From Clostridium brassicae (GTDB lineage: Bacteria > Bacillota > Clostridia > Clostridiales > Clostridiaceae): a stretch of DNA of 64,000 bases. The stretch lies in the NCBI RefSeq assembly GCF_026738875.1, contig NZ_JAPQFJ010000006.1:62001-126000 (forward strand), read 5' to 3'. How positions within the stretch are numbered: the first letter of the stretch is position 1; each line of letters starts with the position of its first letter. The notes beneath the pieces were generated by a model. The model had not been told where the DNA came from. It did not search any database and was given only the letters and a program-made list of their open reading frames with translations. The translations under genes and the position numbers were made by a program. Below are positions 1 to 64,000 of the stretch, piece after piece.

Positions 1-1
1 A

Positions 2-286
2 AAAGTTTTAGTACCATTGATACTTTTATATTTATTTAATTTTATTTTTAGTACAGTAATTGCAAGAATGATATTTAAAAAAGAAGATGGAATTGCATTT
101 ATTTATGGAACTGTTATGAGAAATCTTTCAGTTTGTTTAGCGATAGCTATGACTGCATTTAAGGAGCAAGGAACAGAAGCGGTAATAATTATATCCTTAG
201 CATATGTAATACAAGTACAGTCAGCGGCTTGGTATGTAAAATTAACTGATAAATTATTTAGTAAAAGAAATTTAAAGGGGAAATAA
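2..286 (+). CDS. Bile acid:sodium symporter-family protein, C-terminal part
   Basis: The reading frame is open from the window edge, so the 5' part of the gene lies outside and only about 94 residues are seen. They form hydrophobic segments with a GTVMRNLS stretch followed by a helix ending in a QVQSAAWYVK motif and a basic tail. This resembles the last membrane helices of bile acid:sodium symporter (BASS)/Acr3-like carriers. Substrate cannot be inferred from this fragment. A distant relative such as an arsenite carrier is the main alternative. Confidence 0.55.
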   Translation, partial: KVLVPLILLYLFNFIFSTVIARMIFKKEDGIAFIYGTVMRNLSVCLAIAMTAFKEQGTEAVIIISLAYVIQVQSAAWYVKLTDKLFSKRNLKGK

Positions 287-407
287 TTAAATAGTAAAAT
301 ATTATGAAGAAAAGAATATAAATAAAATAAACTTATAGAGAAGATATACTTAGAGTATAATTTTAGTATGCAAAGATAGTAGTAATTACTGCTTAGAAAA
401 ATTAAAA

Positions 408-430
408 GGAGATACAAAAAGTATCTCCTA
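408..430 (-). terminator. Possible hairpin terminator for minus-strand reading
   Basis: An inverted repeat GGAGATAC/GTATCTCC with a 5-base loop is preceded on the plus strand by an A-rich run, which becomes a T-rich run on the minus strand. No minus-strand gene is evident nearby, so the role is uncertain. Confidence 0.3.
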
Positions 431-496
431 TGTACATAATATACCCATTATAATATAAGTTGAGAAGATTATATTATAATGGGTATATTATGTACA
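431..496. repeat. Perfect 28-bp inverted repeat with 10-bp loop
   Basis: Positions 431-458 are the exact reverse complement of 469-496, separated by 459-468. The arms begin and end with TGTACA and contain TATAAT-like stretches. No T-run follows, so it is not a typical terminator. The right arm overlaps the ATG of the small downstream ORF at 490. It may be a mobile-element end, an operator or an RNA hairpin covering the translation start. Confidence 0.75.
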
Positions 497-711
497 TTAC
501 AAGTTTAAACGATAAAGAGATAACTTTCAATGATTTAGAGAAAAAAATAGTAGACAATGCAGCTAATGTATCCTATAGAAATACTTCAAGTAATATTAAA
601 GAGTTAACAAATCAAGTAGCTTGGGCTAGTTTTGATAGTAGTAAAAAATTTAAAGAGCTTAGTGATGTTAGTATTGCTGAAATGTATATGCAAAAATTGA
701 ATTTAGTATGA
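490..711 (+). CDS. Small hypothetical protein, 73 aa
   Basis: I do not recognise this protein. It is a hydrophilic, mostly helical polypeptide without a signal peptide or Cys motif. An upstream in-frame TTG exists at 460, but the ATG at 490 is preferred because the upstream residues would be encoded by the palindrome arm. A GGG six bases before the ATG is a weak ribosome binding site. The stop overlaps an ATG (ATGA) that opens a 29-codon ORF in the next frame, suggesting either translational coupling or one gene of about 100 codons split by a frameshift. Confidence 0.4.
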   Translation: MYITSLNDKEITFNDLEKKIVDNAANVSYRNTSSNIKELTNQVAWASFDSSKKFKELSDVSIAEMYMQKLNLV

Positions 712-797
712 GAAAAGATGCTAACTCTGAACGATACATAGATTATAAAAGGAATTTTACAAATACAGATATGAAATATAACTTTTCTGTGATGTAG
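708..797 (+). other. 29-aa ORF overlapping the previous stop (possible frameshifted tail)
   Basis: It starts with ATG inside the ATGA overlap and runs to TAG at 795-797. The product is polar (begins MRKDANSERY) and unrecognised. It is either a tiny coupled gene or the displaced C-terminus of the ORF before it. Confidence 0.25.
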
Positions 798-906
798 TTC
801 TATGATTTGTCTTAATAGTAATTGTTTAATATGTTTCAGAATAGATTTTACTCAGTTGGAAAAACTAATGTAAATGAAACAAAAGCATAATAAGGAGGGT
901 TTGATT

Positions 907-2559
907 ATGGAAAATTCAATGTTTTGTTATCAATGTGAGCAAACATTAGGTGCTAAAGGCTGTGTAAAATCAGGTGTATGTGGAAAAAATCCTACTGTTG
1001 CTAATTTACAGGATGTACTGATTCATGAATTAAAAGGTATTGGTTTTTATGGTCAAAAAAATTTAGAGAAAGGGTTAAAGATTAGAAGTGAAATAAATAA
1101 ATTTGTGGTAGATACTATGTTTGCTACTCTTACTAATGTTAATTTTGACCCAACTAGATTTGTAGAGTATATTAAAAAAGCTGAAGAAATAAAAGAAGAA
1201 CTTAAAAATGCAGTTGGTGAAATTGAAAATGTGCCTGAAGGAGCAAAATACAAAGCACCAAACACTATGGAAGAAATGGTAGAAGATGCGAAGAATGTAG
1301 GTATAATGTCTGATGAAAATTTAGATATGGATATACGTTCTTTAAGAGAACTGTTAATATATGCATTTAAAGGAATGGCTGCTTATGCCCATCATGCTTA
1401 CATACTAGGTAAATTTGATGATGAAGTTAATAACTTCTTTTATAAAGGCTTAGCTGGTACTATTGATGATAGCTTAACTGTTGAAGATTTATTTAATCTA
1501 AACATGGAGCTTGGTAAAACAAATTTTAAATGCATGGAAGTATTAGATTCTGCTGTTACCAGTTCTTTTGGTAATCCTGAACCTACAGAAGTATTAGTTA
1601 CAAAGAAAAAAGGGCCTTTTATTATAGTATCAGGCCATGATTATAAGGATTTAAAGGAACTTTTAGAACAAACAGAAGGCAAAGGTATAAATATATATAC
1701 CCACTGTGAAATGCTTCCTGCAAATGCATACCCAGAATTGAAAAAATATAAGCATTTAGTTGGAAACTTTGGGGGTGCATGGCAGAAACAACAGGAAGAA
1801 TTTGACGGAATTCCAGGATGTATATTAATGACTACTAACTGTATACAAAAACCAAGAGATAGCTATAAAGATAGATTGTTTACAACAAGTATAGTTGGAA
1901 TGCCTGAATGTCCGCATATTGAAGAAGTTAATGGTAAAAAAGATTTTACTCCTCTTATTGAAAAAGCATTAGAATTAGGCGGATGGCAAGAAGATGAACA
2001 TGAAAAGAGAATTCCAATTGGCTTTGCACACAATACTATTTTAAGTCATGCAAATGAAATTGTAGAGGCAGTTAAAGATGGTAAAATCAAACACTTCTTT
2101 TTGATAGGAGGCTGTGACGGTGCAAGGCCAGGCAGAAATTACTACACAGAATTTGCAGAAAAAACTCCAAAGGATACTATTATTTTAACTTTAGCCTGTG
2201 GTAAATTCCGTTTCAATAAACTTGATTTAGGAACAGTAGCAGGTTTTCCAAGAATACTTGATTGTGGTCAATGTAGTGATTCATATTCAGCTATTAAGGT
2301 TGCTGTTGCATTAGCAGAAGCATTTAACTGTGGAGTAAATGACTTACCACTTTCATTAGTTCTTTCTTGGTATGAACAAAAGGCAGTTGGTATACTTCTT
2401 ACATTATTATCTTTGGGAATTAAAGATATTCGTCTTGGACCAACACTACCTGCATTTATTACACCAAATATATTGCAAGTATTAGTTGACAAATTCGATT
2501 TAAAACCTATTTCAACCGCTGAACAAGATTTAGAAGTGATTTTAGGACAACAAAGTTAA
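907..2559 (+). CDS. hcp: Hybrid cluster protein (hydroxylamine reductase), copy 1
   Basis: This 550-aa cytoplasmic iron-sulfur protein carries the N-terminal Cys pattern C-x2-C-x8-C-x5-C (Cys7, 10, 19, 25) of class I Hcp, which binds a [4Fe-4S] cluster. The C-terminal domain with the conserved GGCDG, TLACGK and DCGQCSDSYS stretches holds ligands of the hybrid Fe-S-O cluster. The family reduces hydroxylamine in vitro and is implicated in NO reduction and protein S-nitrosylation. Length is full for class I. The start at 907 is chosen over the upstream ATG at 874 because AAGGAGG lies just before it and the conserved N-terminus begins here. A paralogue lies at 9167. It stands alone, with a convergent Crp/Fnr regulator downstream. 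Confidence 0.93.
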   Translation: MENSMFCYQCEQTLGAKGCVKSGVCGKNPTVANLQDVLIHELKGIGFYGQKNLEKGLKIRSEINKFVVDTMFATLTNVNFDPTRFVEYIKKAEEIKEELKNAVGEIENVPEGAKYKAPNTMEEMVEDAKNVGIMSDENLDMDIRSLRELLIYAFKGMAAYAHHAYILGKFDDEVNNFFYKGLAGTIDDSLTVEDLFNLNMELGKTNFKCMEVLDSAVTSSFGNPEPTEVLVTKKKGPFIIVSGHDYKDLKELLEQTEGKGINIYTHCEMLPANAYPELKKYKHLVGNFGGAWQKQQEEFDGIPGCILMTTNCIQKPRDSYKDRLFTTSIVGMPECPHIEEVNGKKDFTPLIEKALELGGWQEDEHEKRIPIGFAHNTILSHANEIVEAVKDGKIKHFFLIGGCDGARPGRNYYTEFAEKTPKDTIILTLACGKFRFNKLDLGTVAGFPRILDCGQCSDSYSAIKVAVALAEAFNCGVNDLPLSLVLSWYEQKAVGILLTLLSLGIKDIRLGPTLPAFITPNILQVLVDKFDLKPISTAEQDLEVILGQQS

Positions 2560-2621
2560 TTACTATTATAGTTTGGTGCTGTTGTATTAAGAAATTTATT
2601 TACAATATATTATAGAGTTTA

Positions 2622-2697
2622 TTAGGGAGCTTCAAAAAATTCATTAGTCTATTTTTATAGTCTATTTACTGATAAATTGAGTATTTTTGAAGCTTCG
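2622..2697. terminator. Bidirectional terminator between hcp and the convergent regulator
   Basis: Long stem GAGCTTCAAAAAAT paired with ATTTTTGAAGCTTC, with A- and T-rich stem flanks readable from both strands. It separates the converging hcp and Crp/Fnr genes. Confidence 0.65.
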
Positions 2698-2761
2698 TTG
2701 GATTTATTATTTATTTTACCATGACTTATTAATTCGACAACTTCATATTTTTGTGGGTAAT

Positions 2762-3433
2762 TTATGTATTAGTTAATGCATCCATATCTAATATTGTTAT
2801 AGAATTTGCGTCATATTGTATTAAGCCATCTGTTTTCATTTTACTTAATTCTCTAGAAAGAGAAGTTCTTTGTATTCCAAATTTTTCAGCTAAGTCTTTC
2901 TTAGTAAATTCTAATTGAATCACATTACTTTTTTGGACATGACTTTCATAAATTAGAAAATCAATTATACACTGTCTTATAGATTTGAAAGATAGTGTTT
3001 TTATTTTATCTGTTAAGATTAGCGTTTTATCTGAGAGTGACTGAAGAAAATTAGTTAGAAAAGTGGTATTGCTTTGGCAGATCTTTATGATTAAGTTCTT
3101 TTTTAGATGAAGAATCGTTACATCAGTTTTTGATAAAACTGTCATTGGATAAAAGTTTTTATGTGCAAAGAGTAAATTTCCACCTATTGTATGATTATTA
3201 GTAAAATCGCTTATTGATATATAATTTCCTTTAGTATCGATTCCTTGGATTGAAACAGTGCCCTTTAGAATGATATCCAAAGTTGTACATTTTTCATTTT
3301 GAAAGTGTATAATAGAGTTTTTTTTATAGTCTTTAAGAAAGTAAGTATTTTTTGAAAATAAATCATGAATTTCTTGAGATGAAAGTGATCCGAATAACTC
3401 TGTATGTTTAAGTATCTGAATAAAGTCTAACAT
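2762..3433 (-). CDS. Crp/Fnr-family transcriptional regulator, HcpR-like, 223 aa
   Basis: An N-terminal cyclic-nucleotide-binding-type beta barrel (about residues 10-125), a dimerisation helix, and a C-terminal winged helix with a FTKKDLAEKFGIQRTSLSREL recognition segment define the Crp/Fnr family. No FNR-type N-terminal Cys cluster is present. The start has AAAGGAG on the minus strand. It is divergent from the permease genes at 3533, and a perfect dyad lies between them (3459-3474). Its position between hcp and redox-related genes makes it the likely local regulator, like HcpR proteins of clostridia and sulfate reducers that respond to nitrosative stress; the ligand is not deducible. Confidence 0.85.
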   Translation of the reverse strand: MLDFIQILKHTELFGSLSSQEIHDLFSKNTYFLKDYKKNSIIHFQNEKCTTLDIILKGTVSIQGIDTKGNYISISDFTNNHTIGGNLLFAHKNFYPMTVLSKTDVTILHLKKNLIIKICQSNTTFLTNFLQSLSDKTLILTDKIKTLSFKSIRQCIIDFLIYESHVQKSNVIQLEFTKKDLAEKFGIQRTSLSRELSKMKTDGLIQYDANSITILDMDALTNT

Positions 3434-3458
3434 AAATTATTTCTCCTTTTTTAAGATT

Positions 3459-3474
3459 AGTTACACTGGTAACT
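3459..3474. promoter_or_regulatory. Candidate Crp/Fnr operator AGTTAC-N4-GTAACT
   Basis: A perfect 6-4-6 dyad lies in the divergent intergenic region between the regulator at 2762-3433 and the permease operon. The 5-4-5 core spacing is canonical for Fnr-type sites. It could serve both autoregulation and control of the permease genes. Confidence 0.55.
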
Positions 3475-3532
3475 GATTTTAATTTTAAAGCACTTTATAA
3501 TATAAGTAAAGATATTGAAAGGAGAAAATAAA

Positions 3533-4015
3533 ATGGATTTTATTACGTTGGGTCTTTGGATATTTACAGTGATTTGGTTTATAAGTTCTATCATAAAAGA
3601 TAAAAATAAAACTTTCAATGCTATTAAAATGTCAAGTGGATTAATGAGAAATATGATAGGAGAAATTATAGGAATACTTTTTTTTATCGGTCTAATACTT
3701 ACTTTTATTCCACCCGATACGATTAAGTATTATTTAGGACAATCAAATACTATTGTATCAACAATTGTGGCAGCGTTTGTAGGAAGTATTACTTTAATAC
3801 CTGCTTTTGTTGCATTTCCATTAGTTGGATCTTTTGTAAATGCAGGAGCAAGTATCATTCCTATAGTGGCATTTTTAACAACTTTAACAATGGTTGGATT
3901 TGTTACGTTTCCCCTTGAAAAGAGAGAGTTTGGGGTTGAATTTGCATTAACAAGAAATATATTAAGTTTTGGATTTGCAGTTATTATAGCATTTTTAATG
4001 GGGGTGATTATGTGA
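3533..4015 (+). CDS. Permease, ArsP/DUF318 family, first half-protein, 160 aa
   Basis: An integral membrane protein with about four to five helices and an internal GSITLIPAFVAFPL segment typical of the PF03773 permease family (ArsP-like; formerly DUF318). Family members are usually one chain of about 300 residues with two repeats; here the two repeats are separate, overlapping genes. The start at 3533 follows AAAGGAG. The stop overlaps the GTG of the next gene (GTGA), so the two half-proteins are probably translationally coupled and form one transporter. Substrate is unknown; family members include organoarsenical exporters. Confidence 0.75.
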   Translation: MDFITLGLWIFTVIWFISSIIKDKNKTFNAIKMSSGLMRNMIGEIIGILFFIGLILTFIPPDTIKYYLGQSNTIVSTIVAAFVGSITLIPAFVAFPLVGSFVNAGASIIPIVAFLTTLTMVGFVTFPLEKREFGVEFALTRNILSFGFAVIIAFLMGVIM

Positions 4016-4737
4016 TTTTAATTATAAAAAAAATTAAAAACAATATGTTTTTGACTTTAGTTTTTATAGTCTATGTATTGTTAACAATCTTTATACCTGA
4101 GAAAGCATTTCAATCTTTTAATAATAGCTTATATTATATGAAAGAAATGCTCATAATAATGCCTGTAATATTATTATTGACTTCCCTCATTGAAGCATGG
4201 GTTCCTAAAAAAACAATAGAAAATGCATTAGGGGAAAAGTCAGGGGCTAAAGGAATATTATTTTCTTTTTTACTTGGAAGTTTTTCCGCAGGACCTATCT
4301 ATGCAGCTTTTCCTGTTTGTAAAACGCTTCTGAAAAAAGGAGCTAATGTTTTAAATATTGTAATTATTTTAAGTGCTTGGGCTGTTATTAAGGTTCCTAT
4401 GCTTGCTAATGAATCTAAATTTTTGGGTCCGAAATTTATGGCAGTTAGATGGGGACTTACCACAATAGCTATTTTGATAATAGCATGGATTTCTTCAAAA
4501 ATAGTAAAAAAAGAAGAAATTCCCGTAAAGGAATCAATGGAAAAAGAAGAAGCAGTTCTTAATGTTAATAATAAGTTTTGTATTGGATGTGGTTTATGCA
4601 CAAAGGTATCACCAAATCATTTTATAATGGAAGATAAAAAAGCAAAAGTAAATAAAAAAATTTTAAAAACACAAGAAGACGAAAAAATTAGATACGTAAT
4701 AGACAAATGTCCTGCAAAAGCAATCGAGTATAGTTAA
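4012..4737 (+). CDS. Permease second half fused to a 4Fe-4S ferredoxin domain, 241 aa
   Basis: Residues 1-165 hold membrane helices with the matching repeat LLGSFSAGPIYAAFP, the second half of the ArsP/DUF318 permease fold. After a charged linker (165-185), residues 187-241 form a monocluster ferredoxin: Cys190, Cys193, Cys196 and Cys233 (C-x2-C-x2-C ... C-P). The GTG start overlaps the previous stop by 4 bases. A ferredoxin attached to this permease would be placed on the cytoplasmic face and could sense or supply electrons. Together with the neighbouring Hcp and Crp/Fnr genes this suggests redox-linked transport, which is inference. Confidence 0.75.
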   Translation: MILIIKKIKNNMFLTLVFIVYVLLTIFIPEKAFQSFNNSLYYMKEMLIIMPVILLLTSLIEAWVPKKTIENALGEKSGAKGILFSFLLGSFSAGPIYAAFPVCKTLLKKGANVLNIVIILSAWAVIKVPMLANESKFLGPKFMAVRWGLTTIAILIIAWISSKIVKKEEIPVKESMEKEEAVLNVNNKFCIGCGLCTKVSPNHFIMEDKKAKVNKKILKTQEDEKIRYVIDKCPAKAIEYS

Positions 4738-4857
4738 AAAAAATATAAAATCTGTTGAAAATAAAAAAGGCATCAAAAACAATTGTTACGTATATATGTT
4801 TGCTTATATGATAATATATATAAGATAAAAAATTTCAAGAGAGAAGGAGGAACCTAA

Positions 4858-5172
4858 GTGGTAGAAAAGGTTTACAATATGACGAATAGCAATGATAGAA
4901 CAGTGGAAATGCTTATTACAGATGAAAATGTACATTACTTACACATGATTTTTAATAAAGAGGAAGGACTTCCAGAACATTTTTCAAATTCTACTGTGTA
5001 TATGACTGTACTGAAAGGAACATTATCTATAGGACTAGATGAACAGGAAGTTCATGAGTATAAGCAGGGAAGTGTTTTAAAGATTCCATTTAAAACTAAA
5101 ATGAATGTTGGCAATAAGCATGATGAAATTTTAGAGTTAATTGTTGTGAAAGCACCAGCTCCAGTTAAGTAA
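4858..5172 (+). CDS. Cupin-domain protein, 104 aa
   Basis: A small soluble single-domain cupin. The central motif region runs through a PEHFSNSTVYMTVLKGTLSIGL segment and a later QGSVLKIPFKTKMNVGNKHDEILEL segment, giving the double-stranded beta-helix pattern with a His (PEH) that could bind metal. It starts with GTG after AAGGAGG. It is preceded by about 120 bp of AT-rich promoter sequence and followed by a terminator, so it is probably its own transcript. No substrate can be assigned. Similar small cupins often sit beside Crp/Fnr regulators in anaerobes. Confidence 0.7.
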   Translation: MVEKVYNMTNSNDRTVEMLITDENVHYLHMIFNKEEGLPEHFSNSTVYMTVLKGTLSIGLDEQEVHEYKQGSVLKIPFKTKMNVGNKHDEILELIVVKAPAPVK

Positions 5173-5221
5173 AAAGGCAATTAATAATGGAATTTGGTAA
5201 AGTAAAATTAGAATAGAAACA

Positions 5222-5265
5222 AAAGGGGTATCCAAAAACAAAAATAGTTTTTAGATACCTTTTAT
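5222..5265 (+). terminator. Rho-independent terminator after the cupin gene
   Basis: Stem AAAGGGGTATCCAAAAAC against GTTTTTAGATACCTTTT with a short A-rich loop and T-rich 3' side. Confidence 0.75.
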
Positions 5266-5293
5266 TGTTAGATACTTAAGAATAATTAAAAGT

Positions 5294-5307
5294 GTAACAA
5301 AGGATAC
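5294..5307. promoter_or_regulatory. Imperfect 5-4-5 dyad upstream of the DUF1858 operon
   Basis: GTAAC-AAAG-GATAC resembles the 3460 and 9065 dyads in arm composition and 4-base spacing, with one arm mismatch. It lies about 70 bases upstream of the operon start at 5379. Confidence 0.3.
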
Positions 5308-5378
5308 CGAATTAAAAAATGCTTAATGGTAAACTAATAGTGTATAAAGGATGTTACAGGAATAGGAGATGGATTAAT

Positions 5379-6590
5379 ATGAGTAATAAATACTTTAATA
5401 TAAAAGATACATTATATGATATAACGGAAAAATATAATGAAGCCATAGAATTACTAGTGTCTTTAGGCTTTAGTAATTTAAAAGATGAAAATATGAGAAA
5501 AGTTTTTGGAAAATCTATTTCATTAGAAGAGGCTTTAAAACTAAAAAAAATAAATGTAGAAATTTTTGTGGCTGAACTTGTGGATAAGATTAAAAAGAAT
5601 GAAGATAAATTATCCATTAAAAAAGATACTGTGAAAATTTCAGGAGTATTACCTTGTCCTGTTAGAGTTCCATTAACAGAAGCTTTTGAAGAATGGTTAG
5701 CTGATAAAAATTTGAATTTAGATTATGAATTGAAGGCGGCTTCTATGGGGATTGATTGGTTAAAAGATACTTTAATAAATCAATCAAAAGAAGAATTGCC
5801 AGATATATTTATATCCGCAGGTTTCGATTTATTCTTTGACAAAAAATTATTTGGTAAATATAAAGCAGAAAATATTTTTGAAGATATAACAGACATAGAA
5901 CAGTATAATGATGATTTTCATAATGAATATATAAAATTAGAAGATCCTAATAAACAATATTCAATTATAGGTGTTGTACCGGCTGTTTTTTTAGTAAATG
6001 AGAAAGAATTAAAAGGAAGACAGATGCCATCAAGCTGGGAAGATATATTAAAAAAAGAATTCCAAAACAGTGTGAGCTTGCCAGTTGGAGATTTTGATTT
6101 ATTTAATGCAATTCTACTTAATATATATAAAAACTATGGTGAGGATGGGGTGAAAAAATTAGGAAGGTGTTTACAAAGAAGTATGCATCCATCAGAAATG
6201 GTTAAATCCCATATAAAAAAATATGATAAACCAGTAGTTACTATAATGCCGTATTTCTTTACTAAGATGATTAAAAAAGGAGAACCTATGATTCCAGTAT
6301 GGCCTAAAGATGGAGCTATTATTAGTCCAATATTTATGTTAAGTAAGAATGAGAAAAAGAAAGCATTAAAGCCAATTGTTGATTTTTTTGCTTCAAAGGA
6401 AGTAGGAGAAATTTTATCTCATAATGGAAAATTCCCCAGTGTTAATCCTAAAGTTAATAATATGATAACAAAAGAAAACAAATATATGTGGCTTGGTTGG
6501 GATTATATAAAAGAACATGATATAAGTAGTTTAATAAAAAAATGTGAAAATATATTTAATAGTGCTGTAAAAGGAGATGAGCGTGTATGA
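5379..6590 (+). CDS. DUF1858 domain plus solute-binding-protein-like domain, cytoplasmic, 403 aa
   Basis: Residues about 5-70 resemble the DUF1858-type helical domain (as in the N-terminus of DUF438 proteins): a KYNEAIELLVSLGF core followed by VFGKSISLEEALKLKKI. Residues about 85-395 have the fold pattern of bacterial extracellular solute-binding proteins (ISGVLPCPVRVPL; PDIFISAGFDLFF; PSSWEDIL; a late DFFASKEVGEIL stretch). There is no signal peptide or lipobox, so it should stay in the cytoplasm, which is odd for such a domain. The start at 5379 follows AGGAGAT; an upstream ATG at 5319 lacks a site. It overlaps the GTPase gene by 4 bases and is the first gene of a three-gene operon. Confidence 0.7.
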   Translation: MSNKYFNIKDTLYDITEKYNEAIELLVSLGFSNLKDENMRKVFGKSISLEEALKLKKINVEIFVAELVDKIKKNEDKLSIKKDTVKISGVLPCPVRVPLTEAFEEWLADKNLNLDYELKAASMGIDWLKDTLINQSKEELPDIFISAGFDLFFDKKLFGKYKAENIFEDITDIEQYNDDFHNEYIKLEDPNKQYSIIGVVPAVFLVNEKELKGRQMPSSWEDILKKEFQNSVSLPVGDFDLFNAILLNIYKNYGEDGVKKLGRCLQRSMHPSEMVKSHIKKYDKPVVTIMPYFFTKMIKKGEPMIPVWPKDGAIISPIFMLSKNEKKKALKPIVDFFASKEVGEILSHNGKFPSVNPKVNNMITKENKYMWLGWDYIKEHDISSLIKKCENIFNSAVKGDERV

Positions 6591-7288
6591 ATTTAGTAAC
6601 CATATCAGGGCCTCCTTCTTCAGGAAAGACTTCTGTAATATTAAAAACCATAGAAGCTGTTAAAAAGAGAGGCTTAAAAATAGGAGTAGTTAAGTTTGAT
6701 TGTCTGTATACAGATGATGATATTTTATATAAAAAAGCCGGAATACCGGTTAAAAAAGGATTATCAGGTTCATTATGTCCAGATCATTATTTTGCAAGTA
6801 ACATAGAAGAAGTTGTTAATTGGGGAATAAAAGAAAAACTAGATTTACTTATAACTGAAAGTGCTGGATTGTGTAATAGATGCTCTCCTTATATAAAAGG
6901 TATAAAAGCAATATGTGTTATAGATAATTTAAGTGGTATAAATACGCCAAAGAAAATAGGACCTATGCTAAAAACTGCTGACATTATAGTTATAACAAAA
7001 GGTGATATTGTATCTCAGGCTGAAAGAGAGGTTTTTGCTTCTAGAGTCAATTCAGTAAATCCTCAAGCAATAATTATCTTTGTCAATGGGCTTACAGGAC
7101 AAGGTGCTTTTGAACTTAGTACTCTTATGTATGATAAAGAGTTAAATATTGAAACTGTTAAGGGACGAGAATTAAAATTCCCAATGCCATCTGCACTATG
7201 CTCATATTGCTTAGGAGAAACAAGAATAGGAGAAGAATATCAAATGGGTAATATAAGAAAGATGAAAATAGGTGATGACAATGATTAG
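6587..7288 (+). CDS. HypB/CobW-like SIMIBI GTPase, 233 aa
   Basis: The P-loop GPPSSGKTS (residues 7-15), an ESAG switch segment near residue 90 and a TKGD base-recognition motif near residue 145 mark a G3E/HypB-like GTPase, a class that works in metal insertion and metalloenzyme maturation. Several Cys pairs could bind metal: LCP, LCNRC right after the switch, and CSYC near the C-terminus. The ATG overlaps the previous stop (ATGA) and the stop lies inside the next gene, so the three genes are tightly coupled. Local enzymes that could be clients are the two hybrid cluster proteins; this is inference. Confidence 0.75.
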   Translation: MNLVTISGPPSSGKTSVILKTIEAVKKRGLKIGVVKFDCLYTDDDILYKKAGIPVKKGLSGSLCPDHYFASNIEEVVNWGIKEKLDLLITESAGLCNRCSPYIKGIKAICVIDNLSGINTPKKIGPMLKTADIIVITKGDIVSQAEREVFASRVNSVNPQAIIIFVNGLTGQGAFELSTLMYDKELNIETVKGRELKFPMPSALCSYCLGETRIGEEYQMGNIRKMKIGDDND

Positions 7289-8291
7289 AATAAATGAATT
7301 AGAAACAAAAAAAATTAAAGATCTTGAGAAAAAATACCCTTTTATATTATCTTTCTTTGAAAATAATAAATTGGATGTAAAAGGTTATGAAGAATATACG
7401 TTTCAAGAATATTTAAATCATTTTACTCAAGAAGATATTGAAGAATGGGCAATAGATATACAAAAGATGAAATTAGATTTAGAAGTTTATATTAATCAAA
7501 TGCTTGAATTTTTAGGGTTAGATAAAGATAAGGTAGATTCAATAACCATATTAGCAGGAAAAGATAAATACGGGAATCAAGAGAATTTTGATAAATTAAT
7601 CATAAATAAAAGTGAAATAGTATCCATAGTAGGTCCAACAGGTTCAGGTAAAAGTAGAGTATTAGCAGATATAGAATGGGTTGCTAATAAAGATACACCT
7701 ACTGAAAGAGTGATTTTAATTAATGATAAGCTACCAGATAAAACTATTAGATTTTCCACAAGTAATAAATTAGTGGCACAATTATCACAAAATATGAATT
7801 TTGTCATGGATTTAACTGTAAAAGAATTCCTAGAGTTACATGCAGAAAGTAGGATGATTGATAATAAAGAAGAGATTATAAAAAAAATAATAGAAGCTGC
7901 AAATGAATTAGCAGGTGAAAAGTTTAATTTAGATACACCTATAACGGGCTTAAGTGGAGGTCAATCAAGAGCATTAATGATAGCAGATACTGCAATACTA
8001 AGCACTTCTCCCATAGTGCTCATTGATGAAATAGAAAATGCAGGGATAGATAGAAAGAGGGCTTTGAATCTTTTAGTTAGTGAAGAAAAAATAGTTTTAA
8101 TGGCAACTCACGATCCAAGCTTAGCTCTTATGGCAGATAAAAGAATTATAATAAAAAATGGTGGGATTTATAAAATTATAGAAACAAATAGTGAGGAAAA
8201 AAGCATATTAAAGGACTTGGAAAAAATGGATCAGATTATTAATGAAATGAGGACAAAACTCAGAAAAGGTGAAATTTTAAAGAAGAAATAA
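7281..8291 (+). CDS. Soluble ABC-type ATPase with N-terminal helical domain, 336 aa
   Basis: Residues 1-95 are a charged helical region; a KKYPFILSFFENNKLDVKGY stretch looks distantly like the DUF542/DUF1858 type of redox-associated domain. The ATPase domain has Walker A GPTGSGKS, the signature LSGGQ, Walker B IVLIDEIENAG and a switch His in ATHD. No membrane protein is encoded beside it, so it is not an ordinary transporter subunit. It overlaps the GTPase gene by 8 bases. The ATG at 7281 is preferred over GTG 7272 and ATG 7275 because of spacing from AGGTGA. It probably remodels or loads something together with the two proteins upstream. Confidence 0.75.
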   Translation: MIRINELETKKIKDLEKKYPFILSFFENNKLDVKGYEEYTFQEYLNHFTQEDIEEWAIDIQKMKLDLEVYINQMLEFLGLDKDKVDSITILAGKDKYGNQENFDKLIINKSEIVSIVGPTGSGKSRVLADIEWVANKDTPTERVILINDKLPDKTIRFSTSNKLVAQLSQNMNFVMDLTVKEFLELHAESRMIDNKEEIIKKIIEAANELAGEKFNLDTPITGLSGGQSRALMIADTAILSTSPIVLIDEIENAGIDRKRALNLLVSEEKIVLMATHDPSLALMADKRIIIKNGGIYKIIETNSEEKSILKDLEKMDQIINEMRTKLRKGEILKKK

Positions 8292-8564
8292 TAACTCTAT
8301 GGAGTAACACTTTGTGCTTCTTTTGATATAGAAAAATATCAAAAGTATCAGGTGAAAATTATTAAATGAAGAAATTTCAATATAGGATGTTAAATAATTA
8401 GTTTTAGGGGAGAATAAAATCGAATATAATAATAAAATAACTCGTGAAAAGAAAACCGTAGTAGTTATGATTAAAGTAATGCGATATTCTGGTAATAATG
8501 GCTATTGAACACTTAATATCTAAATTTAAAGAGTGATGGAATTATTGATTTTGAAAAAATATTT
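8292..8564. other. Intergenic stretch holding decayed regulator sequence
   Basis: A weak hairpin follows the ABC gene (AGAAG near 8282 with CTTCT near 8320). On the minus strand about 8400-8564 keeps scattered out-of-frame residues compatible with a degraded winged-helix of the truncated Crp/Fnr gene; no intact ORF is present. Confidence 0.35.
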
Positions 8565-9047
8565 TCATTTATTAAAAAAGCATATAAGTGAGAGATATTC
8601 AACTTTTTTATTTAGCATTAAACCTTTATTGGATATTACTTTTATAAAATTCCCAAGCATTAAAGTATGCCAAGAACAATTTTTACCGCACCTAGCTATA
8701 AGACTTGAATTGGTAAGAAATAAAATCTTACAAGATGATTGTGCCACTACTGTTACTGGCCATATTTTACGGCTTGAAAATACAAACATTTCACCAAATA
8801 AATCGCCTTTTTTTATTATAGACATTACAACTCTGTCTCCTTTGGCATTTTCTTTAGTGATAATTACTTCCCCTTCTAAAACTAAACCAAATCTATCAAT
8901 TATTTCACCAGAATTTATTATAAACTCATTCTTACTATAATCATATATCTGGGGCATTAAGCAGCGAAAAAGCATAAATATTTCGTCAGTATCTATACCA
9001 TAAAACAAAGGCGATTTTTTAATTATATTAATATATTGATCTATCAT
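8565..9047 (-). pseudogene. Truncated Crp/Fnr-family regulator lacking its DNA-binding domain
   Basis: The 160 residues comprise the cyclic-nucleotide-binding-type domain (FGLVLEGEVIITKENAKGD, KKGDLFGEMFVFSS) and the dimerisation helix (LMLNKKVEYLSL), then end abruptly at CFFNK where related proteins continue with a helix-turn-helix of about 60 residues. Downstream minus-strand DNA has stops in all frames with faint residue similarity, so frameshift and decay are likely. The start at 9047 is chosen at MIDQYINII; an upstream ATG exists. It is divergent from hcp copy 2 with a dyad between. A functional inhibitor-type protein without HTH is a less likely alternative. Confidence 0.7.
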
Positions 9048-9064
9048 ATAAATCCCATCCTTTT

Positions 9065-9078
9065 GTATCTTCAGATAC
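9065..9078. promoter_or_regulatory. Candidate Crp/Fnr operator GTATC-N4-GATAC
   Basis: A perfect 5-4-5 dyad in the divergent region between the truncated regulator and hcp copy 2, with the same spacing as the dyad at 3460-3473. Confidence 0.45.
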
Positions 9079-9166
9079 CGAATTGTCTTAATAATTATAA
9101 TATAATAATCACATAGAAATAACAAGACTTCAATTCGAAGTAAGATAATAAATTAGGAGGTATATC

Positions 9167-10819
9167 ATGTCAAATATATTTTGTTTTCAATGCCAAGAAG
9201 TTGCAGGGGGAAAAGGCTGTACAATTAGAGGTATCTGTGGAAAGACAGACAAGGTTGCAAATTTACAAGATTTAATGATCTATACCCTAAAAGGAATTGC
9301 TATACTTCAAGAAAAGGGATTAGAAAAAGGGATTAGATTTTCTAAAGCGAATCATTTTATGTTAAATGGATTATTTATGACAATTACCAATGCAAATTTT
9401 GATGATACTGTATTTGTTGAAAAAATAAAAGAAGCTATAATACTTAGAGAAGAAGTAAAGAAAGAATTAATAGATCAGGGAGTAACTTTAGGAGAGTTAT
9501 GTGATGCGGCTACTTTTGAAGTGAAATCGGATTCAGAAATTTTTGCAAAGGCAGATGCTATTGAAGTAGGCGTATTAGCAACAGAAAATGAAGATGTACG
9601 TTCTTTAAGAGAATTAATTATTTATGGACTTAAAGGTATGGCAGCTTATGCTGAACATGCACTTAATTTAGGAAAAGAAGATGAAGAAATTTATGATTTT
9701 ATTGTAAAGGCTTTAGCTTCTACATTAAATGATGCATTGAGTGTAGATGATTTAGTAGCACTTACTTTAGAAACAGGAAAATTTGGAGTGGATACTATGG
9801 CTATGTTAGATGTAGCCAATACAGGTGCATATGGAAACCCAGAAATCACAGAAGTAAATATAGGAGTTAGAAGTAATCCTGCTATATTAATCTCAGGACA
9901 TGATTTGAAAGATTTAGAAGAACTCTTAGAACAAACAAAGGATACAGGCGTAGATGTTTATACCCATGGGGAAATGCTACCAGCTCATTATTATCCATTC
10001 TTTAAGAAATATTCAAATTTTGTAGGAAATTATGGAAATGCATGGTGGAAACAAAATGAAGAATTTGAATCCTTCAACGGACCAATATTATTTACAACAA
10101 ACTGTATTATACCACCAAGAGAAAGCTATGCGGATCGAGTTTATACTACAGGTGCTACTGGATATCCAGGATTTAAATATATAAAGGATAGAGAAGATGG
10201 TAAAGCGAAGGATTTTAGTGAAATTATAGCATATGCAAAAAAATTGCCAGCACCTAAAGAAATTGAAAAGGGTAAAATCGTAGGAGGATTTGCTCATGCA
10301 CAAGTATTTGCTTTAGCAGATAAGGTAGTAGAAGCCGTGAAATCTGGAGCCATTAAAAAATTCTTTGTTATGGCTGGCTGTGATGGAAGGATGAAATCAA
10401 GAAACTATTATACAGAATTTGCAGAAAAGCTACCAAAAGATACAGTCATATTAACAGCAGGATGTGCTAAATATCGCTATAATAAGCTTAATTTAGGTGA
10501 TATTAGTGGAATTCCAAGAGTTTTAGATGCAGGTCAATGTAATGATTCCTATTCACTGGCAGTAATTGCTCTAAAGTTAAAAGAAGTCTTTGAATTAAAC
10601 GATATAAATGAATTACCTATTGCTTATAATATTGCATGGTATGAGCAAAAAGCTGTTATTGTGCTTTTAGCATTACTTTATTTAGGTGTAAAAAATATTC
10701 ATTTAGGACCAACGTTACCAGCATTCTTATCACCAAATGTAGCTAAAGTTTTAGTAGAGAATTTTGGGATAGCAGGAATAGGAACTGTTGATGAAGATTT
10801 AAAAATGTTTTTAGGATAA
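9167..10819 (+). CDS. hcp: Hybrid cluster protein (hydroxylamine reductase), copy 2
   Basis: A 550-aa paralogue of the gene at 907 with the same class I N-terminal cluster motif (Cys6, 9, 18, 24) and the hybrid-cluster region ([29 protein letters not shown]). It is clearly diverged from copy 1 rather than a recent duplicate: the N-terminal third and surface regions differ in most positions. AGGAGG precedes the ATG. It is monocistronic. Two Hcps in one 10-kb island, each beside a Crp/Fnr gene, suggest different inducers or electron donors. Confidence 0.93.
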
Positions 10820-10920
10820 TATATTGAGTAAACATAAAATTTATTTTACAAAAGGCGGAGCCAACATAAAATCTCCTACTTTAATTATTGTTAAGCCATT
10901 AAGCGTGAGTTTTTATGTAA

Positions 10921-11103
10921 CATATTATTTGTGGACACAGTGATATTATAGATGGATTTATTGCTAGAAAGACAGGTAAAACAAGCAGTTTTGGTGCAAA
11001 GATAGATTCTGTAGCTGACATGATAATGATAGGTGTGTTATTATTTTTATTAAGCTTTGAAGGTTTTCAAGTAAATATTGAACTGTGTTTTATATCCCCT
11101 TAG
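10921..11103 (+). pseudogene. CDP-alcohol phosphatidyltransferase fragment
   Basis: The frame from 10921 to the TAG at 11101 encodes the full family signature D-G-x2-A-R-x8-G-x3-D-x3-D (DGFIARKTGK ... FGAKIDSVAD) followed by a membrane helix. There is no start codon, a stop lies just upstream, and the usual remaining helices are missing. It is a remnant of a pgsA-like phospholipid synthesis gene. Confidence 0.75.
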
Positions 11104-11111
11104 ACTACGTA

Positions 11112-11168
11112 AAATATACCCTATAGAGTAGACAGTATTAAATGTCCACCCTATAGGTTTTTTTGAGT
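11112..11168 (+). terminator. Hairpin with T-run
   Basis: ACCCTATAGAGTAGACA pairs with TGTCCACCCTATAGGT (few mismatches) and is followed by seven T residues. Confidence 0.6.
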
Positions 11169-11244
11169 TAGGGGGTTGTATAAATTACCTTACATCAATT
11201 GTAAGTGTTTTTAGATTTCTACATTTGATATAATTTAAATAAAT

Positions 11245-11306
11245 GGCTATGTTTTAAGAAATTGTAACTTTTCATTATAATGAACTCAACAATTTAAAAC
11301 ACAGCC
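11245..11306. repeat. Imperfect inverted repeat GGCTaTGTTTTAA.../...TTaAAAACACAGCC
   Basis: GGCTATGTTTTAAGAAATTG faces CAATTTAAAACACAGCC across about 25 bases. No T-run follows, and a related ACTCTTTTAAAACAAAGCC stretch lies about 60 bases downstream. It resembles the end of a decayed insertion sequence or small palindromic element rather than a terminator. Confidence 0.4.
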
Positions 11307-11439
11307 TTAGGACTACTAAAGGAAGTTTACACTAGGTTGTGTACACTCTTTTAAAACAAAGCCAAATAAATCAATGATCAACTCTAGGGTTATTTCAATA
11401 AAATTATAAAATATGAAATTTAAAAAGGGGAGTTATATT

Positions 11440-12219
11440 GTGATTAGTCGAAGAAAATTATTAGAAGTCCAAAGCTTACAAAAAAACTATGGAAAGCATA
11501 ATAACATAACCAAAGCTATACAAGGGATTAGTTTTGACGTTTTTTCAGGGGAGTTTTTAGGAATAATGGGGCCAAGTGGATCTGGAAAAACTACATTATT
11601 AAACTGCATTGCAACAATAATAAAACCAACATCTGGACGTATACTTTTAAACGGTAAAAACATAAGTGCTTTTGGAAGTAAAGATTTAGCTGAGTATCGT
11701 GGTAGTCGAATTGGATATTTGTTTCAAGACTTTGAATTACTTGATAACCTAACTGGACAAGAAAATATATTATTACCATTATCTATTCATGGGGTAGATT
11801 TTGCAAAAGCACAAGCTAAATTAGATGAGTTAGCAAGTTTTTTAGAAATTACAGATATTCTTAATAAATTCCCATCTCAAATGTCTGGGGGACAGAAGCA
11901 AAGGGTATCTTTTGCACGTAGTTTGATTTTTGATCCAGATATCGTTCTTGCAGATGAACCTACAGGAGCATTGGATACACGCTCTGCAAGGGTTTTAATG
12001 AATAAGCTAGAAGGTATTAATAGAAGTAGGGAAAGAACTATATTAATGGTTACCCATGATCCTAATGCAGCAAGCTTTTGCTCAAGAATCCTTTTTATTC
12101 AAGATGGGGTAATATTTCATGAACTGCGCTGCAAACAAGATGAGTCTCGTGAGAAGTTTTATGAAAGAATTTTAAAGTTATTGTCTCAGTTTGGAGGAGG
12201 AAGTGCAAATGTTCTATAG
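11440..12219 (+). CDS. Bce-type antimicrobial peptide ABC transporter, ATPase subunit, 259 aa
   Basis: ATP-binding subunit with Walker A GPSGSGKT, Q-loop, signature MSGGQKQRVSFAR, Walker B VLADEPTGALD and switch VTHD. The HNNITKAIQGISFDVFSGEF start and the following FtsX-like permease and two-component genes place it in the BceAB/peptide-7-exporter group, which frees membrane targets from bacitracin-like peptides. GTG 11440 is chosen because AAAAAGGGG lies nine bases upstream; the ATG at 11413 lacks a site. Arg is often CGT/CGC here, unlike AGA-rich neighbours, which may mark transfer. First gene of a four-gene module. Confidence 0.85.
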   Translation: MISRRKLLEVQSLQKNYGKHNNITKAIQGISFDVFSGEFLGIMGPSGSGKTTLLNCIATIIKPTSGRILLNGKNISAFGSKDLAEYRGSRIGYLFQDFELLDNLTGQENILLPLSIHGVDFAKAQAKLDELASFLEITDILNKFPSQMSGGQKQRVSFARSLIFDPDIVLADEPTGALDTRSARVLMNKLEGINRSRERTILMVTHDPNAASFCSRILFIQDGVIFHELRCKQDESREKFYERILKLLSQFGGGSANVL

Positions 12220-14380
12220 GCTGATTTATCGTAATGCTAGTAGAAGTCGTAAGGAGAATTTAATCTACTTTGCAACACTTGTAACAGCAGTGGCTTCGTT
12301 TTATATAATTCTCTCTCTTGGAAGACAGGATGTTATTTTGTTTTTAAAGGAGTTTGAAAGTGATGCAATCGATAAATTTTTAGCTAGAATGCCAATTGTT
12401 TATGTATTTGCATTATTTTTATTATTTTTCTTGATTTTATTTGCTAATAGGTACCAATTAAATAGGAGAAGTAAAGAGTTTGGACTTTATCTTATGTTAG
12501 GAATGCGCAAAGAACGCCTTGTTTTTCAACTTTTAGCAGAGGCATTAATTACTTCTATTTTAGCACTTATTGGAGGCATTTTAATAGGCGGATTTTTAGC
12601 AGAAATAATTAGCTTAACGGTTTCTAAATTGGTTGGTCAGGGAATTGTCGGTCATCAATTAACCTTGTCGTTAGATGCGATTTTCTTTACGATAATGGGT
12701 TTTTTATTCATCCAGTTTATAGCATTAACCATTCTTGGTGGAAGATTATTTAATCAGGACTTACATCAATTATTTTATGAGCAAATGGATAAGAAACAAG
12801 ATATGGGGAATTTTAAAGGCAATATACTCAATATTTTAATAGGTTCTATATTACTAGGTGTTGCATATTGGATTGTTTTATATCATTTTACGGACTTTGC
12901 AGGAATTGTTCCATTCTTAGCAATAGCTCTCGGAAGTTTAGGAACTATATTTTTTATGAAGGGATTTGGAAAATTACTAGGTTTATTAGCAGGATTGTCT
13001 GAGCATAAATCTACTAAAGGGTTGCACACATTTACATTAAGACAGCTTCAAGAGAACATAGCTAATAGGTCTACATCTGTTGCGGTAACATCTATTTTAA
13101 TCACATTATCCATTATTTTGATAGCAAATGGTGCTTCAACTATTTTGAATTCAGGAAGTAGGTTATATAATAGAAAAAATTCCTCCTTATATGATTTTAC
13201 TGTTAATCTAGATAAACCAAAAGTTAAGGAGTATCTTACTTCAAAAAAAATGGCACCATATGTAGAGGATTTAAATCTATTGAAGCTTGGCAGAATGAAA
13301 CATCAAGGCACTTATGGGGAAGATGGGATGGCGTTGTCATTAGTTGATTGGTCTAAGTTAAGAAATCAAATTATTATGGCTTTGCCAAGTAAGTATAAAG
13401 ATGAAGTTTTATCAGGAGAAATTCAGTCTTATGAGATTAGTGAAGAAAATCCTGAAGTAGTTAATCTGTTTGGTATCCTAGAGACAGGTACAAGAACACC
13501 TTATCTTATTCCTGAATCATCTTATAATGGAGTTTTAGAAGCTATAGGAGAAAAGCCTTTGAACCTACAGTCACATGAAATTGTCTTATACTTTAATCCA
13601 GACTTTGTGCCTATGGATAATTCAGATAAAATGCCTGTACTAGATAACATTTTGGAAAAGGCTTCAAAAGAAGGGCAAAGCTTGATGAATATTAATAATC
13701 AGAAAGTATTTATACGTCCATCAATTCCAATGAGAGGATTAGTAGCAGACCGTTCAGCAGAAATTTTTTCAGCATTTATAGTTCCTGATGATATGTTTGA
13801 ACAATTAATAGATACAGAAAATTATGTGTCATATTGGAATTTTCGAATCCCTCAAAAAATGCAAGAGCAGCAGGGGTTAATAAAACCAATGATGGAGGCT
13901 AGAGATTTATTAAAATTTTCAGGATTTAGGTTTGAAAGTTATTTGCAAAACTTTGGACGCCAACTCTTTGGTGTTGTTGCTACAACTTATACAGTTTTAT
14001 ATATGGGATTCTTATTTTTGATTATTGCTTGTACGGTATTGTCTTTGCAATTTTTGACACAAATGAAACAGACTGGACAACGCTATTTAACACTTTCAAT
14101 CTTAGGTGCAAAACGTAATCAAATGAAAAAATCTATGTATAGACAGGTGTTATGGACCTTTTTGTTACCTATAGCTCTTGCATGCATCAGTGGAGCTGTT
14201 GGAATAAGGGCTATGGCTTCATTTGTTGATATTTACATTGAAAATCAAGCCTCACTTTACCCTATTGCATTTACTTTTGCATTTATTATAATAGTAACAG
14301 TAGCAATTTATGGAGTAGCAGTTGCTCGTTCAGCAGATCATGAGATAGATAAGTTACGCTGGAAGCCCAATATAGATTAG
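12209..14380 (+). CDS. Bce-type ABC transporter permease, 723 aa
   Basis: Length and layout fit BceB-type permeases: an N-terminal helix, three helices with the FtsX domain (RSKEFGLYLMLGMRKERL), further helices, a large extracellular domain of roughly 200 residues (about 320-560), and a C-terminal FtsX domain (YLTLSILGAKRNQMKKS). It acts in the cytoplasmic membrane with the ATPase, sensing and removing peptide antibiotics bound to cell-wall lipid intermediates. GGAGGAGG before ATG 12209 decides the start, which lies inside the end of the ATPase gene. Confidence 0.85.
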   Translation: MFYRLIYRNASRSRKENLIYFATLVTAVASFYIILSLGRQDVILFLKEFESDAIDKFLARMPIVYVFALFLLFFLILFANRYQLNRRSKEFGLYLMLGMRKERLVFQLLAEALITSILALIGGILIGGFLAEIISLTVSKLVGQGIVGHQLTLSLDAIFFTIMGFLFIQFIALTILGGRLFNQDLHQLFYEQMDKKQDMGNFKGNILNILIGSILLGVAYWIVLYHFTDFAGIVPFLAIALGSLGTIFFMKGFGKLLGLLAGLSEHKSTKGLHTFTLRQLQENIANRSTSVAVTSILITLSIILIANGASTILNSGSRLYNRKNSSLYDFTVNLDKPKVKEYLTSKKMAPYVEDLNLLKLGRMKHQGTYGEDGMALSLVDWSKLRNQIIMALPSKYKDEVLSGEIQSYEISEENPEVVNLFGILETGTRTPYLIPESSYNGVLEAIGEKPLNLQSHEIVLYFNPDFVPMDNSDKMPVLDNILEKASKEGQSLMNINNQKVFIRPSIPMRGLVADRSAEIFSAFIVPDDMFEQLIDTENYVSYWNFRIPQKMQEQQGLIKPMMEARDLLKFSGFRFESYLQNFGRQLFGVVATTYTVLYMGFLFLIIACTVLSLQFLTQMKQTGQRYLTLSILGAKRNQMKKSMYRQVLWTFLLPIALACISGAVGIRAMASFVDIYIENQASLYPIAFTFAFIIIVTVAIYGVAVARSADHEIDKLRWKPNID

Positions 14381-14474
14381 GCGCATTAAAATAAATAACA
14401 AGTCAAAGAGGCTACGGATATTTTGTTAATATGACTAAAGAACTATTAAATTTTACATGGAAGGAGGTGCTGAA

Positions 14475-15152
14475 GTGGCTAGGATTACAATTGTTGAAGA
14501 TGATTTATTCATGAGAGAAGAATTAATGGATGTATTGAAAAAAGCTGGTTATGAAGTAACAGCAATTTCAGACTTCCATGATGTGGTTGCTCAAATAGCT
14601 GCTTTGACACCCGGTTTAGTATTGTTAGACATTAATTTACCAGAACAATCAGGATTTGAAGTATGCAAAAATTTAAAATTAAAAGGGATTGGTCCAATAT
14701 TGATTCTTACATCTAGAGATAAGTTAAAAGATGAATTACACGGTCTTAATTTAGGTGCAGATGATTATCTCACAAAACCATGTAATCGAGATAGATTATT
14801 AGCACGTATTCAGAACCTTCTAAGAAGATTTGAAGGACAACCACAATTGATAGATGTTGGCAGTTTTTTGCTAGATCCCAATACTTTTACTTTGTATAAG
14901 GGATCTGAATCCTTATTATTATCAGCTAATGAAGGAAGAATTTTATTGGCTTTAGTACAGAATAGACCTGAGATTGTATCCAAATCAACACTGAGTGAAC
15001 TTTTATGGGGAATGGACCAATATATAGACGAAAATGCACTTCAGGTGAATATCACTCGCTTACGAAAAACATTGCGTCAATTGAATTTAGATCATCAAAT
15101 AGAAACAATAAGGGGTAAAGGGTATAGACTTAGGGGGTATATGAAGCCATGA
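14475..15152 (+). CDS. OmpR-family response regulator (BceR-like), 225 aa
   Basis: Receiver domain with acidic pocket VEDD, phospho-acceptor Asp in LVLLDINLPEQSG, Thr in ILTSRD and Lys in LTKPCN, followed by a winged-helix DNA-binding domain (about 130-222, ENALQVNITRLRKTL and IRGKGYRL). GTG 14475 follows AAGGAGG; the upstream ATG 14457 would put that site inside the gene. It overlaps the kinase by 4 bases. By analogy with Bce modules it should activate the transporter genes upstream. Confidence 0.85.
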   Translation: MARITIVEDDLFMREELMDVLKKAGYEVTAISDFHDVVAQIAALTPGLVLLDINLPEQSGFEVCKNLKLKGIGPILILTSRDKLKDELHGLNLGADDYLTKPCNRDRLLARIQNLLRRFEGQPQLIDVGSFLLDPNTFTLYKGSESLLLSANEGRILLALVQNRPEIVSKSTLSELLWGMDQYIDENALQVNITRLRKTLRQLNLDHQIETIRGKGYRLRGYMKP

Positions 15153-16186
15153 AATGGATAAAGCAAATATATGATTGTTTTCATGCTTATAAACAATGGT
15201 TTCTTATGTTGATAGCTACCAGTATCCTATTTAGTTTTTTAGCTTGGCTGGCTTATCCAGAAACATTTAAGGTGCTAGTAGGATTAATGATTATTTTTAC
15301 TCTAGCAATGATATGGGTGTCTGTATTTATTATAATTAGAAAGCAAAAAATAATAGAAGAAGCTTTTGAAGATTTTTTATTAGAAGCAAGTGAGACAAAT
15401 GAAGAAATATTATGCCATGTATCTCCTAAGAATCATTGGGAGTTTATCCATAGGGTGGGGAACGTTATAAGATCATATCAATCGGAGCTTAATGATCAAG
15501 TCATTGAATTGGGCGATTATGAAAATTATATAGAGGGATGGGTTCATGAAATTAAAAAGCCTCTATCATTAATGACATTGGTATTGGATAATCGTACTGA
15601 TGAAATGTCTCCCCTTGTTAGACAGCGTATGCTACATATTAGAGATCAAATGCTTGGAGATGTAGAGCAAATTTTGTATTTTGCAAGACTTGGGGCTATT
15701 CATAAAGATTATATTTTTGATTCTATAAACTTACTAGCATTTTGTAAACAAACAATTGAAGACCATCAAACATTACTAGACGAATCTAGTTTTCAAATAC
15801 AATTTATAGGTGAAGAAATGGAAGTTTTTTCTGACCGCAAAGGATTAGCTTTTATATTAGAACAAATAATCACTAATAGTACGAAACACATTTCACAGAA
15901 TCAGGATATTCCAATTTTGAAGTTTGAAACGCTTTATGACAAAGTGAGAGATAAAGTTATCTTAAATATTAGTGATAATGGACCTGGTGTATCTCAAGAA
16001 GATTTACCATTTATTTTCGATAAGGGCTTTACTGGAAGAAGAGGTACTTATACTAGACAAGCAACAGGCATGGGACTTTTCTTAGTAAGCAAGATGGCTT
16101 ATGATTTAGCAATTCAGTTGGATGCAAAATCAGATTTAGGCTCAGGGTTGATTATATCGCTAATATTTCCAAATGTGAAACGATAA
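15149..16186 (+). CDS. Intramembrane-sensing histidine kinase (BceS-like), 345 aa
   Basis: Two membrane helices near the N-terminus (about 15-60) with almost no extracellular loop are the hallmark of intramembrane-sensing kinases, which read the transporter rather than the drug. The phospho-acceptor His sits in WVHEIKKPLS; the ATPase domain shows N-box ITNSTKH, G-box DNGPGV and GMGLFLVSKMA. The ATG overlaps the regulator stop. Last gene of the module. Confidence 0.85.
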   Translation: MKWIKQIYDCFHAYKQWFLMLIATSILFSFLAWLAYPETFKVLVGLMIIFTLAMIWVSVFIIIRKQKIIEEAFEDFLLEASETNEEILCHVSPKNHWEFIHRVGNVIRSYQSELNDQVIELGDYENYIEGWVHEIKKPLSLMTLVLDNRTDEMSPLVRQRMLHIRDQMLGDVEQILYFARLGAIHKDYIFDSINLLAFCKQTIEDHQTLLDESSFQIQFIGEEMEVFSDRKGLAFILEQIITNSTKHISQNQDIPILKFETLYDKVRDKVILNISDNGPGVSQEDLPFIFDKGFTGRRGTYTRQATGMGLFLVSKMAYDLAIQLDAKSDLGSGLIISLIFPNVKR

Positions 16187-16648
16187 TCTATCAACTACAC
16201 ATTAATCTTATGTTTTTTGATTCTTTGGTTGGGGTTATGTGGTTGTAGAAGTGCTAATTTCTATAATTATGACAATTTTTATAGTTAGATTACAAAAGAA
16301 TGTGGATTTGTAAATTTCATTGAGAATCAGGTTTATTAGTTATTATCATATACTTCCTATGTAATTCAATTATTTAAGATAAAAAGGATTTAGATGTTTT
16401 TTTAAATATGTACTTCTTATCTAATAAAATAAATAAGATAGATATGATATTTAGCAGCTTAATTATTTGGGCTATTTTAGGAATAGCTACAAGTGTATTA
16501 TTGAAGGGATTAAGTTATTATTTTATTATTTCATTTCTAGTTTGGTCTTAGCTCAATGCCCCATTTTTCAATTATAGTTCTTTAAAATTTTCAATGTAAT
16601 AATGCAGTAAACTGTAGCTAAAAGATAAGATAAATATATATTATAGCA
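16187..16648. other. Gene debris: about 460 bp with a membrane-protein remnant
   Basis: An open stretch from 16378 to the TAG at 16549 encodes hydrophobic segments (IIWAILGIATSVLLKGLSYYF) without a ribosome binding site at its ATG 16408. I take it as a fragment of a lost membrane protein, possibly a transporter. Upstream DNA has stops in all frames. Confidence 0.4.
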
Positions 16649-16652
16649 ATGA

Positions 16653-16692
16653 TAATAGCTAATGTTTCAAGTAAGAAACATTAGCTATTTTT
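16653..16692 (+). terminator. Strong hairpin terminator
   Basis: Perfect 15-bp stem AATAGCTAATGTTTC / GAAACATTAGCTATT with a 7-base loop and a T-run. It may serve the Bce module or the lost gene before it. Confidence 0.75.
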
Positions 16693-16702
16693 GTATAAAG
16701 AA

Positions 16703-16866
16703 TACCACAGGCTATGCCTGTGGTTGAAGAAAGCTTACAGCTATGAGTAGAAAAAAATAAAACCTTTGATGTGAAATGGAAGTAGGTTTGTCGACCACAC
16801 CCATTAAATAAAGGAGGTATATCTAATATGGATAATAGTAGTTTACCACAAGGAAGGTTAAATTAG
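16703..16866 (+). mobile_element. IS200/IS605-family left-end remnant with 5' stub of tnpA
   Basis: A subterminal hairpin CCACAGGC-tat-GCCTGTGG (16705-16723) is followed about 100 bases later by AAAGGAGG and an ATG opening MDNSSLPQGRLN, which then hits TAG at 16864. Hairpin, long leader and MDNSSL start match my memory of clostridial IS200 tnpA left ends, where the protein would continue as the Y1 transposase. Only the first residues remain. The alternative is a genuine 12-aa leader peptide upstream of agr. Confidence 0.45.
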
Positions 16867-16999
16867 TTTTATATCACTTTTGGTTACTAATTACATATAT
16901 GGGAATGCAATAAAGATTTTACTTAATTTTAACGAGAATATTAATGTAGAGTATAAAAAAGACATTACATACAAAGTTTGAAATTAAGGGGATGGTTAT

Positions 17000-17725
17000 A
17001 TGTTTAGAATAGCTGTGTGTGACGATGAAAAATATTTTTTAAGTACTTTAGAAAATTTTTTATGTAAGTATCTAAATAAACATGAAATACAGTATGAAAT
17101 AGACACTTTTAAATCAGGAATGGAATTTTTAGAATTAGGGATTGATATGGTTAAATATACTGTTATATTTTTAGATATAAATATGGATGAGATAGATGGT
17201 ATTATGACTGCTCAAAAAGTTCGAGAATTTAGCAAGGAAGTATTTATTGTATTTGTCACTGCATATATTAATTATACTCTTGAAGGTTACAAAGTAGATG
17301 CAGTAAGATATTTATTAAAAAGTAATGAAAATTTTGAAGAAGTAATTAATGAGTGTATGGATGCAATTGTTGAGAAGATGAATTATGCGATTATAAAAAA
17401 GGTATTTAAATTTAGCCAGGGAGTTAAGGAAATTCGTTTAGATAGAATTCTATATATTGAAAGTAGATTACATAAGTTACAATTCCATATTATGCAAGAC
17501 AAAGTAAGGATTTATACATTATATGGAACTTTAAACAAAATAGAAAATGAATTAGAAGGCAATGGATTTGTTCGAATACATCAGAGTTTTTTAGTTAACA
17601 TAAAGCATATAATGAGTATTTCAGGAAATTCAGTTATATTGAGTAATGGTGTAAAGTTAAGTATATCTAAATCAAGATACAAAGGTGTAAAAAAAATATT
17701 TATTGAGTATATAGGAGAAATATAA
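17000..17725 (+). CDS. agrA: AgrA-like response regulator with LytTR domain, 241 aa
   Basis: The receiver domain has VCDDE, phospho-acceptor Asp in IIFLDINMDEIDG, and VTAY; the LytTR DNA-binding domain spans about 140-238 (IRLDRILYIES, GTLNKIENEL, GFVRIHQSFLVNI). This is the AgrA architecture that activates agr genes once the peptide signal is sensed. It is preceded by AAGGGGATG. Its stop overlaps the ATG of the kinase (TAATG). Gene order A-C-B-D differs from the staphylococcal B-D-C-A order. Confidence 0.85.
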   Translation: MFRIAVCDDEKYFLSTLENFLCKYLNKHEIQYEIDTFKSGMEFLELGIDMVKYTVIFLDINMDEIDGIMTAQKVREFSKEVFIVFVTAYINYTLEGYKVDAVRYLLKSNENFEEVINECMDAIVEKMNYAIIKKVFKFSQGVKEIRLDRILYIESRLHKLQFHIMQDKVRIYTLYGTLNKIENELEGNGFVRIHQSFLVNIKHIMSISGNSVILSNGVKLSISKSRYKGVKKIFIEYIGEI

Positions 17726-19026
17726 TGTTTGTTTATATACAAAGTTTTTTAATTATTGTTCTAGAAATCTTTTGTTGCAAAATATTTTTTGAGGCTTTTG
17801 GAGAAAAACGTACTGAAAAGAATATTTATAGAAATTACGGAATAATAGCAACACTAATGTTATCAGTATATTTTTTTGCATTATTTTTTGCAAATTATTT
17901 TACGTTCAAACAGGTATCAATTATTGTTGTAAGTACAATATTAATGTATTTATATCTAAATATTAATATTATAAAATCATTGATAGTATCTATGTTATTC
18001 CAGGGATTACTTCTTGTTGTAGATTATTTTGCATTTTCAATAAATACTATGTCTTTATTTAATGGTGAGACAGCAGGGCAAGCTTATATTTTTGAAAGCT
18101 TTTTAGTTATTATTTTTGGAAAAGCACTACTTTTTTTTGTTGTTATAGTTATAAAGAAGAATATAGGCAATAAATATCCAACAATTTTGAAAGATACTGA
18201 ATGGATAAGGTTTATATTTTTCCCATTATTTACAATTTGTGTGATAATAGCGATACTTTCAATATCTGATTGTGTTACCAGTAAAAAACAGGCAGATATT
18301 TTTTTTATTATAGCATTTGGACTAGCTGGAATGAATATAGTGGTATTTTACTTAATTAATGATATATTAGAACGTGAAATGAAAATACATAAAAATAAGA
18401 TTTTTGAAATGCAAGTAAAAAGTCAGACAAATATGTATCTTTCTATTTCAGAAAATTTTAATAAGCAAAATAAAAAAACCCATGAATATAAAAATCAAAT
18501 AATATGTATTAATTCTTTGGTAAAGAAAAAACACTATACAGAACTGGAAGAATATTTAAAAAATATAAGTGACAATTTAAATAAGGAGCTAGACGCAATT
18601 AATACAAATAATGTTATTGTTAATGCTATTTTAAACACAAAATATCAAGAAGCAATAAATAAAAATATTATTTTTGTACTTAAAGTTAACGACCTATCTA
18701 ATATAAAAATTAGTAATGAAGATGTTGTTGTAATATTATCTAATTTGTTAGATAATGCCATTGAAGCCTGTGAAAAATGTTCAGATAATAAAATATTAAA
18801 ATTTAAATTTATAAATAAGGATGATTTTATTGTTATATCAGTAAAAAATACATATACCAATAATATTTTATATAGTAATGGAAGAGTATTAACTTCAAAA
18901 GAAAACAAAGAAGAGCATGGTGTAGGAATAAGTAATGTAGTAAATATAATAGAAAAATATGGTGGATCTTATATTATAAAGAGTAATGGAAATGAGTTCT
19001 ATTTTTCAATTCTAATTTCCCAATAA
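17725..19026 (+). CDS. agrC: AgrC-like GHKL histidine kinase, 433 aa
   Basis: The N-terminal half (about 1-215) has six or so membrane helices forming the peptide receptor. A coiled linker leads to the phospho-acceptor His in THEYKNQI, and the GHKL ATPase shows LLDNAIEACEKC and EEHGVGISNV. Family knowledge: AgrC binds the autoinducing thiolactone and phosphorylates AgrA. It is coupled to agrA by overlapping stop/start and is followed by about 130 bp containing the agrB promoter. Confidence 0.85.
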   Translation: MFVYIQSFLIIVLEIFCCKIFFEAFGEKRTEKNIYRNYGIIATLMLSVYFFALFFANYFTFKQVSIIVVSTILMYLYLNINIIKSLIVSMLFQGLLLVVDYFAFSINTMSLFNGETAGQAYIFESFLVIIFGKALLFFVVIVIKKNIGNKYPTILKDTEWIRFIFFPLFTICVIIAILSISDCVTSKKQADIFFIIAFGLAGMNIVVFYLINDILEREMKIHKNKIFEMQVKSQTNMYLSISENFNKQNKKTHEYKNQIICINSLVKKKHYTELEEYLKNISDNLNKELDAINTNNVIVNAILNTKYQEAINKNIIFVLKVNDLSNIKISNEDVVVILSNLLDNAIEACEKCSDNKILKFKFINKDDFIVISVKNTYTNNILYSNGRVLTSKENKEEHGVGISNVVNIIEKYGGSYIIKSNGNEFYFSILISQ

Positions 19027-19155
19027 TACATAATAAACAGCAATTTGCATTATATGAGTTAATATTTATCCATTTCTGCAATAAAAAGTCATTTTATGCA
19101 ATGGGTATTGTATACAAAAAATTAAAAGTTATACTAATATTAGAAGGTGTGATTT

Positions 19156-19749
19156 ATGATTGAGAAAATGACAAATGATTTAGTAAAACAGATGTCTAAT
19201 GAAAAATTAATTGATGTAAAAAAAGAGAAGGATTATGTTTATGCTTTTACATGTATGATAGAAAAAATTTTAACTTTAGGAACTATTATAATAATTAGTA
19301 TATGTTTAAATTTATTTATAAATACTTTGATTTTTCTTATATTTTTTCTTTCATTAAGAAAGAGGACAGGTGGCTATCACGCTAATACATTTTTACAATG
19401 TTATTTGGGCACAGTCAGCACTTATATGTTAATTGTATTTGTAGATAATTTCTTATTAAGAAATTTTAGGAGTTTAGAAGTTTTTCTTATAATATCTATT
19501 GTTATCATATGGATGATAGGAACAATTAATCATCCTAATATGAATATGAATTCTTATGAATTATTAGAATCTAAGAAAGCTGCAAGACTTATTCTTATGT
19601 TGGAAAGTGGGATAATATATTTTTCGATTTTTGCTGGTGTAAATCCAATTAGTATAAACTACATGTCAATTTCTATTATATTATGTGCAGTTTTACTTTT
19701 AATAGCAAAAATATTAAATCAGGAGGTAAAAAAATATGAAGAAGGTTAA
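19156..19749 (+). CDS. agrB: AgrB-like membrane cysteine endopeptidase, 197 aa
   Basis: A polytopic membrane protein with the AgrB signature RKRTGGYHANTFLQC; His75 and Cys82 correspond to the catalytic His77/Cys84 of staphylococcal AgrB. It removes the C-terminal tail of AgrD and forms the thiolactone. GAAGGTG precedes the ATG. The stop overlaps the downstream agrD start by 14 bases, strongly linking enzyme and substrate. Confidence 0.88.
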   Translation: MIEKMTNDLVKQMSNEKLIDVKKEKDYVYAFTCMIEKILTLGTIIIISICLNLFINTLIFLIFFLSLRKRTGGYHANTFLQCYLGTVSTYMLIVFVDNFLLRNFRSLEVFLIISIVIIWMIGTINHPNMNMNSYELLESKKAARLILMLESGIIYFSIFAGVNPISINYMSISIILCAVLLLIAKILNQEVKKYEEG

Positions 19750-19867
19750 CAAGTATTTACTAAAAATAGTTGAACGTATTACAAGAGTTGAGGTAGATAA
19801 AAATTCACGTACATGGCCACCATTTTGCTCTGGTATTTATCATCAACCTAAGAGACCTCAAAAGTAA
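19736..19867 (+). CDS. agrD: AgrD autoinducing-peptide precursor, 43 aa
   Basis: AGGAGG stands seven bases before the ATG, inside agrB. The peptide has a basic amphipathic N-terminus (MKKVNKYLLKIVERI), a middle segment with a single Cys31, and the charged proline-rich tail HQPKRPQK. The C-S-G-I-Y block followed by HQP closely parallels Clostridium perfringens AgrD, where a five-residue ring precedes HQPEEP. I infer a thiolactone ring of CSGIY (Cys31 to Tyr35) with an N-terminal extension of unknown length. Too short for ordinary gene calling. Confidence 0.85.
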   Translation: MKKVNKYLLKIVERITRVEVDKNSRTWPPFCSGIYHQPKRPQK

Positions 19868-19939
19868 TGAGACAATTATCATAAGATTTTAATTATGTCT
19901 ATGTTTAAGAAAGATACTATAGGAAGTGAGGATATATTT

Positions 19940-20539
19940 ATGGAAATTATGCCAGTATATAGTATGGATGGTATGAGGTCTGCAAATAGCATACAAAAAT
20001 TTGCAAACCACAGCACTCAATTTAGTAATATACTTAATAAAGAAATTAGTGAGCAATCTACATATAGTATTCAAAATGAGCTTATAAGTAAATATAATGC
20101 AAATCTGCATGTATGTTCCTTTGATTCTTATAATCATATGATGAATTCTATAGATAGTAATTCATTAAATAATGTAATAATCTCAAATGAAACACTTGAA
20201 AAAATGGGCAAAGATGCAAAGTTTAAAGATAAAATTTGTAAAATTATTAATGATAATTGTAGTACAGAAGCTCAGAAGGAATTAAGAAGTCTTGCTCCAC
20301 CAGTTAAAAGTTCAGGTGTTGTTATATATCCTGATGGAACATATATCTGCTGGGTAGAGAGTGTTTATAGTAAAAATGATATAGATAAAGACAAAGTAGA
20401 GAAAGAAACAGAAAATCTTCTTACAACTTCCTTTGATAGAATTTGGAAACCAACTAATAATCAATATATTAATTTGCCTAATGTTATTAATGTACAAGCA
20501 GTAGGACATACCAAACGTAAAAAGAATCAAGAAGATTAG
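19940..20539 (+). CDS. DUF6033-like protein of unknown function, 199 aa
   Basis: The N-terminal 50 residues are Ser/Asn-rich and unstructured-looking. The C-terminal half resembles DUF6033 proteins of clostridia: NVIISNETLEKMGKDAKFKDKI and GVVIYPDGT. No signal peptide or membrane segment. The ATG at 19940 is preferred over 19895 because AGGAAGTGAGG lies before it. It sits between agrD and the Cys-rich precursor gene and should be co-transcribed with one or both, so a role in the peptide system or in its regulation is possible but unproven. Confidence 0.6.
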   Translation: MEIMPVYSMDGMRSANSIQKFANHSTQFSNILNKEISEQSTYSIQNELISKYNANLHVCSFDSYNHMMNSIDSNSLNNVIISNETLEKMGKDAKFKDKICKIINDNCSTEAQKELRSLAPPVKSSGVVIYPDGTYICWVESVYSKNDIDKDKVEKETENLLTTSFDRIWKPTNNQYINLPNVINVQAVGHTKRKKNQED

Positions 20540-20590
20540 CTATATGCTAATTTTAATTGATAAATATTTTGATGAAGGGGGGTAAATAAA

Positions 20591-20749
20591 ATGAAAAAGT
20601 TAAATAAAAAGAATCATAATTTACAGGGTACATTGGAATCTTATTCTTGCAACTGCCCTACTAGCTGCTATTGCAATACACAAGCTAAGAAAAATTCTAA
20701 TTATGTAGAATTAGTTAGATTTTCTTATTCCTACATTGTATTAGGATAA
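20591..20749 (+). CDS. Cys-rich modified-peptide precursor, CLI_3235 family-like, 52 aa
   Basis: An AAGGGGGG site precedes ATG 20591. The N-terminal leader (MKKLNKKNHNLQGTLESY, 1-18) is basic and lacks Cys; the following segment S-C-N-C-P-T-S-C-Y-C has four Cys (20, 22, 26, 28), then a polar and aromatic tail. This matches the TIGR04065/CLI_3235 type of clostridial precursor: a conserved leader ending in GT-x-E-x-Y-x-C, encoded just before a radical SAM maturase. The modification probably targets the Cys block; the final product and activity are unknown. Followed by a terminator at 20757. Confidence 0.85.
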   Translation: MKKLNKKNHNLQGTLESYSCNCPTSCYCNTQAKKNSNYVELVRFSYSYIVLG

Positions 20750-20756
20750 AATGTAT

Positions 20757-20826
20757 AAAAAGATGTTTCTGATGGCTGTTATAAATATATGTTTAATAAT
20801 GAGCTATTAAAGAAACATCTTTTTTT
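20757..20826 (+). terminator. Terminator/attenuator between precursor and maturase genes
   Basis: AAAAGATGTTTCT pairs with AGAAACATCT followed by TTTTTT across a loop of about 40 bases. Partial termination here would give many more precursor transcripts than enzyme transcripts, as expected for ribosomal peptide clusters. Confidence 0.75.
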
Positions 20827-20844
20827 CAAAAGGAGAGACTATAT

Positions 20845-22239
20845 ATGAGAAATACAATAATTCATTTATTTGAAACCCATGGACATTATTATTTATATGA
20901 TGTAAATGTTAACGATATTGTAGAGATAAATAATAAGGCATATTGTGATTTAATGGATAATAATTATGAAAATAATAAAGATATAAAAAAATTAATAGAG
21001 CAAGGATTTCTAATGCAAAGAAGAGAATTTATTATGCAGCATCCGTTAGATAAACAATTAGAAGGCTTACTAAAAAGAAATTTAAAAAGTATGACATTAC
21101 AGGTAACAAAAAACTGTAATTTAAGATGTAAATATTGTGTATATTCGGGAACTTATACAAACAGAACACATAAAAATGAGAGAATGTCAGAAACTATTGC
21201 ATATAAGTCAATAGACTTTTTCTTAGAACATGCAATAGATTCAGAATATCTTAATTTAGGTTTTTATGGAGGAGAGCCAATACTTGAATTTGATTTAATA
21301 AAGAAATGTATTGAATATATGGAAAATAATAAAGGTGACAAAACTGTGACTTATAGTATGACGACAAATGCAACATTACTGACTAAAGAAATGATAGAAT
21401 TTCTAAATAAATATAGTGTAGAATTGACAATTAGCTTGGATGGGCCAAAAGACATACATAATTTAAATCGAATAAGTGCAGATGAAAAGGTAGGAAGCTT
21501 CAACAAAGTAATAAATTCCATACAATTAGTTGAAAAAGAATGTCCAGAATATTCAAAATTCATTAATTTTAATGCAGTTATGACACCAGAATATGGATTT
21601 GAAATATATAATAAGTTTTTTTGTGAGGATGATTTAATTAAACATTATGTATCAGTTGTAAATTTACCAAGTAATAATTATGCAAAAAATAAATATACGC
21701 TTAATGAGGAATTTATTGAAGAATTTAATTATGAGCTTTTTAAATATTATTTTTCTACAATTAGAAATGATGCAGATATTAAGGTGTCTAAACTACTTAA
21801 AATGCATTATCAAAGATTACATGATGATATTCATGAAGGATTAAAAATTTCTACAGATAATTTGAAAATTGAACACCCATCAGGGCCTTGTGTAGTTGGG
21901 AGGCATAGGTTGTTTGTGGAAACAGGAGGAGATTTTTATCCTTGTGAGAGGGTAAGTGAGTGTTCAGAAATTATGAAAATAGGAAATATTTATAGAGGAT
22001 TCGATTTAACTAATATTAGGAACATGCTTAATATAGGTAAGATAACTGAAGAAAAGTGTAGGAATTGTTGGGCTTTTAGATTTTGTACAATTTGTGCAGT
22101 TAAAGCTGATGGAGGGGATAAATTGTCAGCAGAAATGAAAGCTAGCCATTGCGAAGAAATAAAACGTAGTGTAGATGATAGAATGAAAGATTATTGTATG
22201 TTTAAAGAAATGGGATATGATTTTGAAAAGGAGAATTAA
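20845..22239 (+). CDS. Radical SAM/SPASM peptide maturase (CcpM-like), 464 aa
   Basis: Residues 1-80 look like a peptide-recognition (RRE-type) region. The radical SAM motif is C91-x3-C95-x2-C98, then GFYGGEP and the TTNATLL strand. The C-terminal SPASM region has further Cys residues (PCVVG, YPCERVSEC, CRNCWAFRFCTICAVKADGG) for auxiliary clusters. It uses S-adenosylmethionine to modify the adjacent Cys-rich precursor; thioether formation is typical of SPASM maturases, but the bond is not known here. AAAGGAGAG precedes the ATG. The TIGR04068 assignment is from memory of the family. Confidence 0.88.
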   Translation: MRNTIIHLFETHGHYYLYDVNVNDIVEINNKAYCDLMDNNYENNKDIKKLIEQGFLMQRREFIMQHPLDKQLEGLLKRNLKSMTLQVTKNCNLRCKYCVYSGTYTNRTHKNERMSETIAYKSIDFFLEHAIDSEYLNLGFYGGEPILEFDLIKKCIEYMENNKGDKTVTYSMTTNATLLTKEMIEFLNKYSVELTISLDGPKDIHNLNRISADEKVGSFNKVINSIQLVEKECPEYSKFINFNAVMTPEYGFEIYNKFFCEDDLIKHYVSVVNLPSNNYAKNKYTLNEEFIEEFNYELFKYYFSTIRNDADIKVSKLLKMHYQRLHDDIHEGLKISTDNLKIEHPSGPCVVGRHRLFVETGGDFYPCERVSECSEIMKIGNIYRGFDLTNIRNMLNIGKITEEKCRNCWAFRFCTICAVKADGGDKLSAEMKASHCEEIKRSVDDRMKDYCMFKEMGYDFEKEN

Positions 22240-22243
22240 TAGT

Positions 22244-23335
22244 ATGATTAAAAGAAAAGCAATTTTGTTTCCATATAATATTGACAATTATCCGTTAATT
22301 AGATTTAAAGAGCTACTTTCTCAGGTTGATATCATCAATATTGATACAAGAAATAATAAATTTTTATTAGGAAAGGATTTTGCTGAATTATATATGGGAG
22401 AAAGTACTGGAGGGTTAGTACAAAAAGTAGAAACTAATGATTATGATATTCTTATTATAGGTGATGGCAATCCATTAACAAATGAAACGTATATATATAA
22501 TAAAGTAGAAAATGATGCTAAAAGTGGTAAAGATATTATTTCATTATACATTCTACAAGATATACAGAGAGAAGAATTAAAGAGAATATGTAAAAAATAT
22601 TCTGTAGAAATAAAATTTTTAGATGGACAAAATGCGAATGTTGCTGAAATAGAGATTGATAATCAGAAATTATATCAGATGAATGTGCCAATAATATTAA
22701 TTACAGGTATTACGGAAAGAACTAAAAAAATAGATTCAGTGTTGGTACTAAAAGAAGAATTTGAAAAAAAAGGATATAAAGTTAGTGTGATAGGGAGTAA
22801 AAGTTACAGTGAATTATTTGGGATTCATTCATTTCCTCAATTTATGTTTGACAATATATTAGAAGAACATAAAATTTTATACTTTAATTCATTGTGTAAG
22901 AATATTGAATATTATGAAAGACCAGATGCATTCATTATCGCAATACCAGGAAGTTTGATTCCATATAACGATATGTTTACAAATCACTTTGGGATAACTG
23001 CGTTTGAAGTAGGACAAGCAGTTCCACCAGATGCTGTTATTGTGAATATAGGGTATGGAGAGTATGATAAAAACTTTTTTGAAAATATATCTAATATGGT
23101 TAAATATAAAATTGGAGAAAATCCTACTTGTTATGTAATGTCTAATTCACTTGTTGATATTAATAGTAGTAAAGAAGAAGGTAAAATGCAATATTATAAT
23201 GTAGATATGTACGAGATTGATAAAAAAATTAAGTTAATGAATTTAACTATTGACAAACCAATTTTTAATGGATTAAGGAATAGTGATTTAAAGAATATGT
23301 CTGATACTTTATTAAACTTATTGGAATCTAATTAA
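22244..23335 (+). CDS. Peptide maturation system protein, TIGR04066-like, 363 aa
   Basis: A soluble protein of alternating strands and helices. Two halves are visible: about 1-150 with YDILIIGDGNPL, and about 150-363 with PIILITGITERTKKIDSVLVLKEEFEKKGYKV, resembling a nucleotide- or substrate-binding Rossmann-like domain, followed by IAIPGSLIPY and GITAFEVGQAVPPDAVIVNIG. It fits the TIGR04066 family known only from these clusters; the reaction is undefined. ATG 22244 with AAGGAG at 22228 is chosen over 22217, which lies inside the maturase gene. Confidence 0.75.
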   Translation: MIKRKAILFPYNIDNYPLIRFKELLSQVDIINIDTRNNKFLLGKDFAELYMGESTGGLVQKVETNDYDILIIGDGNPLTNETYIYNKVENDAKSGKDIISLYILQDIQREELKRICKKYSVEIKFLDGQNANVAEIEIDNQKLYQMNVPIILITGITERTKKIDSVLVLKEEFEKKGYKVSVIGSKSYSELFGIHSFPQFMFDNILEEHKILYFNSLCKNIEYYERPDAFIIAIPGSLIPYNDMFTNHFGITAFEVGQAVPPDAVIVNIGYGEYDKNFFENISNMVKYKIGENPTCYVMSNSLVDINSSKEEGKMQYYNVDMYEIDKKIKLMNLTIDKPIFNGLRNSDLKNMSDTLLNLLESN

Positions 23336-23358
23336 ATTATGTAAAGTAGAGGTGGAAT

Positions 23359-23622
23359 ATGGATAAAAAGACTGTAATTTATGAAGAGATAAAAGATATA
23401 ATGAAAAAAGAATTTAATATTATAGTACATGATAAAACTTTTTTTAGTGAAAATATATTTGGATCAAAAATCAAATTAATGCCAAGAGATTTGATTTATT
23501 TACTTAAAATTATTGAAAAGAAATACAATTTTCATATTTTGGGTAGAGATATTGAGAAGTATAAATTAAGAACTTTTGAAAATATTGTTGATTTGTTATT
23601 AGAAAAAGATTTAATGCTGTGA
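23359..23622 (+). CDS. Acyl-carrier-related protein of the peptide maturation system, 87 aa
   Basis: Size, charge and helix pattern resemble an acyl carrier protein (KNIFGSKIKLMPRDLIYLLKIIEKKYNF region), but the canonical DSL motif with the phosphopantetheine Ser is replaced by MPRDL, so carrier function in the usual sense is doubtful. It matches the ACP-related family seen next to radical SAM maturases in clostridia. AGAGGTGG precedes the ATG, 23 bases after the previous gene. Confidence 0.72.
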   Translation: MDKKTVIYEEIKDIMKKEFNIIVHDKTFFSENIFGSKIKLMPRDLIYLLKIIEKKYNFHILGRDIEKYKLRTFENIVDLLLEKDLML

Positions 23623-23677
23623 TTGTAAGCTCTTTATGAAATTAAATAAATATTTTAAGTTTGGAGTTGTTAAAAAA

Positions 23678-25120
23678 ATGGAGTCCAAAATTAGAATTGC
23701 TATTATAGATAATGGAATAGATTCAGTACTATTAAAGGATAATATTGAAAATAACATATATGTAAATAATACTGGCATAACTATAAGTGAAAAAAATAAT
23801 ATCAATAAACAACAATTTCAACATGGAACAATATGTGCATTAATTATTAGAAAGTATTGTCCTATGTGTGACTTAACTAGTATTCGCTTATTAGATTGTA
23901 AAGGGAAAGGCAGAGTTAGTAATTTAGAGGCGGCATTACAATGGTGTCAAGATAATAATATTAAAATTGTTAATTTGAGTTTTGGAACAACACATTTTGC
24001 TGATAAAAGAAAAATACAAAAAATTATCAATTATTTTGCAAACAGAGATATGATTTTAATTTCTGCGACTTCTAATGATGGATATGTAACATATCCTGCA
24101 TCATTTTCAAAAGTAATAGGTGTAGATTCAGGGAATAGTTTTGAATTTAATAGGAAAATGTTATTAAAAAAAGGTATAGAAATTGAGTGCCTATCTGAAC
24201 ATGAAATTGTGTTGAATAATTGCAATATTTTAACACCAAGAAGTAGTAGTTATGCTGCACCATATGTTACTGCAAAAATAGGAAATATTTTTTTATTGCA
24301 AGAAATTCTTAATAAGAAGCTCTTGCTTAAAGAGTTGGATAAAGAAAATTTTAATATAAATAGTAGCTATGAATTAATATTTGAACCAGATTGGATATCT
24401 AAAGCATGGATAGCTGATTTTCAAAATAAATCTGCATCAAAATATTATTTTGATGTCATCACAGGTGATTATGAAAAAATTAAAGAAAAAATTGATACTA
24501 TTATTGTAAAGTCAAAAATTGCATTAAATGGTTTAGATTTAAAAGGTAAAAACATAGTATATTTGGGTGAAAAAAATTTATCTACATCAAATATTGATGG
24601 GTACGTTTGGACTAAAAAAAATAGAATAGAACAAATTGAGGAAATAGGTAAAAATAGATATGTAATAGATATACCTCTTATTCTGTTCAAAATACATAAT
24701 GAAATTGACGAATATGAGTGGTTAAATAAATTAAATATTAATTTTGGTAAAGACAATTATAATGCATATGTAGCAAGCTTTCATGAAGAAAGTATTTTAT
24801 ATGGTTTAGAATATATTCCACGAGAAGTTTTAGTAAAAGGGGCAAATGAAATTCTATATAATTTCTTAGGGTCGCAAATATATTATTTAAAAAGTGATGT
24901 GATAGTAATTTCTATAGGAAATGAATTTTATACTGATGAATCATTTATACAATGGGATATGTTAATTAATATTGAAAAATATAAGGGTAAAGTGAATGTG
25001 TGTATTGTTTGCGGTGAATATGAAGAATATAATTTGCAATATGATAGTATAGATTCAACAATTATTTATGATGTCTACCGAAATATTATAAAAGGCTTTT
25101 CGGAGGGGAAAAATGTCTGA
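23678..25120 (+). CDS. Subtilisin-like (S8) protease of the peptide cluster, 480 aa
   Basis: The catalytic triad is visible: Asp in IAIIDNGID, His in FQHGTICA, and Ser in RSSSYAAP. No signal peptide is present, so it should act in the cytoplasm, fitting leader removal before or during export. The C-terminal 250 residues are not recognised and may bind substrate or the exporter. ATG 23678 is preferred (GGAG upstream and only a few residues before the first strand); 23636 is an in-frame alternative with no clear site. It overlaps the exporter gene by 8 bases. Confidence 0.78.
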   Translation: MESKIRIAIIDNGIDSVLLKDNIENNIYVNNTGITISEKNNINKQQFQHGTICALIIRKYCPMCDLTSIRLLDCKGKGRVSNLEAALQWCQDNNIKIVNLSFGTTHFADKRKIQKIINYFANRDMILISATSNDGYVTYPASFSKVIGVDSGNSFEFNRKMLLKKGIEIECLSEHEIVLNNCNILTPRSSSYAAPYVTAKIGNIFLLQEILNKKLLLKELDKENFNINSSYELIFEPDWISKAWIADFQNKSASKYYFDVITGDYEKIKEKIDTIIVKSKIALNGLDLKGKNIVYLGEKNLSTSNIDGYVWTKKNRIEQIEEIGKNRYVIDIPLILFKIHNEIDEYEWLNKLNINFGKDNYNAYVASFHEESILYGLEYIPREVLVKGANEILYNFLGSQIYYLKSDVIVISIGNEFYTDESFIQWDMLINIEKYKGKVNVCIVCGEYEEYNLQYDSIDSTIIYDVYRNIIKGFSEGKNV

Positions 25121-26816
25121 TAAAGAGATAATTAAAAAATTATTAAAACTTTTAGAAAAATATAAAAAGATAATAATTTTTATATTTTTATGTTTAATGA
25201 TTTCAACTGCGTTGAATCTTTGTATACCGTTAATCAGTAAACATATTATGGATGATGGTTTTATAGGTGGAGATAAGAATTTAGTAATTATTTTAGCGCT
25301 GTCTATGACAGGAATTTATTTTGTAAGTTATGTTCTTGATATAATGAAAGAAAAAGCAAGAATTGAAATAGCTGCTAAAATTCAATATTCTTTATCAGAG
25401 GAATCATTTTTTCATCTAATGAAAATTAATAGTAAGTATTTTACAAGTATCAATTATGCTGAAATTTTAAATAATATTAATTTTGATATTAATACTATAG
25501 CATCAATAGCAGATGGAAATTTGTTTTTTGTATTGACACAGGGGTTTAGTATGTTAGGTGGAATTATTGGATTATTTATAATAGATTATAGAATGGCTAT
25601 TATGGTTTTAATTTTCATTCCATTAAAATATATAGTTATGAAATCTCTTGCAAAAAAAAGAAAATTTTTAATGGACAATTATATTGAAAGTAGCCAGATG
25701 TATGCTAATTGGTTTGGCGATTCAGTTGGTGGGATAAATGAAATAAAAATATTTAATTTATTATTGTATAAGTGGAGAGAGTTTTCAACCTTACAAAAAA
25801 GAATTATAGATAAGCATAAGAAAATGGATATGCTTGGGCAATGGAATACAATAATAGACAAAATGATTATTCAAATTCTCATAATGTTTATCTATATTAT
25901 AGGAGCTAATCTAGTATTTAATATGGAACTTTCAGTGGGAAGTGTTTTTGCATTTATAACATATAGTGCATATGTTACAGGACCTATTTCCGCAATTTTA
26001 AACGTAGGTTATTTTTTATCTGGAATTATACCATCGACCAAAAGATATTATGAGTTTTTGAACTTTGAAGAAGAAAGTAATATTGGGTATGAAAATAAGC
26101 CAGACAATGGAGATATAGCATTTAAAAACGTTTCATTTCAGTATGAAAAAGAGAAAAATGTCCTAAAAAATGTTGATTTTGTGTTCAGAAAAGGGATGAA
26201 ATATGCGTTGATTGGTAAGAATGGTTCTGGTAAGTCAACTATGATAAATCTAATAACAAGGATACTTGAACCAACGAATGGATATATTGAGATTAATGAT
26301 GTGGATATTACTAAATATAAAATATATTTATATAGAGACATGATATCTGGTGTAAGTCAACAAGTATATTTGTTTAATGACACTATACGAAATAATATTT
26401 GCTTATACAAGGAAGTTAACGAATCTATTCTATTAAAGGCAATTCAAGATAGTGGATTAGAAGATTTCATTAATGAAGTCTCTTTAGAATATGTAGTTGG
26501 TCAGAATGGTTCTATGTTGTCAGGAGGACAGAAACAAAAAATTGCTATGGCAAGAGCATTAGTTCACGATAAACCTATTATTATTTTTGATGAAGCAACT
26601 TCTAATATGGATGCATATACAGATAAACAGATAAATTCGCTTATTAATACTAGCTTAAAAGGTAAAACAGTAATAGTAGTAACTCATAAGCAAGAGATAT
26701 TAAAAGATGTTGATAATATTGTTATGTTAGATAATGGTAACATATATGAAGGGGATTATGAGGAGTTAAACATGACGAGTGCTATTTTTAGAGAAATGAT
26801 CAATATAAGAGGGTAA
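25113..26816 (+). CDS. ABC exporter, fused membrane and ATPase domains, 567 aa
   Basis: Six membrane helices in residues 1-310, then an ATPase domain with GKNGSGKST, LSGGQKQKIAMAR, IIIFDEATSNMD and VTHK. It lacks an N-terminal C39 peptidase domain, consistent with the separate S8 protease performing cleavage. It most likely exports the mature Cys-rich peptide. Last gene of the cluster; a terminator follows. Confidence 0.85.
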   Translation: MSDKEIIKKLLKLLEKYKKIIIFIFLCLMISTALNLCIPLISKHIMDDGFIGGDKNLVIILALSMTGIYFVSYVLDIMKEKARIEIAAKIQYSLSEESFFHLMKINSKYFTSINYAEILNNINFDINTIASIADGNLFFVLTQGFSMLGGIIGLFIIDYRMAIMVLIFIPLKYIVMKSLAKKRKFLMDNYIESSQMYANWFGDSVGGINEIKIFNLLLYKWREFSTLQKRIIDKHKKMDMLGQWNTIIDKMIIQILIMFIYIIGANLVFNMELSVGSVFAFITYSAYVTGPISAILNVGYFLSGIIPSTKRYYEFLNFEEESNIGYENKPDNGDIAFKNVSFQYEKEKNVLKNVDFVFRKGMKYALIGKNGSGKSTMINLITRILEPTNGYIEINDVDITKYKIYLYRDMISGVSQQVYLFNDTIRNNICLYKEVNESILLKAIQDSGLEDFINEVSLEYVVGQNGSMLSGGQKQKIAMARALVHDKPIIIFDEATSNMDAYTDKQINSLINTSLKGKTVIVVTHKQEILKDVDNIVMLDNGNIYEGDYEELNMTSAIFREMINIRG

Positions 26817-26875
26817 ATAGTTTTTATAATTCTTATTTGTGAATGTATGAAGAAAGATGCTGTTGTGCGGTAAAT

Positions 26876-26943
26876 AAAAAACCGCTAATTTAGCAATATT
26901 ATATTATTTTGCGCAGATTTAATTGTAACTATACTGCGGTTTT
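26876..26943 (+). terminator. Probable terminator of the peptide cluster
   Basis: AAAAACCGC and GCGGTTTT pair around a long AT-rich loop containing smaller hairpins. Confidence 0.45.
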
Positions 26944-27016
26944 GAATAATCAAAGCTGTCGTATTTTTTTATTGAAAATTTCGAAGGCATAATCAATGAG
27001 AAAATGAATTTTGTAG

Positions 27017-27199
27017 GTGGCGGCTCATAGGACTTGGTTAATATTGAAATTCATTTTTATAAAATTATCAAGAAATGAAGGAATGATATATCCTCCTTAT
27101 ATTGTACAGGATATGGAAGATGCAGTAGGCTTGGAATTTCGTAAGCGTCAAAGTTTTAGCACCTTTAATAATTCCAAGAATAGTATTAAAATATCCTAG
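27017..27199 (+). other. Unrecognised 60-codon ORF, possible gene remnant
   Basis: No convincing ribosome binding site; hydrophobic N-terminus and a YPPYIVQDMEDAVGLEFRKR stretch. A second frame across 27140-27215 encodes LAPLIIPRIVLKYPSKAI, which would fit a frameshifted longer protein. It ends at a terminator. Confidence 0.2.
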
Positions 27200-27245
27200 T
27201 AAGGCAATACAAAAGCTTTACTAGGATTAATTTTATTTTTTTCTT
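27195..27245 (+). terminator. Hairpin terminator
   Basis: CCTAGTAAGGC and GCTTTACTAGG form an 11-bp stem followed by a T-rich run. Confidence 0.75.
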
Positions 27246-27283
27246 TAATTTTCATATTTTCAGGGATATTATCAGACCAAGGC

Positions 27284-27607
27284 ATGCAGCAACAATCTCA
27301 ACAAATGGCTAATCAGCTTTCACAGCAGATACAGAGTTTTAGACAGCAACTTCAACAACAACAACAGCAATCAGAAAACCAGTTACAGCAATCTGTTCAA
27401 CAAGCTCTAAATTCATTAAGTCAAGCTAATGAACAAATTGTATCAAACCAAGTTCTTTCTCAAATGAGTCAAACTATAAATCAGGCTCAACAACAATTAA
27501 ATCAGATGAGTCAACAAACACAACAAGTACAACAAGCACAACAACAAGTCCAACAAGCCCAAAGTAATCAAATGAATCAAATGAGCAATCAACAACAAAA
27601 GAAATAA
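27284..27607 (+). CDS. Glutamine-rich low-complexity protein, 107 aa
   Basis: 49 of 107 residues are Gln, with runs of up to six, mixed with Ser, Asn, Ala, Leu and Met in a heptad-like pattern that could form coiled coils. It has no Cys, Trp or signal peptide and ends in two Lys. The start is uncertain: no strong site precedes ATG 27284, and the frame is open further upstream. The strong terminator right after the stop (27621) supports a real gene. Function unknown; a spore or structural protein is one possibility. Confidence 0.55.
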   Translation: MQQQSQQMANQLSQQIQSFRQQLQQQQQQSENQLQQSVQQALNSLSQANEQIVSNQVLSQMSQTINQAQQQLNQMSQQTQQVQQAQQQVQQAQSNQMNQMSNQQQKK

Positions 27608-27620
27608 TGAGATAAAGACA

Positions 27621-27647
27621 AACCTCGAAGAATTTCGAGGTTTTTTT
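27621..27647 (+). terminator. Terminator of the Gln-rich gene
   Basis: AACCTCGAAGAATTTCGAGGTT stem followed by TTTTTTT. Confidence 0.85.
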
Positions 27648-27997
27648 ATGAAAACAAATTTAAATAATTTTTTATGTAAATTACCCTTGGGTAATCGCTT
27701 TTTTTGTTTTAGGAAAAATATACATAATGATTAAATTTAAATAGTATAGGGTAAAAAATGGGTAAAAAATTGAAATATCAAAAAACGTTATGGCTAAACA
27801 AAAATAAATAGATATGGAGTGATGACAATAAATGAATCAAGATCTAAAAACGAATGGTTTGGAAAAAAATATAACATAATTATTTTAAAATATAACTTAC
27901 AATTCAATTTGTAAAAAATAAAATAAAATGTTATATTATCTAGTGGTTCATTATTTTAGAATCTATAAAATTGAATCCAAAGCCTAGCTTTATAATA

Positions 27998-28230
27998 AAT
28001 AGGATTCTTGTCTTCAGATGGAGTTTTAAACTCCACCTGAAGATTATTAACAGAATTCTTAGGAGTTTTACTCCTTAGAAGTTGTTATCCTTTAGGGTAA
28101 ACCATTATCCAGGGTCGTAGCGCCACTTATCTCCAACCTATAGAAAAGCAGAGAACCCAAATCTCTGATTTGGTGTGAATCGCTTTCACAGAGTGTATTG
28201 GAGTATTAGTGGCGGTAGACATCGGATAAA
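27998..28230 (+). repeat. Structured repeat element, copy 1 (full form)
   Basis: About 230 bp with three hairpins: 28012-28042 (CTTCAG ... CTGAAG with GGAG/CTCC), 28056-28080 (TTCTTAGGAG / CTCCTTAGAA), and a large one pairing 28121-28136 (CGCCACT...CTCCAA) with 28198-28214 (TTGGAG...AGTGGCG). It ends in AGACATCGGATAAA. Parts recur at 41869-41892 and, reversed, at 62637-62722, so it is a mobile or amplified element rather than a unique leader. It has no ORF. Confidence 0.7.
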
Positions 28231-28306
28231 AAATTAAAATTTAAATTTGAAATATGAGGGGAGGAATGTCTAAGCTTTTCTAGGCTTTTATTAGGCAAGA
28301 AAGAAT

Positions 28307-29701
28307 ATGAAAAATACAATAGCTACAGCAGAAATGATGGAAAAAGAGAGTATATCAAAGGTGCTTTTAAAGTTATCAGTACCGGCAATAATAGCTATGC
28401 TAATTACTGCTATTTATAATATAGTAGATACTATGTTTGTTGGTATGTTAAATAATACTAGTGCTATTGCTGCCGTATCTATAGTATATCCACTATTTAT
28501 GTTTATTGGAGCTATAGGAGTTATGTTTGGTGCAGGAGGTGCTTCCTATCTATCAAGATTGTTAGGAGAAAAGAGAAAAGAGGAAGCTAATAGGTCTCTA
28601 ACATCTACTATAATAATTGGATGTATATTCAGTTTGATTTTTACTGTTATTTGTATAACATTTTTAGAACAATTTTTATTGATGTATGGAGTCACAGAAA
28701 CTACGATGCCCTATGCTAAAGAATATGGATATACAATAGTAGCAGGATCTATTTTTACAATTGGAACAGCAATAATGAGTAATACCATTAGAGCAGAAGG
28801 AAATTCAAAATATAGTATGGTATCTACTTGCATAGGAGGAGTTATAAACATAATATTAGATCCTATATTTATGTTTAGCTTTGGTATGGGTATAAAAGGT
28901 GCCGCAGTTGCTACGGTTATATCACAAATAGTATCTTTTATTTTTCTTTTAAGATATTATTATTCTAAAAAAAGTTATATAAAATTAGAATTGAAGTTTT
29001 TAAAACCAACTTTTAATATGTTTGGGGAAATACTTAAGATAGGTATTCCTATTTTTGTAACTCAAGTATTAGCGAGTTTTGCTTTAGGTTTCATGAATAT
29101 AGGAGCAAAACCTTATGGAGATGCAGCGGTAGCTGCTATGGGTGTAGTATTTAGAGTTATGTCTATAGGATTTTACATAGTGTTTGGAATTGGACAAGGA
29201 TTTCAACCAGTTGCAGGATATAATTATGGATCTAAAAATTTTACTAGATTAAAAGAAGCTGTAAAAATATCTATTAAATGGAGTACTATAGCCGGTATTA
29301 TTATATCTATTTTATTTATAGTTTTTGCAAAAGGCTGTATGATGATATTTACAAAAGACAAAGAAGTTATAGATATAGGAGTAAAGGCTTTTAGAGCAGC
29401 AAGTTTATTGTTTCCTCTTTTTGGATATGTAAACACTTATTCGGTATTATGTCAAGCTCTAGGTAGGGGGTTAGGAGCATTTATATTATCTATTTCTAGA
29501 CAGGGAATATTCTATATACCTTTAATGTTTATATTATCTAAATTTATAGGATTAGAAGGAATAATATTTTGTCAAACTGCAGCGGATGGATTAGCATTTA
29601 TAGAAACGGTTATAATAGCTATTTGGATAAAGAAAAGTTTGAAAAATGAGATGCTTGAAGAATCTTATTTAGACTCAACCAGAAGAGTTTCATCTTTTTA
29701 A
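28307..29701 (+). CDS. MATE-family multidrug efflux transporter, 464 aa
   Basis: Twelve predicted membrane helices in two repeated halves, with family features such as PAIIAMLITAIYNIVDTMFVG near the N-terminus and RAEGNSKYSM between halves. These transporters export cationic drugs with Na+ or H+ gradients. The ribosome binding site is weak (AAGAAAG). It is monocistronic, preceded by the structured repeat and followed by a strong bidirectional hairpin. A related MATE gene of the TetR pair lies at 54629. Confidence 0.85.
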   Translation: MKNTIATAEMMEKESISKVLLKLSVPAIIAMLITAIYNIVDTMFVGMLNNTSAIAAVSIVYPLFMFIGAIGVMFGAGGASYLSRLLGEKRKEEANRSLTSTIIIGCIFSLIFTVICITFLEQFLLMYGVTETTMPYAKEYGYTIVAGSIFTIGTAIMSNTIRAEGNSKYSMVSTCIGGVINIILDPIFMFSFGMGIKGAAVATVISQIVSFIFLLRYYYSKKSYIKLELKFLKPTFNMFGEILKIGIPIFVTQVLASFALGFMNIGAKPYGDAAVAAMGVVFRVMSIGFYIVFGIGQGFQPVAGYNYGSKNFTRLKEAVKISIKWSTIAGIIISILFIVFAKGCMMIFTKDKEVIDIGVKAFRAASLLFPLFGYVNTYSVLCQALGRGLGAFILSISRQGIFYIPLMFILSKFIGLEGIIFCQTAADGLAFIETVIIAIWIKKSLKNEMLEESYLDSTRRVSSF

Positions 29702-29756
29702 AGTATGGTTAGTAGTATACAAAACAACTATATAAATAATTATAAGTAAAAGTCTA

Positions 29757-29863
29757 AAAGGGGCTGCCGCACTAATAATAAATCCTACAATATATTGTGT
29801 TGAATTTAAACTTTTAAAACAGTATATTGTATGTAAATTTTTTAATGTGACAGCCCCCTTTTT
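29757..29863. terminator. Long bidirectional terminator-like inverted repeat
   Basis: AAAAGGGGCTGCCGCA faces TGTGACAGCCCCCTTTTT, with inner arms around ACAATATATTGT and ACAGTATATTGT. Such GGGGCTG...CAGCCCC hairpins recur in clostridial genomes and may also be a small palindromic element. Confidence 0.7.
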
Positions 29864-30110
29864 AAAATTATTTAAGTTTTTTTAAGTAAAGAATCAAACA
29901 ATTATTGTATTTGCAGAAGAAATAATAAAAAAACATCTGAATTAGGAATTTAAAATTATACTTTCAGCTTTTTAGAAAGTGGAATATACAAAAAAAGTGG
30001 ATAGATAATTTAAGATAAACTAAATTAGTAATTATGGAAAATTATATCTTTAACATTCAAATTTATTATTCGATATATAAAGTATATTCAATGAATGAGA
30101 GGTAATTATT

Positions 30111-30791
30111 ATGGATTCAATTAAAATTAATAAAACAATCTCCTACCAAATAAATTTAGATGTTAATGAACATAAAACTAAAGACAATGATAAAAATATG
30201 GGGAAAAATTCTAATAATCAAGTTTGCAAGAATACAAAGTCTTCAGTTATATCAAAGGATGCTGCAATAGGGTATGAGTTTTTGAATCGTATTGAAGCTT
30301 CATTTAAAGATGTTAACAAAGTACATTTTATAGAAAAATATGCTTATGAATACAAAAAGATTAAAGGTGAAATTGATTCTGGTAAGTATGGAAATGATAC
30401 AAAAAAATATATGAAATTATTAGATAATGCATTTAGAGACTCATTAGAAAATGCTGCTAATATTTTAAAGAAAACACTGGAAAAAACAAATATTAAAGAT
30501 AACAAAATAAAGTTTTCAGGAGCAAATGCAATTAAGTATCAAAAGCAGTACGAAACAGCTACAGGGATTGCTTGGATACTTAGAGCAGAAAACAAAAGGA
30601 TTTCACAGGAAATAGAGAAGTATAGGAAGAAAAAAGATCACAGAAAGGTAACTTCTCTAACTCAATTAAGAAATAGTTATAAACGTATAATAAACAATGT
30701 TTCTGATATAGCAACTAATATAAAAAGTGATATTGATGATAATTACAGTGAAGATAAAACTAAAGAAAGCCTTTATATGAGTAATAAATAA
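30111..30791 (+). CDS. Hypothetical helical protein, 226 aa
   Basis: Not recognised. Highly charged Lys/Asn/Asp-rich protein, almost entirely helical with coiled-coil potential (EKYRKKKDHRKVTSL), no signal peptide, no Cys cluster. GAGAGG precedes the ATG. The N-terminal 45 residues are low complexity. A preceding 250-bp region carries its promoter and nothing else I can identify. Confidence 0.65.
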   Translation: MDSIKINKTISYQINLDVNEHKTKDNDKNMGKNSNNQVCKNTKSSVISKDAAIGYEFLNRIEASFKDVNKVHFIEKYAYEYKKIKGEIDSGKYGNDTKKYMKLLDNAFRDSLENAANILKKTLEKTNIKDNKIKFSGANAIKYQKQYETATGIAWILRAENKRISQEIEKYRKKKDHRKVTSLTQLRNSYKRIINNVSDIATNIKSDIDDNYSEDKTKESLYMSNK

Positions 30792-30887
30792 AATTCAGTA
30801 CTTGAAGGAATGAAGGAATTTTCTTATCCTGCTGCAACATGGGCAATTTTTGAAGCTAATGGAGAATTACCTTATTATTTATTAAAG
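30792..30887 (+). pseudogene. AraC effector-binding (GyrI-like) domain fragment
   Basis: The stretch EGMKEFSYPAATWAIFEANGELP matches the core of the GyrI-like ligand-binding domain found at the C-terminus of AraC-family regulators. It follows the previous stop in the same frame and soon runs into a terminator hairpin, so the rest is lost. Confidence 0.6.
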
Positions 30888-30888
30888 A

Positions 30889-30918
30889 AGTCATCGTTTA
30901 AGGTGTCTTCTTTTTTTA
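30889..30918 (+). terminator. Hairpin with T-run
   Basis: AAAGAAGTCATC pairs with GGTGTCTTCTTT and is followed by T residues. Confidence 0.6.
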
Positions 30919-30978
30919 TTAGAAAGTTCTATCTTACAATATATTGGACAAATAAGATTTTATTTAGTAATATTATAG

Positions 30979-31000
30979 TAGACATAGTGACGTCGTATAT
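30979..31000. promoter_or_regulatory. Candidate GntR operator at its own promoter
   Basis: TAGACATAGTGACGTCGTATAT contains GACGTC and shares the GACAT half with the PTS-operon operator at 32103. It lies just before the regulator start, suggesting autoregulation. Confidence 0.45.
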
Positions 31001-31019
31001 ATGAAATAGAGGTGAAAAG

Positions 31020-31769
31020 ATGGCTAAAGAATATAGTTTAGATAAAAACTCAGAAATCCCTTTATATTCTCAATTAAAAAATGATATTATAGCTAGAATT
31101 GATAGTGGAGAATACGAAGTTGGTTATAAATTGCCTTCTGAAAAAGAACTGATGGAGCTTTTTGATGTTAGCAGAACAACGGTAAGACAGGCGGTAGATG
31201 TATTAATAAGGGAAGGTTATTTAGAGATTAGACGTGGAATAGGAACTTTTGTTAAGAAACAGAAAAAATATAATGTTTGGGGATTAGAAGAGTTAAGAAG
31301 CTTTGAAGATGAGGCTTTTAGACAGGGGTTAGAAACTAGAACAGAAGGGTTAAGTATAAATATAGTAGATTTAAATGGAAAATTAGAAAATATTTTTGGA
31401 GATAAGTATGATAAGTTCTATAAATTAGTTAGACTCAGGTACGTAGAAGATGAGCCATCAGTATTAGTAGATACTTATATTCCCTGTGATATAGCACCAG
31501 ATTTGGATAAGTATAATTTTTCAGAGGTATCTTTATTTTTTACATTAAAGAAGGATTACAATATTATAATAAATTATGCTAAAAAAAATTTTAGGGCAGT
31601 AAATGTAGATAAAAAATCTGCTGAGTTATTGAAAATAGAAGAAGGAACAGCCATACAATTAGTTAAAACTGTAACTTATAATGATTTAGATAAGCCTTTT
31701 GAATATTCTATTTCAAGAGATAGAGGAGATATGACTAGATTTAGTGCAATTTTAAAATATAAGGGTTGA
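31020..31769 (+). CDS. GntR-family (HutC/UTRA) transcriptional regulator, 249 aa
   Basis: N-terminal winged helix (LYSQLKNDIIARI ... LPSEKELMELFDVSRTTVRQAVDVL ... RGIGTFV) and a C-terminal UTRA effector-binding domain (about 85-245), which usually binds sugar phosphates or related ligands. AGAGGTG precedes the ATG. It lies upstream of the SDR-PTS operon whose promoter carries a matching operator, so it is the likely repressor, relieved by a phosphorylated substrate. Confidence 0.85.
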   Translation: MAKEYSLDKNSEIPLYSQLKNDIIARIDSGEYEVGYKLPSEKELMELFDVSRTTVRQAVDVLIREGYLEIRRGIGTFVKKQKKYNVWGLEELRSFEDEAFRQGLETRTEGLSINIVDLNGKLENIFGDKYDKFYKLVRLRYVEDEPSVLVDTYIPCDIAPDLDKYNFSEVSLFFTLKKDYNIIINYAKKNFRAVNVDKKSAELLKIEEGTAIQLVKTVTYNDLDKPFEYSISRDRGDMTRFSAILKYKG

Positions 31770-31792
31770 TTAAGACAATTAGATTAATTAGC

Positions 31793-31880
31793 AATAGACA
31801 TTTTTATTTTTTTATAATGTCTATTATAATAATATAGAGATTTTTTAAGGCATATTCCATTGGGAATATGTTTTTGTTTT
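31793..31880 (+). terminator. Two successive terminators after the GntR gene
   Basis: AATAGACATT/AATGTCTATT (31798-31828) and CATATTCC/GGGAATATG (31852-31873) are each followed by T-rich sequence. Confidence 0.7.
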
Positions 31881-32060
31881 TAAAACATTTTTTTTAACTG
31901 TCATGGGGGGATTAGTATAAATAACTCTTCTAATTTATTTTAGCTACATTTGAAGTAAGTTTATATATGCGATTGTTTTTCATTTGATAGATAATGGATT
32001 ACTTTTTCACAGTATTAGTCTGACATAATAAAATATAATAATACATTATTATAAAAACTA

Positions 32061-32090
32061 TTGACAAAATATTTAGAATTTAGATATAAT
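32061..32090 (+). promoter_or_regulatory. Promoter of the SDR-PTS operon
   Basis: TTGACA (32061-32066) and TATAAT (32085-32090), both perfect consensus, 18 bases apart. Confidence 0.75.
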
Positions 32091-32102
32091 ATAATAAAAA
32101 TA

Positions 32103-32124
32103 GACATCACGACGTGGTGATGTC
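32103..32124. promoter_or_regulatory. GntR-type operator in the transcribed leader
   Basis: A 22-bp dyad GACATCAC...GTGATGTC with ACGT at its centre and only one mismatched pair. It covers about +6 to +28 of the expected transcript, so bound repressor would block initiation or early elongation. Confidence 0.75.
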
Positions 32125-32143
32125 GTAAGGAGGGGGTAATAAA

Positions 32144-32920
32144 ATGATGTTAAAAGGTAAAGTAGCTGTAGTTACAGGTGGTGCAAGTGGTATAGGAGAA
32201 GGGATATGTTTAGAATTAGCTAAACAAGGAGCAAAGGTAGCTGTAACAGATATTAATAAAGAAGCAGCAGAGAGAGTAACTAATGCTATTAAGGAAAATG
32301 GTGGTATTGCTAGTGCTTATAAGTTAGATGTTACAGATGTAAAGAACATTAAAGAAGTAGGTAGTTTAGTTAAAAATGAGTTTGGATTAGTTGATATTTG
32401 GGTTAATTCTGCAGGTATATCTATAATAACTCCGTTCTTTGAACATACTGAAAAAATTTGGGACATGACAATGGATATTAATTTAAAAGGTCAGTTTCTA
32501 TGTTGCAAGGAAGCAGTTAGTCAGATGTTAGAAAAAGGCGGTGGAAGCATCATAAATATGTCGTCTCAATCAGGAAAAGTAGGAACAAATAATTATCAGG
32601 CGTATTGTGCTAGTAAGTTTGGAATAATAGGATTAACTCAATCACTTTCTAAGGAATTTGCTAAGGAAGGAATTAAGGTGAATGCAATTTGTCCAGGTGT
32701 AGTTAATACTCCTATGTGGGAGAAACAAGCAGCTGATTATGGGAAGAAGAGAAATTTAAAGGGAGATGAGGTAATGGATTACTTTAAATCTAAAATTCCA
32801 GCTCATCGAATAGGAACAGTAGAAGATATAGCAAAATTAGTAGTATTTTTATCAACAACAGATTCAGACTATATAACAGGTCAAGCATTGAATGTTAATG
32901 GAGGAGACTATATGGCTTAA
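32144..32920 (+). CDS. Short-chain dehydrogenase/reductase in a PTS operon, 258 aa
   Basis: Classical SDR: nucleotide-binding TGGASGIG (11-18), NSAG (88-91), catalytic Ser near 140, Tyr154 and Lys158 (YCASK). The acidic residue after the second strand (VTDIN) favours NAD. Placed first in an operon with mannitol-type PTS genes, it probably oxidises the hexitol phosphate delivered by the PTS, in the way of sorbitol-6-phosphate dehydrogenases, rather than the unrelated MtlD. AAGGAGGGGG precedes ATG 32144; ATG 32147 is an equal candidate. Confidence 0.8.
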   Translation: MMLKGKVAVVTGGASGIGEGICLELAKQGAKVAVTDINKEAAERVTNAIKENGGIASAYKLDVTDVKNIKEVGSLVKNEFGLVDIWVNSAGISIITPFFEHTEKIWDMTMDINLKGQFLCCKEAVSQMLEKGGGSIINMSSQSGKVGTNNYQAYCASKFGIIGLTQSLSKEFAKEGIKVNAICPGVVNTPMWEKQAADYGKKRNLKGDEVMDYFKSKIPAHRIGTVEDIAKLVVFLSTTDSDYITGQALNVNGGDYMA

Positions 32921-32955
32921 GTTTTATTTAAATAAGGTGAGGAGGAGGAAGGTCA

Positions 32956-34341
32956 ATGGATATTAAAGTAAAAATACAAAAATTTGGAGGATTCTTAGCG
33001 GGAATGGTAATTCCCAATATAGGAGCTTTTATAGCATGGGGGCTTATAACAGCGTTTTTCATTCCTACTGGATGGCTTCCAAATAAAGAATTAGGAACTA
33101 TGGTTCAGCCAATGATAAGATTTTTACTACCTATATTAATAGCTTTTACAGGTGGTAAGATGGTTTATGATCAAAGAGGAGGAGTGGCAGGAGCTGTTGC
33201 TGCCATGGGGGCTATAGTAGGTGCAGATATACCTATGTTTATGGCAGCTATGATTTTAGGACCATTGGGAGCTGTTTGTATTAAGAAGATAGATAAGTTT
33301 CTAGAAGGTAAAGTAAAATCAGGTTTCGAAATGTTAATCAGTAACTTTACCATAGGAATTTTAGGGATGATATTAGCTATATTTTCTTTTAAGATAATAG
33401 GACCTATAATAAGCTCAGCAACAAATGTAGCTGTAGCAGGGATAAATGTATTTATAAAAGCTAAATTATTGCCATTATTAGCAGTTATTATAGAACCAGC
33501 AAAAGTTATATTCTTAAATAACGCTATAGATCAAGGAATCTTCGTCCCACTAGGTGTTCAAGATATATCCCAACATGGTCAGACCATATTCTTTATGCTG
33601 GTTTCAAGTCCAGCACCAGGAGCAGGAATATTGTTAGCTTATTCAATATTTGGTAAGGGAAATAGTAAAAAATCAGCACCATCAGCATTATTGATTGAAT
33701 TTATTGGTGGTATCCATGAAGTTTATTTTCCATATGTATTAATGAAACCAATTATGTTTTTGGCAGTAATATTTGGAGGTGTAGCACAGGCTTTTGTCTG
33801 GAATTTAGTTGGAGCAGGGTTAGCAGGATATCCTCACCCAGGTAGTATAGTATCATTTTTAATAATGTTACCTAAAGGTGGATTTATTAAAGTCATGCTA
33901 GGTATATTAGCAGGTATAGTAGGATCTTTCTCACTAGCATCTTTCTTTTTAAAGGCAGGTAATAGTGAAGAAGATAGTGAAGAAATGGGATTAAGTGATG
34001 AAATTGGTAGTATGTTAGGATTAGAAAAAGAAGACTCTGCTTTATTTACAAAAGATATAGATACTATAGTGTTTGCTTGTGATGCAGGAATAGGTTCAAG
34101 TGCTATGGGAGCAGGTATTTTGAGAAATAAGATAAAAGAAGTAGGATTAGATATAAAAGTAGAAAATTATGCAGTAGATAAGGTACCAAAAGGAATAAAA
34201 TTAGTAGTTTGTCATAAAAACTTATATGACAGGGCAAGAAAAAATTTACCAAAGGCAAAAATTAGAACAGTAGAGTCCTTTTTAAATGATCCAGTTTATG
34301 ATATTCTTATAAAAGAACTTAAGAAGGGAGAAGTTGAATAA
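32956..34341 (+). CDS. Mannitol-family PTS EIICB component, 461 aa
   Basis: Residues 1-335 form the EIIC membrane domain with the GGIHEVYFPYV active-site loop and the usual GGxAG start (FGGFLAGMVIPNIG). After a linker, the EIIB domain (368-461) has phosphocysteine Cys375 in IVFACDAGIGSSAMG. It imports and phosphorylates a hexitol, probably mannitol or a relative. The EIIA domain is absent and encoded by the next gene, as in Gram-positive mtlA-mtlF. Stop and next start overlap. Confidence 0.85.
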   Translation: MDIKVKIQKFGGFLAGMVIPNIGAFIAWGLITAFFIPTGWLPNKELGTMVQPMIRFLLPILIAFTGGKMVYDQRGGVAGAVAAMGAIVGADIPMFMAAMILGPLGAVCIKKIDKFLEGKVKSGFEMLISNFTIGILGMILAIFSFKIIGPIISSATNVAVAGINVFIKAKLLPLLAVIIEPAKVIFLNNAIDQGIFVPLGVQDISQHGQTIFFMLVSSPAPGAGILLAYSIFGKGNSKKSAPSALLIEFIGGIHEVYFPYVLMKPIMFLAVIFGGVAQAFVWNLVGAGLAGYPHPGSIVSFLIMLPKGGFIKVMLGILAGIVGSFSLASFFLKAGNSEEDSEEMGLSDEIGSMLGLEKEDSALFTKDIDTIVFACDAGIGSSAMGAGILRNKIKEVGLDIKVENYAVDKVPKGIKLVVCHKNLYDRARKNLPKAKIRTVESFLNDPVYDILIKELKKGEVE

Positions 34342-34760
34342 TGAATATAGATAAGGATATTTTATACTTTGATTTGCATAAGATGAAAAAAGAAGATGCT
34401 ATTAAACTAGCAGGAGAGAAATTGTTAGAACATGGATTAATTGATCCAGAGTATATAGACTCTATGTTAGAAAAAGAAAAGACAGATCAGACATATATAG
34501 GAAATAATGTAGCCATTCCTCATGGAAAATTAGAAGGAAAGAAATATGTTAAAAAATCTGGAGTAGTTATATTACATTTTAGAGATAGTATAGATTATAG
34601 TGGAAATGATGTAAACCTTGTCATAGGCATAGCTGGTTTAGAGGGAGACCATCTACAGATATTATCTGAAATAGCCATAAAACTTTCTTCTGTGGAAAGA
34701 GTAGAGAATTTAATAAATGCAGGTTCACCAGAAGAATTTATAGATATATTTAAAAATTAA
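34341..34760 (+). CDS. Mannitol-family PTS EIIA component, 139 aa
   Basis: Single EIIA domain of the fructose/mannitol type; the phosphohistidine is His61 in NVAIPHGK. It passes phosphate from HPr to EIIB. The ATG overlaps the EIICB stop (TAATG). Last gene of the operon. Confidence 0.85.
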   Translation: MNIDKDILYFDLHKMKKEDAIKLAGEKLLEHGLIDPEYIDSMLEKEKTDQTYIGNNVAIPHGKLEGKKYVKKSGVVILHFRDSIDYSGNDVNLVIGIAGLEGDHLQILSEIAIKLSSVERVENLINAGSPEEFIDIFKN

Positions 34761-35201
34761 GTAAGATTAAGATAATTATTTTATTTCTTATTTCACAAGT
34801 TTCAATGAAAGATATGTTACATTGGTTAATAATTTATTAGAGCATAGTCTCTAAGTGTAAATTAGGTTAATAGCCATAATTTCCTAAAATTTTCTTCTCT
34901 AGAAGTAAATTTTAAAATTTAGAGAAGATTCAATAAATAGGATATCACTTAAAGCTTTAAAGCTAGTGTGATAAGATCCATAGACCTAGAATGTCCTCGA
35001 AAAAACTAACAACCATAATTATGGTTAATTATGGTTAAAACTTTAGTTTGATAGGTGGTGAGATTTATTTGATGGTTCTTTAAGGAAACCAATCACCTAA
35101 AACAGTGTTTTAATTATTAAAATAAGAAATAAACCAATTTTAGTGTTTTCTAAAATTGTAGGATTGAGCTGTTGATAAATATAATTTGTAAGTGGAATGA
35201 G
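34761..35201. other. Intergenic region with several inverted repeats and no ORF
   Basis: Contains hairpins around 34940-34972 (TATCAC...GTGATA), 35008-35038 (CCATAATTATGG with a following ATTATGG copy) and 35053-35099 (TAGGTG...CACCTA). A structured RNA is possible, but I recognise no known riboswitch consensus. Confidence 0.35.
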
Positions 35202-35227
35202 CTCCTGATATACTTCAGGAGTTTTTT
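35202..35227 (+). terminator. Hairpin terminator
   Basis: CTCCTG/CAGGAG stem with TTTTTT; it ends the structured intergenic stretch and could close a small RNA. Confidence 0.7.
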
Positions 35228-35428
35228 CTGTATCTGTAGTCCACTAAAAAAATTTTAAAATTTATTAAAAAACTATGTGGCAAAAAGATATTGCTTAGAA
35301 TATGAACAATACAAAAATTAGAAGTTTTTTCTTCATTATGTTATAATTAGTTCAATTAAAAATAGCTGATGATAATTATACTTTTATCATTAAAATTAAA
35401 TGTATTAATTGATGGGAGAATGATAATA

Positions 35429-36013
35429 ATGAACAATCAAGAGCAAAAACAAAAAAAGGAAAATCCAAGTTTAGTACTAGAAAAATTATTAAAATCTAGA
35501 TCAATTATAATTTCTGGAGAGATCAATCAAGAGTTAGCAGAAAAAGTAACTACACAACTCTTAATTCTACAAGAAATGGGAGATGAACCGATAAAATTAT
35601 TTATCAACAGCCAAGGCGGTCATGTGGAAGCTGGTGATACTATTCATGATATGATTAAGTTTATTAAACCACGTGTTATTGTAATTGGTACTGGTTGGGT
35701 TGCAAGTGCTGCTATAACAATTTACCTTGGAGCTGAAAAACAAGATCGTTATTCTTTACCAAACACAAGATATATGATACATCAGCCATTAGGTGGATTT
35801 AATGGTCAAGCTACAGATATTGGTATTGAGGCAGAGGAGATAATGAGAGTACGTAAGAGAATTAATAACATAATAAGCGAAGCTACTGGTCAACCGTTAG
35901 AAAAAGTAGAAAAAGATACAGACAGAAATTATTGGTTAAATGCTTGCGAAGCAGTTGATTATGGAATAGTAAATAAAGTTATTTCAAAATATGAGGAATT
36001 AGAGAATTTATAA
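35429..36013 (+). CDS. ClpP-family serine protease paralogue, 194 aa
   Basis: Catalytic residues fit ClpP: Ser93 (GWVASAA), His118 (YMIHQP) and Asp163 (EKDTDR). It differs from housekeeping ClpP in the sequence around Ser and in an N-terminus rich in Gln/Lys, and it is not next to clpX or tig, so it is probably an accessory ClpP. ATG 35429 follows GGGAG; the ORF opens earlier at 35369 without a site. It is monocistronic with its own terminator. Confidence 0.8.
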   Translation: MNNQEQKQKKENPSLVLEKLLKSRSIIISGEINQELAEKVTTQLLILQEMGDEPIKLFINSQGGHVEAGDTIHDMIKFIKPRVIVIGTGWVASAAITIYLGAEKQDRYSLPNTRYMIHQPLGGFNGQATDIGIEAEEIMRVRKRINNIISEATGQPLEKVEKDTDRNYWLNACEAVDYGIVNKVISKYEELENL

Positions 36014-36020
36014 TTGTATA

Positions 36021-36067
36021 AATAGAATTTGAAGTATGTTTTGCATACTTCAAATTCTATTTTTTTT
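36021..36067 (+). terminator. Terminator of the clpP paralogue
   Basis: An 18-bp perfect stem starting AATAGAATTTGAAGTATG with a 5-base loop, then a T-run. Confidence 0.85.
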
Positions 36068-36077
36068 CGTTTTAAAA

Positions 36078-36094
36078 GTCGGAAACGTTTTTGT
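36078..36094. promoter_or_regulatory. LacI-type operator, upstream site of the CGTase gene
   Basis: GTCGGAAACGTTTTTGT, about 60 bases before the expected transcription start; close to the site at 38472. Confidence 0.55.
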
Positions 36095-36106
36095 AGGTAT
36101 CACATC

Positions 36107-36136
36107 TTGATAAAAATAAACAAAAAGTCCTATAAT
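36107..36136 (+). promoter_or_regulatory. Promoter of the CGTase gene
   Basis: TTGATA (36107-36112) and TATAAT (36131-36136), 18 bases apart. Confidence 0.65.
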
Positions 36137-36144
36137 TAACTTAA

Positions 36145-36157
36145 GAAAAACGTTTTC
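36145..36157. promoter_or_regulatory. LacI-type operator overlapping the CGTase transcription start
   Basis: GAAAAACGTTTTC, a near-palindrome centred on ACGT directly downstream of the -10 box. Binding by the LacI-family regulator (or CcpA) would repress. Confidence 0.6.
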
Positions 36158-36191
36158 AAAAGTAAAATAATAAAGATATGGGGGTGCTTTT

Positions 36192-38354
36192 ATGCATAAA
36201 AAATTAAAAAAATTTAAATTGTCTTACATGCTGTTTAGTTTAACTGTAGCTATTAGTATGCTATTTTCTCCTTTAAGCTATAATTCAAAAACTTTAGCAG
36301 CAGATTCTTATCCACAAGATGCATCAGTAAATAATAAAGTAAATTTCAATACTGATGTTATTTATCAAATAGTAATTGATAGATTTTCTGATGGAGATAC
36401 TTCTAATAATCCTAAAGGAGGACTATATGATTCCACCAAAACTAATTTGAAAAAATATTTTGGTGGTGATTGGCAAGGTATAATAAACAAAATTAACGAT
36501 GGCTATCTATCTGATATGGGTATTACAGCTATATGGGTTTCACAACCAGTAGAAAACATTTACAGTGTTTTCCCTGATGGAAGTACATCTTATCATGGAT
36601 ATTGGGCTAGAGATTTTAAAAAGACAAATCCTGCTTTTGGTAGTATGAAAGACTTTAAAAATATGGTTAATGCAGCTCATGCCAAAAATATAAAAGTAGT
36701 AATTGATTTTGCACCTAATCATACATCACCAGCAGATAGAGACAATAGTTCATATGCTGAAAATGGAAGATTATATGATAATGGAAATTTAATTGGTGGG
36801 TATACAAATGATACAAAAAAATTATTTCATCATAATGGAGGAACAGATTTTTCATCAATAGAGGATGGTATATACAGGAATCTTTATGATTTAGCAGATT
36901 TAGATCATCAAAATAGTATTGTAGATTCTTATATGAAAGATGCAATAAAAGTATGGCTTGATACAGGAATAGATGGTATAAGAATGGATGCTGTTAAACA
37001 TATGCCACAGGGATGGCAAAAGAGTTTTATGGATACAGTATATGGATATAAACCTGTGTTTACTTTTGGAGAGTGGTTTTTAGGACAGGGAGAAAGCGAT
37101 CCTAAAAATTCATATTTTGCAAATAACAGTGGAATGAGTTTACTTGATTTTAGATATGCACAAAAAGTTAGACAAGTATTGAGAGATGGCAATGATAATA
37201 TGTATGGCTTAGATTCAGTGATTTCAAGTACAGCTAATGATTATGAACATGTTAATGATCAAGTAACTTTTATAGATAATCATGATATGGATAGATTCCA
37301 AAAGAGTGGAGCAAATACAAAAAATGTAGATGAAGCATTAGTTTTAACATTAACATCTAGAGGAGTACCAGCTATATATTATGGAACTGAACAATATATG
37401 ACAGGTAATGGAGATCCCAATAATAGAGCTATGATGTCAGGCTTTAACAAAACAACAAATGCTTATAAAATAATCCAAAAGCTAGCTCCTTTAAGAAAAA
37501 CAAATCCTGCTATAGCTTATGGAACAACACAACAAAGATGGATTAACAATGATGTTTATATATATGAAAGAAAGTTCGGAAATAATGTAGCATTAGTTGC
37601 AATTAATAAGAACCAACTATCAAGTTACAATATTTCAAATGCTATAACAGCTTTGCCACAAGGAAATTACAAAGATGTACTAGGAGGATTAGTTTCAGGA
37701 AATAATATTTCAGTAGATTCAAAAGGAACAGTTTCAACATTTACTTTAGCACCAGGTGCATGTGCAGTATGGAGTTATGTAGCAACTTCTAATAGTCCTA
37801 TGATTGGTAACGTAGGAAATCCTATGGCTGAACCAGGAGAAATAGTTACTATAGATGGAAGAGGTTTTGGAGCTACAAAAGGAAGTGTACTATTTGGAAA
37901 TAAAACTGCAAGCATAGTATCTTGGTCTGATAGACAAGTAAAGGTTAAGGTACCTAATGTATCAGCAGGTAAAATAAATGTATCATTAAAAACATCATCA
38001 GGAATACAATCAAACATATTTGAAAATTATGATGTATTGACAGGAAAACAGGTTTCAGTAAGATTTGTGGTTAACAATGCAAATACACAATTAGGAGAAA
38101 ATGTATATTTAGTAGGAGACGTAAATGAACTTGGAAGTTGGGATACATCAAAAGCATTAGGAGCTATGTATAATCAAGTTGAATATAAATATCCTACTTG
38201 GTATTTTGATGTTAGTGTTCCAGCAGGAAAAACTATAAATTTTAAATTTATAAAGAAAAATGGCAGTAAAGTTACTTGGGAGAGTGGAAATAATCATGTA
38301 TATACTACACCAACAAATAGTACAGACAGTGTAATAGTTGATTGGCAGAATTAG
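36192..38354 (+). CDS. Secreted cyclodextrin glucanotransferase (GH13), 720 aa
   Basis: A Sec signal peptide spans about 1-37. The GH13 catalytic domain follows with Asp266 ([12 protein letters not shown]), Glu294 (FTFGEWFLG) and Asp365 ([10 protein letters not shown]). Then come an all-beta C domain, an IPT/TIG domain (about 535-620) and a C-terminal CBM20 starch-binding domain (about 622-720). This A-B-C-D-E layout and segments such as [13 protein letters not shown] and [12 protein letters not shown] fit CGTases, which make cyclodextrins from starch; a maltogenic amylase is the alternative. GGGGGTG precedes the ATG. Its products suit the cyclomaltodextrinase and ABC transporter downstream. 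Confidence 0.88.
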
Positions 38355-38398
38355 TATAGCTTAAAGAGATCTACTCTATTAAGATATTCAATTAATTT

Positions 38399-38446
38399 AA
38401 GAGATGTATCATAATGATTTTTAGATTATTATGATATATCTTTTTT
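38399..38446 (+). terminator. Terminator of the CGTase gene
   Basis: AAGAGATGTATCATAAT pairs with ATTATGATATATCTT, then T residues. Confidence 0.8.
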
Positions 38447-38471
38447 ATAGAGAATAGATACAATACAAAAT

Positions 38472-38485
38472 CGGAAACGTTTTCG
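38472..38485. promoter_or_regulatory. LacI-type operator upstream of the LacI-family gene
   Basis: CGGAAACGTTTTCG, one mismatched pair from a perfect palindrome, shared with the two CGTase sites. Confidence 0.55.
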
Positions 38486-38736
38486 AAGTGCTTTATACAT
38501 GTAATATGTTGTAAAGAAAATGGCAAAAGATTATACTATAAGTAAAGTAAAAACTACATAAAATATCCAAATTTATATACTTATGGCTGTAACATATAGG
38601 AATGATAGTCTTTTATTAGTTCTCATCCATTTTAAAAAATAATGTATTTGTGGTGAATATATTATATTTCAATAGGCTGGAAAAGTCAACGTTGTATGAC
38701 TTAAGGCAACTTTGCTATAAATAAGGAGAGACGTAT

Positions 38737-39726
38737 ATGAGTACTATTAGAGATGTTGCAAAAGCATGTCATGTTTCTATATCTACAGTTTCTAGAGCTT
38801 TGAATGGATATAATGATATAAGTAATGAAACAAAAAAGCTAGTAATAGACGTTGCTAGAAAATTAGAATATGTACCTAATCGAAATGCTGTAGAATTAGT
38901 TAAAAAGAATAATAAGAAATTAGTTATTATAGCTAGAACATTAGATGAAGAGTACAATTTATTTGATATTTTAAGAGGATTGTACAATTATGCAGAAGAG
39001 ATTGACTATGAAGTACTTCTATTTACTTTAGTAACTTCAATAAAAAAAGGAAAAAGTTATTATGAATTTTGTAAAGAGAATAATATTGAAGGTGCGTTAA
39101 TGTATGGAATACATACAAATGATCCATTTATGGAAGAATTAATCAGGAAAGATTTTCCTTCAGTGTTCATTGATTGTGATGTAGTTAGTCGAAACACTGG
39201 AAATATAAGTATTGATAATTATGAAGCAGCTTATGAGGAAGTAAGTTATCTAATAAGTAGAGGTTGCAAGAATATAGTGACAATACAAGGTGGCAAGGAC
39301 TCTTATGTTACTAAAGAAAGAGTCAAAGGGTACAAGGATGCTTTAATTGATGGAGGTATATTGTTAGACGAAACTAACATATTTTATAGTGATTTTAGTG
39401 AGTCTGTTGCAGAAAGTATAACTTTAAATATTATGAAGAATAAGAAGATTGATTCAATATTTTGTGGTGCAGATAGTATTGCAATAGGTGTTTATAGTGC
39501 ATTAAAGAAACTAAATATAGTAGTGCCTAATGACGTAAGTGTAGTAGGATTTGGGGATAACAGTATAGCAAAAAATTTAACGCCATCTTTGACAACAATA
39601 AGACAGAATATGTATGAGTTTGGATATAGTGGTGGAAAATTGTTATATAAGTTAATTAACAATAAAAAAGCATCAAATGTTATAAGAATTAAATATGAAT
39701 TTATAAAAAGAGAATCTGTTATATAA
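38737..39726 (+). CDS. LacI-family transcriptional regulator, 329 aa
   Basis: N-terminal helix-turn-helix (TIRDVAKACHVSISTVSRALNG) and hinge, then a periplasmic-binding-protein-like ligand domain with VVGFGDNSIAKNLTPSLTTIRQN near the end. AAGGAGAG precedes the ATG. Its location between CGTase and cyclomaltodextrinase, and three matching palindromes near both genes, make it the likely maltodextrin/cyclodextrin-responsive repressor. Confidence 0.85.
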   Translation: MSTIRDVAKACHVSISTVSRALNGYNDISNETKKLVIDVARKLEYVPNRNAVELVKKNNKKLVIIARTLDEEYNLFDILRGLYNYAEEIDYEVLLFTLVTSIKKGKSYYEFCKENNIEGALMYGIHTNDPFMEELIRKDFPSVFIDCDVVSRNTGNISIDNYEAAYEEVSYLISRGCKNIVTIQGGKDSYVTKERVKGYKDALIDGGILLDETNIFYSDFSESVAESITLNIMKNKKIDSIFCGADSIAIGVYSALKKLNIVVPNDVSVVGFGDNSIAKNLTPSLTTIRQNMYEFGYSGGKLLYKLINNKKASNVIRIKYEFIKRESVI

Positions 39727-39787
39727 GATGTAATATATGGAGCTAAAACACTTAAAAGGAGATGAATAAACCATTTAATATGTATCA

Positions 39788-40029
39788 ATGTTGGACAACT
39801 TATGTGGTGATGTAACATGGGTTCAGCATAATAAAATAATAAAAGCTATAGAGGTATGTGGAAGTCATAAAATATTGTTTGCAAACGATATACCAATAAA
39901 TTTAAATAAAACTTATAAATTTTATGAAAATTATTTCAACAAAAAAATATAAATGATGAAGATTTTAAGAATATAATGTATAAAAATTATATGAAGGTAT
40001 TTAAATTAAATGACATAGAAAAGGAGTAG
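39788..40029 (+). pseudogene. Amidohydrolase C-terminal remnant with frameshift
   Basis: One frame reads LCGDVTWVQHNKIIKAIEVC-GSHKILFANDIPI and stops at 39951; the adjacent frame continues with NDEDFKNIMYKNYMKVFKL, the usual last helix of metal-dependent amidohydrolases (family 2). The N-terminal two thirds are missing. Confidence 0.55.
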
Positions 40030-40035
40030 AAAAGA

Positions 40036-41865
40036 ATGCATAAAAAAATTACCAGAGCGGCAGTACATCATATGCCTAAAAGTAATTATTCATATGGATA
40101 TGATAATGAAACATTACATATTAGAGTTAAAACTAAAAAAGGAGAAGTTAAAAGAGCTAGTATTAGAATTGGAGACCCATATATATGGGATGCAGGTGGT
40201 TGTGATGGTGGAAATATGAATGCAAAAGGAGGAGTGTGGATAGGTGGTAAAACTTATCCAATGCGAAAAGAGTTAGAAACAGAATATTTTGATCATTGGA
40301 TAGTTGAATATAAACCAGATAAAAAGCGAGCTAGATATGCATTCATATTAGAAGGAGAAGAAGAAACCATACTCTTTACTGAAAAAAAGGTATATGAGTT
40401 AGATGGTAAAGAGGATGAAAAAAAATTCTGCAAAATAGAAGATTTTTATTGTTTCCCTTATTTAAATTCAGCAGATGTTGCAAAGCCTCCTAAGTGGGTT
40501 AAAGATACAGTTTGGTATCAGATATTTCCAGATAGATTTTGCAATGGAGATCATTCTATAGATCCAGTTAATGTAGAACCATGGGGAACAGAGCCAACAG
40601 GAGATAATTTTATGGGAGGAGATCTCCAAGGTGTAATAAATAAACTTGATTATTTAAGTGATTTGGGTATTACAGGTTTGTACTTTTGTCCAATTTTTAA
40701 TGCTACATCTAATCATAGATATGATACTATTGATTATTTACAAATAGATCCTAGATTAGGGGATAAAGAAGTTTTTAAAAAATTAGTTAAAGAAGCACAT
40801 AGTAGAGGCATGAAAATAATGTTAGATGCTGTTTTTAACCACTTAGGGTATTTTTCTCCTCAATGGCAAGACGTAGTTAAAAATGGAATAAATTCAAAAT
40901 ATAAAGACTGGTTTTATATAAATAAATACCCAGTTATTGATAGACCATTAGATAAGTTAGATTCTGACAATTTGAATTATGAGACCTTTGGAAGAACACC
41001 TAAGATGCCTAAGTTAAATACAGAGAACCCTGAGGTAATAGAGCATTTACTAAAAGTTGGGCGATACTGGGTTGGAGAAATGGATATTGATGGTTGGAGA
41101 TTGGATGTATGTAATGAAGTTGACCATGTTTTCTGGAGAAAGTTTAGAGAAGAAGTTAAAAAAATTAAACCAGAAGTATATATCATAGGTGAAGTATGGC
41201 ATGATGGATTACCATGGCTAATGGGTGATCAATTAGATGCAGTAATGAACTACCCTTTAACTGAAGCATTAGAAAGTTTTTTTTGTACAAATGAGATAGA
41301 TGCAGAAGAGTTCAAATATATGGTTAATAGCATAGCAGTAAGTTATCCTATGCAAGTCAATGAATCGAATTTCAATCTTTTAGATAGTCATGATACTCCA
41401 AGAATATTGACAACTGCAAAGCAGATAAAAGAGAAAGTGAAATTAGCATTTTTATTTATGTTTACACAAGCTGGATGTCCTTGCGTATATTATGGTGATG
41501 AAATTGGAATGGAAGGAAATCAAGGAATGGGAATGGAATTCCATCGCAGATGTATGATATGGGATGAAGAAAAACAGGATAAAGACATGTTTAACTTTAT
41601 TAAGAAATTGATAAAGTTAAAAAAAGATAATGATGAATTTAAATTATTAAAGAATATTTGGGTAATGGCTGAAAGTAACAATAATAGCTTAATCTATTTA
41701 AAAGGGGATATAGCGATAATAATTAACAATAATGATTATGAAGCTGTGATGGACATACCTAATGATTTCAAAAACAGAGAAGTTTTAGACTTATATAATT
41801 CTAAAAAGATTATATTGAGAGAACAGGTAAAATTAAAACCATATGAATTTAAAATAATAAAATAA
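40036..41865 (+). CDS. Cyclomaltodextrinase/neopullulanase-type GH13 enzyme, 609 aa
   Basis: No signal peptide, so intracellular. Residues 1-120 form the N-terminal CBM34-like domain; the GH13 core has NHRYDTIDY, catalytic Asp in DGWRLDVCNEVDH, Glu in IIGEVWHDG and Asp in LLDSHDTPR. Length and N-domain fit cyclomaltodextrinases, maltogenic amylases and neopullulanases, which open cyclodextrins to maltose and glucose. AAAGGAGTAG precedes the ATG. It probably acts on cyclodextrins imported by the next three genes. Confidence 0.85.
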   Translation: MHKKITRAAVHHMPKSNYSYGYDNETLHIRVKTKKGEVKRASIRIGDPYIWDAGGCDGGNMNAKGGVWIGGKTYPMRKELETEYFDHWIVEYKPDKKRARYAFILEGEEETILFTEKKVYELDGKEDEKKFCKIEDFYCFPYLNSADVAKPPKWVKDTVWYQIFPDRFCNGDHSIDPVNVEPWGTEPTGDNFMGGDLQGVINKLDYLSDLGITGLYFCPIFNATSNHRYDTIDYLQIDPRLGDKEVFKKLVKEAHSRGMKIMLDAVFNHLGYFSPQWQDVVKNGINSKYKDWFYINKYPVIDRPLDKLDSDNLNYETFGRTPKMPKLNTENPEVIEHLLKVGRYWVGEMDIDGWRLDVCNEVDHVFWRKFREEVKKIKPEVYIIGEVWHDGLPWLMGDQLDAVMNYPLTEALESFFCTNEIDAEEFKYMVNSIAVSYPMQVNESNFNLLDSHDTPRILTTAKQIKEKVKLAFLFMFTQAGCPCVYYGDEIGMEGNQGMGMEFHRRCMIWDEEKQDKDMFNFIKKLIKLKKDNDEFKLLKNIWVMAESNNNSLIYLKGDIAIIINNNDYEAVMDIPNDFKNREVLDLYNSKKIILREQVKLKPYEFKIIK

Positions 41866-41868
41866 ATC

Positions 41869-41892
41869 TCCAGGGTTAGACATCGGATAAAT
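41869..41892 (+). repeat. Structured repeat element, copy 3 (end fragment only)
   Basis: CTCCAGGGTTAGACATCGGATAAA joins the CCAGGGT and AGACATCGGATAAA segments of copy 1 (28107-28230) without the roughly 100-bp hairpin between them. It sits in the short gap between the cyclomaltodextrinase and the binding-protein gene, just before its ribosome binding site. Confidence 0.6.
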
Positions 41893-41910
41893 AATAAGGA
41901 GGAGTTTTTT

Positions 41911-43110
41911 ATGAAGAAAAAAGGATTATTAGCAGCTTTAATGGTGGCATTAGTTACAACAAGTTTATTTACAGGCTGTGGAAAATCTAAGGGGGCAGAC
42001 CAGTTAACAATATGGACTAAACTTCCAGAAAAGGAGGTTCCAGTTTTACAGAAAGCAGCAGATAAATGGGCAGAAAAAGCTGGGAAAAAGGTAAATGTAA
42101 TTAGAGATGATGGTGACTTTCAAGCATTCTTACAAGCAGCAAATTCATCACAAGGACCAGATATCTATTTTGGATCAGCTCACAATCAATTAGCATCATA
42201 TCAAAAAGCTGGATTGCTAACAGAAATACCAGAAAAGTACATAGAAAAAAGTAAATATATAAATGATAGAGTATGGGATGCCGTATCATTAGAGGGGAAG
42301 ACATATGCAATTCCTATTTCATTTGAAACAACAGCATTATATTACAATAAGGATTTAGTTAAGGAAGCTCCTAAAACAATGGAAGATTTAATAAAACTTG
42401 CAGCAGCAAAAGGAAAAAATTCATTTCAATTTAATATTACAGATCAATATACAGATTTAGGTTTTCCATTAACTAATGGTGGGTATATATTTAAAAAAGA
42501 GGGAGATAAGTTCAATGTTAATGATATAGGATTGGCAAATGAAGGGGCAAAACAAGGATTTAAAATGCTTCAAGATTTTGTTGTTAAATATAAGTTTATG
42601 CCGGCCGATATAAAGGGAGATATTGCTTTAACAAACTTTAAAGAAGGAAAGACAATGTTTTATATTTCAGGTCCATGGGATATTGCAGGGTTGAAAGAAA
42701 AAGGTGTAAACTTTGGTGTGATAGAAATTCCAAGTATTGCTGGAAAGCCATTTACGCCAATGTCAGGTGTACAATGTGGATTTGTTAGTGCAAAATCTTC
42801 TAAACAAGATTTAGCATTGGAATGTTTAAATTACTTAGTAGGAGAAACACAACAAGGTTTATATGAGAAAGGAAAGATTCCAGTAACAAAAGAAATGCTA
42901 AATAAAGATGAAGTAAAGAAGAATGAGTATGTTCAAGCATTTGTTAATTCAGCAAAGAATGCAATCCCAATGCCAAATATTGAAGAGTTGAATGCAGTAT
43001 GGAAACCTATGGAAAACATTCAAAGGATTTTAAAAGGAGAAGATGTAAATAAAGTAGCTAAGGACATAGTAGATGGAATTAAGAAGGGGATACAAGTACA
43101 AAATCAATAG
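41911..43110 (+). CDS. Maltodextrin/cyclodextrin-binding lipoprotein, 399 aa
   Basis: Lipoprotein signal peptide with lipobox LFTGC (Cys23). The mature part follows the MalE/GanX-type solute-binding fold: QLTIWTKLPEKEVPVLQKAADKW, GPDIYFGSAHNQLASY, YAIPISFETTALYYNKDLV. It delivers linear or cyclic maltodextrins to the two permeases that follow. AAGGAGG precedes the ATG. Confidence 0.85.
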   Translation: MKKKGLLAALMVALVTTSLFTGCGKSKGADQLTIWTKLPEKEVPVLQKAADKWAEKAGKKVNVIRDDGDFQAFLQAANSSQGPDIYFGSAHNQLASYQKAGLLTEIPEKYIEKSKYINDRVWDAVSLEGKTYAIPISFETTALYYNKDLVKEAPKTMEDLIKLAAAKGKNSFQFNITDQYTDLGFPLTNGGYIFKKEGDKFNVNDIGLANEGAKQGFKMLQDFVVKYKFMPADIKGDIALTNFKEGKTMFYISGPWDIAGLKEKGVNFGVIEIPSIAGKPFTPMSGVQCGFVSAKSSKQDLALECLNYLVGETQQGLYEKGKIPVTKEMLNKDEVKKNEYVQAFVNSAKNAIPMPNIEELNAVWKPMENIQRILKGEDVNKVAKDIVDGIKKGIQVQNQ

Positions 43111-43161
43111 AGATAAGAAATATAAAAATCTCCTTTTATACACAAATAGGGGTGAAGATAA

Positions 43162-44163
43162 ATGAGAGCTATTAAGGAAAATTCTAATCGTTTACCATTT
43201 GAAAGAAGAAAATATACATCATTTAAAATGAAATCAAAGAAGAAAAATTCTAATAAAGAAAACTTAAAAGCATTTAAATTTTTAGCACCGTCATTAATTA
43301 GTATGTTTATTTTATCGATTATTCCAATATTATTAACAATTTTTATAGCATTTACAAATTATAATTTAAAAACTGTTAATACAGGTTGGAAATTTGTTGG
43401 CCTAGACAATTTTAAGAATATTATAAATGGACCATTAAAAGAAATTTTTATGCCTGTATTTGGCTGGACATTAGTATCAGCTACTCTTATTACAATAGGA
43501 AGTTTTGCTTTAGGATTGATATTTGCAAAGATAGTTTCAAATAAAAATTTGAAAGAAGCTTCAATATATAAAGCACTCCTAATAATTCCATGGGCATTAC
43601 CAGCATCAATAATTATTATAGCATTTGAGGGTCTTTTAAATAGTCAATATGGAGCAATAAATGAATGTTTAATGCAATTACATTTGATTAAAGAACCTAT
43701 AATGTGGTTAACAGAAGCTGGACCTGCAAGAATAGCTGTTATTTTAATTAGCATATGGATAGGTTTCCCTTATATGATGAATGTTTGTATTGGAGGTCTA
43801 TCAGCAATCCCAGATACATATTATGAGGCGGCAGATATAGATGGGGCTTCTAGAATGCAAAAGTTTTTTAAAATAACACTTCCTTGTTTAGCTAAAACTA
43901 CATATCCTTTATTAATAGGTTCATGGTCAATGAGTTTTGGTAATGCAGGAGTAGCATTATTACTATTTAAAGGGGGACCGGTAAGAGCAAATTCCCCTTT
44001 TGCTGGATATACAGATATACTAGCATCTTCTGCATATAGTATGTCTACTAAGTTTGGAAGATTTGAACTTGCAGCAACACTTTCTATAATAATGTTTGTT
44101 ATTGTTGGTGTAATTTCATTTATTCAAATGAGAGCATCTGGTCAATTTAAAGAGGTGGATTAA
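43162..44163 (+). CDS. Maltodextrin ABC transporter permease, MalF-like, 333 aa
   Basis: Six or more membrane helices with a MalF-type P2-like loop reduced in size and the EAA motif EAADIDGASRMQKFFKITLPCL, which docks the ATPase. A basic N-terminal tail of about 45 residues stays in the cytoplasm. AGGGGTG precedes the ATG. Gene order E-F-G is standard. Confidence 0.85.
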   Translation: MRAIKENSNRLPFERRKYTSFKMKSKKKNSNKENLKAFKFLAPSLISMFILSIIPILLTIFIAFTNYNLKTVNTGWKFVGLDNFKNIINGPLKEIFMPVFGWTLVSATLITIGSFALGLIFAKIVSNKNLKEASIYKALLIIPWALPASIIIIAFEGLLNSQYGAINECLMQLHLIKEPIMWLTEAGPARIAVILISIWIGFPYMMNVCIGGLSAIPDTYYEAADIDGASRMQKFFKITLPCLAKTTYPLLIGSWSMSFGNAGVALLLFKGGPVRANSPFAGYTDILASSAYSMSTKFGRFELAATLSIIMFVIVGVISFIQMRASGQFKEVD

Positions 44164-44164
44164 T

Positions 44165-45034
44165 ATGTTGAAGAACAGTAATAAAGATATTTTTAAAAAA
44201 AAGTTAACTAAGCGTGAAAAGATAGAGGTATGGGTAAGTAGGGTATTTATCTGGGGGGCAATATTAGTGATTATGTTTCCTATTGTAGCTATAATAACTG
44301 CATCCTTATCTTCAGGAACAAGTTTTATTCAAAATGGAATTTTACCTAAAGAAATTACATTTAGTAACTATAAGCATGTTATAGAAGAAACTGATTTTTT
44401 AGTATGGATAAAGAATAGTTTAATTGTTTGTACAGCTGTTGCAGCAGTACAAGTTATTATGACTTTACCAGCTGCTTATGCATTTAGTAGGTTAAGATTT
44501 ACAGGTAGAAAGTATGGATTAATGACATTATTGATATTGCAGATGTTTCCAGCTACCATGGCAATTCCAGCAATATTATCTATAGCTTATAGAGTGCCAT
44601 TTGGCATGGATAACCTAGCGTTTTTAATTGTAGTGTTATGTGGTTCAAGTGCCTATAATATATGGCTTATGAAGGGCTTTGTAGATGGGATACCAAAGGA
44701 ATTAGATGAATCGGCATTTGTTGATGGTGCTACTAATTGGAAAATATTCACTAAAATAATAATGCCTTTATCAAAGCCTATCTTAGTAGTTATATTCTTC
44801 TTTTCATTTATAGCAATGTTCGGTGAATTTATGATTTCAGGTGCATTGTTAAAATCACCTGAAGTAAAAACTTTAGTGCTAGGGTTAAATGGATTAATGG
44901 TTAGTGGAAATTCAACAAACTGGCCAGTTTATGCAGCAGCATCTGTAATGGCAACTGTACCATTAGCCATATTATTCGTATTTATTCAAAAGTTTATTAC
45001 TAAAGGCTTAGTAGCAGGAGCTGTTAAGGAATAG
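44165..45034 (+). CDS. Maltodextrin ABC transporter permease, MalG-like, 289 aa
   Basis: Six membrane helices with the EAA-type motif ESAFVDGATNWKIFTKIIMPLS and a C-terminus ending KGLVAGAVKE, typical of MalG. It starts one base after the MalF-like stop. No ATPase gene follows, so a shared MsmX/MalK-type ATPase elsewhere must power it. Confidence 0.85.
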   Translation: MLKNSNKDIFKKKLTKREKIEVWVSRVFIWGAILVIMFPIVAIITASLSSGTSFIQNGILPKEITFSNYKHVIEETDFLVWIKNSLIVCTAVAAVQVIMTLPAAYAFSRLRFTGRKYGLMTLLILQMFPATMAIPAILSIAYRVPFGMDNLAFLIVVLCGSSAYNIWLMKGFVDGIPKELDESAFVDGATNWKIFTKIIMPLSKPILVVIFFFSFIAMFGEFMISGALLKSPEVKTLVLGLNGLMVSGNSTNWPVYAAASVMATVPLAILFVFIQKFITKGLVAGAVKE

Positions 45035-45065
45035 ATTTAATAAGACTTAAACAATTAAGAATTAT

Positions 45066-45130
45066 AAAAGAACTATCACAGCACAGTTAGCTTATCGCTA
45101 ATGTGCTGTGATAGTTCTTTTATTTTTTTA
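45066..45130 (+). terminator. Terminator of the maltodextrin operon
   Basis: A 19-bp stem AAAAGAACTATCACAGCAC paired with its complement before a T-run. Confidence 0.9.
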
Positions 45131-45273
45131 TATTAGGCTAATTTTTATTTTAAATATAAGAATATAAAAAATTTAATATTACTATTGCATATAATGTTAT
45201 ATGATGTTATATTATGTATTAAGAAAGATGTTAATAAATAAGTGTAACATTTATGTGTTAAGGGGAGATGCTA

Positions 45274-46833
45274 ATGAATAGGTGTAACATTAATGTAATT
45301 CTAAGATCAAAGAATATTTTTACGGGAACATCTGACAACATAATTGATGGTTATATCGCTATTGATGGTAACAAAATTGTTGCTGTAGAGGAAGGGGATG
45401 GTTATAAAGAGTTACTATCTAATGAAACTAATTTTATTGATCTTGGAAAAAACGTTATTACTTCAGGTTTTGTAGATACTCACACATTTTTCACTGGATA
45501 TGTTATTTTTAATATTGGAGTTGATGTTAGCAAAGCAAACTCAATTGATGGATGTATAGAAATTCTAAAAGAATATGAGAGTACAATTGATAATAATGCT
45601 ACTATATTTGGACATGGATGGAATCCTGAGGTCTTTGAAAATTCAATGGCAATAGAAAAGTTAGATGAAATATTTCCGGATAAAAGAGTTATTATATTTT
45701 CAGTTAATAGAGATACTTGTCTTATGAATACAAAAGCAATTGAAACATATCAGTTTACTCCAGATGAATGTTATCCAGAAGCATATTGGAGGATAATGAA
45801 GGAATATTTAAATGATAAGAACTTTATAGATAAGCAATTCAAAGAGTATATGCAAATGATGAATAGTAGGGGAGTTACTTCGGTAAAAGAGATGGGTTTT
45901 GATGATTATTATGGTTTTACTGATTACCTAGAAAAAGTAGAAAAAAATAAGGAATTATCTCTTAGAGTTTCTTTTATGTCTCAACCGGTAGGACAGGAAA
46001 TAAATATTGCATACGGGCTAAAAATGAGAGAAAAATTCAATAGTGATTTTGTTAGATTTTCAGGGTTTAATAGAATGACAGATGGTACAGTTGCAAGCCT
46101 AAAAGCAGACTTACTTAAACCATATGAATGTCTAAAAAATGTAAATTGTATTATGAATATTGATTATGATCTCATTGAAAAAGAAGTTTTATTAGCTGAC
46201 AAATATAATTTTAGATATTCTCTGCATGCCCAAGGTGATGGAGCAGTCCATAAAGTTTTAAATATTTATGAAAAATGTAAACGAGATCAAGGAAAGTGTA
46301 TTAATAAACATGCAATTACAGATATGGAATTTACTCATCCAGATGATTTGGAAAGAATGGGTAGACTAGGGATAATAGCAGAAATATATCCACAAATAAT
46401 GTCATTAGATTTAGAAGATGAAACAAAAAAAATGATTGAGAAAAATGTTGGCATTGAACGTGGAAAATACTTTTGGAATCGTAGAAAAATGCTAGACAGT
46501 GGTGTGGTTGTATCCTGTGGAACTGATTTACCCCTTATGATAACGGATATACCAGAATCTATATATCATGCTTGTGGTGGATATTTTGTAGATGGTGGAC
46601 AACCTTATAATAAGCAAAATACTATATCAATTAAAGAATTATTAAAAGCATGGACATTAGGTGGTCAATATAATTGTGGATTTGAAGATAAGTTAGGAAC
46701 TTTAGAAGTAGGGAAGTTAGCAGATATTACTGTATTAGACAGAAACATATTTGAAACTTCAATGGAAGAAATGAGAGATGTAAAAGTTTGTTTAACTATT
46801 GTTGATGGAAATATTGTATATAATAATTTTTGA
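45274..46833 (+). CDS. YtcJ-like metal-dependent amidohydrolase, 519 aa
   Basis: Amidohydrolase superfamily, Amidohydro_3/YtcJ type: HAQGDGAVHKVL and the EFTHPDDLERMGRLGIIAEIYPQ and CGTDLPL segments match the family, as does the ending GTLEVGKLADITVLD. The N-terminal metal motif reads DTHTFFTG, so the usual second His of HxH is Phe, which may alter metal binding. AAGGGGAG before ATG 45274 sets the start. Upstream of the YfcC and deglycase genes it may trim an N-acyl or peptide-linked substrate; this is inference. Confidence 0.75.
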   Translation: MNRCNINVILRSKNIFTGTSDNIIDGYIAIDGNKIVAVEEGDGYKELLSNETNFIDLGKNVITSGFVDTHTFFTGYVIFNIGVDVSKANSIDGCIEILKEYESTIDNNATIFGHGWNPEVFENSMAIEKLDEIFPDKRVIIFSVNRDTCLMNTKAIETYQFTPDECYPEAYWRIMKEYLNDKNFIDKQFKEYMQMMNSRGVTSVKEMGFDDYYGFTDYLEKVEKNKELSLRVSFMSQPVGQEINIAYGLKMREKFNSDFVRFSGFNRMTDGTVASLKADLLKPYECLKNVNCIMNIDYDLIEKEVLLADKYNFRYSLHAQGDGAVHKVLNIYEKCKRDQGKCINKHAITDMEFTHPDDLERMGRLGIIAEIYPQIMSLDLEDETKKMIEKNVGIERGKYFWNRRKMLDSGVVVSCGTDLPLMITDIPESIYHACGGYFVDGGQPYNKQNTISIKELLKAWTLGGQYNCGFEDKLGTLEVGKLADITVLDRNIFETSMEEMRDVKVCLTIVDGNIVYNNF

Positions 46834-46947
46834 TTTCTTAGGGGAAAATCTTTTGGGATTAATAACTATGGGCAAGAGAATAATGTTTTTAGTTCATTAG
46901 ACTCTGATTAAAAGCATTCTATTCTTTATTTATTTTAATAAAAGTAA

Positions 46948-46982
46948 TTGTATTAGCTACTAATACGTTATAATACGTATTG
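46948..46982 (+). promoter_or_regulatory. Candidate promoter with palindromic operator before the YfcC gene
   Basis: TTGTAT (46948-46953) and TATAAT (46969-46974) flank a TAATACGTTATAATACGTAT dyad (46961-46980) that could be a GntR operator. Confidence 0.45.
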
Positions 46983-47078
46983 TAAGATGAATGGTTAAAA
47001 TAAGGCTTTAGTCAAAAACTATAGTTGATCACGTAAGTTTTATGAAGATAAATTAATTTATTAATAGGAGTGATTAAT

Positions 47079-48503
47079 ATGATTAATAAAAAATTAAAAA
47101 TGCCGCACACTTATACTTTACTCTTCGGATTAATAATTTTAATAGCAATATTAACATGGATTATACCTAGTGGACAGTTTAAAAAAGAAGATCAAGTTGT
47201 ATCAGGAATGACTAAAAGCGTAATAGTAGCAGATACGTACAAACAAGTTCCTAAAATTGATGATGAAGGAAATGATTTAAGACAAGGACCTTTTGATGTA
47301 TTAATGGCTCCAAGTAAAGGAGTACAAAAATCAGCAGAAGTTATAGCGTTTATTTTTGTATTAGGTGGAGCATTTTCCATATTAATGAAAACAGGAGCAA
47401 TTGATTCAGGGATTTCAGTTGTAGCAAAAAAATTTCAAGGAAAAGAAAAATTAATTATAGTATTTATGATGATTCTTATTGGAATTGGTGGATCAGTAAT
47501 AGGAACTAGTGAAGAGACAATACCTTTTTATATGGTATTTATACCTCTAATGATGAGTTTTGGATATGATTCACTAACAGCTATTATGATGATATTTTTA
47601 GCATCTCAGGTTGGATATGTTGGAGCAACATTAAATCCATTTTCAGTACTTGTAGCTCAAGGAGTAGCAGGAATACAAGGGAATCCACAATTATGGTTTA
47701 GACTGATTCAATTTATTGTTTACATGATAATTACAATAACGTTTGTATTGATGTATGCAAAAAAAGTTAAGAATGATCCAAAAAAATCTTTGGTTTATGA
47801 AGATGACTTGAAAAATAGAGATTTCTTTTTAGCAGATAGAGAGTCATTAGATAAAGTTGAATTTACTGGTAGACATAAGGTTATACTTATTGGATTTGCT
47901 GTGGGTATGGGAATAATGATCTGGGGATTACTTAAAAAAGGATTTTATATGAATGAAATTGCAGCAATTTTTCTTTTAATTGGTTTGTTTTCAGGTATTG
48001 TTGCTAAATTCTCAGAAAGAGATATGGCTGAAACTTTCGTAGAAGGATGTAAAGATTTTGCATATCCAGCAGTGATAATAGGTATTGCAAGTGCAATTCT
48101 TGTAATAGCGGAAGATGGCATGATAATTGATACTATTTTAAATTCATTAGCAAATAGTTTAAGAGGAATGCCAGTAGCAGTATTTACAACAATAATGCTT
48201 TTCGTTCAAAACATAATTGCATTATTTGTCCCATCTTCATCTGGTCAAGCAGCTTTAACAATGCCTCTTATGGCTCCACTTGGAGATTTAATACATGTTA
48301 ATAAGGAAGCAATTGTTACTGCATACCAAGCTGGAAATGGCTTGACTAATATGATATCACCAACTGGTGGAGTATTAATGGCTGCATTAGGAATTGGAAG
48401 AATAAGTTTTTCAAAATGGATAAAATCTGTAGCAAAAATAGTAATTGTATTAGAAATAACTGCAGCAGTATTTTGTGCAATATCAGCATATTTACCAATG
48501 TAA
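47079..48503 (+). CDS. YfcC/DcuC-family transporter, 474 aa
   Basis: About 12 hydrophobic helices; the ITWIIPSGQF start, IGTSEETIPFYMVF and FVPSSSGQAALTMPLMAPLGDL segments identify the YfcC family of the ion transporter superfamily, related to C4-dicarboxylate and basic amino acid carriers. In Salmonella the fructose-asparagine transporter FraA is likewise a Dcu-type carrier, and here the gene is followed by deglycase and kinase genes, so uptake of an Amadori compound is likely. AGGAG precedes ATG 47079. Confidence 0.8.
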   Translation: MINKKLKMPHTYTLLFGLIILIAILTWIIPSGQFKKEDQVVSGMTKSVIVADTYKQVPKIDDEGNDLRQGPFDVLMAPSKGVQKSAEVIAFIFVLGGAFSILMKTGAIDSGISVVAKKFQGKEKLIIVFMMILIGIGGSVIGTSEETIPFYMVFIPLMMSFGYDSLTAIMMIFLASQVGYVGATLNPFSVLVAQGVAGIQGNPQLWFRLIQFIVYMIITITFVLMYAKKVKNDPKKSLVYEDDLKNRDFFLADRESLDKVEFTGRHKVILIGFAVGMGIMIWGLLKKGFYMNEIAAIFLLIGLFSGIVAKFSERDMAETFVEGCKDFAYPAVIIGIASAILVIAEDGMIIDTILNSLANSLRGMPVAVFTTIMLFVQNIIALFVPSSSGQAALTMPLMAPLGDLIHVNKEAIVTAYQAGNGLTNMISPTGGVLMAALGIGRISFSKWIKSVAKIVIVLEITAAVFCAISAYLPM

Positions 48504-48574
48504 TAAAAGTTAAATATCATAAAACCATAAAATGATTTAATTATAAAATTTAAGAAATATTAGGGGGAACAAAA

Positions 48575-49543
48575 ATGAACGTTAAAGAAATCGTAGAAAA
48601 GATTAATTCAAGTAAGGAAAATGGAATAAAAGAAGTATTTTTAGTAGCATGTGGGGGATCTTTAGTAGATATGTATGCATCACAATATTTTTTACAAAGT
48701 GAAGCAAAGGAATTAAGGGTTCTATCATATACAAGTAATGAATTTGTTTATGCCACACCAAAATCATTAGGAGAAAACTCGGTTGTAATAGTGTGTTCAC
48801 ATGGCGGAAATACTCCGGAAACTGTTGAAGCTGCAAGAGTGGCTAGAGAAAATGGAGCAGCAACTATAACATTAACACATAATAAAGATGCAGATATAAT
48901 TAAGCATGCAGATTATAACATACTTTATGTATGGGGAAATGATACAAGTGTAGAAGATAATCCAATGGCAATAATTCTTAATATAGTAGTGGAAGTATTA
49001 AATCAAACAGAAGGCTATGAAAATTATGATAAATTTATAGAAGGACTAGGGATAGTAAATGATGTTGTAAAAAGGGGACAAAAATTGGTTGCAGAAAGAG
49101 CAAAGAGATATGCAGAAAAATATAAGGATGAGCCAATAACATATATTTTAGGAAGCGGGGCATCATATGGACATGCATATGGATTTTCAATATGTTCTTT
49201 AATGGAAATGCAATGGATGAATGCATCATCAATACATTCAGGTGAATATTTCCATGGACCATTTGAAGTAACTGATAAGGAAACATTATATTTATTATTA
49301 ATGAATGAAGGTAGAACTAGAGAATTAGATGAAAGAGCACTTAAATTTTTAAATAAATATGGCTCAAAAGTTGAAGTGGTTGATTGTAAAGAACTTGGAA
49401 TTAGTGTAATAGATAGTTCAGTGGTTGAATTCTTTAATCCTGTAGTGTTTTATAGCATTTTATGTGTATACAGAGGCGAATTAGCTAAGATCAGAAACCA
49501 TGATTTAGATACAAGAAGATATATGGGAAAAGTTGAATATTAA
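48575..49543 (+). CDS. SIS-domain fructosamine-6-phosphate deglycase (FrlB/FraB-like), 322 aa
   Basis: Two SIS domains: the first with VFLVACGGSLVDMYASQYF and CSHGGNTPETVEAAR, the second with YILGSGASYGHAYGFSICSLMEMQW. The conserved SIHSGEYFHGPFE segment supplies the Glu/His pair used in deglycation. It splits 6-phosphofructose-amine compounds into glucose 6-phosphate and a free amino acid. GGGGGAA precedes the ATG. FrlB (fructoselysine) and FraB (fructose-asparagine) cannot be told apart by eye. Confidence 0.83.
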   Translation: MNVKEIVEKINSSKENGIKEVFLVACGGSLVDMYASQYFLQSEAKELRVLSYTSNEFVYATPKSLGENSVVIVCSHGGNTPETVEAARVARENGAATITLTHNKDADIIKHADYNILYVWGNDTSVEDNPMAIILNIVVEVLNQTEGYENYDKFIEGLGIVNDVVKRGQKLVAERAKRYAEKYKDEPITYILGSGASYGHAYGFSICSLMEMQWMNASSIHSGEYFHGPFEVTDKETLYLLLMNEGRTRELDERALKFLNKYGSKVEVVDCKELGISVIDSSVVEFFNPVVFYSILCVYRGELAKIRNHDLDTRRYMGKVEY

Positions 49544-49569
49544 AATGTTTAAAGATAGGAGAAGATATT

Positions 49570-50412
49570 ATGGTTAAAGTTATTGGGTTAGGAGATAATG
49601 TTGTAGATAAGTATGAACATATTAGAACTATGTATCCAGGTGGAAATGCTTTGAATTTTGCAGTTTATGCAAAAAGATTAGGAGTAAGTTCAGCATTTTT
49701 AGGTGCATTTGGATCAGATAAGGAATCAGAACACGTTCAAAATACAATTCATGAACTTGGCTTAGATATTTCAAAGTGTAGGCATTTCAATGGTGAAAAT
49801 GGCTGTGCAAGAGTAACCTTAGAAAATGGAGATAGAGTTTTTCTAGGAAGTAATGAGGGTGGAGTTTTAAGAGAAAATGGTTTAAATCTTACACAAGATG
49901 ATTTAGAGTATATTAAAAACTTTGATTTACTACATGCAGGTTTATATGGATATACTGAACCAGAACTTGACAAGGTGAAAGCATTAAATATTCCAATATC
50001 TTTTGATTTCTCTGATGATTTTACTATGGAAGAAGTTGAAAGAATCGCTCCAAAAGTCAATTTTAGTTTTTTCTCATGTAGCCATTTAAATGCTGATGAA
50101 ATACTCAGTTTGATAATTAAGACGTATAAACTAGGAAGTAAAATTGTATTAGCTACAATGGGAGAAAAAGGAGCATTATTATATGATGGGGATAAGTTTT
50201 ACAAGCAAAAACCAGAACTTGTTGAGGCTATAGATACAATGGGGGCTGGGGATTCATTTATAACAGCATTTTTAGTGAATTATATAAGCAAAACTAAAGA
50301 AAATAAATTAGAAAAAGGAACAATAATTAAAGAAAGTCTAAATGAAGCTGCCATTTTTTCAGCTAAAACCTGCTTAATAGAAGGTTCATTTGGATATGGC
50401 AAGAAATATTAA
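49570..50412 (+). CDS. PfkB-family kinase (FrlD/FraD-like), 280 aa
   Basis: Ribokinase-type fold with N-terminal GGNALNFAVYAKRLG and the C-terminal catalytic signature AIDTMGAGDSFITAFL. Its neighbours make it the 6-kinase for the imported Amadori compound, producing the substrate of the SIS deglycase. AGGAGA precedes the ATG. Operon order transporter-deglycase-kinase. Confidence 0.83.
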   Translation: MVKVIGLGDNVVDKYEHIRTMYPGGNALNFAVYAKRLGVSSAFLGAFGSDKESEHVQNTIHELGLDISKCRHFNGENGCARVTLENGDRVFLGSNEGGVLRENGLNLTQDDLEYIKNFDLLHAGLYGYTEPELDKVKALNIPISFDFSDDFTMEEVERIAPKVNFSFFSCSHLNADEILSLIIKTYKLGSKIVLATMGEKGALLYDGDKFYKQKPELVEAIDTMGAGDSFITAFLVNYISKTKENKLEKGTIIKESLNEAAIFSAKTCLIEGSFGYGKKY

Positions 50413-50422
50413 ATTATAATAG

Positions 50423-50548
50423 TGGCTACTCTATAATAATTTATTAATTGAGAAAATTATACAATACATTATGTTTAGCTTATCAATTGGTTAATTTGTA
50501 ATTATTTTCAATGGGGAATTTTCTAAATTATCATTATAGAGTAGCTGA
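50423..50548. repeat. Inverted repeat pair bounding about 125 bp
   Basis: TGGCTACTCTATAAT near 50423 faces ATTATAGAGTAGCTGA near 50533, with further complementary AATTTTCT/AGAAAATT arms inside. It could be a bidirectional terminator of the kinase gene or a small palindromic element. Confidence 0.55.
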
Positions 50549-50666
50549 TTTATTTAGTATAATATATTAACTTAATATATATCATTATATAATGACTTGA
50601 TTGAAATTTTTATATTAGTGTGATAGTATATAGGAAATATTATGTATTTATAAAAGGAGTTTTCAT

Positions 50667-51398
50667 ATGCTAATACAAGACAGTATTAATCCTCTATATC
50701 AACAATTAGCAGATATTATACGTAATTCTATAATAAATGGAGAATTAAGATGTGGAGATAAAATTCCAACTGAAGTAGAATTAAGTGAAAAATATGATGT
50801 TAGTAGGATAACTGTACGTGCAGCTATTTCTGAATTAGTTGAGTTGGGATATCTTGTGAAAAAACAAGGTAAAGGAACATTTGTAACTAAGCCAAAAGTT
50901 CAGCGTAAAATTGAATATTTATCTAGTTTTACTGCCGCTTGTGAAGCTAATGGATTAAAAGTAACTAATGAGGTTATTAAAAGAGAGATAGTAGAACCAG
51001 AAATAGAAGATAAAAAAGATCTTGAATTGGAGGATGATGATAAACTAATATATATCCAAAGATTAAGATTTGCTGATGGAGAGCCTTTAATGTTAGAGAA
51101 TAATTATTTTTCTTGTAAAAGGTTTAATTTTTTACTTACAGAAGATTTAAATGGTTCTTTATATGAATTATTGAAAAAAAAATATGATATTAATCCATCT
51201 GATTCTCATGATTCAGGATATGACCGTACTACAATAGAAATTGCGAAAGCTGTTGATGAAGAGGCAGAATTATTAAAAGTTCAAAATGGAGAGCCATTAT
51301 TCTATATAAAAACTGTAATATATGATGATAAAAATAGGCCAGTACATATAGGAAAGCAGTATGTTATAGGAGACAGGTATAAGTTTGTTATATCATAA
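50667..51398 (+). CDS. GntR/UTRA regulator of the Amadori operon, 243 aa
   Basis: Winged helix with LYQQLADIIRNSIINGELRCGDKIPTEVELSEKYDVSRITVRAAISELV and KKQGKGTFV, then a UTRA ligand domain. FrlR and FraR are GntR/UTRA proteins that respond to the 6-phosphorylated Amadori compound, which fits this position. A perfect TCATTATATAATGA dyad lies 70 bases upstream (50582-50595). AAAAGGAG precedes the ATG. Confidence 0.83.
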   Translation: MLIQDSINPLYQQLADIIRNSIINGELRCGDKIPTEVELSEKYDVSRITVRAAISELVELGYLVKKQGKGTFVTKPKVQRKIEYLSSFTAACEANGLKVTNEVIKREIVEPEIEDKKDLELEDDDKLIYIQRLRFADGEPLMLENNYFSCKRFNFLLTEDLNGSLYELLKKKYDINPSDSHDSGYDRTTIEIAKAVDEEAELLKVQNGEPLFYIKTVIYDDKNRPVHIGKQYVIGDRYKFVIS

Positions 51399-51411
51399 GG
51401 TATAAAGTGTT

Positions 51412-51447
51412 AAAAAAGAACTTACTATTTGAGGTAGGTTCTTTTTT
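51412..51447 (+). terminator. Terminator of the GntR gene
   Basis: AAAAAGAACTTAC / GTAGGTTCTTTTTT stem; a second weaker hairpin with TGTGTTGG...CCAACGCA lies about 40 bases downstream. Confidence 0.75.
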
Positions 51448-51711
51448 ATGTTTAAATACCTTATTCTATATAAAAAAATTTAGTGTGTTGGTAAAGAAGA
51501 TAGAATTCTTAAGCCAACGCATTTTGTTTTTGTATTGGAAAATAATATGAGGATTGAGAAAAAACTTTGATAACAAATATAATTTGTGTACAAATTTATT
51601 ATAGAATTATTTATGAACTAGATAAATTATAGAATATAAGGTTATAATTTAATTAGAAAATTAGTTGAAAAATAGTTTAAATTATGTATATTTTATGGAG
51701 GAAAAGTTATA

Positions 51712-52422
51712 ATGATAAAACAAAATTTAAAAATAGAGAATATACCTGCAATTTTATGGGGAGAAAAATCAGATAAGTTATTTATAGCAGTACATGGATA
51801 TATGTCTAGCAAGGCAGATGAAGCAATTGTTATATTGGCAGAGGAAGCAATAGCAAGGGGGTATCAAGTGCTTAGTTTTGATTTGCCTGAGCATGGTGAT
51901 CGTAAGAATGAAAACTATCCTTGCAAAGTTCAAAACTGTGTTCAAGATCTTAATACTATTATGAATTATGCACATTCATTGTCAAATAATATAAGTTTAT
52001 TTGCATGTAGTCTGGGAGCATATTTTAGCCTACTAACATATAGTGATGAGCAGCTGAGACAATGTTTGTTTCTCTCTCCTGTAGTAAATATGGAACGTAT
52101 TATAAATAATATGATGACATGGTTTAATGTAAGTGAGGATAGACTAAAAGCAGAAAAAGAAATTCCTACTCCTAGTGGACAAACATTATACTGGGATTAC
52201 TACTCTTATGTAAAAGAACATCCTATTGTTAATTGGAATAATCAAACTTCAATTCTTTATGGTTCAAAAGATGATTTATGTGAGTTTGATGTAGTATCTA
52301 CATTTGTAAAACAATTTGATTGTGATTTTCAAGTAATGGAGAATGCAGAGCACTATTTTCATACGGAGGAACAACTTGAGTTTTTTAGACAATGGGTAAA
52401 AAAACATATTTACGTTAAATAA
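51712..52422 (+). CDS. Alpha/beta hydrolase, 236 aa
   Basis: Small cytoplasmic hydrolase of the alpha/beta fold: FIAVHGYMSSKADEA (oxyanion region), SFDLPEHGD, nucleophile Ser in FACSLGAYFS, Asp in GSKDDLCEF and a late His in NAEHYFHTEEQ. Esterase or peptidase activity cannot be specified. ATGGAGG precedes the ATG. Monocistronic. Confidence 0.75.
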   Translation: MIKQNLKIENIPAILWGEKSDKLFIAVHGYMSSKADEAIVILAEEAIARGYQVLSFDLPEHGDRKNENYPCKVQNCVQDLNTIMNYAHSLSNNISLFACSLGAYFSLLTYSDEQLRQCLFLSPVVNMERIINNMMTWFNVSEDRLKAEKEIPTPSGQTLYWDYYSYVKEHPIVNWNNQTSILYGSKDDLCEFDVVSTFVKQFDCDFQVMENAEHYFHTEEQLEFFRQWVKKHIYVK

Positions 52423-52536
52423 CTTTTATTGTGATAATAGTTTATTATGGGCTTGGATTTATTTTAGGGACTGAGTTTAAGAGATTTTATATACCTGTAT
52501 TAAAATAGATAAATTATTAATCAAGAGGTGTTTTTA

Positions 52537-53070
52537 ATGAAAGAGATGAAAGTTAAGAATGAACAAATAATAATTAGAGAAGCAAAGAAGTCTGATGCTA
52601 AAGCATTAATAGAGTATCTTAATATTATTGGAGGAGAATCAGATTTTTTAACATTTGGAATAGGGGAGTTTGGGAGAAGTGTGAATCAAGAAGAAGAATT
52701 TATTGAGAATGCCCTAAAAAAGAGAAATGCATTGTTCATTATAGCAGAAATCAATGGTAAGATAGTTGGAAACTTGAATTTTTCAGGAGGTCCAAGGCAA
52801 AGAAATGCTCATGTTGGAGGATTTGGAGTAAGCATTCTTAAAGAATATTGGGGAAATGGTCTTGGTGAAGAATTGATAAAATATTTAATTGGTTGGAGTA
52901 AAAGTTCAGGTATAATTAGAAAAATTAATTTAAGAGTTAGAACTGATAATACAAAAGGTATTAATTTATATAAGAAACTTGGTTTTTCAGAGGAAGGAAT
53001 AGTAAAAAGAGATTTTTTAATTAATGGTGAATTTTATGATTCTTTATTAATGGGATTATTTATTGATTAA
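52537..53070 (+). CDS. GNAT-family N-acetyltransferase, 177 aa
   Basis: Acetyl-CoA-binding motif A near VGGFGVSILKEYWGNGLGEELI (pyrophosphate loop) and the C-terminal RVRTDNTKGINLYKKLGFSEEG pattern of RimJ/RimL-like GNATs. AAGAGGTG before ATG 52537 fixes the start over TTG 52528. Substrate unknown. Confidence 0.8.
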   Translation: MKEMKVKNEQIIIREAKKSDAKALIEYLNIIGGESDFLTFGIGEFGRSVNQEEEFIENALKKRNALFIIAEINGKIVGNLNFSGGPRQRNAHVGGFGVSILKEYWGNGLGEELIKYLIGWSKSSGIIRKINLRVRTDNTKGINLYKKLGFSEEGIVKRDFLINGEFYDSLLMGLFID

Positions 53071-53106
53071 AACATATATTAAACTTTAATTATGAATTTA
53101 TAGAAA

Positions 53107-53157
53107 TAAAAAGCCTACAAATATAGGAAAAAACTATATTGGTAGGCTTCACTTTTA
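53107..53157. terminator. Terminator between convergent GNAT and MarR genes
   Basis: AAGCCTACaaATATAG pairs with CTATATtgGTAGGCTT. Confidence 0.8.
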
Positions 53158-53185
53158 ATATTATGGGATTGAAACTTAATTATAA

Positions 53186-53692
53186 CTATTCAATCTTTAT
53201 TAGTTTAACTTCTTCAGGTTGATTCTTGTCTAAGTGAGTCATTTCAGCTGATAATTCTAAGACTTCAGTAAATTTAGAAATATATTCATCAGGTATTTCG
53301 TCTAGAATTTCAAACATTTTTTTTAATGATGTTTCATATGCATATTCTGAATATATTTTATATATTTCTTTTCCAAAATCAGATACTTTTATAATTACAT
53401 CCTTACGGTTGTCACTAGTATGAAATTTTTCTAGTAGCCCTTTTTTTACCATTTTATTAATGTTTTTTGAAAAAGCACTGGGAGAAATACCTAGACGAGA
53501 AGCAATTTCTGACATGTTTTGGTGATTCTCTTCGTTTTCTAAAATGTATTCCACTACCTGAAGTTGTGATGCTGAAAATTTTATTGGAGTATTGTAATTA
53601 TATTCAGTTTTATATGATTGTGCATAAGAATTACCAAATTTAATTATCTTTTCAACGAAGTTTCGATATTTTCTCATCCATTCAAGTTCCAT
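53186..53692 (-). CDS. MarR-family transcriptional regulator, 168 aa
   Basis: Central winged helix: QNMSEIASRLGISPSAFSKNINKMVKKGLLEKFHTSDNRKDVIIKVSDFG, flanked by dimerisation helices. The start at 53692 follows GGGGGAA on the minus strand; a longer frame to 53839 covers its promoter region. No obvious target operon next to it. Ligand unknown. Confidence 0.8.
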   Translation of the reverse strand: MELEWMRKYRNFVEKIIKFGNSYAQSYKTEYNYNTPIKFSASQLQVVEYILENEENHQNMSEIASRLGISPSAFSKNINKMVKKGLLEKFHTSDNRKDVIIKVSDFGKEIYKIYSEYAYETSLKKMFEILDEIPDEYISKFTEVLELSAEMTHLDKNQPEEVKLIKIE

Positions 53693-53756
53693 GTATAAAT
53701 TCCCCCAAAAGTTTGTTGATGTAAGTATATCATACTCATATTTTGAATTCAATATA

Positions 53757-53897
53757 ACAACACAAAGAGTTAAACGGAGTAAGCAAGCTATTTTACAAAT
53801 ACAAAACCTTGAAATTATGACTAGAAAAATTGCCAACATGTTTATAGATAAAATAATAATAGGTGAAAACCAAGAAATTAAAATTATTATAAAGTAG
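53757..53897 (+). pseudogene. Possible serine-recombinase C-terminal remnant
   Basis: The frame ending at TAG 53895 encodes IMTRKIANMFIDKIIIGENQEIKIIIK, similar in pattern to the last helix and strand of large serine recombinases. No start or ribosome binding site. It lies just before the TetR-MATE pair, whose codon use is less AT-rich. Confidence 0.35.
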
Positions 53898-53956
53898 TCA
53901 CCAAATAAAGCTTACTGATTCCAACTAATTCCTAACAAAATAACGATAACCATATA

Positions 53957-53985
53957 TTGACAAGTTAATCTGATTAACTTATAAT
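53957..53985 (+). promoter_or_regulatory. Promoter of the TetR-MATE operon
   Basis: TTGACA (53957-53962) and TATAAT (53980-53985) at 17-base spacing, with the spacer occupied by a perfect operator. Confidence 0.75.
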
Positions 53986-54008
53986 AGGTTTAGTTAATTG
54001 AATTAACT
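53962..54008. promoter_or_regulatory. Two TetR-type operators (O1 and O2)
   Basis: O1 is the perfect dyad AAGTTAATC-T-GATTAACTT (53962-53980), between the -35 and -10 boxes. O2 is AGTTAATT-G-AATTAACT (53992-54008), just downstream of the -10. Shared half-site GTTAAT and a 29-base centre spacing indicate one regulator, presumably the TetR protein encoded next. Confidence 0.8.
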
Positions 54009-54042
54009 TTTGAAATTTTAGTCTTAAAGGGGGATAAAATAT

Positions 54043-54648
54043 ATGCCACGACAAGGATTATCAAAGGAAAAAGTTGTGCAAGCAGCTATAAAATATATGG
54101 AGGAAACAGGGAACCGGGACTTCACATTAAAAGAACTTGCGGCTTATTTATCAATCAAATCAGCCGCTTTTTATAAGCACATCACTAATCTAGCTGAATT
54201 AAATTATGAGATTGAAAAAGTTGCAATTAAAAAATTGAGCGAAGCTATGGAAGAAGCAAGCGTTGAAAAACATGGAAAAGATGCGTTGATAGCACTTGCA
54301 GATACTTATCGAAACTATGCAAAAACAAATCCTATATTCTATCAAATTCTTTTAACATCACCGGCTGCTAACGAAAAGCTATTAAAAGATACGAAGCGTT
54401 CTATTGGGGGAATTTACCGACAAATATTGCAATATTATCCTTTATCTGATGAGGAAACTTTCCACTTAGCTCGTATGCTCAGAAGTGCCATACATGGATT
54501 TATTACATTTGAACATGCTGATTATTTTCAAGCAGAAGTATCTACAGATGATAGCTTCCATTATATGATTGAGCATTTGACGGACTTACTCCCTAAAAAG
54601 ACTATTGATTCAAAGGGGGGTCTTGAAAGTGAAAGTACATCAGACTGA
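54043..54648 (+). CDS. TetR-family repressor, 201 aa
   Basis: N-terminal helix-turn-helix (RDFTLKELAAYLSIKSAAFYKHITNLAEL) followed by a WHG-type ligand domain (HLARMLRSAIHGFITFEHADYF). It should repress itself and the overlapping MATE pump through O1 and O2, with release by a drug. AAAGGGGG precedes the ATG. Codons such as CGG, GCG and CCG are commoner than in neighbours, hinting at transfer. Confidence 0.85.
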   Translation: MPRQGLSKEKVVQAAIKYMEETGNRDFTLKELAAYLSIKSAAFYKHITNLAELNYEIEKVAIKKLSEAMEEASVEKHGKDALIALADTYRNYAKTNPIFYQILLTSPAANEKLLKDTKRSIGGIYRQILQYYPLSDEETFHLARMLRSAIHGFITFEHADYFQAEVSTDDSFHYMIEHLTDLLPKKTIDSKGGLESESTSD

Positions 54649-56008
54649 TTTTGGTTCTGGAAGTGTGGCAAAAAGCATTTTAGATGTTGCACTTCCTATT
54701 ACTCTCGCCCAAATTTTGAATTTACTTTACAATATCGTTGATCGTATTTATATTGGACACATACCAGAAAGTGGTGATTTAGCATTAACAGGTGTAGGGG
54801 TATGTTTTCCTATTATCACGTTAATTATGGCTTTTGGCATGCTATTTGGCTCTAATGGTGGTGCACCATTATGTTCTGTACAGATGGGAAAAGGTGATAA
54901 TGAAGAAGCTGAAAAAATTATGGGAACTTCATTTAGCTTATTATTATTAACTGGTTTTATCATTACTGTAATTGGATTGATTTTTGCAAAAACAATCTTA
55001 TATACTTTTGGAGCAAGTGAAATAACTTATAGCTATGCTCATGATTATCTGAAAATTTATCTGTTGGGAAGCATAGCTGTTACGATAACTTTGGGAATGA
55101 ACCCCTTTATCAATAGCCAGGGTTTTGGAAGAACTGGTATGATGACAGTAGTAATTGGTGCAGCTTTAAATATTGTATTAGACCCTATTTTTATTTTTGT
55201 TTTACACATGGGGATCAAAGGAGCCGCTATTGCAACGGTTATTTCGCAAATGGTTTCTGCTATTTGGATTATTAGATTTTTAACAGGTAAGTATGCACTA
55301 CTTAAACTAAATTGGATTAGCATGAAAATTGAATGGGAAAGAGTGAAGCAGATTACTAAGTTAGGTTTTTCTGGATTTGTTATGGGGATTACTACCAGTA
55401 TCGGACAGGTAGTTTGCAACAAAATGGCATTTTTGTATGGCGGCGATTTGTATGTTGGTATTATGACCGTCTTAAATTCTGTGAGAGAAATTTTTTCAAC
55501 ACCTTTGATGGGATTTGGTGGTGGTGCTGTTCCAGTTATGAGTTTTAATTATGGAAAAGGAGCATATTTCCGTGTAAAAAAGGCAATCAGTTTTGTTACA
55601 TGGTGTGGTGTTGTTTTTGCTTGTATCGTTTGGTTGCTTGTAATTTGTTTCCCTGCTATGTTTATACAGGTATTCAACAATACACCTGAATTAATACAGG
55701 CTGGCATTCCCGCCATTCGTATATACTTTTTCGGCTTTTTCTTGATGGCACTTCACTCAACAGGACAGAATACATTTATAGCTTTATGTATGGCAAAGGA
55801 AGCTACTTTCTATTCGTTATTGCGAAAGGTTTTTATTGTTATTCCATTGACAATATTACTACCCCATTTGTGGAATCTTGGTGTACAAGGTGTATTTTTA
55901 GCAGAACCAATTTCAAATGTTATTGGCGGCTTAGCTTGTTATCTTGCTATGAGGCGTAAAGTTCAAGTTAAATTAAAAGAACCTATTCAAGGTAAACTTA
56001 AAGCCTAG
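54629..56008 (+). CDS. MATE-family efflux transporter, 459 aa
   Basis: Twelve helices in two halves; ALPITLAQILNLLYNIVDRIYIGHI opens the first, NPFINSQGFGRTGMM closes it. AAAGGGGGG lies nine bases before GTG 54629, which overlaps the end of the TetR gene by 20 bases; TTG 54623 is too close to the site. The pair forms a self-contained drug-responsive export unit distinct from the MATE gene at 28307. Confidence 0.83.
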   Translation: MKVHQTDFGSGSVAKSILDVALPITLAQILNLLYNIVDRIYIGHIPESGDLALTGVGVCFPIITLIMAFGMLFGSNGGAPLCSVQMGKGDNEEAEKIMGTSFSLLLLTGFIITVIGLIFAKTILYTFGASEITYSYAHDYLKIYLLGSIAVTITLGMNPFINSQGFGRTGMMTVVIGAALNIVLDPIFIFVLHMGIKGAAIATVISQMVSAIWIIRFLTGKYALLKLNWISMKIEWERVKQITKLGFSGFVMGITTSIGQVVCNKMAFLYGGDLYVGIMTVLNSVREIFSTPLMGFGGGAVPVMSFNYGKGAYFRVKKAISFVTWCGVVFACIVWLLVICFPAMFIQVFNNTPELIQAGIPAIRIYFFGFFLMALHSTGQNTFIALCMAKEATFYSLLRKVFIVIPLTILLPHLWNLGVQGVFLAEPISNVIGGLACYLAMRRKVQVKLKEPIQGKLKA

Positions 56009-56073
56009 CAAAGAAAAAGACTATAACTTGAAATTTCCTATGCCATAATATTAATGTCAGCACTAAGCTGATT

Positions 56074-56107
56074 AATGTGTTTAATTCCACACATTTTATT
56101 TTTTTAT
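56074..56107 (+). terminator. Terminator after the MATE gene
   Basis: AATGTGT/ACACATT stem and T-rich tail, preceded by a second small hairpin CAGC/GCTG at 56058. Confidence 0.55.
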
Positions 56108-56219
56108 TGTTATAAAATATATTCATATGTAAATAATGGTATAATTGCTTTAGAAAACTAAAGATAAGAAGTGATTTCGCATTAGAAGTATATAAAATGC
56201 TATGATAAGGAAGATGATA

Positions 56220-57074
56220 ATGGTTTATTTAAATGTTTTTACATTTCCAAATGATGATATGGAATTTGATTTTTTAATAGAGGAAAAAAGAACGTGCTAC
56301 GATTCGTTTTACCCATTTAAGATATTATCAAAACATGGTTTTGAGAGAATTGATTTTGAGCCAGTTACGATTTTATATGGTGGAAATGGTTCAGGAAAAT
56401 CAACGGCATTAAATGTGATAGCAGAAAAAACAGGAATCAATCGAGATTCTATCTATAATAAATCTAATTTCTATTCTGACTATGTTAATATGTGTCAGAT
56501 GCAGCTTGAAGATGACATTCCTAAAAATAGTAGAATAATAACAAGTGATGATGTATTTGATTATATGTTGAATATCCGTAACCTCAATGAAGGAATTGAC
56601 CAAAAACGGGAAAAACTTTTTGAAGAATATTTGGATGCGAAATATTCTCAATTCCAAATGAAGTCTATAGCAGATTACGAGCAACTAAAAAAAGTGAATA
56701 TTGCCAGAAGTAAAACGCAGTCACGATTTGTGAGAGATGAATTGATAGATAATGTGAGGGAATATTCGAATGGGGAAAGTGCATTCCGATATTTTATTGA
56801 AAAAATTGGGGAAAATGGACTATATATATTGGATGAGCCTGAAAATAGTCTTTCTCCAAAACGCCAGATGGAATTAATGAAATTTATTGAGGACTCTGCG
56901 CGATTTTTAGGTTGTCAATTTATTATATCAACACATTCGCCGTTTCTGCTTGCTATGCGTGGAGCAAAAATATATGATCTTGATGAAAATCCAGTTGATG
57001 TGAAAAAGTGGACAGAATTAGAAAATGTACGTACATATTATGAATTTTTTAAAAGATATGAAAATGAGTTTTGA
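56220..57074 (+). CDS. AAA (ABC-like) ATPase of unknown role, 284 aa
   Basis: Walker A GGNGSGKST near residue 57, an insertion of helices (about 80-185), a signature-like YSNGES, Walker B GLYILDEPENSLS and switch ISTHSPFLLAM: the AAA_21 type of SMC/OLD-like ATPases. No nuclease, methylase or toxin partner is adjacent, so a defence role is not supported. AAGGAAG before ATG 56220 decides among three in-frame ATGs. Confidence 0.75.
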   Translation: MVYLNVFTFPNDDMEFDFLIEEKRTCYDSFYPFKILSKHGFERIDFEPVTILYGGNGSGKSTALNVIAEKTGINRDSIYNKSNFYSDYVNMCQMQLEDDIPKNSRIITSDDVFDYMLNIRNLNEGIDQKREKLFEEYLDAKYSQFQMKSIADYEQLKKVNIARSKTQSRFVRDELIDNVREYSNGESAFRYFIEKIGENGLYILDEPENSLSPKRQMELMKFIEDSARFLGCQFIISTHSPFLLAMRGAKIYDLDENPVDVKKWTELENVRTYYEFFKRYENEF

Positions 57075-57214
57075 TGTTGTTGAGAGTAGATAGATTATTT
57101 TTATTTGGAATGGTTTTAGATTATAAAGCTGACTTTGAATTTTTAGTTATGAAAATATTATGAAAAATGTATATATAATTATAATGTGTATATTTAAACT
57201 AAATATACATTTTC

Positions 57215-57243
57215 AACTCACAGGCTTTGCCTGTGGGTTTTTT
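57215..57243 (+). terminator. Terminator with CACAGGC hairpin
   Basis: CACAGGC-ttt-GCCTGTG followed by six T residues. The stem is the same as that of the IS200-like remnant at 16705, but the T-run supports a terminator. Confidence 0.65.
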
Positions 57244-57665
57244 ACTTATTCAAAATTAAGATATTTTTTAAAAGAAATAAAAGATAACTTTGAAGAAACT
57301 TACAAGATAAATATTTGAAAATGCTTATTTGCTATTGGAGCAAAAGGATTTATTTTATATACGGAATACAATTTTAATATTAATGCGTGATAATATTTAT
57401 GTGTTGATAAACTTACGAATATAATTTTAGATACAAATGATTTTAATAGATACTAAAACCCAAAGTATAAGTTTGAAAACAGGCATTTGTGGGCAGAAGG
57501 ATATTATGTGAGAAGGTTGGGGGAATGAAGCAACAATAGAAAAAATCGATTTATTATATATTTTGTGAACCGAAACACTAATATTTTTGTCTAATATATG
57601 TAAACAGAAACTTCGAAGTGGATTTGTTTTACAACAAGGGGTAAATGCAGAGTGGAGGTGTTATT
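57244..57665. other. Intergenic region upstream of the sigma-factor gene
   Basis: About 420 bp without an ORF. It should contain the sigma-factor promoter; CCGAAACACTAAT near 57566 has an ECF-like GAAAC element but the -10 spacing is not convincing. Confidence 0.3.
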
Positions 57666-58205
57666 TTGGATTTAGAATTTGAGATTAGGCAAGCTATAGA
57701 AGGACATAAAGACTCATTTGTAAATCTAATTAAGTATTATGAAATTTCAATGTATAAAGTAGCAAAATCAATGCTTCAGTCAGATGATGATTGTGCAGAT
57801 GCAATTCAAGAGACTATACTTAAAGCTTATAAAGCAATTAGCAACTTAAAACAGCCTCAATTTTTTAAAACATGGCTTATAAGAATCTTGATTAATGAGT
57901 GTAATAATATTTACAAGCTTAAAGGTAAAGTAATTCCAATCCAAGAGATTGAAGTAACTTCTTTTGAAAAGTCAGCGGTTAATAGAATTGATGACAATAT
58001 CATAGTAGAAGAAATGCTTAATTCTTTAGATAATGAGCTTAAAAATATAGTTATTCTTTTTTACTTTGAGGGATTTTCTATAAAAGATATTTCATATTTA
58101 TTAGAGATACCTGAAGGTACAGTAAAGTCAAGACTTTCAAGGTCAAGGGGGAAACTTAGAAACGCATTTAAAAATGATTTTATGGGGAGTGAATGCTATG
58201 AATAA
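57666..58205 (+). CDS. ECF-type RNA polymerase sigma factor, 179 aa
   Basis: Region 2 (CADAIQETILKAYKAISNLKQPQFFKTWLIRILINECNN) and region 4 (EGFSIKDISYLLEIPEGTVKSRLSRSRGKLR) define an ECF (SigV/SigW-like) sigma factor. GGAGG lies eight bases before TTG 57666; ATG 57645 would include that site inside the gene. Its stop overlaps the anti-sigma start. Confidence 0.85.
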   Translation: MDLEFEIRQAIEGHKDSFVNLIKYYEISMYKVAKSMLQSDDDCADAIQETILKAYKAISNLKQPQFFKTWLIRILINECNNIYKLKGKVIPIQEIEVTSFEKSAVNRIDDNIIVEEMLNSLDNELKNIVILFYFEGFSIKDISYLLEIPEGTVKSRLSRSRGKLRNAFKNDFMGSECYE

Positions 58206-59520
58206 TGAAGTTTTCGATAGGGAGTTTACAAGTCAATTTGGAAGCTATAAGCCTGAAATTCCTCATGGGGTTTTAGAGAGGATAGATAGAACTTTAGCTT
58301 GTTTGCCTGAAAAAGAAGTAGTAGGCAGAAATAGAAAACATAGATTTGCAATTAATAAGATATTAAAGCACAGTATAGTTGCGGCAACTATTGCAATAAC
58401 AGTTTTAACTGTTTCAGCTACAGTGTCGCCAAGCATTGCTAATGCTTTAACTAATATTCCTGTAGTTGGTTCTGTTTTTAAGTTGTTTGGGGATATGGGA
58501 TTGAAGCTTGCAAATGACAAGGGTATATCTACTTTAGTAGATAAAACAAAGATAGATAAGGATATAAAGGTTACAATTACTGATATACTTTTTGATGGCT
58601 CAAGGATTTCTATCGGATATAATGTGGAAGCCAATAACCTTGGAGAAATTGGTAAACCTAATTTATTGGTTAATGGTAAGCCTATTGATTTTTCAATGTC
58701 TACTTATGGAAGCCCATTAACAGAAAATTCATATGCAGGAGTAATGAATATCAATCCAACAAGTGAACTTCCTAAACATTTTAAACTTACAGTATCATTT
58801 AATAAAATAGGAACTATAGAAGGAAACTGGAAATTTGAAAATATTGAAGTGAAAAATCAAGCTAATATGCTTAATGGAAAGCTTATAACTCCAATGTTAA
58901 CTAAATCTCTATCAGGAGGAAAAAGCATAACCATAGAGAAGATATTTATGTCAGATTCTACAATAAAGCTACATGCAATCGAAACTAATATACCAAAAGG
59001 AACGTTTTATGATTATCAGTTAATTGATAATTATGGCAATGTATTAGAACCTACGGGAGGCAGTGGCCATGAGGAAAATGGTATTGACAATAAAGAATAT
59101 ACCTTTATACCATGGAATAATAATCCACAGCAATTTGTTGTAAAGGTATTAGAAGATAAAATAGTTTCCGGAAGAACACTTAAAGATATAAAAACAGACG
59201 TAAAAGGAAATTTTCCCGTTACCATTTCACAAGGCGAAGGGGGAGAAATTTCTTTAAATAAGATAGAGTACCTAAACAATAAAACATTAGTTCACTATAT
59301 TTATAAAGGAAATGACCCATATGGTAATGGAATGTGTGTTTGGGTAGAAGATGAAAAAGGTAATGAACTTGACAACCCTCAAAAGGCTACTAAAAGAAAT
59401 ATAGATGGCTCTTATATATTAGAGTGTTTTCCTATAGACAAAAATAAAAAAATAAAGATAGCTACAAGAGAACTTCCAGATATAAAGAGCATTTTAGAGT
59501 TTGAGATACCATTAAAATAA
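58198..59520 (+). CDS. DUF4179 membrane anti-sigma factor, 440 aa
   Basis: A cytoplasmic N-terminal part (1-60), one membrane helix (about 64-90, SIVAATIAITVLTVSATVSPSIANA), and a large extracytoplasmic beta-rich region of about 340 residues with the DUF4179 domain (NALTNIPVVGSVFKLFGD and following). It likely holds the sigma factor at the membrane until an envelope signal arrives. GGGGAGTG precedes ATG 58198, which overlaps the sigma gene by 8 bases. Confidence 0.8.
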   Translation: MNNEVFDREFTSQFGSYKPEIPHGVLERIDRTLACLPEKEVVGRNRKHRFAINKILKHSIVAATIAITVLTVSATVSPSIANALTNIPVVGSVFKLFGDMGLKLANDKGISTLVDKTKIDKDIKVTITDILFDGSRISIGYNVEANNLGEIGKPNLLVNGKPIDFSMSTYGSPLTENSYAGVMNINPTSELPKHFKLTVSFNKIGTIEGNWKFENIEVKNQANMLNGKLITPMLTKSLSGGKSITIEKIFMSDSTIKLHAIETNIPKGTFYDYQLIDNYGNVLEPTGGSGHEENGIDNKEYTFIPWNNNPQQFVVKVLEDKIVSGRTLKDIKTDVKGNFPVTISQGEGGEISLNKIEYLNNKTLVHYIYKGNDPYGNGMCVWVEDEKGNELDNPQKATKRNIDGSYILECFPIDKNKKIKIATRELPDIKSILEFEIPLK

Positions 59521-59572
59521 CCACATATTTAAGACCAAGTTCAGATTTAATAAATAAATTAGTAAGTATTTA

Positions 59573-59600
59573 ACAGGGAATAAAAACCCTGTTTTTTTTT
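59573..59600 (+). terminator. Terminator of the sigma/anti-sigma operon
   Basis: ACAGGG/CCCTGT stem with nine T residues. Confidence 0.9.
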
Positions 59601-59615
59601 AGGGGCATAATCAAG

Positions 59616-59670
59616 TTTCCTGTAAGTTAACTTTTTCTACTAAAGTCAACTACAAATCCATTTACAGGAA
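59616..59670. promoter_or_regulatory. Nested inverted repeat upstream of the XRE gene
   Basis: Outer arms TTTCCTGTAA and TTACAGGAA enclose inner arms AGTTAACTTT and AAAGTCAACT. The outer pair could be an XRE operator; the nesting could also form an RNA hairpin. Confidence 0.5.
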
Positions 59671-59708
59671 GTGAGTCAACGCATAAAATGTTATTAGAGG
59701 TGATAGAT

Positions 59709-60854
59709 ATGAAAAAATTAAATATAGGTAAATCCATCGTTCAGAAGAGAAAAGAGAAGGGAATAACCCAGGAACAGTTGGCAGATTACATTGGAGTTTC
59801 TAAAGCATCTGTTTCCAAATGGGAATCTGGATTAAGTTATCCTGATATTTTAATTCTTCCTGAGCTTGCAACTTATTTTAATATTTCAGTGGATGAGTTA
59901 TTGGGATATTCTCCACAGCTCACAAAGGAAGACATTAAAAAAATTTATAATAAACTTTCACATGAATTTGCTGTAAGGCCATTTGATGAAGTAATGAAAC
60001 AGTGTAACGAATTAATAAAGAAGTACTATTCCTGTTTTCCTTTTTTACTTTCTATCATTCAATTATTATTAAACTATTCTGCTTTGGTAAAAACTGAGGA
60101 AATAAAAAAAGAAATTTTTGAGAAATGTATATTGTTAAGTAAAAGAATAAAAGAGGAATCAGAGAACATTTCATATATAAAAAGTGCTAATACTATGGAA
60201 GCATTGGCAGAGATGGCACTAGGAAATATCGAAGAAGTTATTCGCTTATTGGATAATAAATTAACTCCATATAGTGGAGATGATGTCATACTGATTAATG
60301 CATATAATATGCAGGGGAAAACTGATCAAGCAAATGAAGTGAATCAAATACTACTTTACAACAATGTAATAAACACATTAACACTTATAAACAATTATCT
60401 TTCATTAAACATGATGGAACCAGTTTTGTTTGAAAAGATTTATTCTCAGGGCATTCAGATTATTAATTCTTTTCAACTCACAGATATTTGTACCAATGAT
60501 GTTTTTGGAATTCATATAGTTGCTGCACAAGGGTATTTAATTCAACAAAATAAAGAAAAGGCAATAGATGCATTAGAGCAATATGTGAATACTGTTTGCA
60601 ACATGCAATTCCCATTGAGTTTTAAAGGAAATGAGTATTTTAGTAAGGTAGATAAATGGTTTGAGGATAATAATTGTATTGGCACAAACACTCCTATAGA
60701 TGAGACAACAATCAAGGAAAATCTTGTTAATATAGTTGTTGAAAATCCTGCATTTATATCATTAAGAGAAGATGAACGTTATAATTTGCTTGTTAAAAAA
60801 TTGAAAAGAAAGTTAGGGGAAAAAAATGAATGCAATAAATATAGAAAATCTTAA
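59709..60854 (+). CDS. XRE-family regulator with TPR-like C-terminus, 381 aa
   Basis: Helix-turn-helix of the XRE type at residues 5-60 (IVQKRKEKGITQEQLADYIGVSKASVSKWESGLSYPD). The remaining 300 residues are helical, TPR-like repeats, as in peptide- or protein-sensing regulators. AGAGGTG precedes ATG 59709. It overlaps the ABC ATPase gene by 29 bases and is the likely regulator of the transporter pair. Confidence 0.8.
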   Translation: MKKLNIGKSIVQKRKEKGITQEQLADYIGVSKASVSKWESGLSYPDILILPELATYFNISVDELLGYSPQLTKEDIKKIYNKLSHEFAVRPFDEVMKQCNELIKKYYSCFPFLLSIIQLLLNYSALVKTEEIKKEIFEKCILLSKRIKEESENISYIKSANTMEALAEMALGNIEEVIRLLDNKLTPYSGDDVILINAYNMQGKTDQANEVNQILLYNNVINTLTLINNYLSLNMMEPVLFEKIYSQGIQIINSFQLTDICTNDVFGIHIVAAQGYLIQQNKEKAIDALEQYVNTVCNMQFPLSFKGNEYFSKVDKWFEDNNCIGTNTPIDETTIKENLVNIVVENPAFISLREDERYNLLVKKLKRKLGEKNECNKYRKS

Positions 60855-61743
60855 GAAATCCTATGATGGCCAGATTAATGCGTTAAGTAATATAAGTTTA
60901 AGCATACCAAAAGGTGAGATATTTGGCTTTCTTGGTCCTAATGGTTCAGGGAAAACCACTACAGTTAGAATTCTTAATGGCGTTCTTTCAGCAACATCAG
61001 GATATGCTGAAATTTTAGGAATACCTGTGGGAAAAAGTAACCTTGAGATTCATAGATTGTGTGGGGTTATGACCGAAAGTTCCTCCTGTTATGAAAATCT
61101 TACTGCAGAGCAAAATCTAATGTTTTTTGGGAAAATGCATGGAATGGATGGAAAATCCCTTAATGAACGTGCTGATTTTATATTGAAAAGGCTGGAGTTA
61201 CTAGATGTAAAGGACAAAAAGGTAAAATCTTTCAGTACAGGAATGAGAAAAAGAATTTCCTTGGCTATAGCATTAATTCACAATCCTCAGATTTTATTTC
61301 TTGATGAACCTACTTCTGGATTAGATCCAGAAAATGCACGTAATGTTACAAGGCTTATAAAAGAACTTGCAGAGGAAAACCAGGTTACAATCTTTCTTTG
61401 TACCCATCAATTAAAATATGCTGAAGATATTTGTACACTATATGGTTTTATAAATAATGGCAATATCCTTGGTTTAGGTACATTTGATGAACTTGCTTCA
61501 AGGAAAAATGCAATTCTTCAATTAAAAATTAGAGGGAAAAACATTTCAGAGAGACTTGGATTTATCCATGAAGATGATGGTTTATATAGCAAGTCCATTT
61601 TAGGAGATAAAGAGGCTAATGCTCTAATACAAAGCATATTGACAAACGGTGGGGAAATTTATGAGGCTGTGCAGCAGAAATGGTCTTTGGAAGAACTGTA
61701 TTTTAAATATGTAAAAGGTACGTCTGCTGATGTAACATTATAA
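60826..61743 (+). CDS. ABC transporter ATPase (DrrA/CcmA-like), 305 aa
   Basis: Walker A GPNGSGKTT, signature FSTGMRKRISLA, Walker B ILFLDEPTSGLD, switch CTHQ, and a C-terminal tail as in drug or lantibiotic-resistance ATPases. AGGGGAA precedes the ATG inside the end of the XRE gene. It pairs with the ABC-2 permease downstream. Confidence 0.83.
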   Translation: MNAINIENLKKSYDGQINALSNISLSIPKGEIFGFLGPNGSGKTTTVRILNGVLSATSGYAEILGIPVGKSNLEIHRLCGVMTESSSCYENLTAEQNLMFFGKMHGMDGKSLNERADFILKRLELLDVKDKKVKSFSTGMRKRISLAIALIHNPQILFLDEPTSGLDPENARNVTRLIKELAEENQVTIFLCTHQLKYAEDICTLYGFINNGNILGLGTFDELASRKNAILQLKIRGKNISERLGFIHEDDGLYSKSILGDKEANALIQSILTNGGEIYEAVQQKWSLEELYFKYVKGTSADVTL

Positions 61744-61762
61744 GGCTGGAGGGGGTTAGAAT

Positions 61763-62557
61763 ATGAATAGAAATGAAAAAGGATTGATATACAAAGATAT
61801 AAATGAAATAACAAGTTCAAAACGAGTTATTATGCCTATGACTATTGTACCAATTATTCTGGTTGTAATAATACCCCTAGGAATATTGATAGGTGCGAAC
61901 TTTATTGGAAATGATTCAAGTATGTTTACAAAGATGGTTCCTCTTTTAAAAAAATTGCCTTCTGAATATGCAGCATATACTCCAGCCCAACTTTTAATAA
62001 AAGTAACGCTGAACGTTATGTTTCCTTCATATTTTCTTATAATTCCAATAATGTGTTCAGGAGTTATTGGAGCCAGTAGTTTTGTAGGAGAAAAGGAGCA
62101 TAAAACTATGGAGACTCTGCTATACACTCCAATATCTATGGAACAATTGCTTAGAGCCAAGATTTTAGGAGTTTTTGTGCCATCTTATGTGGTGACTTTG
62201 ATTTCATTTATAGTCTTTGGCATCATATTTAATGTAGGTGGTTTTATATATTTTGGAGGACTTATTTTCCCAAATATAAAATGGCTTATAATCATACTTT
62301 GGATTTCACCTGCAATAAATTTATTGTCGCTGACATTTACTGTGATGGTATCGGCAAAGTCAGAAACCTTTCAGGAAGCACAGCAGGTAAGTGGCCTTCT
62401 TGTCATTCCAGTGATTCTTGTATTAGTAGGCCAGATGACAGGTGTACTTTTGCTCAATAGCCTTGCTATGTTTATAGTGGGTGGTGTTCTTTTCATACTT
62501 GATTATATATTGATAAAGAGGATTTCTTCTAGGTTTATTCCTGAAAAACTGATTTAA
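61763..62557 (+). CDS. ABC-2 type permease, 264 aa
   Basis: About six helices with the ABC-2 pattern: an N-terminal KDINEITSSKRVIMPMTIVP helix, a GASSFVGEKEHKTMETLLYTPISMEQLLRAKI coupling segment, and VMVSAKSETFQEAQQVSGLLVIPV. CTGGAGGGGG precedes the ATG. Substrate unknown; export or protection against peptides is usual for such pairs. Confidence 0.8.
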   Translation: MNRNEKGLIYKDINEITSSKRVIMPMTIVPIILVVIIPLGILIGANFIGNDSSMFTKMVPLLKKLPSEYAAYTPAQLLIKVTLNVMFPSYFLIIPIMCSGVIGASSFVGEKEHKTMETLLYTPISMEQLLRAKILGVFVPSYVVTLISFIVFGIIFNVGGFIYFGGLIFPNIKWLIIILWISPAINLLSLTFTVMVSAKSETFQEAQQVSGLLVIPVILVLVGQMTGVLLLNSLAMFIVGGVLFILDYILIKRISSRFIPEKLI

Positions 62558-62598
62558 ATACCTGTTATTATGCCATGACAGAGTATTCTTAATTGATA

Positions 62599-62852
62599 AA
62601 ATTGCATAATTCAAAAACAATATAGCTACATGCAAGTTTTATCCGATGTTTCCAACCCTGGATAACGGTTTCTAACCTTCAGTTGGAGCAAAAACTCCAC
62701 CTGAAGCCAAGAATCCTGTTTATTGTTTTCTGCTTCGAAAATTTCTCTTTTTAGGTTCATAATAAGCTCGAAACCTAGTGAAAGAGAAATTTTAAGGCGT
62801 TGTTCACAATGAAACTTGCATTTCACATTTATAATTGGTAATTATGCAATTT
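62599..62852. repeat. 254-bp segment bounded by perfect 13-bp inverted repeats
   Basis: AAATTGCATAATT (62599-62611) and AATTATGCAATTT (62840-62852) are exact inverted copies. Inside lie repeat copy 2 (62637-62722) and a hairpin with AAAATTTCTCTTT/AAAGAGAAATTTT arms (62738-62793). There is no ORF. It has the form of a miniature inverted-repeat element. Confidence 0.5.
62637..62722 (-). repeat. Structured repeat element, copy 2 (short, reversed)
   Basis: Read on the minus strand it has AGGATTCTTGGCTTCAG, a GGAG/CTCC hairpin, AACCGTTATCCAGGGTT and ACATCGGATAAAA in the same order as copy 1, but lacks the second hairpin and the large CGCCACT...AGTGGCG hairpin. Confidence 0.7.
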
Positions 62853-62927
62853 ACTCACTAAACAAAGACAGGTTTTATAATCAAAATATAGTAGTAAAAT
62901 CACATACATAATTTGAATTAAATATAA

Positions 62928-62987
62928 TAAAAGCACTATCAAAAATTATTGAAAATCAGTAATGGTGATAGTGCTTATTTTAATTTT
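62928..62987 (+). terminator. Hairpin terminator
   Basis: AAAAGCACTATCA pairs with TGATAGTGCTT, followed by T-rich sequence. Confidence 0.7.
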
Positions 62988-63162
62988 ATGAAAGTAGTAT
63001 ATATCGCTATAATTCATTTATTTAAGACGAATTAGGGAACTATTTTCAAATCAATCTGGAAACATTTGCAATCTTTATTTTTACGTTATATGATGGTTAT
63101 ATTGGTATATATTTTAATGATACATATCATAGTGACAACTTAATTGGTTAGGGGAGATAAAA

Positions 63163-63546
63163 ATGAATAAAACCGTAAAGTATATTTTTTGTATAGGTTT
63201 AATAGTTTCAATAACTTTAAATATATTTACTATAAACTTACTAAAGAAGCAATCTTTTAAGATTGCAACAATAAATGATGAATTGAATATGATTGTCAAT
63301 TCAACTAATACAATAAAAAATAATATATCAAATACCTCAAAAGCTGGCAAATCTGAAAAATTAAATGATATTATGACTCCTTCAGAATTAGCAGAATATC
63401 TAAATATAGACATTCAGCAAGTTTATAAATCAATTATTGAAAATCCTAGTTCTAAATTTCCATCTATGAATATTAATGGAGAACTGCGTTTTAGTAAAAA
63501 AGCTATTAATGAATATGTGATAAATGGAAAGAAGGATTCTAAATAA
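63163..63546 (+). CDS. Membrane-anchored helix-turn-helix (excisionase-type) protein, 127 aa
   Basis: One N-terminal membrane helix (about 7-28), a linker rich in Asn/Ser/Lys, and a C-terminal MerR/excisionase-type helix-turn-helix (about 70-122): DIMTPSELAEYLNIDIQQVYKSII ... INGELRFSKKAINEYV. The first helix could be an uncleaved anchor placing the DNA-binding-like domain at the inner membrane surface. AGGGGAG precedes the ATG. Function unknown. Confidence 0.7.
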   Translation: MNKTVKYIFCIGLIVSITLNIFTINLLKKQSFKIATINDELNMIVNSTNTIKNNISNTSKAGKSEKLNDIMTPSELAEYLNIDIQQVYKSIIENPSSKFPSMNINGELRFSKKAINEYVINGKKDSK

Positions 63547-63620
63547 AATTATTTTGCCAACAAAAAAATACTTTTATGAAAAGAACCTTTCTTATAGTAT
63601 TCAGAAATGAGGTGTATAAT

Positions 63621-63671
63621 ATGAGTAATTGGGCAGCAACAACCGAGGAAAGTAAAAAAAGATGTGATTAA
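63621..63671 (+). other. 16-aa ORF with ribosome binding site
   Basis: TGAGGTG precedes ATG 63621; product begins MSNWAATTEESK. It may be a truncated gene or a leader peptide; unrecognised. Confidence 0.2.
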
Positions 63672-63724
63672 TATTTAGTTAATATACTAAGAAGAAAAAA
63701 TATTGTATTTAAGGAGGAGTGACA

Positions 63725-63748
63725 ATGAATTTAAAATATAATTTATAA
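63725..63748 (+). other. 7-codon ORF behind a strong ribosome binding site
   Basis: AAGGAGGAG stands before ATG 63725, but the frame closes after seven codons, so this is probably the start of a broken gene. Confidence 0.2.
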
Positions 63749-63893
63749 ATTATGTATTAAACACAGAAAATAATATCGCAACTGGGATTAAATGTACTTT
63801 CTATAGATTATGGTTTTCAAATCCCATGCAAAACTTTTGAGATTAACATAAAATTTGATGTTTGTGAATATTAAAATAAAGGAGTTGTGAGGT

Positions 63894-64000
63894 ATGGCAT
63901 TTAGTATTGCTCTTGTAATATTCGCAATTATAGGCATAATCTATGGAATAATTAACAAAAATAAGTCTTTAGGAATAGTTTCCGCAATTGGGTTGATTAT
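63894..64000 (+). CDS. Small membrane protein, 5' part
   Basis: AAAGGAG precedes ATG 63894. The visible 35 residues form a membrane helix (FSIALVIFAIIGIIYGIIN), a KNKS turn and the start of a second helix. The gene continues past the window end; family unknown. Confidence 0.5.
   Translation, partial: MAFSIALVIFAIIGIIYGIINKNKSLGIVSAIGLI

What the first reader, a model, noticed from the sequence alone, without database searches (positions are those of the whole stretch)
17000..26816. Agr quorum-sensing locus placed directly upstream of a Cys-rich radical-SAM peptide cluster
Seen: agrA-agrC-agrB-agrD is followed after about 70 bases by a DUF6033-like gene and then precursor, radical SAM maturase, TIGR04066-like protein, ACP-related protein, S8 protease and ABC exporter, all on one strand. 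Known: CLI_3235-type clusters are defined in silico and the product is uncharacterised; agr controls toxins and sporulation in clostridia. Inferred: the modified peptide is made in response to the Agr signal, or the two peptides form one signalling system.
Basis: partly seen in the sequence, partly recalled or inferred. Interest (0 to 1): 0.88.

Follow-up and report, generated by a model that had tools for sequence, protein, structure and literature searches.

The report
Agr switch beside modified-peptide gene cluster
A cell-counting signal system sits next to genes for a chemically modified peptide, and matching control sequences in relatives suggest that the signal turns the peptide genes on, a prediction that can be tested directly.

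Summary
The genes are as described: agrA-agrC-agrB-agrD, a DUF6033 gene, a CLI_3235-type precursor, CcpM radical SAM maturase, TIGR04066, an ACP-like protein, S8 protease and ABC exporter, on one strand. The agrD-DUF6033 gap is 27 bp, not 70.

The neighbourhood recurs: 10 of 112 distinct CcpM genes, window included, have agrB on the same strand within 7 kb, in four gene orders; in two loci agrBD lies inside the cluster. Most CcpM genes lack Agr nearby, and this Agr type often lacks CcpM.

New evidence: a tandem 14-bp box, 20-21 bp apart, next to a promoter-like sequence, precedes agrB in 13 relatives and also 9 RiPP operons and 2 S8-ABC gene pairs. The window has one, weaker copy (19068-19101), 54 bp before agrB: its genome's only match with at most one mismatch to a fixed pattern.

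Best reading: AgrA activates agrBD and, here by read-through, the RiPP cluster. A single two-peptide signal is unsupported. DUF6033 follows the RiPP clade, not Agr. Nothing was tested experimentally.

The parts
17000..17725 (+). agrA, response regulator with LytTR DNA-binding domain
   Evidence: PF00072 54.0 bits, PF04397 70.2 bits
17725..19026 (+). agrC, sensor kinase with GHKL ATPase
   Evidence: PF14501 96.6 bits
19068..19101 (+). putative AgrA site: two direct repeats, 20 bp apart (CATTTCTGCAA / CATTTTATGCAA)
   Evidence: 19.9 bits with a matrix made from non-window loci; 0.017 expected per 64 kb; only match with at most 1 mismatch to a fixed pattern in the 4.1-Mb genome
19108..19135 (+). 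putative agrB promoter: -35 TTGTAT, 16-nt spacer, -10 TATACT
   Evidence: read from the sequence; similar layout after the box in relatives; not among the sites shown by the consensus scan
19156..19749 (+). agrB, membrane peptidase
   Evidence: PF04647 116.9 bits; His75 and Cys82 invariant in 7 sequences, window included
19736..19867 (+). agrD, 43-aa autoinducer precursor; predicted thiolactone ring Cys31-Ser-Gly-Ile-Tyr35 before HQPKRP
   Evidence: TIGR04223 25.8 bits; C31 and HQPK-P invariant in 11 sequences; ring inferred
19895..20539 (+). DUF6033 protein, function unknown, companion of this RiPP clade
   Evidence: PF19498 41.4 bits; clade distribution
20591..20749 (+). 52-aa precursor peptide with Cys20, 22, 26, 28
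   Evidence: TIGR04065 35.8 bits
20757..20824 (+). hairpin with T-run between precursor and ccpM, probably a partial terminator
   Evidence: -24.3 kcal/mol, z -5.2
20845..22239 (+). ccpM, radical SAM/SPASM peptide maturase
   Evidence: TIGR04068 545.9 bits; Cys 91/95/98 (CX3CX2C) invariant in 17 rows
22217..23335 (+). TIGR04066 maturation-system protein with DUF1611/DgcN-like fold
   Evidence: 280.6 bits; model pLDDT 87.5, best PDB match 2obn, E 1.1e-12
23359..23622 (+). acyl-carrier-related protein
   Evidence: TIGR04069 44.4 bits, below the cut-off of 70
23636..25120 (+). S8 (subtilisin-like) protease, candidate leader peptidase
   Evidence: PF00082 48.7 bits
25113..26816 (+). ABC exporter, one polypeptide, no peptidase domain listed
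   Evidence: PF00664, PF00005
26936..26959 (+). terminator-like hairpin after the ABC gene

Best explanation
This is a quorum-sensing-controlled RiPP cluster. AgrB is expected to cut and cyclise AgrD into a five-residue thiolactone (Cys-Ser-Gly-Ile-Tyr, inferred). The signal is expected to activate AgrC and then AgrA (inferred from the families). AgrA binds the tandem box at 19068-19101 and activates the promoter at 19108-19135 (inferred from the conserved box and promoter layout). In the window that promoter drives agrBD and, by read-through across gaps of 27 and 51 bp, DUF6033, the precursor and probably the maturation and export genes. In 9 of the 12 other box-type clusters the RiPP operon has its own copy of the box. 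CcpM then puts thioether links on the Cys-rich precursor, S8 removes the leader and the ABC protein exports it (inferred from the families). The secreted product is most likely an antimicrobial or competition peptide made at high cell density (inferred).
For: Gene identities. Recurrent same-strand linkage: 10 of 112 distinct CcpM genes, with agrACBD upstream (window, L054, L060, L061, L073, L189), agrBD inside the cluster (L066, L094), agr downstream (L246) and a different Agr lineage downstream (L062). In 200 genomes of one family 3 of 11 CcpM genomes also have this AgrB, all within 10 kb, but only one of the three (G1507) is independent of how I chose the sample and the profiles. CcpM and AgrB trees need at least 5 and 3 changes of linkage on well supported branches. 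The box: 61 pairs at 22 bits or more (56 without the duplicate L244) against 0 in reversed sequence over 158 loci; before agrB in 13 loci, agrA in 4, 9 RiPP operons, 2 S8 genes; similar promoter layout, window included. No stable fold between agrD and DUF6033 in the window (z 0.14).
Against: No expression or binding data. The window's box is weaker (19.9 bits) than those of relatives (23.7-44.7), and none lies directly before its precursor. A small hairpin after DUF6033 (about 20532-20554, z -1.7) could reduce read-through into the precursor. 102 of 112 CcpM genes lack same-strand agrB within 7 kb, and this Agr type often lacks CcpM. Two of 15 relatives with this agrB (L247, L252) have no box pair before it; L062, though linked, has none. 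L054 and L061 have hairpins between agrD and the next gene (by eye). The 79 loci were chosen by likeness to the window's CcpM. Nine of the 13 agrB boxes trained the matrix, and the motif was first seen by eye also before the RiPP operons of L060, L066, L094 and L246. The co-occurrence in 200 genomes is not significant once the two non-independent genomes are left out (1 shared genome, probability 0.28 before distance is considered).
Confidence: 0.75

Rival explanations
1. The Agr system and the RiPP cluster are neighbours by chance, or were only carried together on one mobile block; Agr regulates other genes.
For: Both modules occur apart. The 17-26.8 kb block is lower in G+C (23-28% per kb) than the upstream flank (31-33%; the downstream flank is mixed, 25-35%), and a dispersed repeat lies just downstream, so joint transfer is plausible. 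The box in relatives also precedes genes unrelated to the RiPP.
Against: Different gene orders in different lineages keep the pair together, and the box precedes RiPP operons themselves.
Confidence: 0.18
2. The two peptides are one signalling system: the CcpM product is itself a signal, or AgrB or AgrC acts on it.
For: agrBD lies inside the cluster in L066 and L094; SCIFF ranthipeptides have been reported to take part in clostridial quorum sensing (title seen in the reference list of PMC11352710; paper not read).
Against: None of the 20 precursors compared shows the HQPK-P tail of AgrD (by eye). Most CcpM genes have no agrB nearby. Each of the 16 agrB genes of this type, window included, has its own AgrD.
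Confidence: 0.05
3. The S8 protease and ABC exporter serve AgrD (N-terminal trimming or export of the autoinducer) as well as the RiPP; this can hold together with the best explanation.
For: agrBD is directly followed by S8-ABC in L066 and L094; S8-ABC has its own box in L071 and L073; nine box-type loci share one ABC subtype (637-745 bits; apart from L083 and L093 the next loci reach 529).
Against: S8 and ABC also occur in Agr-free CcpM clusters. The ABC subtype also occurs in L083 and L093 (684 and 710 bits) without agrBD in the stretch, and Agr-linked L062 has another subtype (443). The seven A3-type agr stretches without CcpM show no S8 hit.
Confidence: 0.15

Closest known systems
CLI_3235-type RiPP clusters (TIGR04065 precursor / TIGR04068 CcpM / TIGR04066 / TIGR04069)
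   Same: Precursor, CcpM and TIGR04066 above the curated cut-offs; S8 and ABC companions present as in many relatives.
   Different: A dedicated Agr module and an AgrA-type box; DUF6033 companion; ACP-like protein below the TIGR04069 cut-off.
agr-CA_C0082 locus of Clostridium acetobutylicum (PMC10301443; passages seen)
   Same: A gene of a RiPP-maturase family lies next to agr and its expression is controlled by Agr.
   Different: CA_C0082 is a LanM-like protein that lacks conserved catalytic residues and the rest of a biosynthetic set, and is needed for granulose formation; here a complete radical-SAM cluster with precursor and exporter.
Staphylococcus aureus agr P2/P3 (PMC4227749; passages seen)
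   Same: A LytTR regulator with paired direct repeats immediately upstream of the promoters of the agr locus.
   Different: Gene order A-C-B-D; no RNAIII shown in the window; target is a RiPP cluster; repeat sequence not compared letter by letter.
Quorum-sensed bacteriocin clusters such as nisin or plantaricin (recalled, not read)
   Same: Peptide antibiotic production tied to a secreted peptide signal and a two-component system.
   Different: Here the signal is a separate Agr thiolactone, not the bacteriocin or a linear pheromone.

Membership tests
Agr quorum-sensing system | AgrB peptidase next to AgrD with Cys ring and conserved tail | tested here: met
   PF04647 116.9 bits and TIGR04223 25.8 bits; H75 and C82 invariant in 7 sequences; C31 and HQPK-P invariant in 11. 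NCBIfam's AgrB-like equivalog was not reached (29.1 against 282)
Agr quorum-sensing system | AgrC GHKL kinase and AgrA LytTR regulator in the same locus | tested here: met
Agr quorum-sensing system | Autoinducer made, sensed and self-induced | not testable with these tools
   needs experiments; box at the agrB promoter is consistent
CLI_3235/CcpM RiPP system | TIGR04065 precursor, TIGR04068 maturase and TIGR04066 above cut-off | tested here: met
   35.8, 545.9 and 280.6 bits
CLI_3235/CcpM RiPP system | TIGR04069 ACP-related protein above cut-off (companion, not the defining part) | tested here: not met
   44.4 bits against 70; position and profile match agree
Sactipeptide or ranthipeptide | Thioether cross-links from Cys to backbone carbons | not testable with these tools
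   inferred from radical SAM/SPASM maturase and N-terminal Cys cluster with Cys-free C-terminal part
AgrA (LytTR) regulon | Paired direct repeats upstream of the promoters of agr and target genes | tested here: met
   before agrB in 13 of 15 relatives of this type and, more weakly, in the window; before RiPP operons in 9 cases. Binding itself not tested
AgrA (LytTR) regulon | Box directly upstream of the window's own precursor operon | tested here: not met
   the only + strand pair above 12.4 bits in the window is before agrB; control would be by read-through

The most novel reading that the evidence does not exclude
In gut Lachnospiraceae an AgrA box marks a compact quorum-sensing island (agr, CcpM RiPP operons, S8-ABC, small proteins that look secreted, and an Agr-box-driven non-coding RNA of about 145 nt seen in 4 loci that could be an RNAIII-like effector). 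The window is a stripped-down, transferred copy of that island in which one Agr promoter drives the whole RiPP cluster.
Probability: 0.3. Interest if true: 0.8.

Novelty: new variant of a known kind. Interest (0 to 1): 0.62.

Why it matters
CLI_3235-type peptides are defined by sequence models and named bacteriocins; I found no paper that says when they are made. An explicit AgrA-type box ties one branch of them to a cyclic-peptide quorum signal, predicts the signal ring for each locus, and suggests a way to induce silent clusters (add the autoinducer) in gut commensals. The box may also let the Agr regulon of Lachnospiraceae be read from sequence.

Tried and rejected
Rfam scan of the window and of five relatives: no match at gathering thresholds. 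First genome-contig scan with the window's CcpM alone: no relative confirmed; repeated with an alignment. Plasmid origin: no near match; CcpM in plasmids 4 records, all under 60% identity. DUF6033 structure: mean pLDDT 68.5, no PDB match with E at or below 0.001, so no function is claimed. RNA model of the relatives' small RNA (R1): the window scores 23.9 bits at 26862-26974, but L066 gets 24.5 bits at 6562-6692, overlapping the end of agrC, so the window match is unproved. Other box-like pairs in the window (42023, 42046, 30583, minus strand; up to 19.7 bits) lie far from the cluster and were not followed up. Two further own-genome pattern matches with 2 mismatches (C12, C23) were inspected and not taken as sites; the 23 matches with 3 mismatches were not inspected one by one. 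DUF6033 as part of Agr: rejected. Co-occurrence statistics (0.009 for 3 shared genomes): withdrawn as the main figure, because G368 was the centre of the sample, chosen for its CcpM, and G1394 is the genome of L073, which supplied rows to both profiles; without them 1 genome is shared of 198 (7 with AgrB, 9 with CcpM), probability 0.28, or about 0.001 with the requirement of lying within 10 kb. Confidence was lowered from 0.78 to 0.75 for that reason, and that of the chance-neighbour rival raised from 0.15 to 0.18.

Literature: no paper linking Agr with CcpM/CLI_3235 clusters, and none naming DUF6033, was found (open-licence PMC only;'s 46 papers 20 were listed). PMC7343975, PMC10731318 and PMC4573289 were seen in search listings only; PMC11352710 and PMC13289728 in passages: they predict autoinducers and ranthipeptides in the same genome or collection, and no link between the two was seen in those passages.
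Full report
OBSERVATION. The order reported is right. On the + strand lie agrA (17000-17725), agrC (17725-19026), agrB (19156-19749), agrD (19736-19867), a DUF6033 gene (19895-20539), a 52-aa precursor (20591-20749), ccpM (20845-22239), a TIGR04066 gene (22217-23335), an ACP-related gene (23359-23622), an S8 protease (23636-25120) and an ABC exporter (25113-26816). Precursor, CcpM, TIGR04066 and AgrD pass NCBIfam cut-offs; the ACP-related protein does not (44.4 against 70 bits); AgrA, AgrC, AgrB, DUF6033, S8 and ABC are named from Pfam domains above their cut-offs. The agrD-DUF6033 gap is 27 bp. Terminator-like hairpins lie upstream (16654-16689) and downstream (26936-26959). Between precursor and ccpM is a strong hairpin with a T-run (z -5.2), a common way to make more precursor than enzyme (general knowledge).

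INTEGRITY. AgrB keeps His75 and Cys82, invariant in 7 sequences including the window's; that these are the catalytic pair is recalled from S. aureus AgrB. AgrD carries Cys31 followed by SGIY and the tail HQPKRP; C31 and HQPK-P are invariant in 11 sequences, so a CSGIY thiolactone is predicted. CcpM keeps Cys91/95/98, and further C-terminal cysteines are invariant in 17 rows. The precursor has Cys20, 22, 26, 28 followed by a Cys-free tail, a layout seen in all 20 precursors compared.

DISTRIBUTION. CcpM above its cut-off is rare: 12 of 194 genomes, the window's own included; in the genus only the window's genome of 8. With alignment A2 at E <= 1e-95: 16 of 391 genomes of the class, 13 of 206 of the family, 4 of 398 of the phylum, 26 of 394 of the family of G618 (each count but the last includes the window's genome; G618's family is, I infer from shared sequences, Paenibacillaceae). 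They were annotated with profiles grown from the window's proteins, as were the stretches that I fetched around other hits (of the 29 CcpM matches I fetched 10, plus G618's).

LINKAGE. Of 112 distinct CcpM genes (124 before removing 12 duplicates), 10 have agrB on the same strand within 7 kb (gaps): L189 593, window 1096, L066 1404, L054 1434, L094 1483, L061 1824, L060 1936, L062 5347, L246 6429, L073 6805. Only 76 of the 112 have 7 kb held on both sides, so some links may be missed. Other agrB genes in these stretches are on the other strand or farther off (L037, L043, L075, L128, L192 and second ones in L054 and L060; L051's CcpM-like gene is below the score limit). Gene orders differ: agrACBD upstream (window, L054, L060, L061, L073, L189; in L073 other genes lie between); agrAC upstream with agrBD between the ACP gene and S8 (L066, L094); agrACBD after the ABC gene (L246); and in L062 a different Agr lineage in the order A-C-D-B, with agrA overlapping the end of the ABC gene. 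In 200 genomes of the family of G368 (one per genus; Lachnospiraceae by inference), 11 have CcpM (E <= 1e-95), 9 the A3 type of AgrB (E <= 1e-40), 3 both, all within 10 kb. This sample is not independent: G368 was its centre, chosen for its CcpM, and G1394 is the genome of L073, whose proteins are in both profiles. Without these two, one genome (G1507) of 198 has both, 6.4 kb apart; the shared genome alone is not significant (0.28), with the distance about 0.001. Against linkage: 8 of the 11 CcpM genomes lack that AgrB type, and 7 of the 10 AgrB hits have no CcpM in the fetched stretch (L245 and L247 are short: 9,955 and 6,182 bases).

TREES. I labelled 14 CcpM rows: the ten above, the second clusters of L060 and L061, and L071 and L075, which carry the box described below but no A3-type agr in the fetched stretch. 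The label needs 7 changes on the tree; well supported branches force 5; shuffled labels need 13.4 on average, 0 of 500 as low (quick method, several long branches). Twelve of the 14 fall in one starred 21-row clade with the window; L189 and L062 do not. On the AgrB tree (26 rows), CcpM-adjacent AgrBs need 5 changes (3 forced), and L062's AgrB is in a separate branch, with long branches warned of. The link is therefore clustered but was probably made or broken more than once.

THE BOX. Upstream of agrB in relatives is a tandem repeat, consensus about [GT]CC[AG]TTTTCTGCAA twice, 20-21 bp apart; in the same output it was seen by eye before RiPP operons of L060, L066, L094 and L246. A matrix from 18 half-sites of nine non-window agrB upstream regions was run over 158 loci (2.79 Mb, some overlapping): 61 pairs at 22 bits or more (56 without L244, a duplicate of L073) against 0 in reversed sequence; 65 against 1 at 20 bits; 79 against 2 at 18 bits. 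Pairs of 23.4 bits or more occur in 17 loci: L054, L060, L061, L066, L071, L073 (= L244), L075, L094, L128, L189, L245, L246 and L248-L251; at 22 bits also L278 (23.1) and L202 (22.4). Of these 17, L071, L075 and L128 show no A3-type agr in the held stretch. Targets: agrB in 13 of 15 relatives with this type (not L247, L252; four, L248-L251, outside the training set), start codon 51-65 bases after the box's last base (55 in the window); agrA in 4 loci (L054, L066, L073, L250); the first gene of 9 RiPP operons, none in the training set (L060 twice, L061, L066, L094, L071, L073, L075, L246); S8 in L071 and, in L073; several genes whose products look secreted; and some places without an evident gene. 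Of the 13 labelled clusters other than L062, 9 have their own box and the other 4 (window, L054, first cluster of L061, L189) lie directly downstream of agrBD. Most boxes shown are followed by a -35-like TTG within about 6 nt and a -10-like hexamer (27 sites). In S. aureus AgrA binds two direct repeats immediately upstream of P2 and P3 (PMC4227749, passages), so position and form fit an AgrA site. Whole-genome check with a fixed-20-bp pattern in 12 chosen genomes: matches with at most 1 mismatch in 4 of 6 genomes with this AgrB type and in 0 of 6 without; at 2 mismatches all 12 have matches, so that level says nothing. The two misses (G368, G1458) have 21-bp boxes before agrB.

THE WINDOW'S SITE. 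At 19068-19101, with 54 bases between it and agrB, a pair 20 bp apart scores 19.9 bits; random sequence of the same dinucleotide make-up gave 1 such pair in 60 simulated windows (0.017 per 64 kb). In the 4.1-Mb genome it is the only match with at most one mismatch among 26 with up to three; the backward control pattern gave 8 with up to three. The promoter-like sequence behind it (TTGTAT, 16 nt, TATACT) has the layout of its relatives. It is weaker than theirs and the only good site in the region.

OTHER PARTS. DUF6033-like proteins were found in 20 of the 21 rows of the window's CcpM clade (the exception, L128, has no upstream sequence in the stored stretch) and in no other of the 158 loci at E <= 0.01, Agr-free members of the clade included. 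Two subfamilies are joined only by iterated profiles; Pfam's own DUF6033 model passed its cut-off in 2 of 10 neighbours tested (L054 and one in L061; L066 reached only 13.6 bits against 25). DUF6033 therefore goes with the RiPP clade. The TIGR04066 model (pLDDT 87.5) resembles DUF1611 proteins and the N-acetyltransferase DgcN (2obn E 1.1e-12, 7xrj E 3e-9); its role is unknown.

KNOWN OR NEW. Agr next to a maturase-like gene is known: in several clostridia LanM-like genes lie immediately downstream of agr, and CA_C0082 is Agr-controlled (PMC10301443, passages). An Agr system tied to a complete CcpM cluster through a shared box was not found in the searches listed under Tried and rejected. I call it a new variant of a known kind, quorum-sensed peptide clusters.

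LIMITS. No transcript, binding or product was measured. The box-AgrA link is inferred from co-distribution and position. Product activity (antimicrobial) is inferred from the family name only.

Noticed in passing
L054:16140-16360, L061:14518-14735, L073:13683-13905, L128:2970-3190: An Agr box followed by a conserved stretch of about 145 nt without an evident gene, ending in a hairpin (T-run clear in L054 and L061, weaker in L128, absent in L073); 82-88% identical to L054 over about 560 bp: a possible Agr-driven small RNA (RNAIII-like). 0 of 32 predicted pairs covary; no Rfam match.
   Followed up: partly
26862-26974: Weak match (23.9 bits) of the window to the model of that RNA, right after the ABC gene; a match of similar score at the end of agrC in L066 shows that it may be chance.
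   Followed up: partly
27990-28240: Dispersed repeat of about 240 bp: 43 matches in the genome, this copy included, many partial, just downstream of the cluster.
   Followed up: partly
16690-16880: By eye and from recall, the left end of an IS200/IS605-like element with a truncated transposase start, between a terminator and agrA; single copy in the genome.
   Followed up: partly
11413-16186: ABC ATPase, FtsX permease, response regulator and kinase in a row: looks like a Bce-type peptide-sensing and detoxification module upstream of the cluster; label recalled.
   Followed up: no
L071:4988, L073:15747 and 17040, L075:6794, L094:1970, 3922 and 17007, L054:2582, L245:6757: Agr boxes also precede other genes, several with what look like signal peptides, suggesting a wider Agr regulon.
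   Followed up: no
L252:198-11820: An agrBD of the same type is followed by an ACP-like gene, two weak ABC matches and genes that by eye look like ligases: perhaps another Agr-linked biosynthetic cluster.
   Followed up: no
L202:6081-7633, L278:12588-14139: In relatives of the window's CcpM without agrBD, an AgrC/AgrA-like pair stands divergently next to the ABC gene.
   Followed up: no
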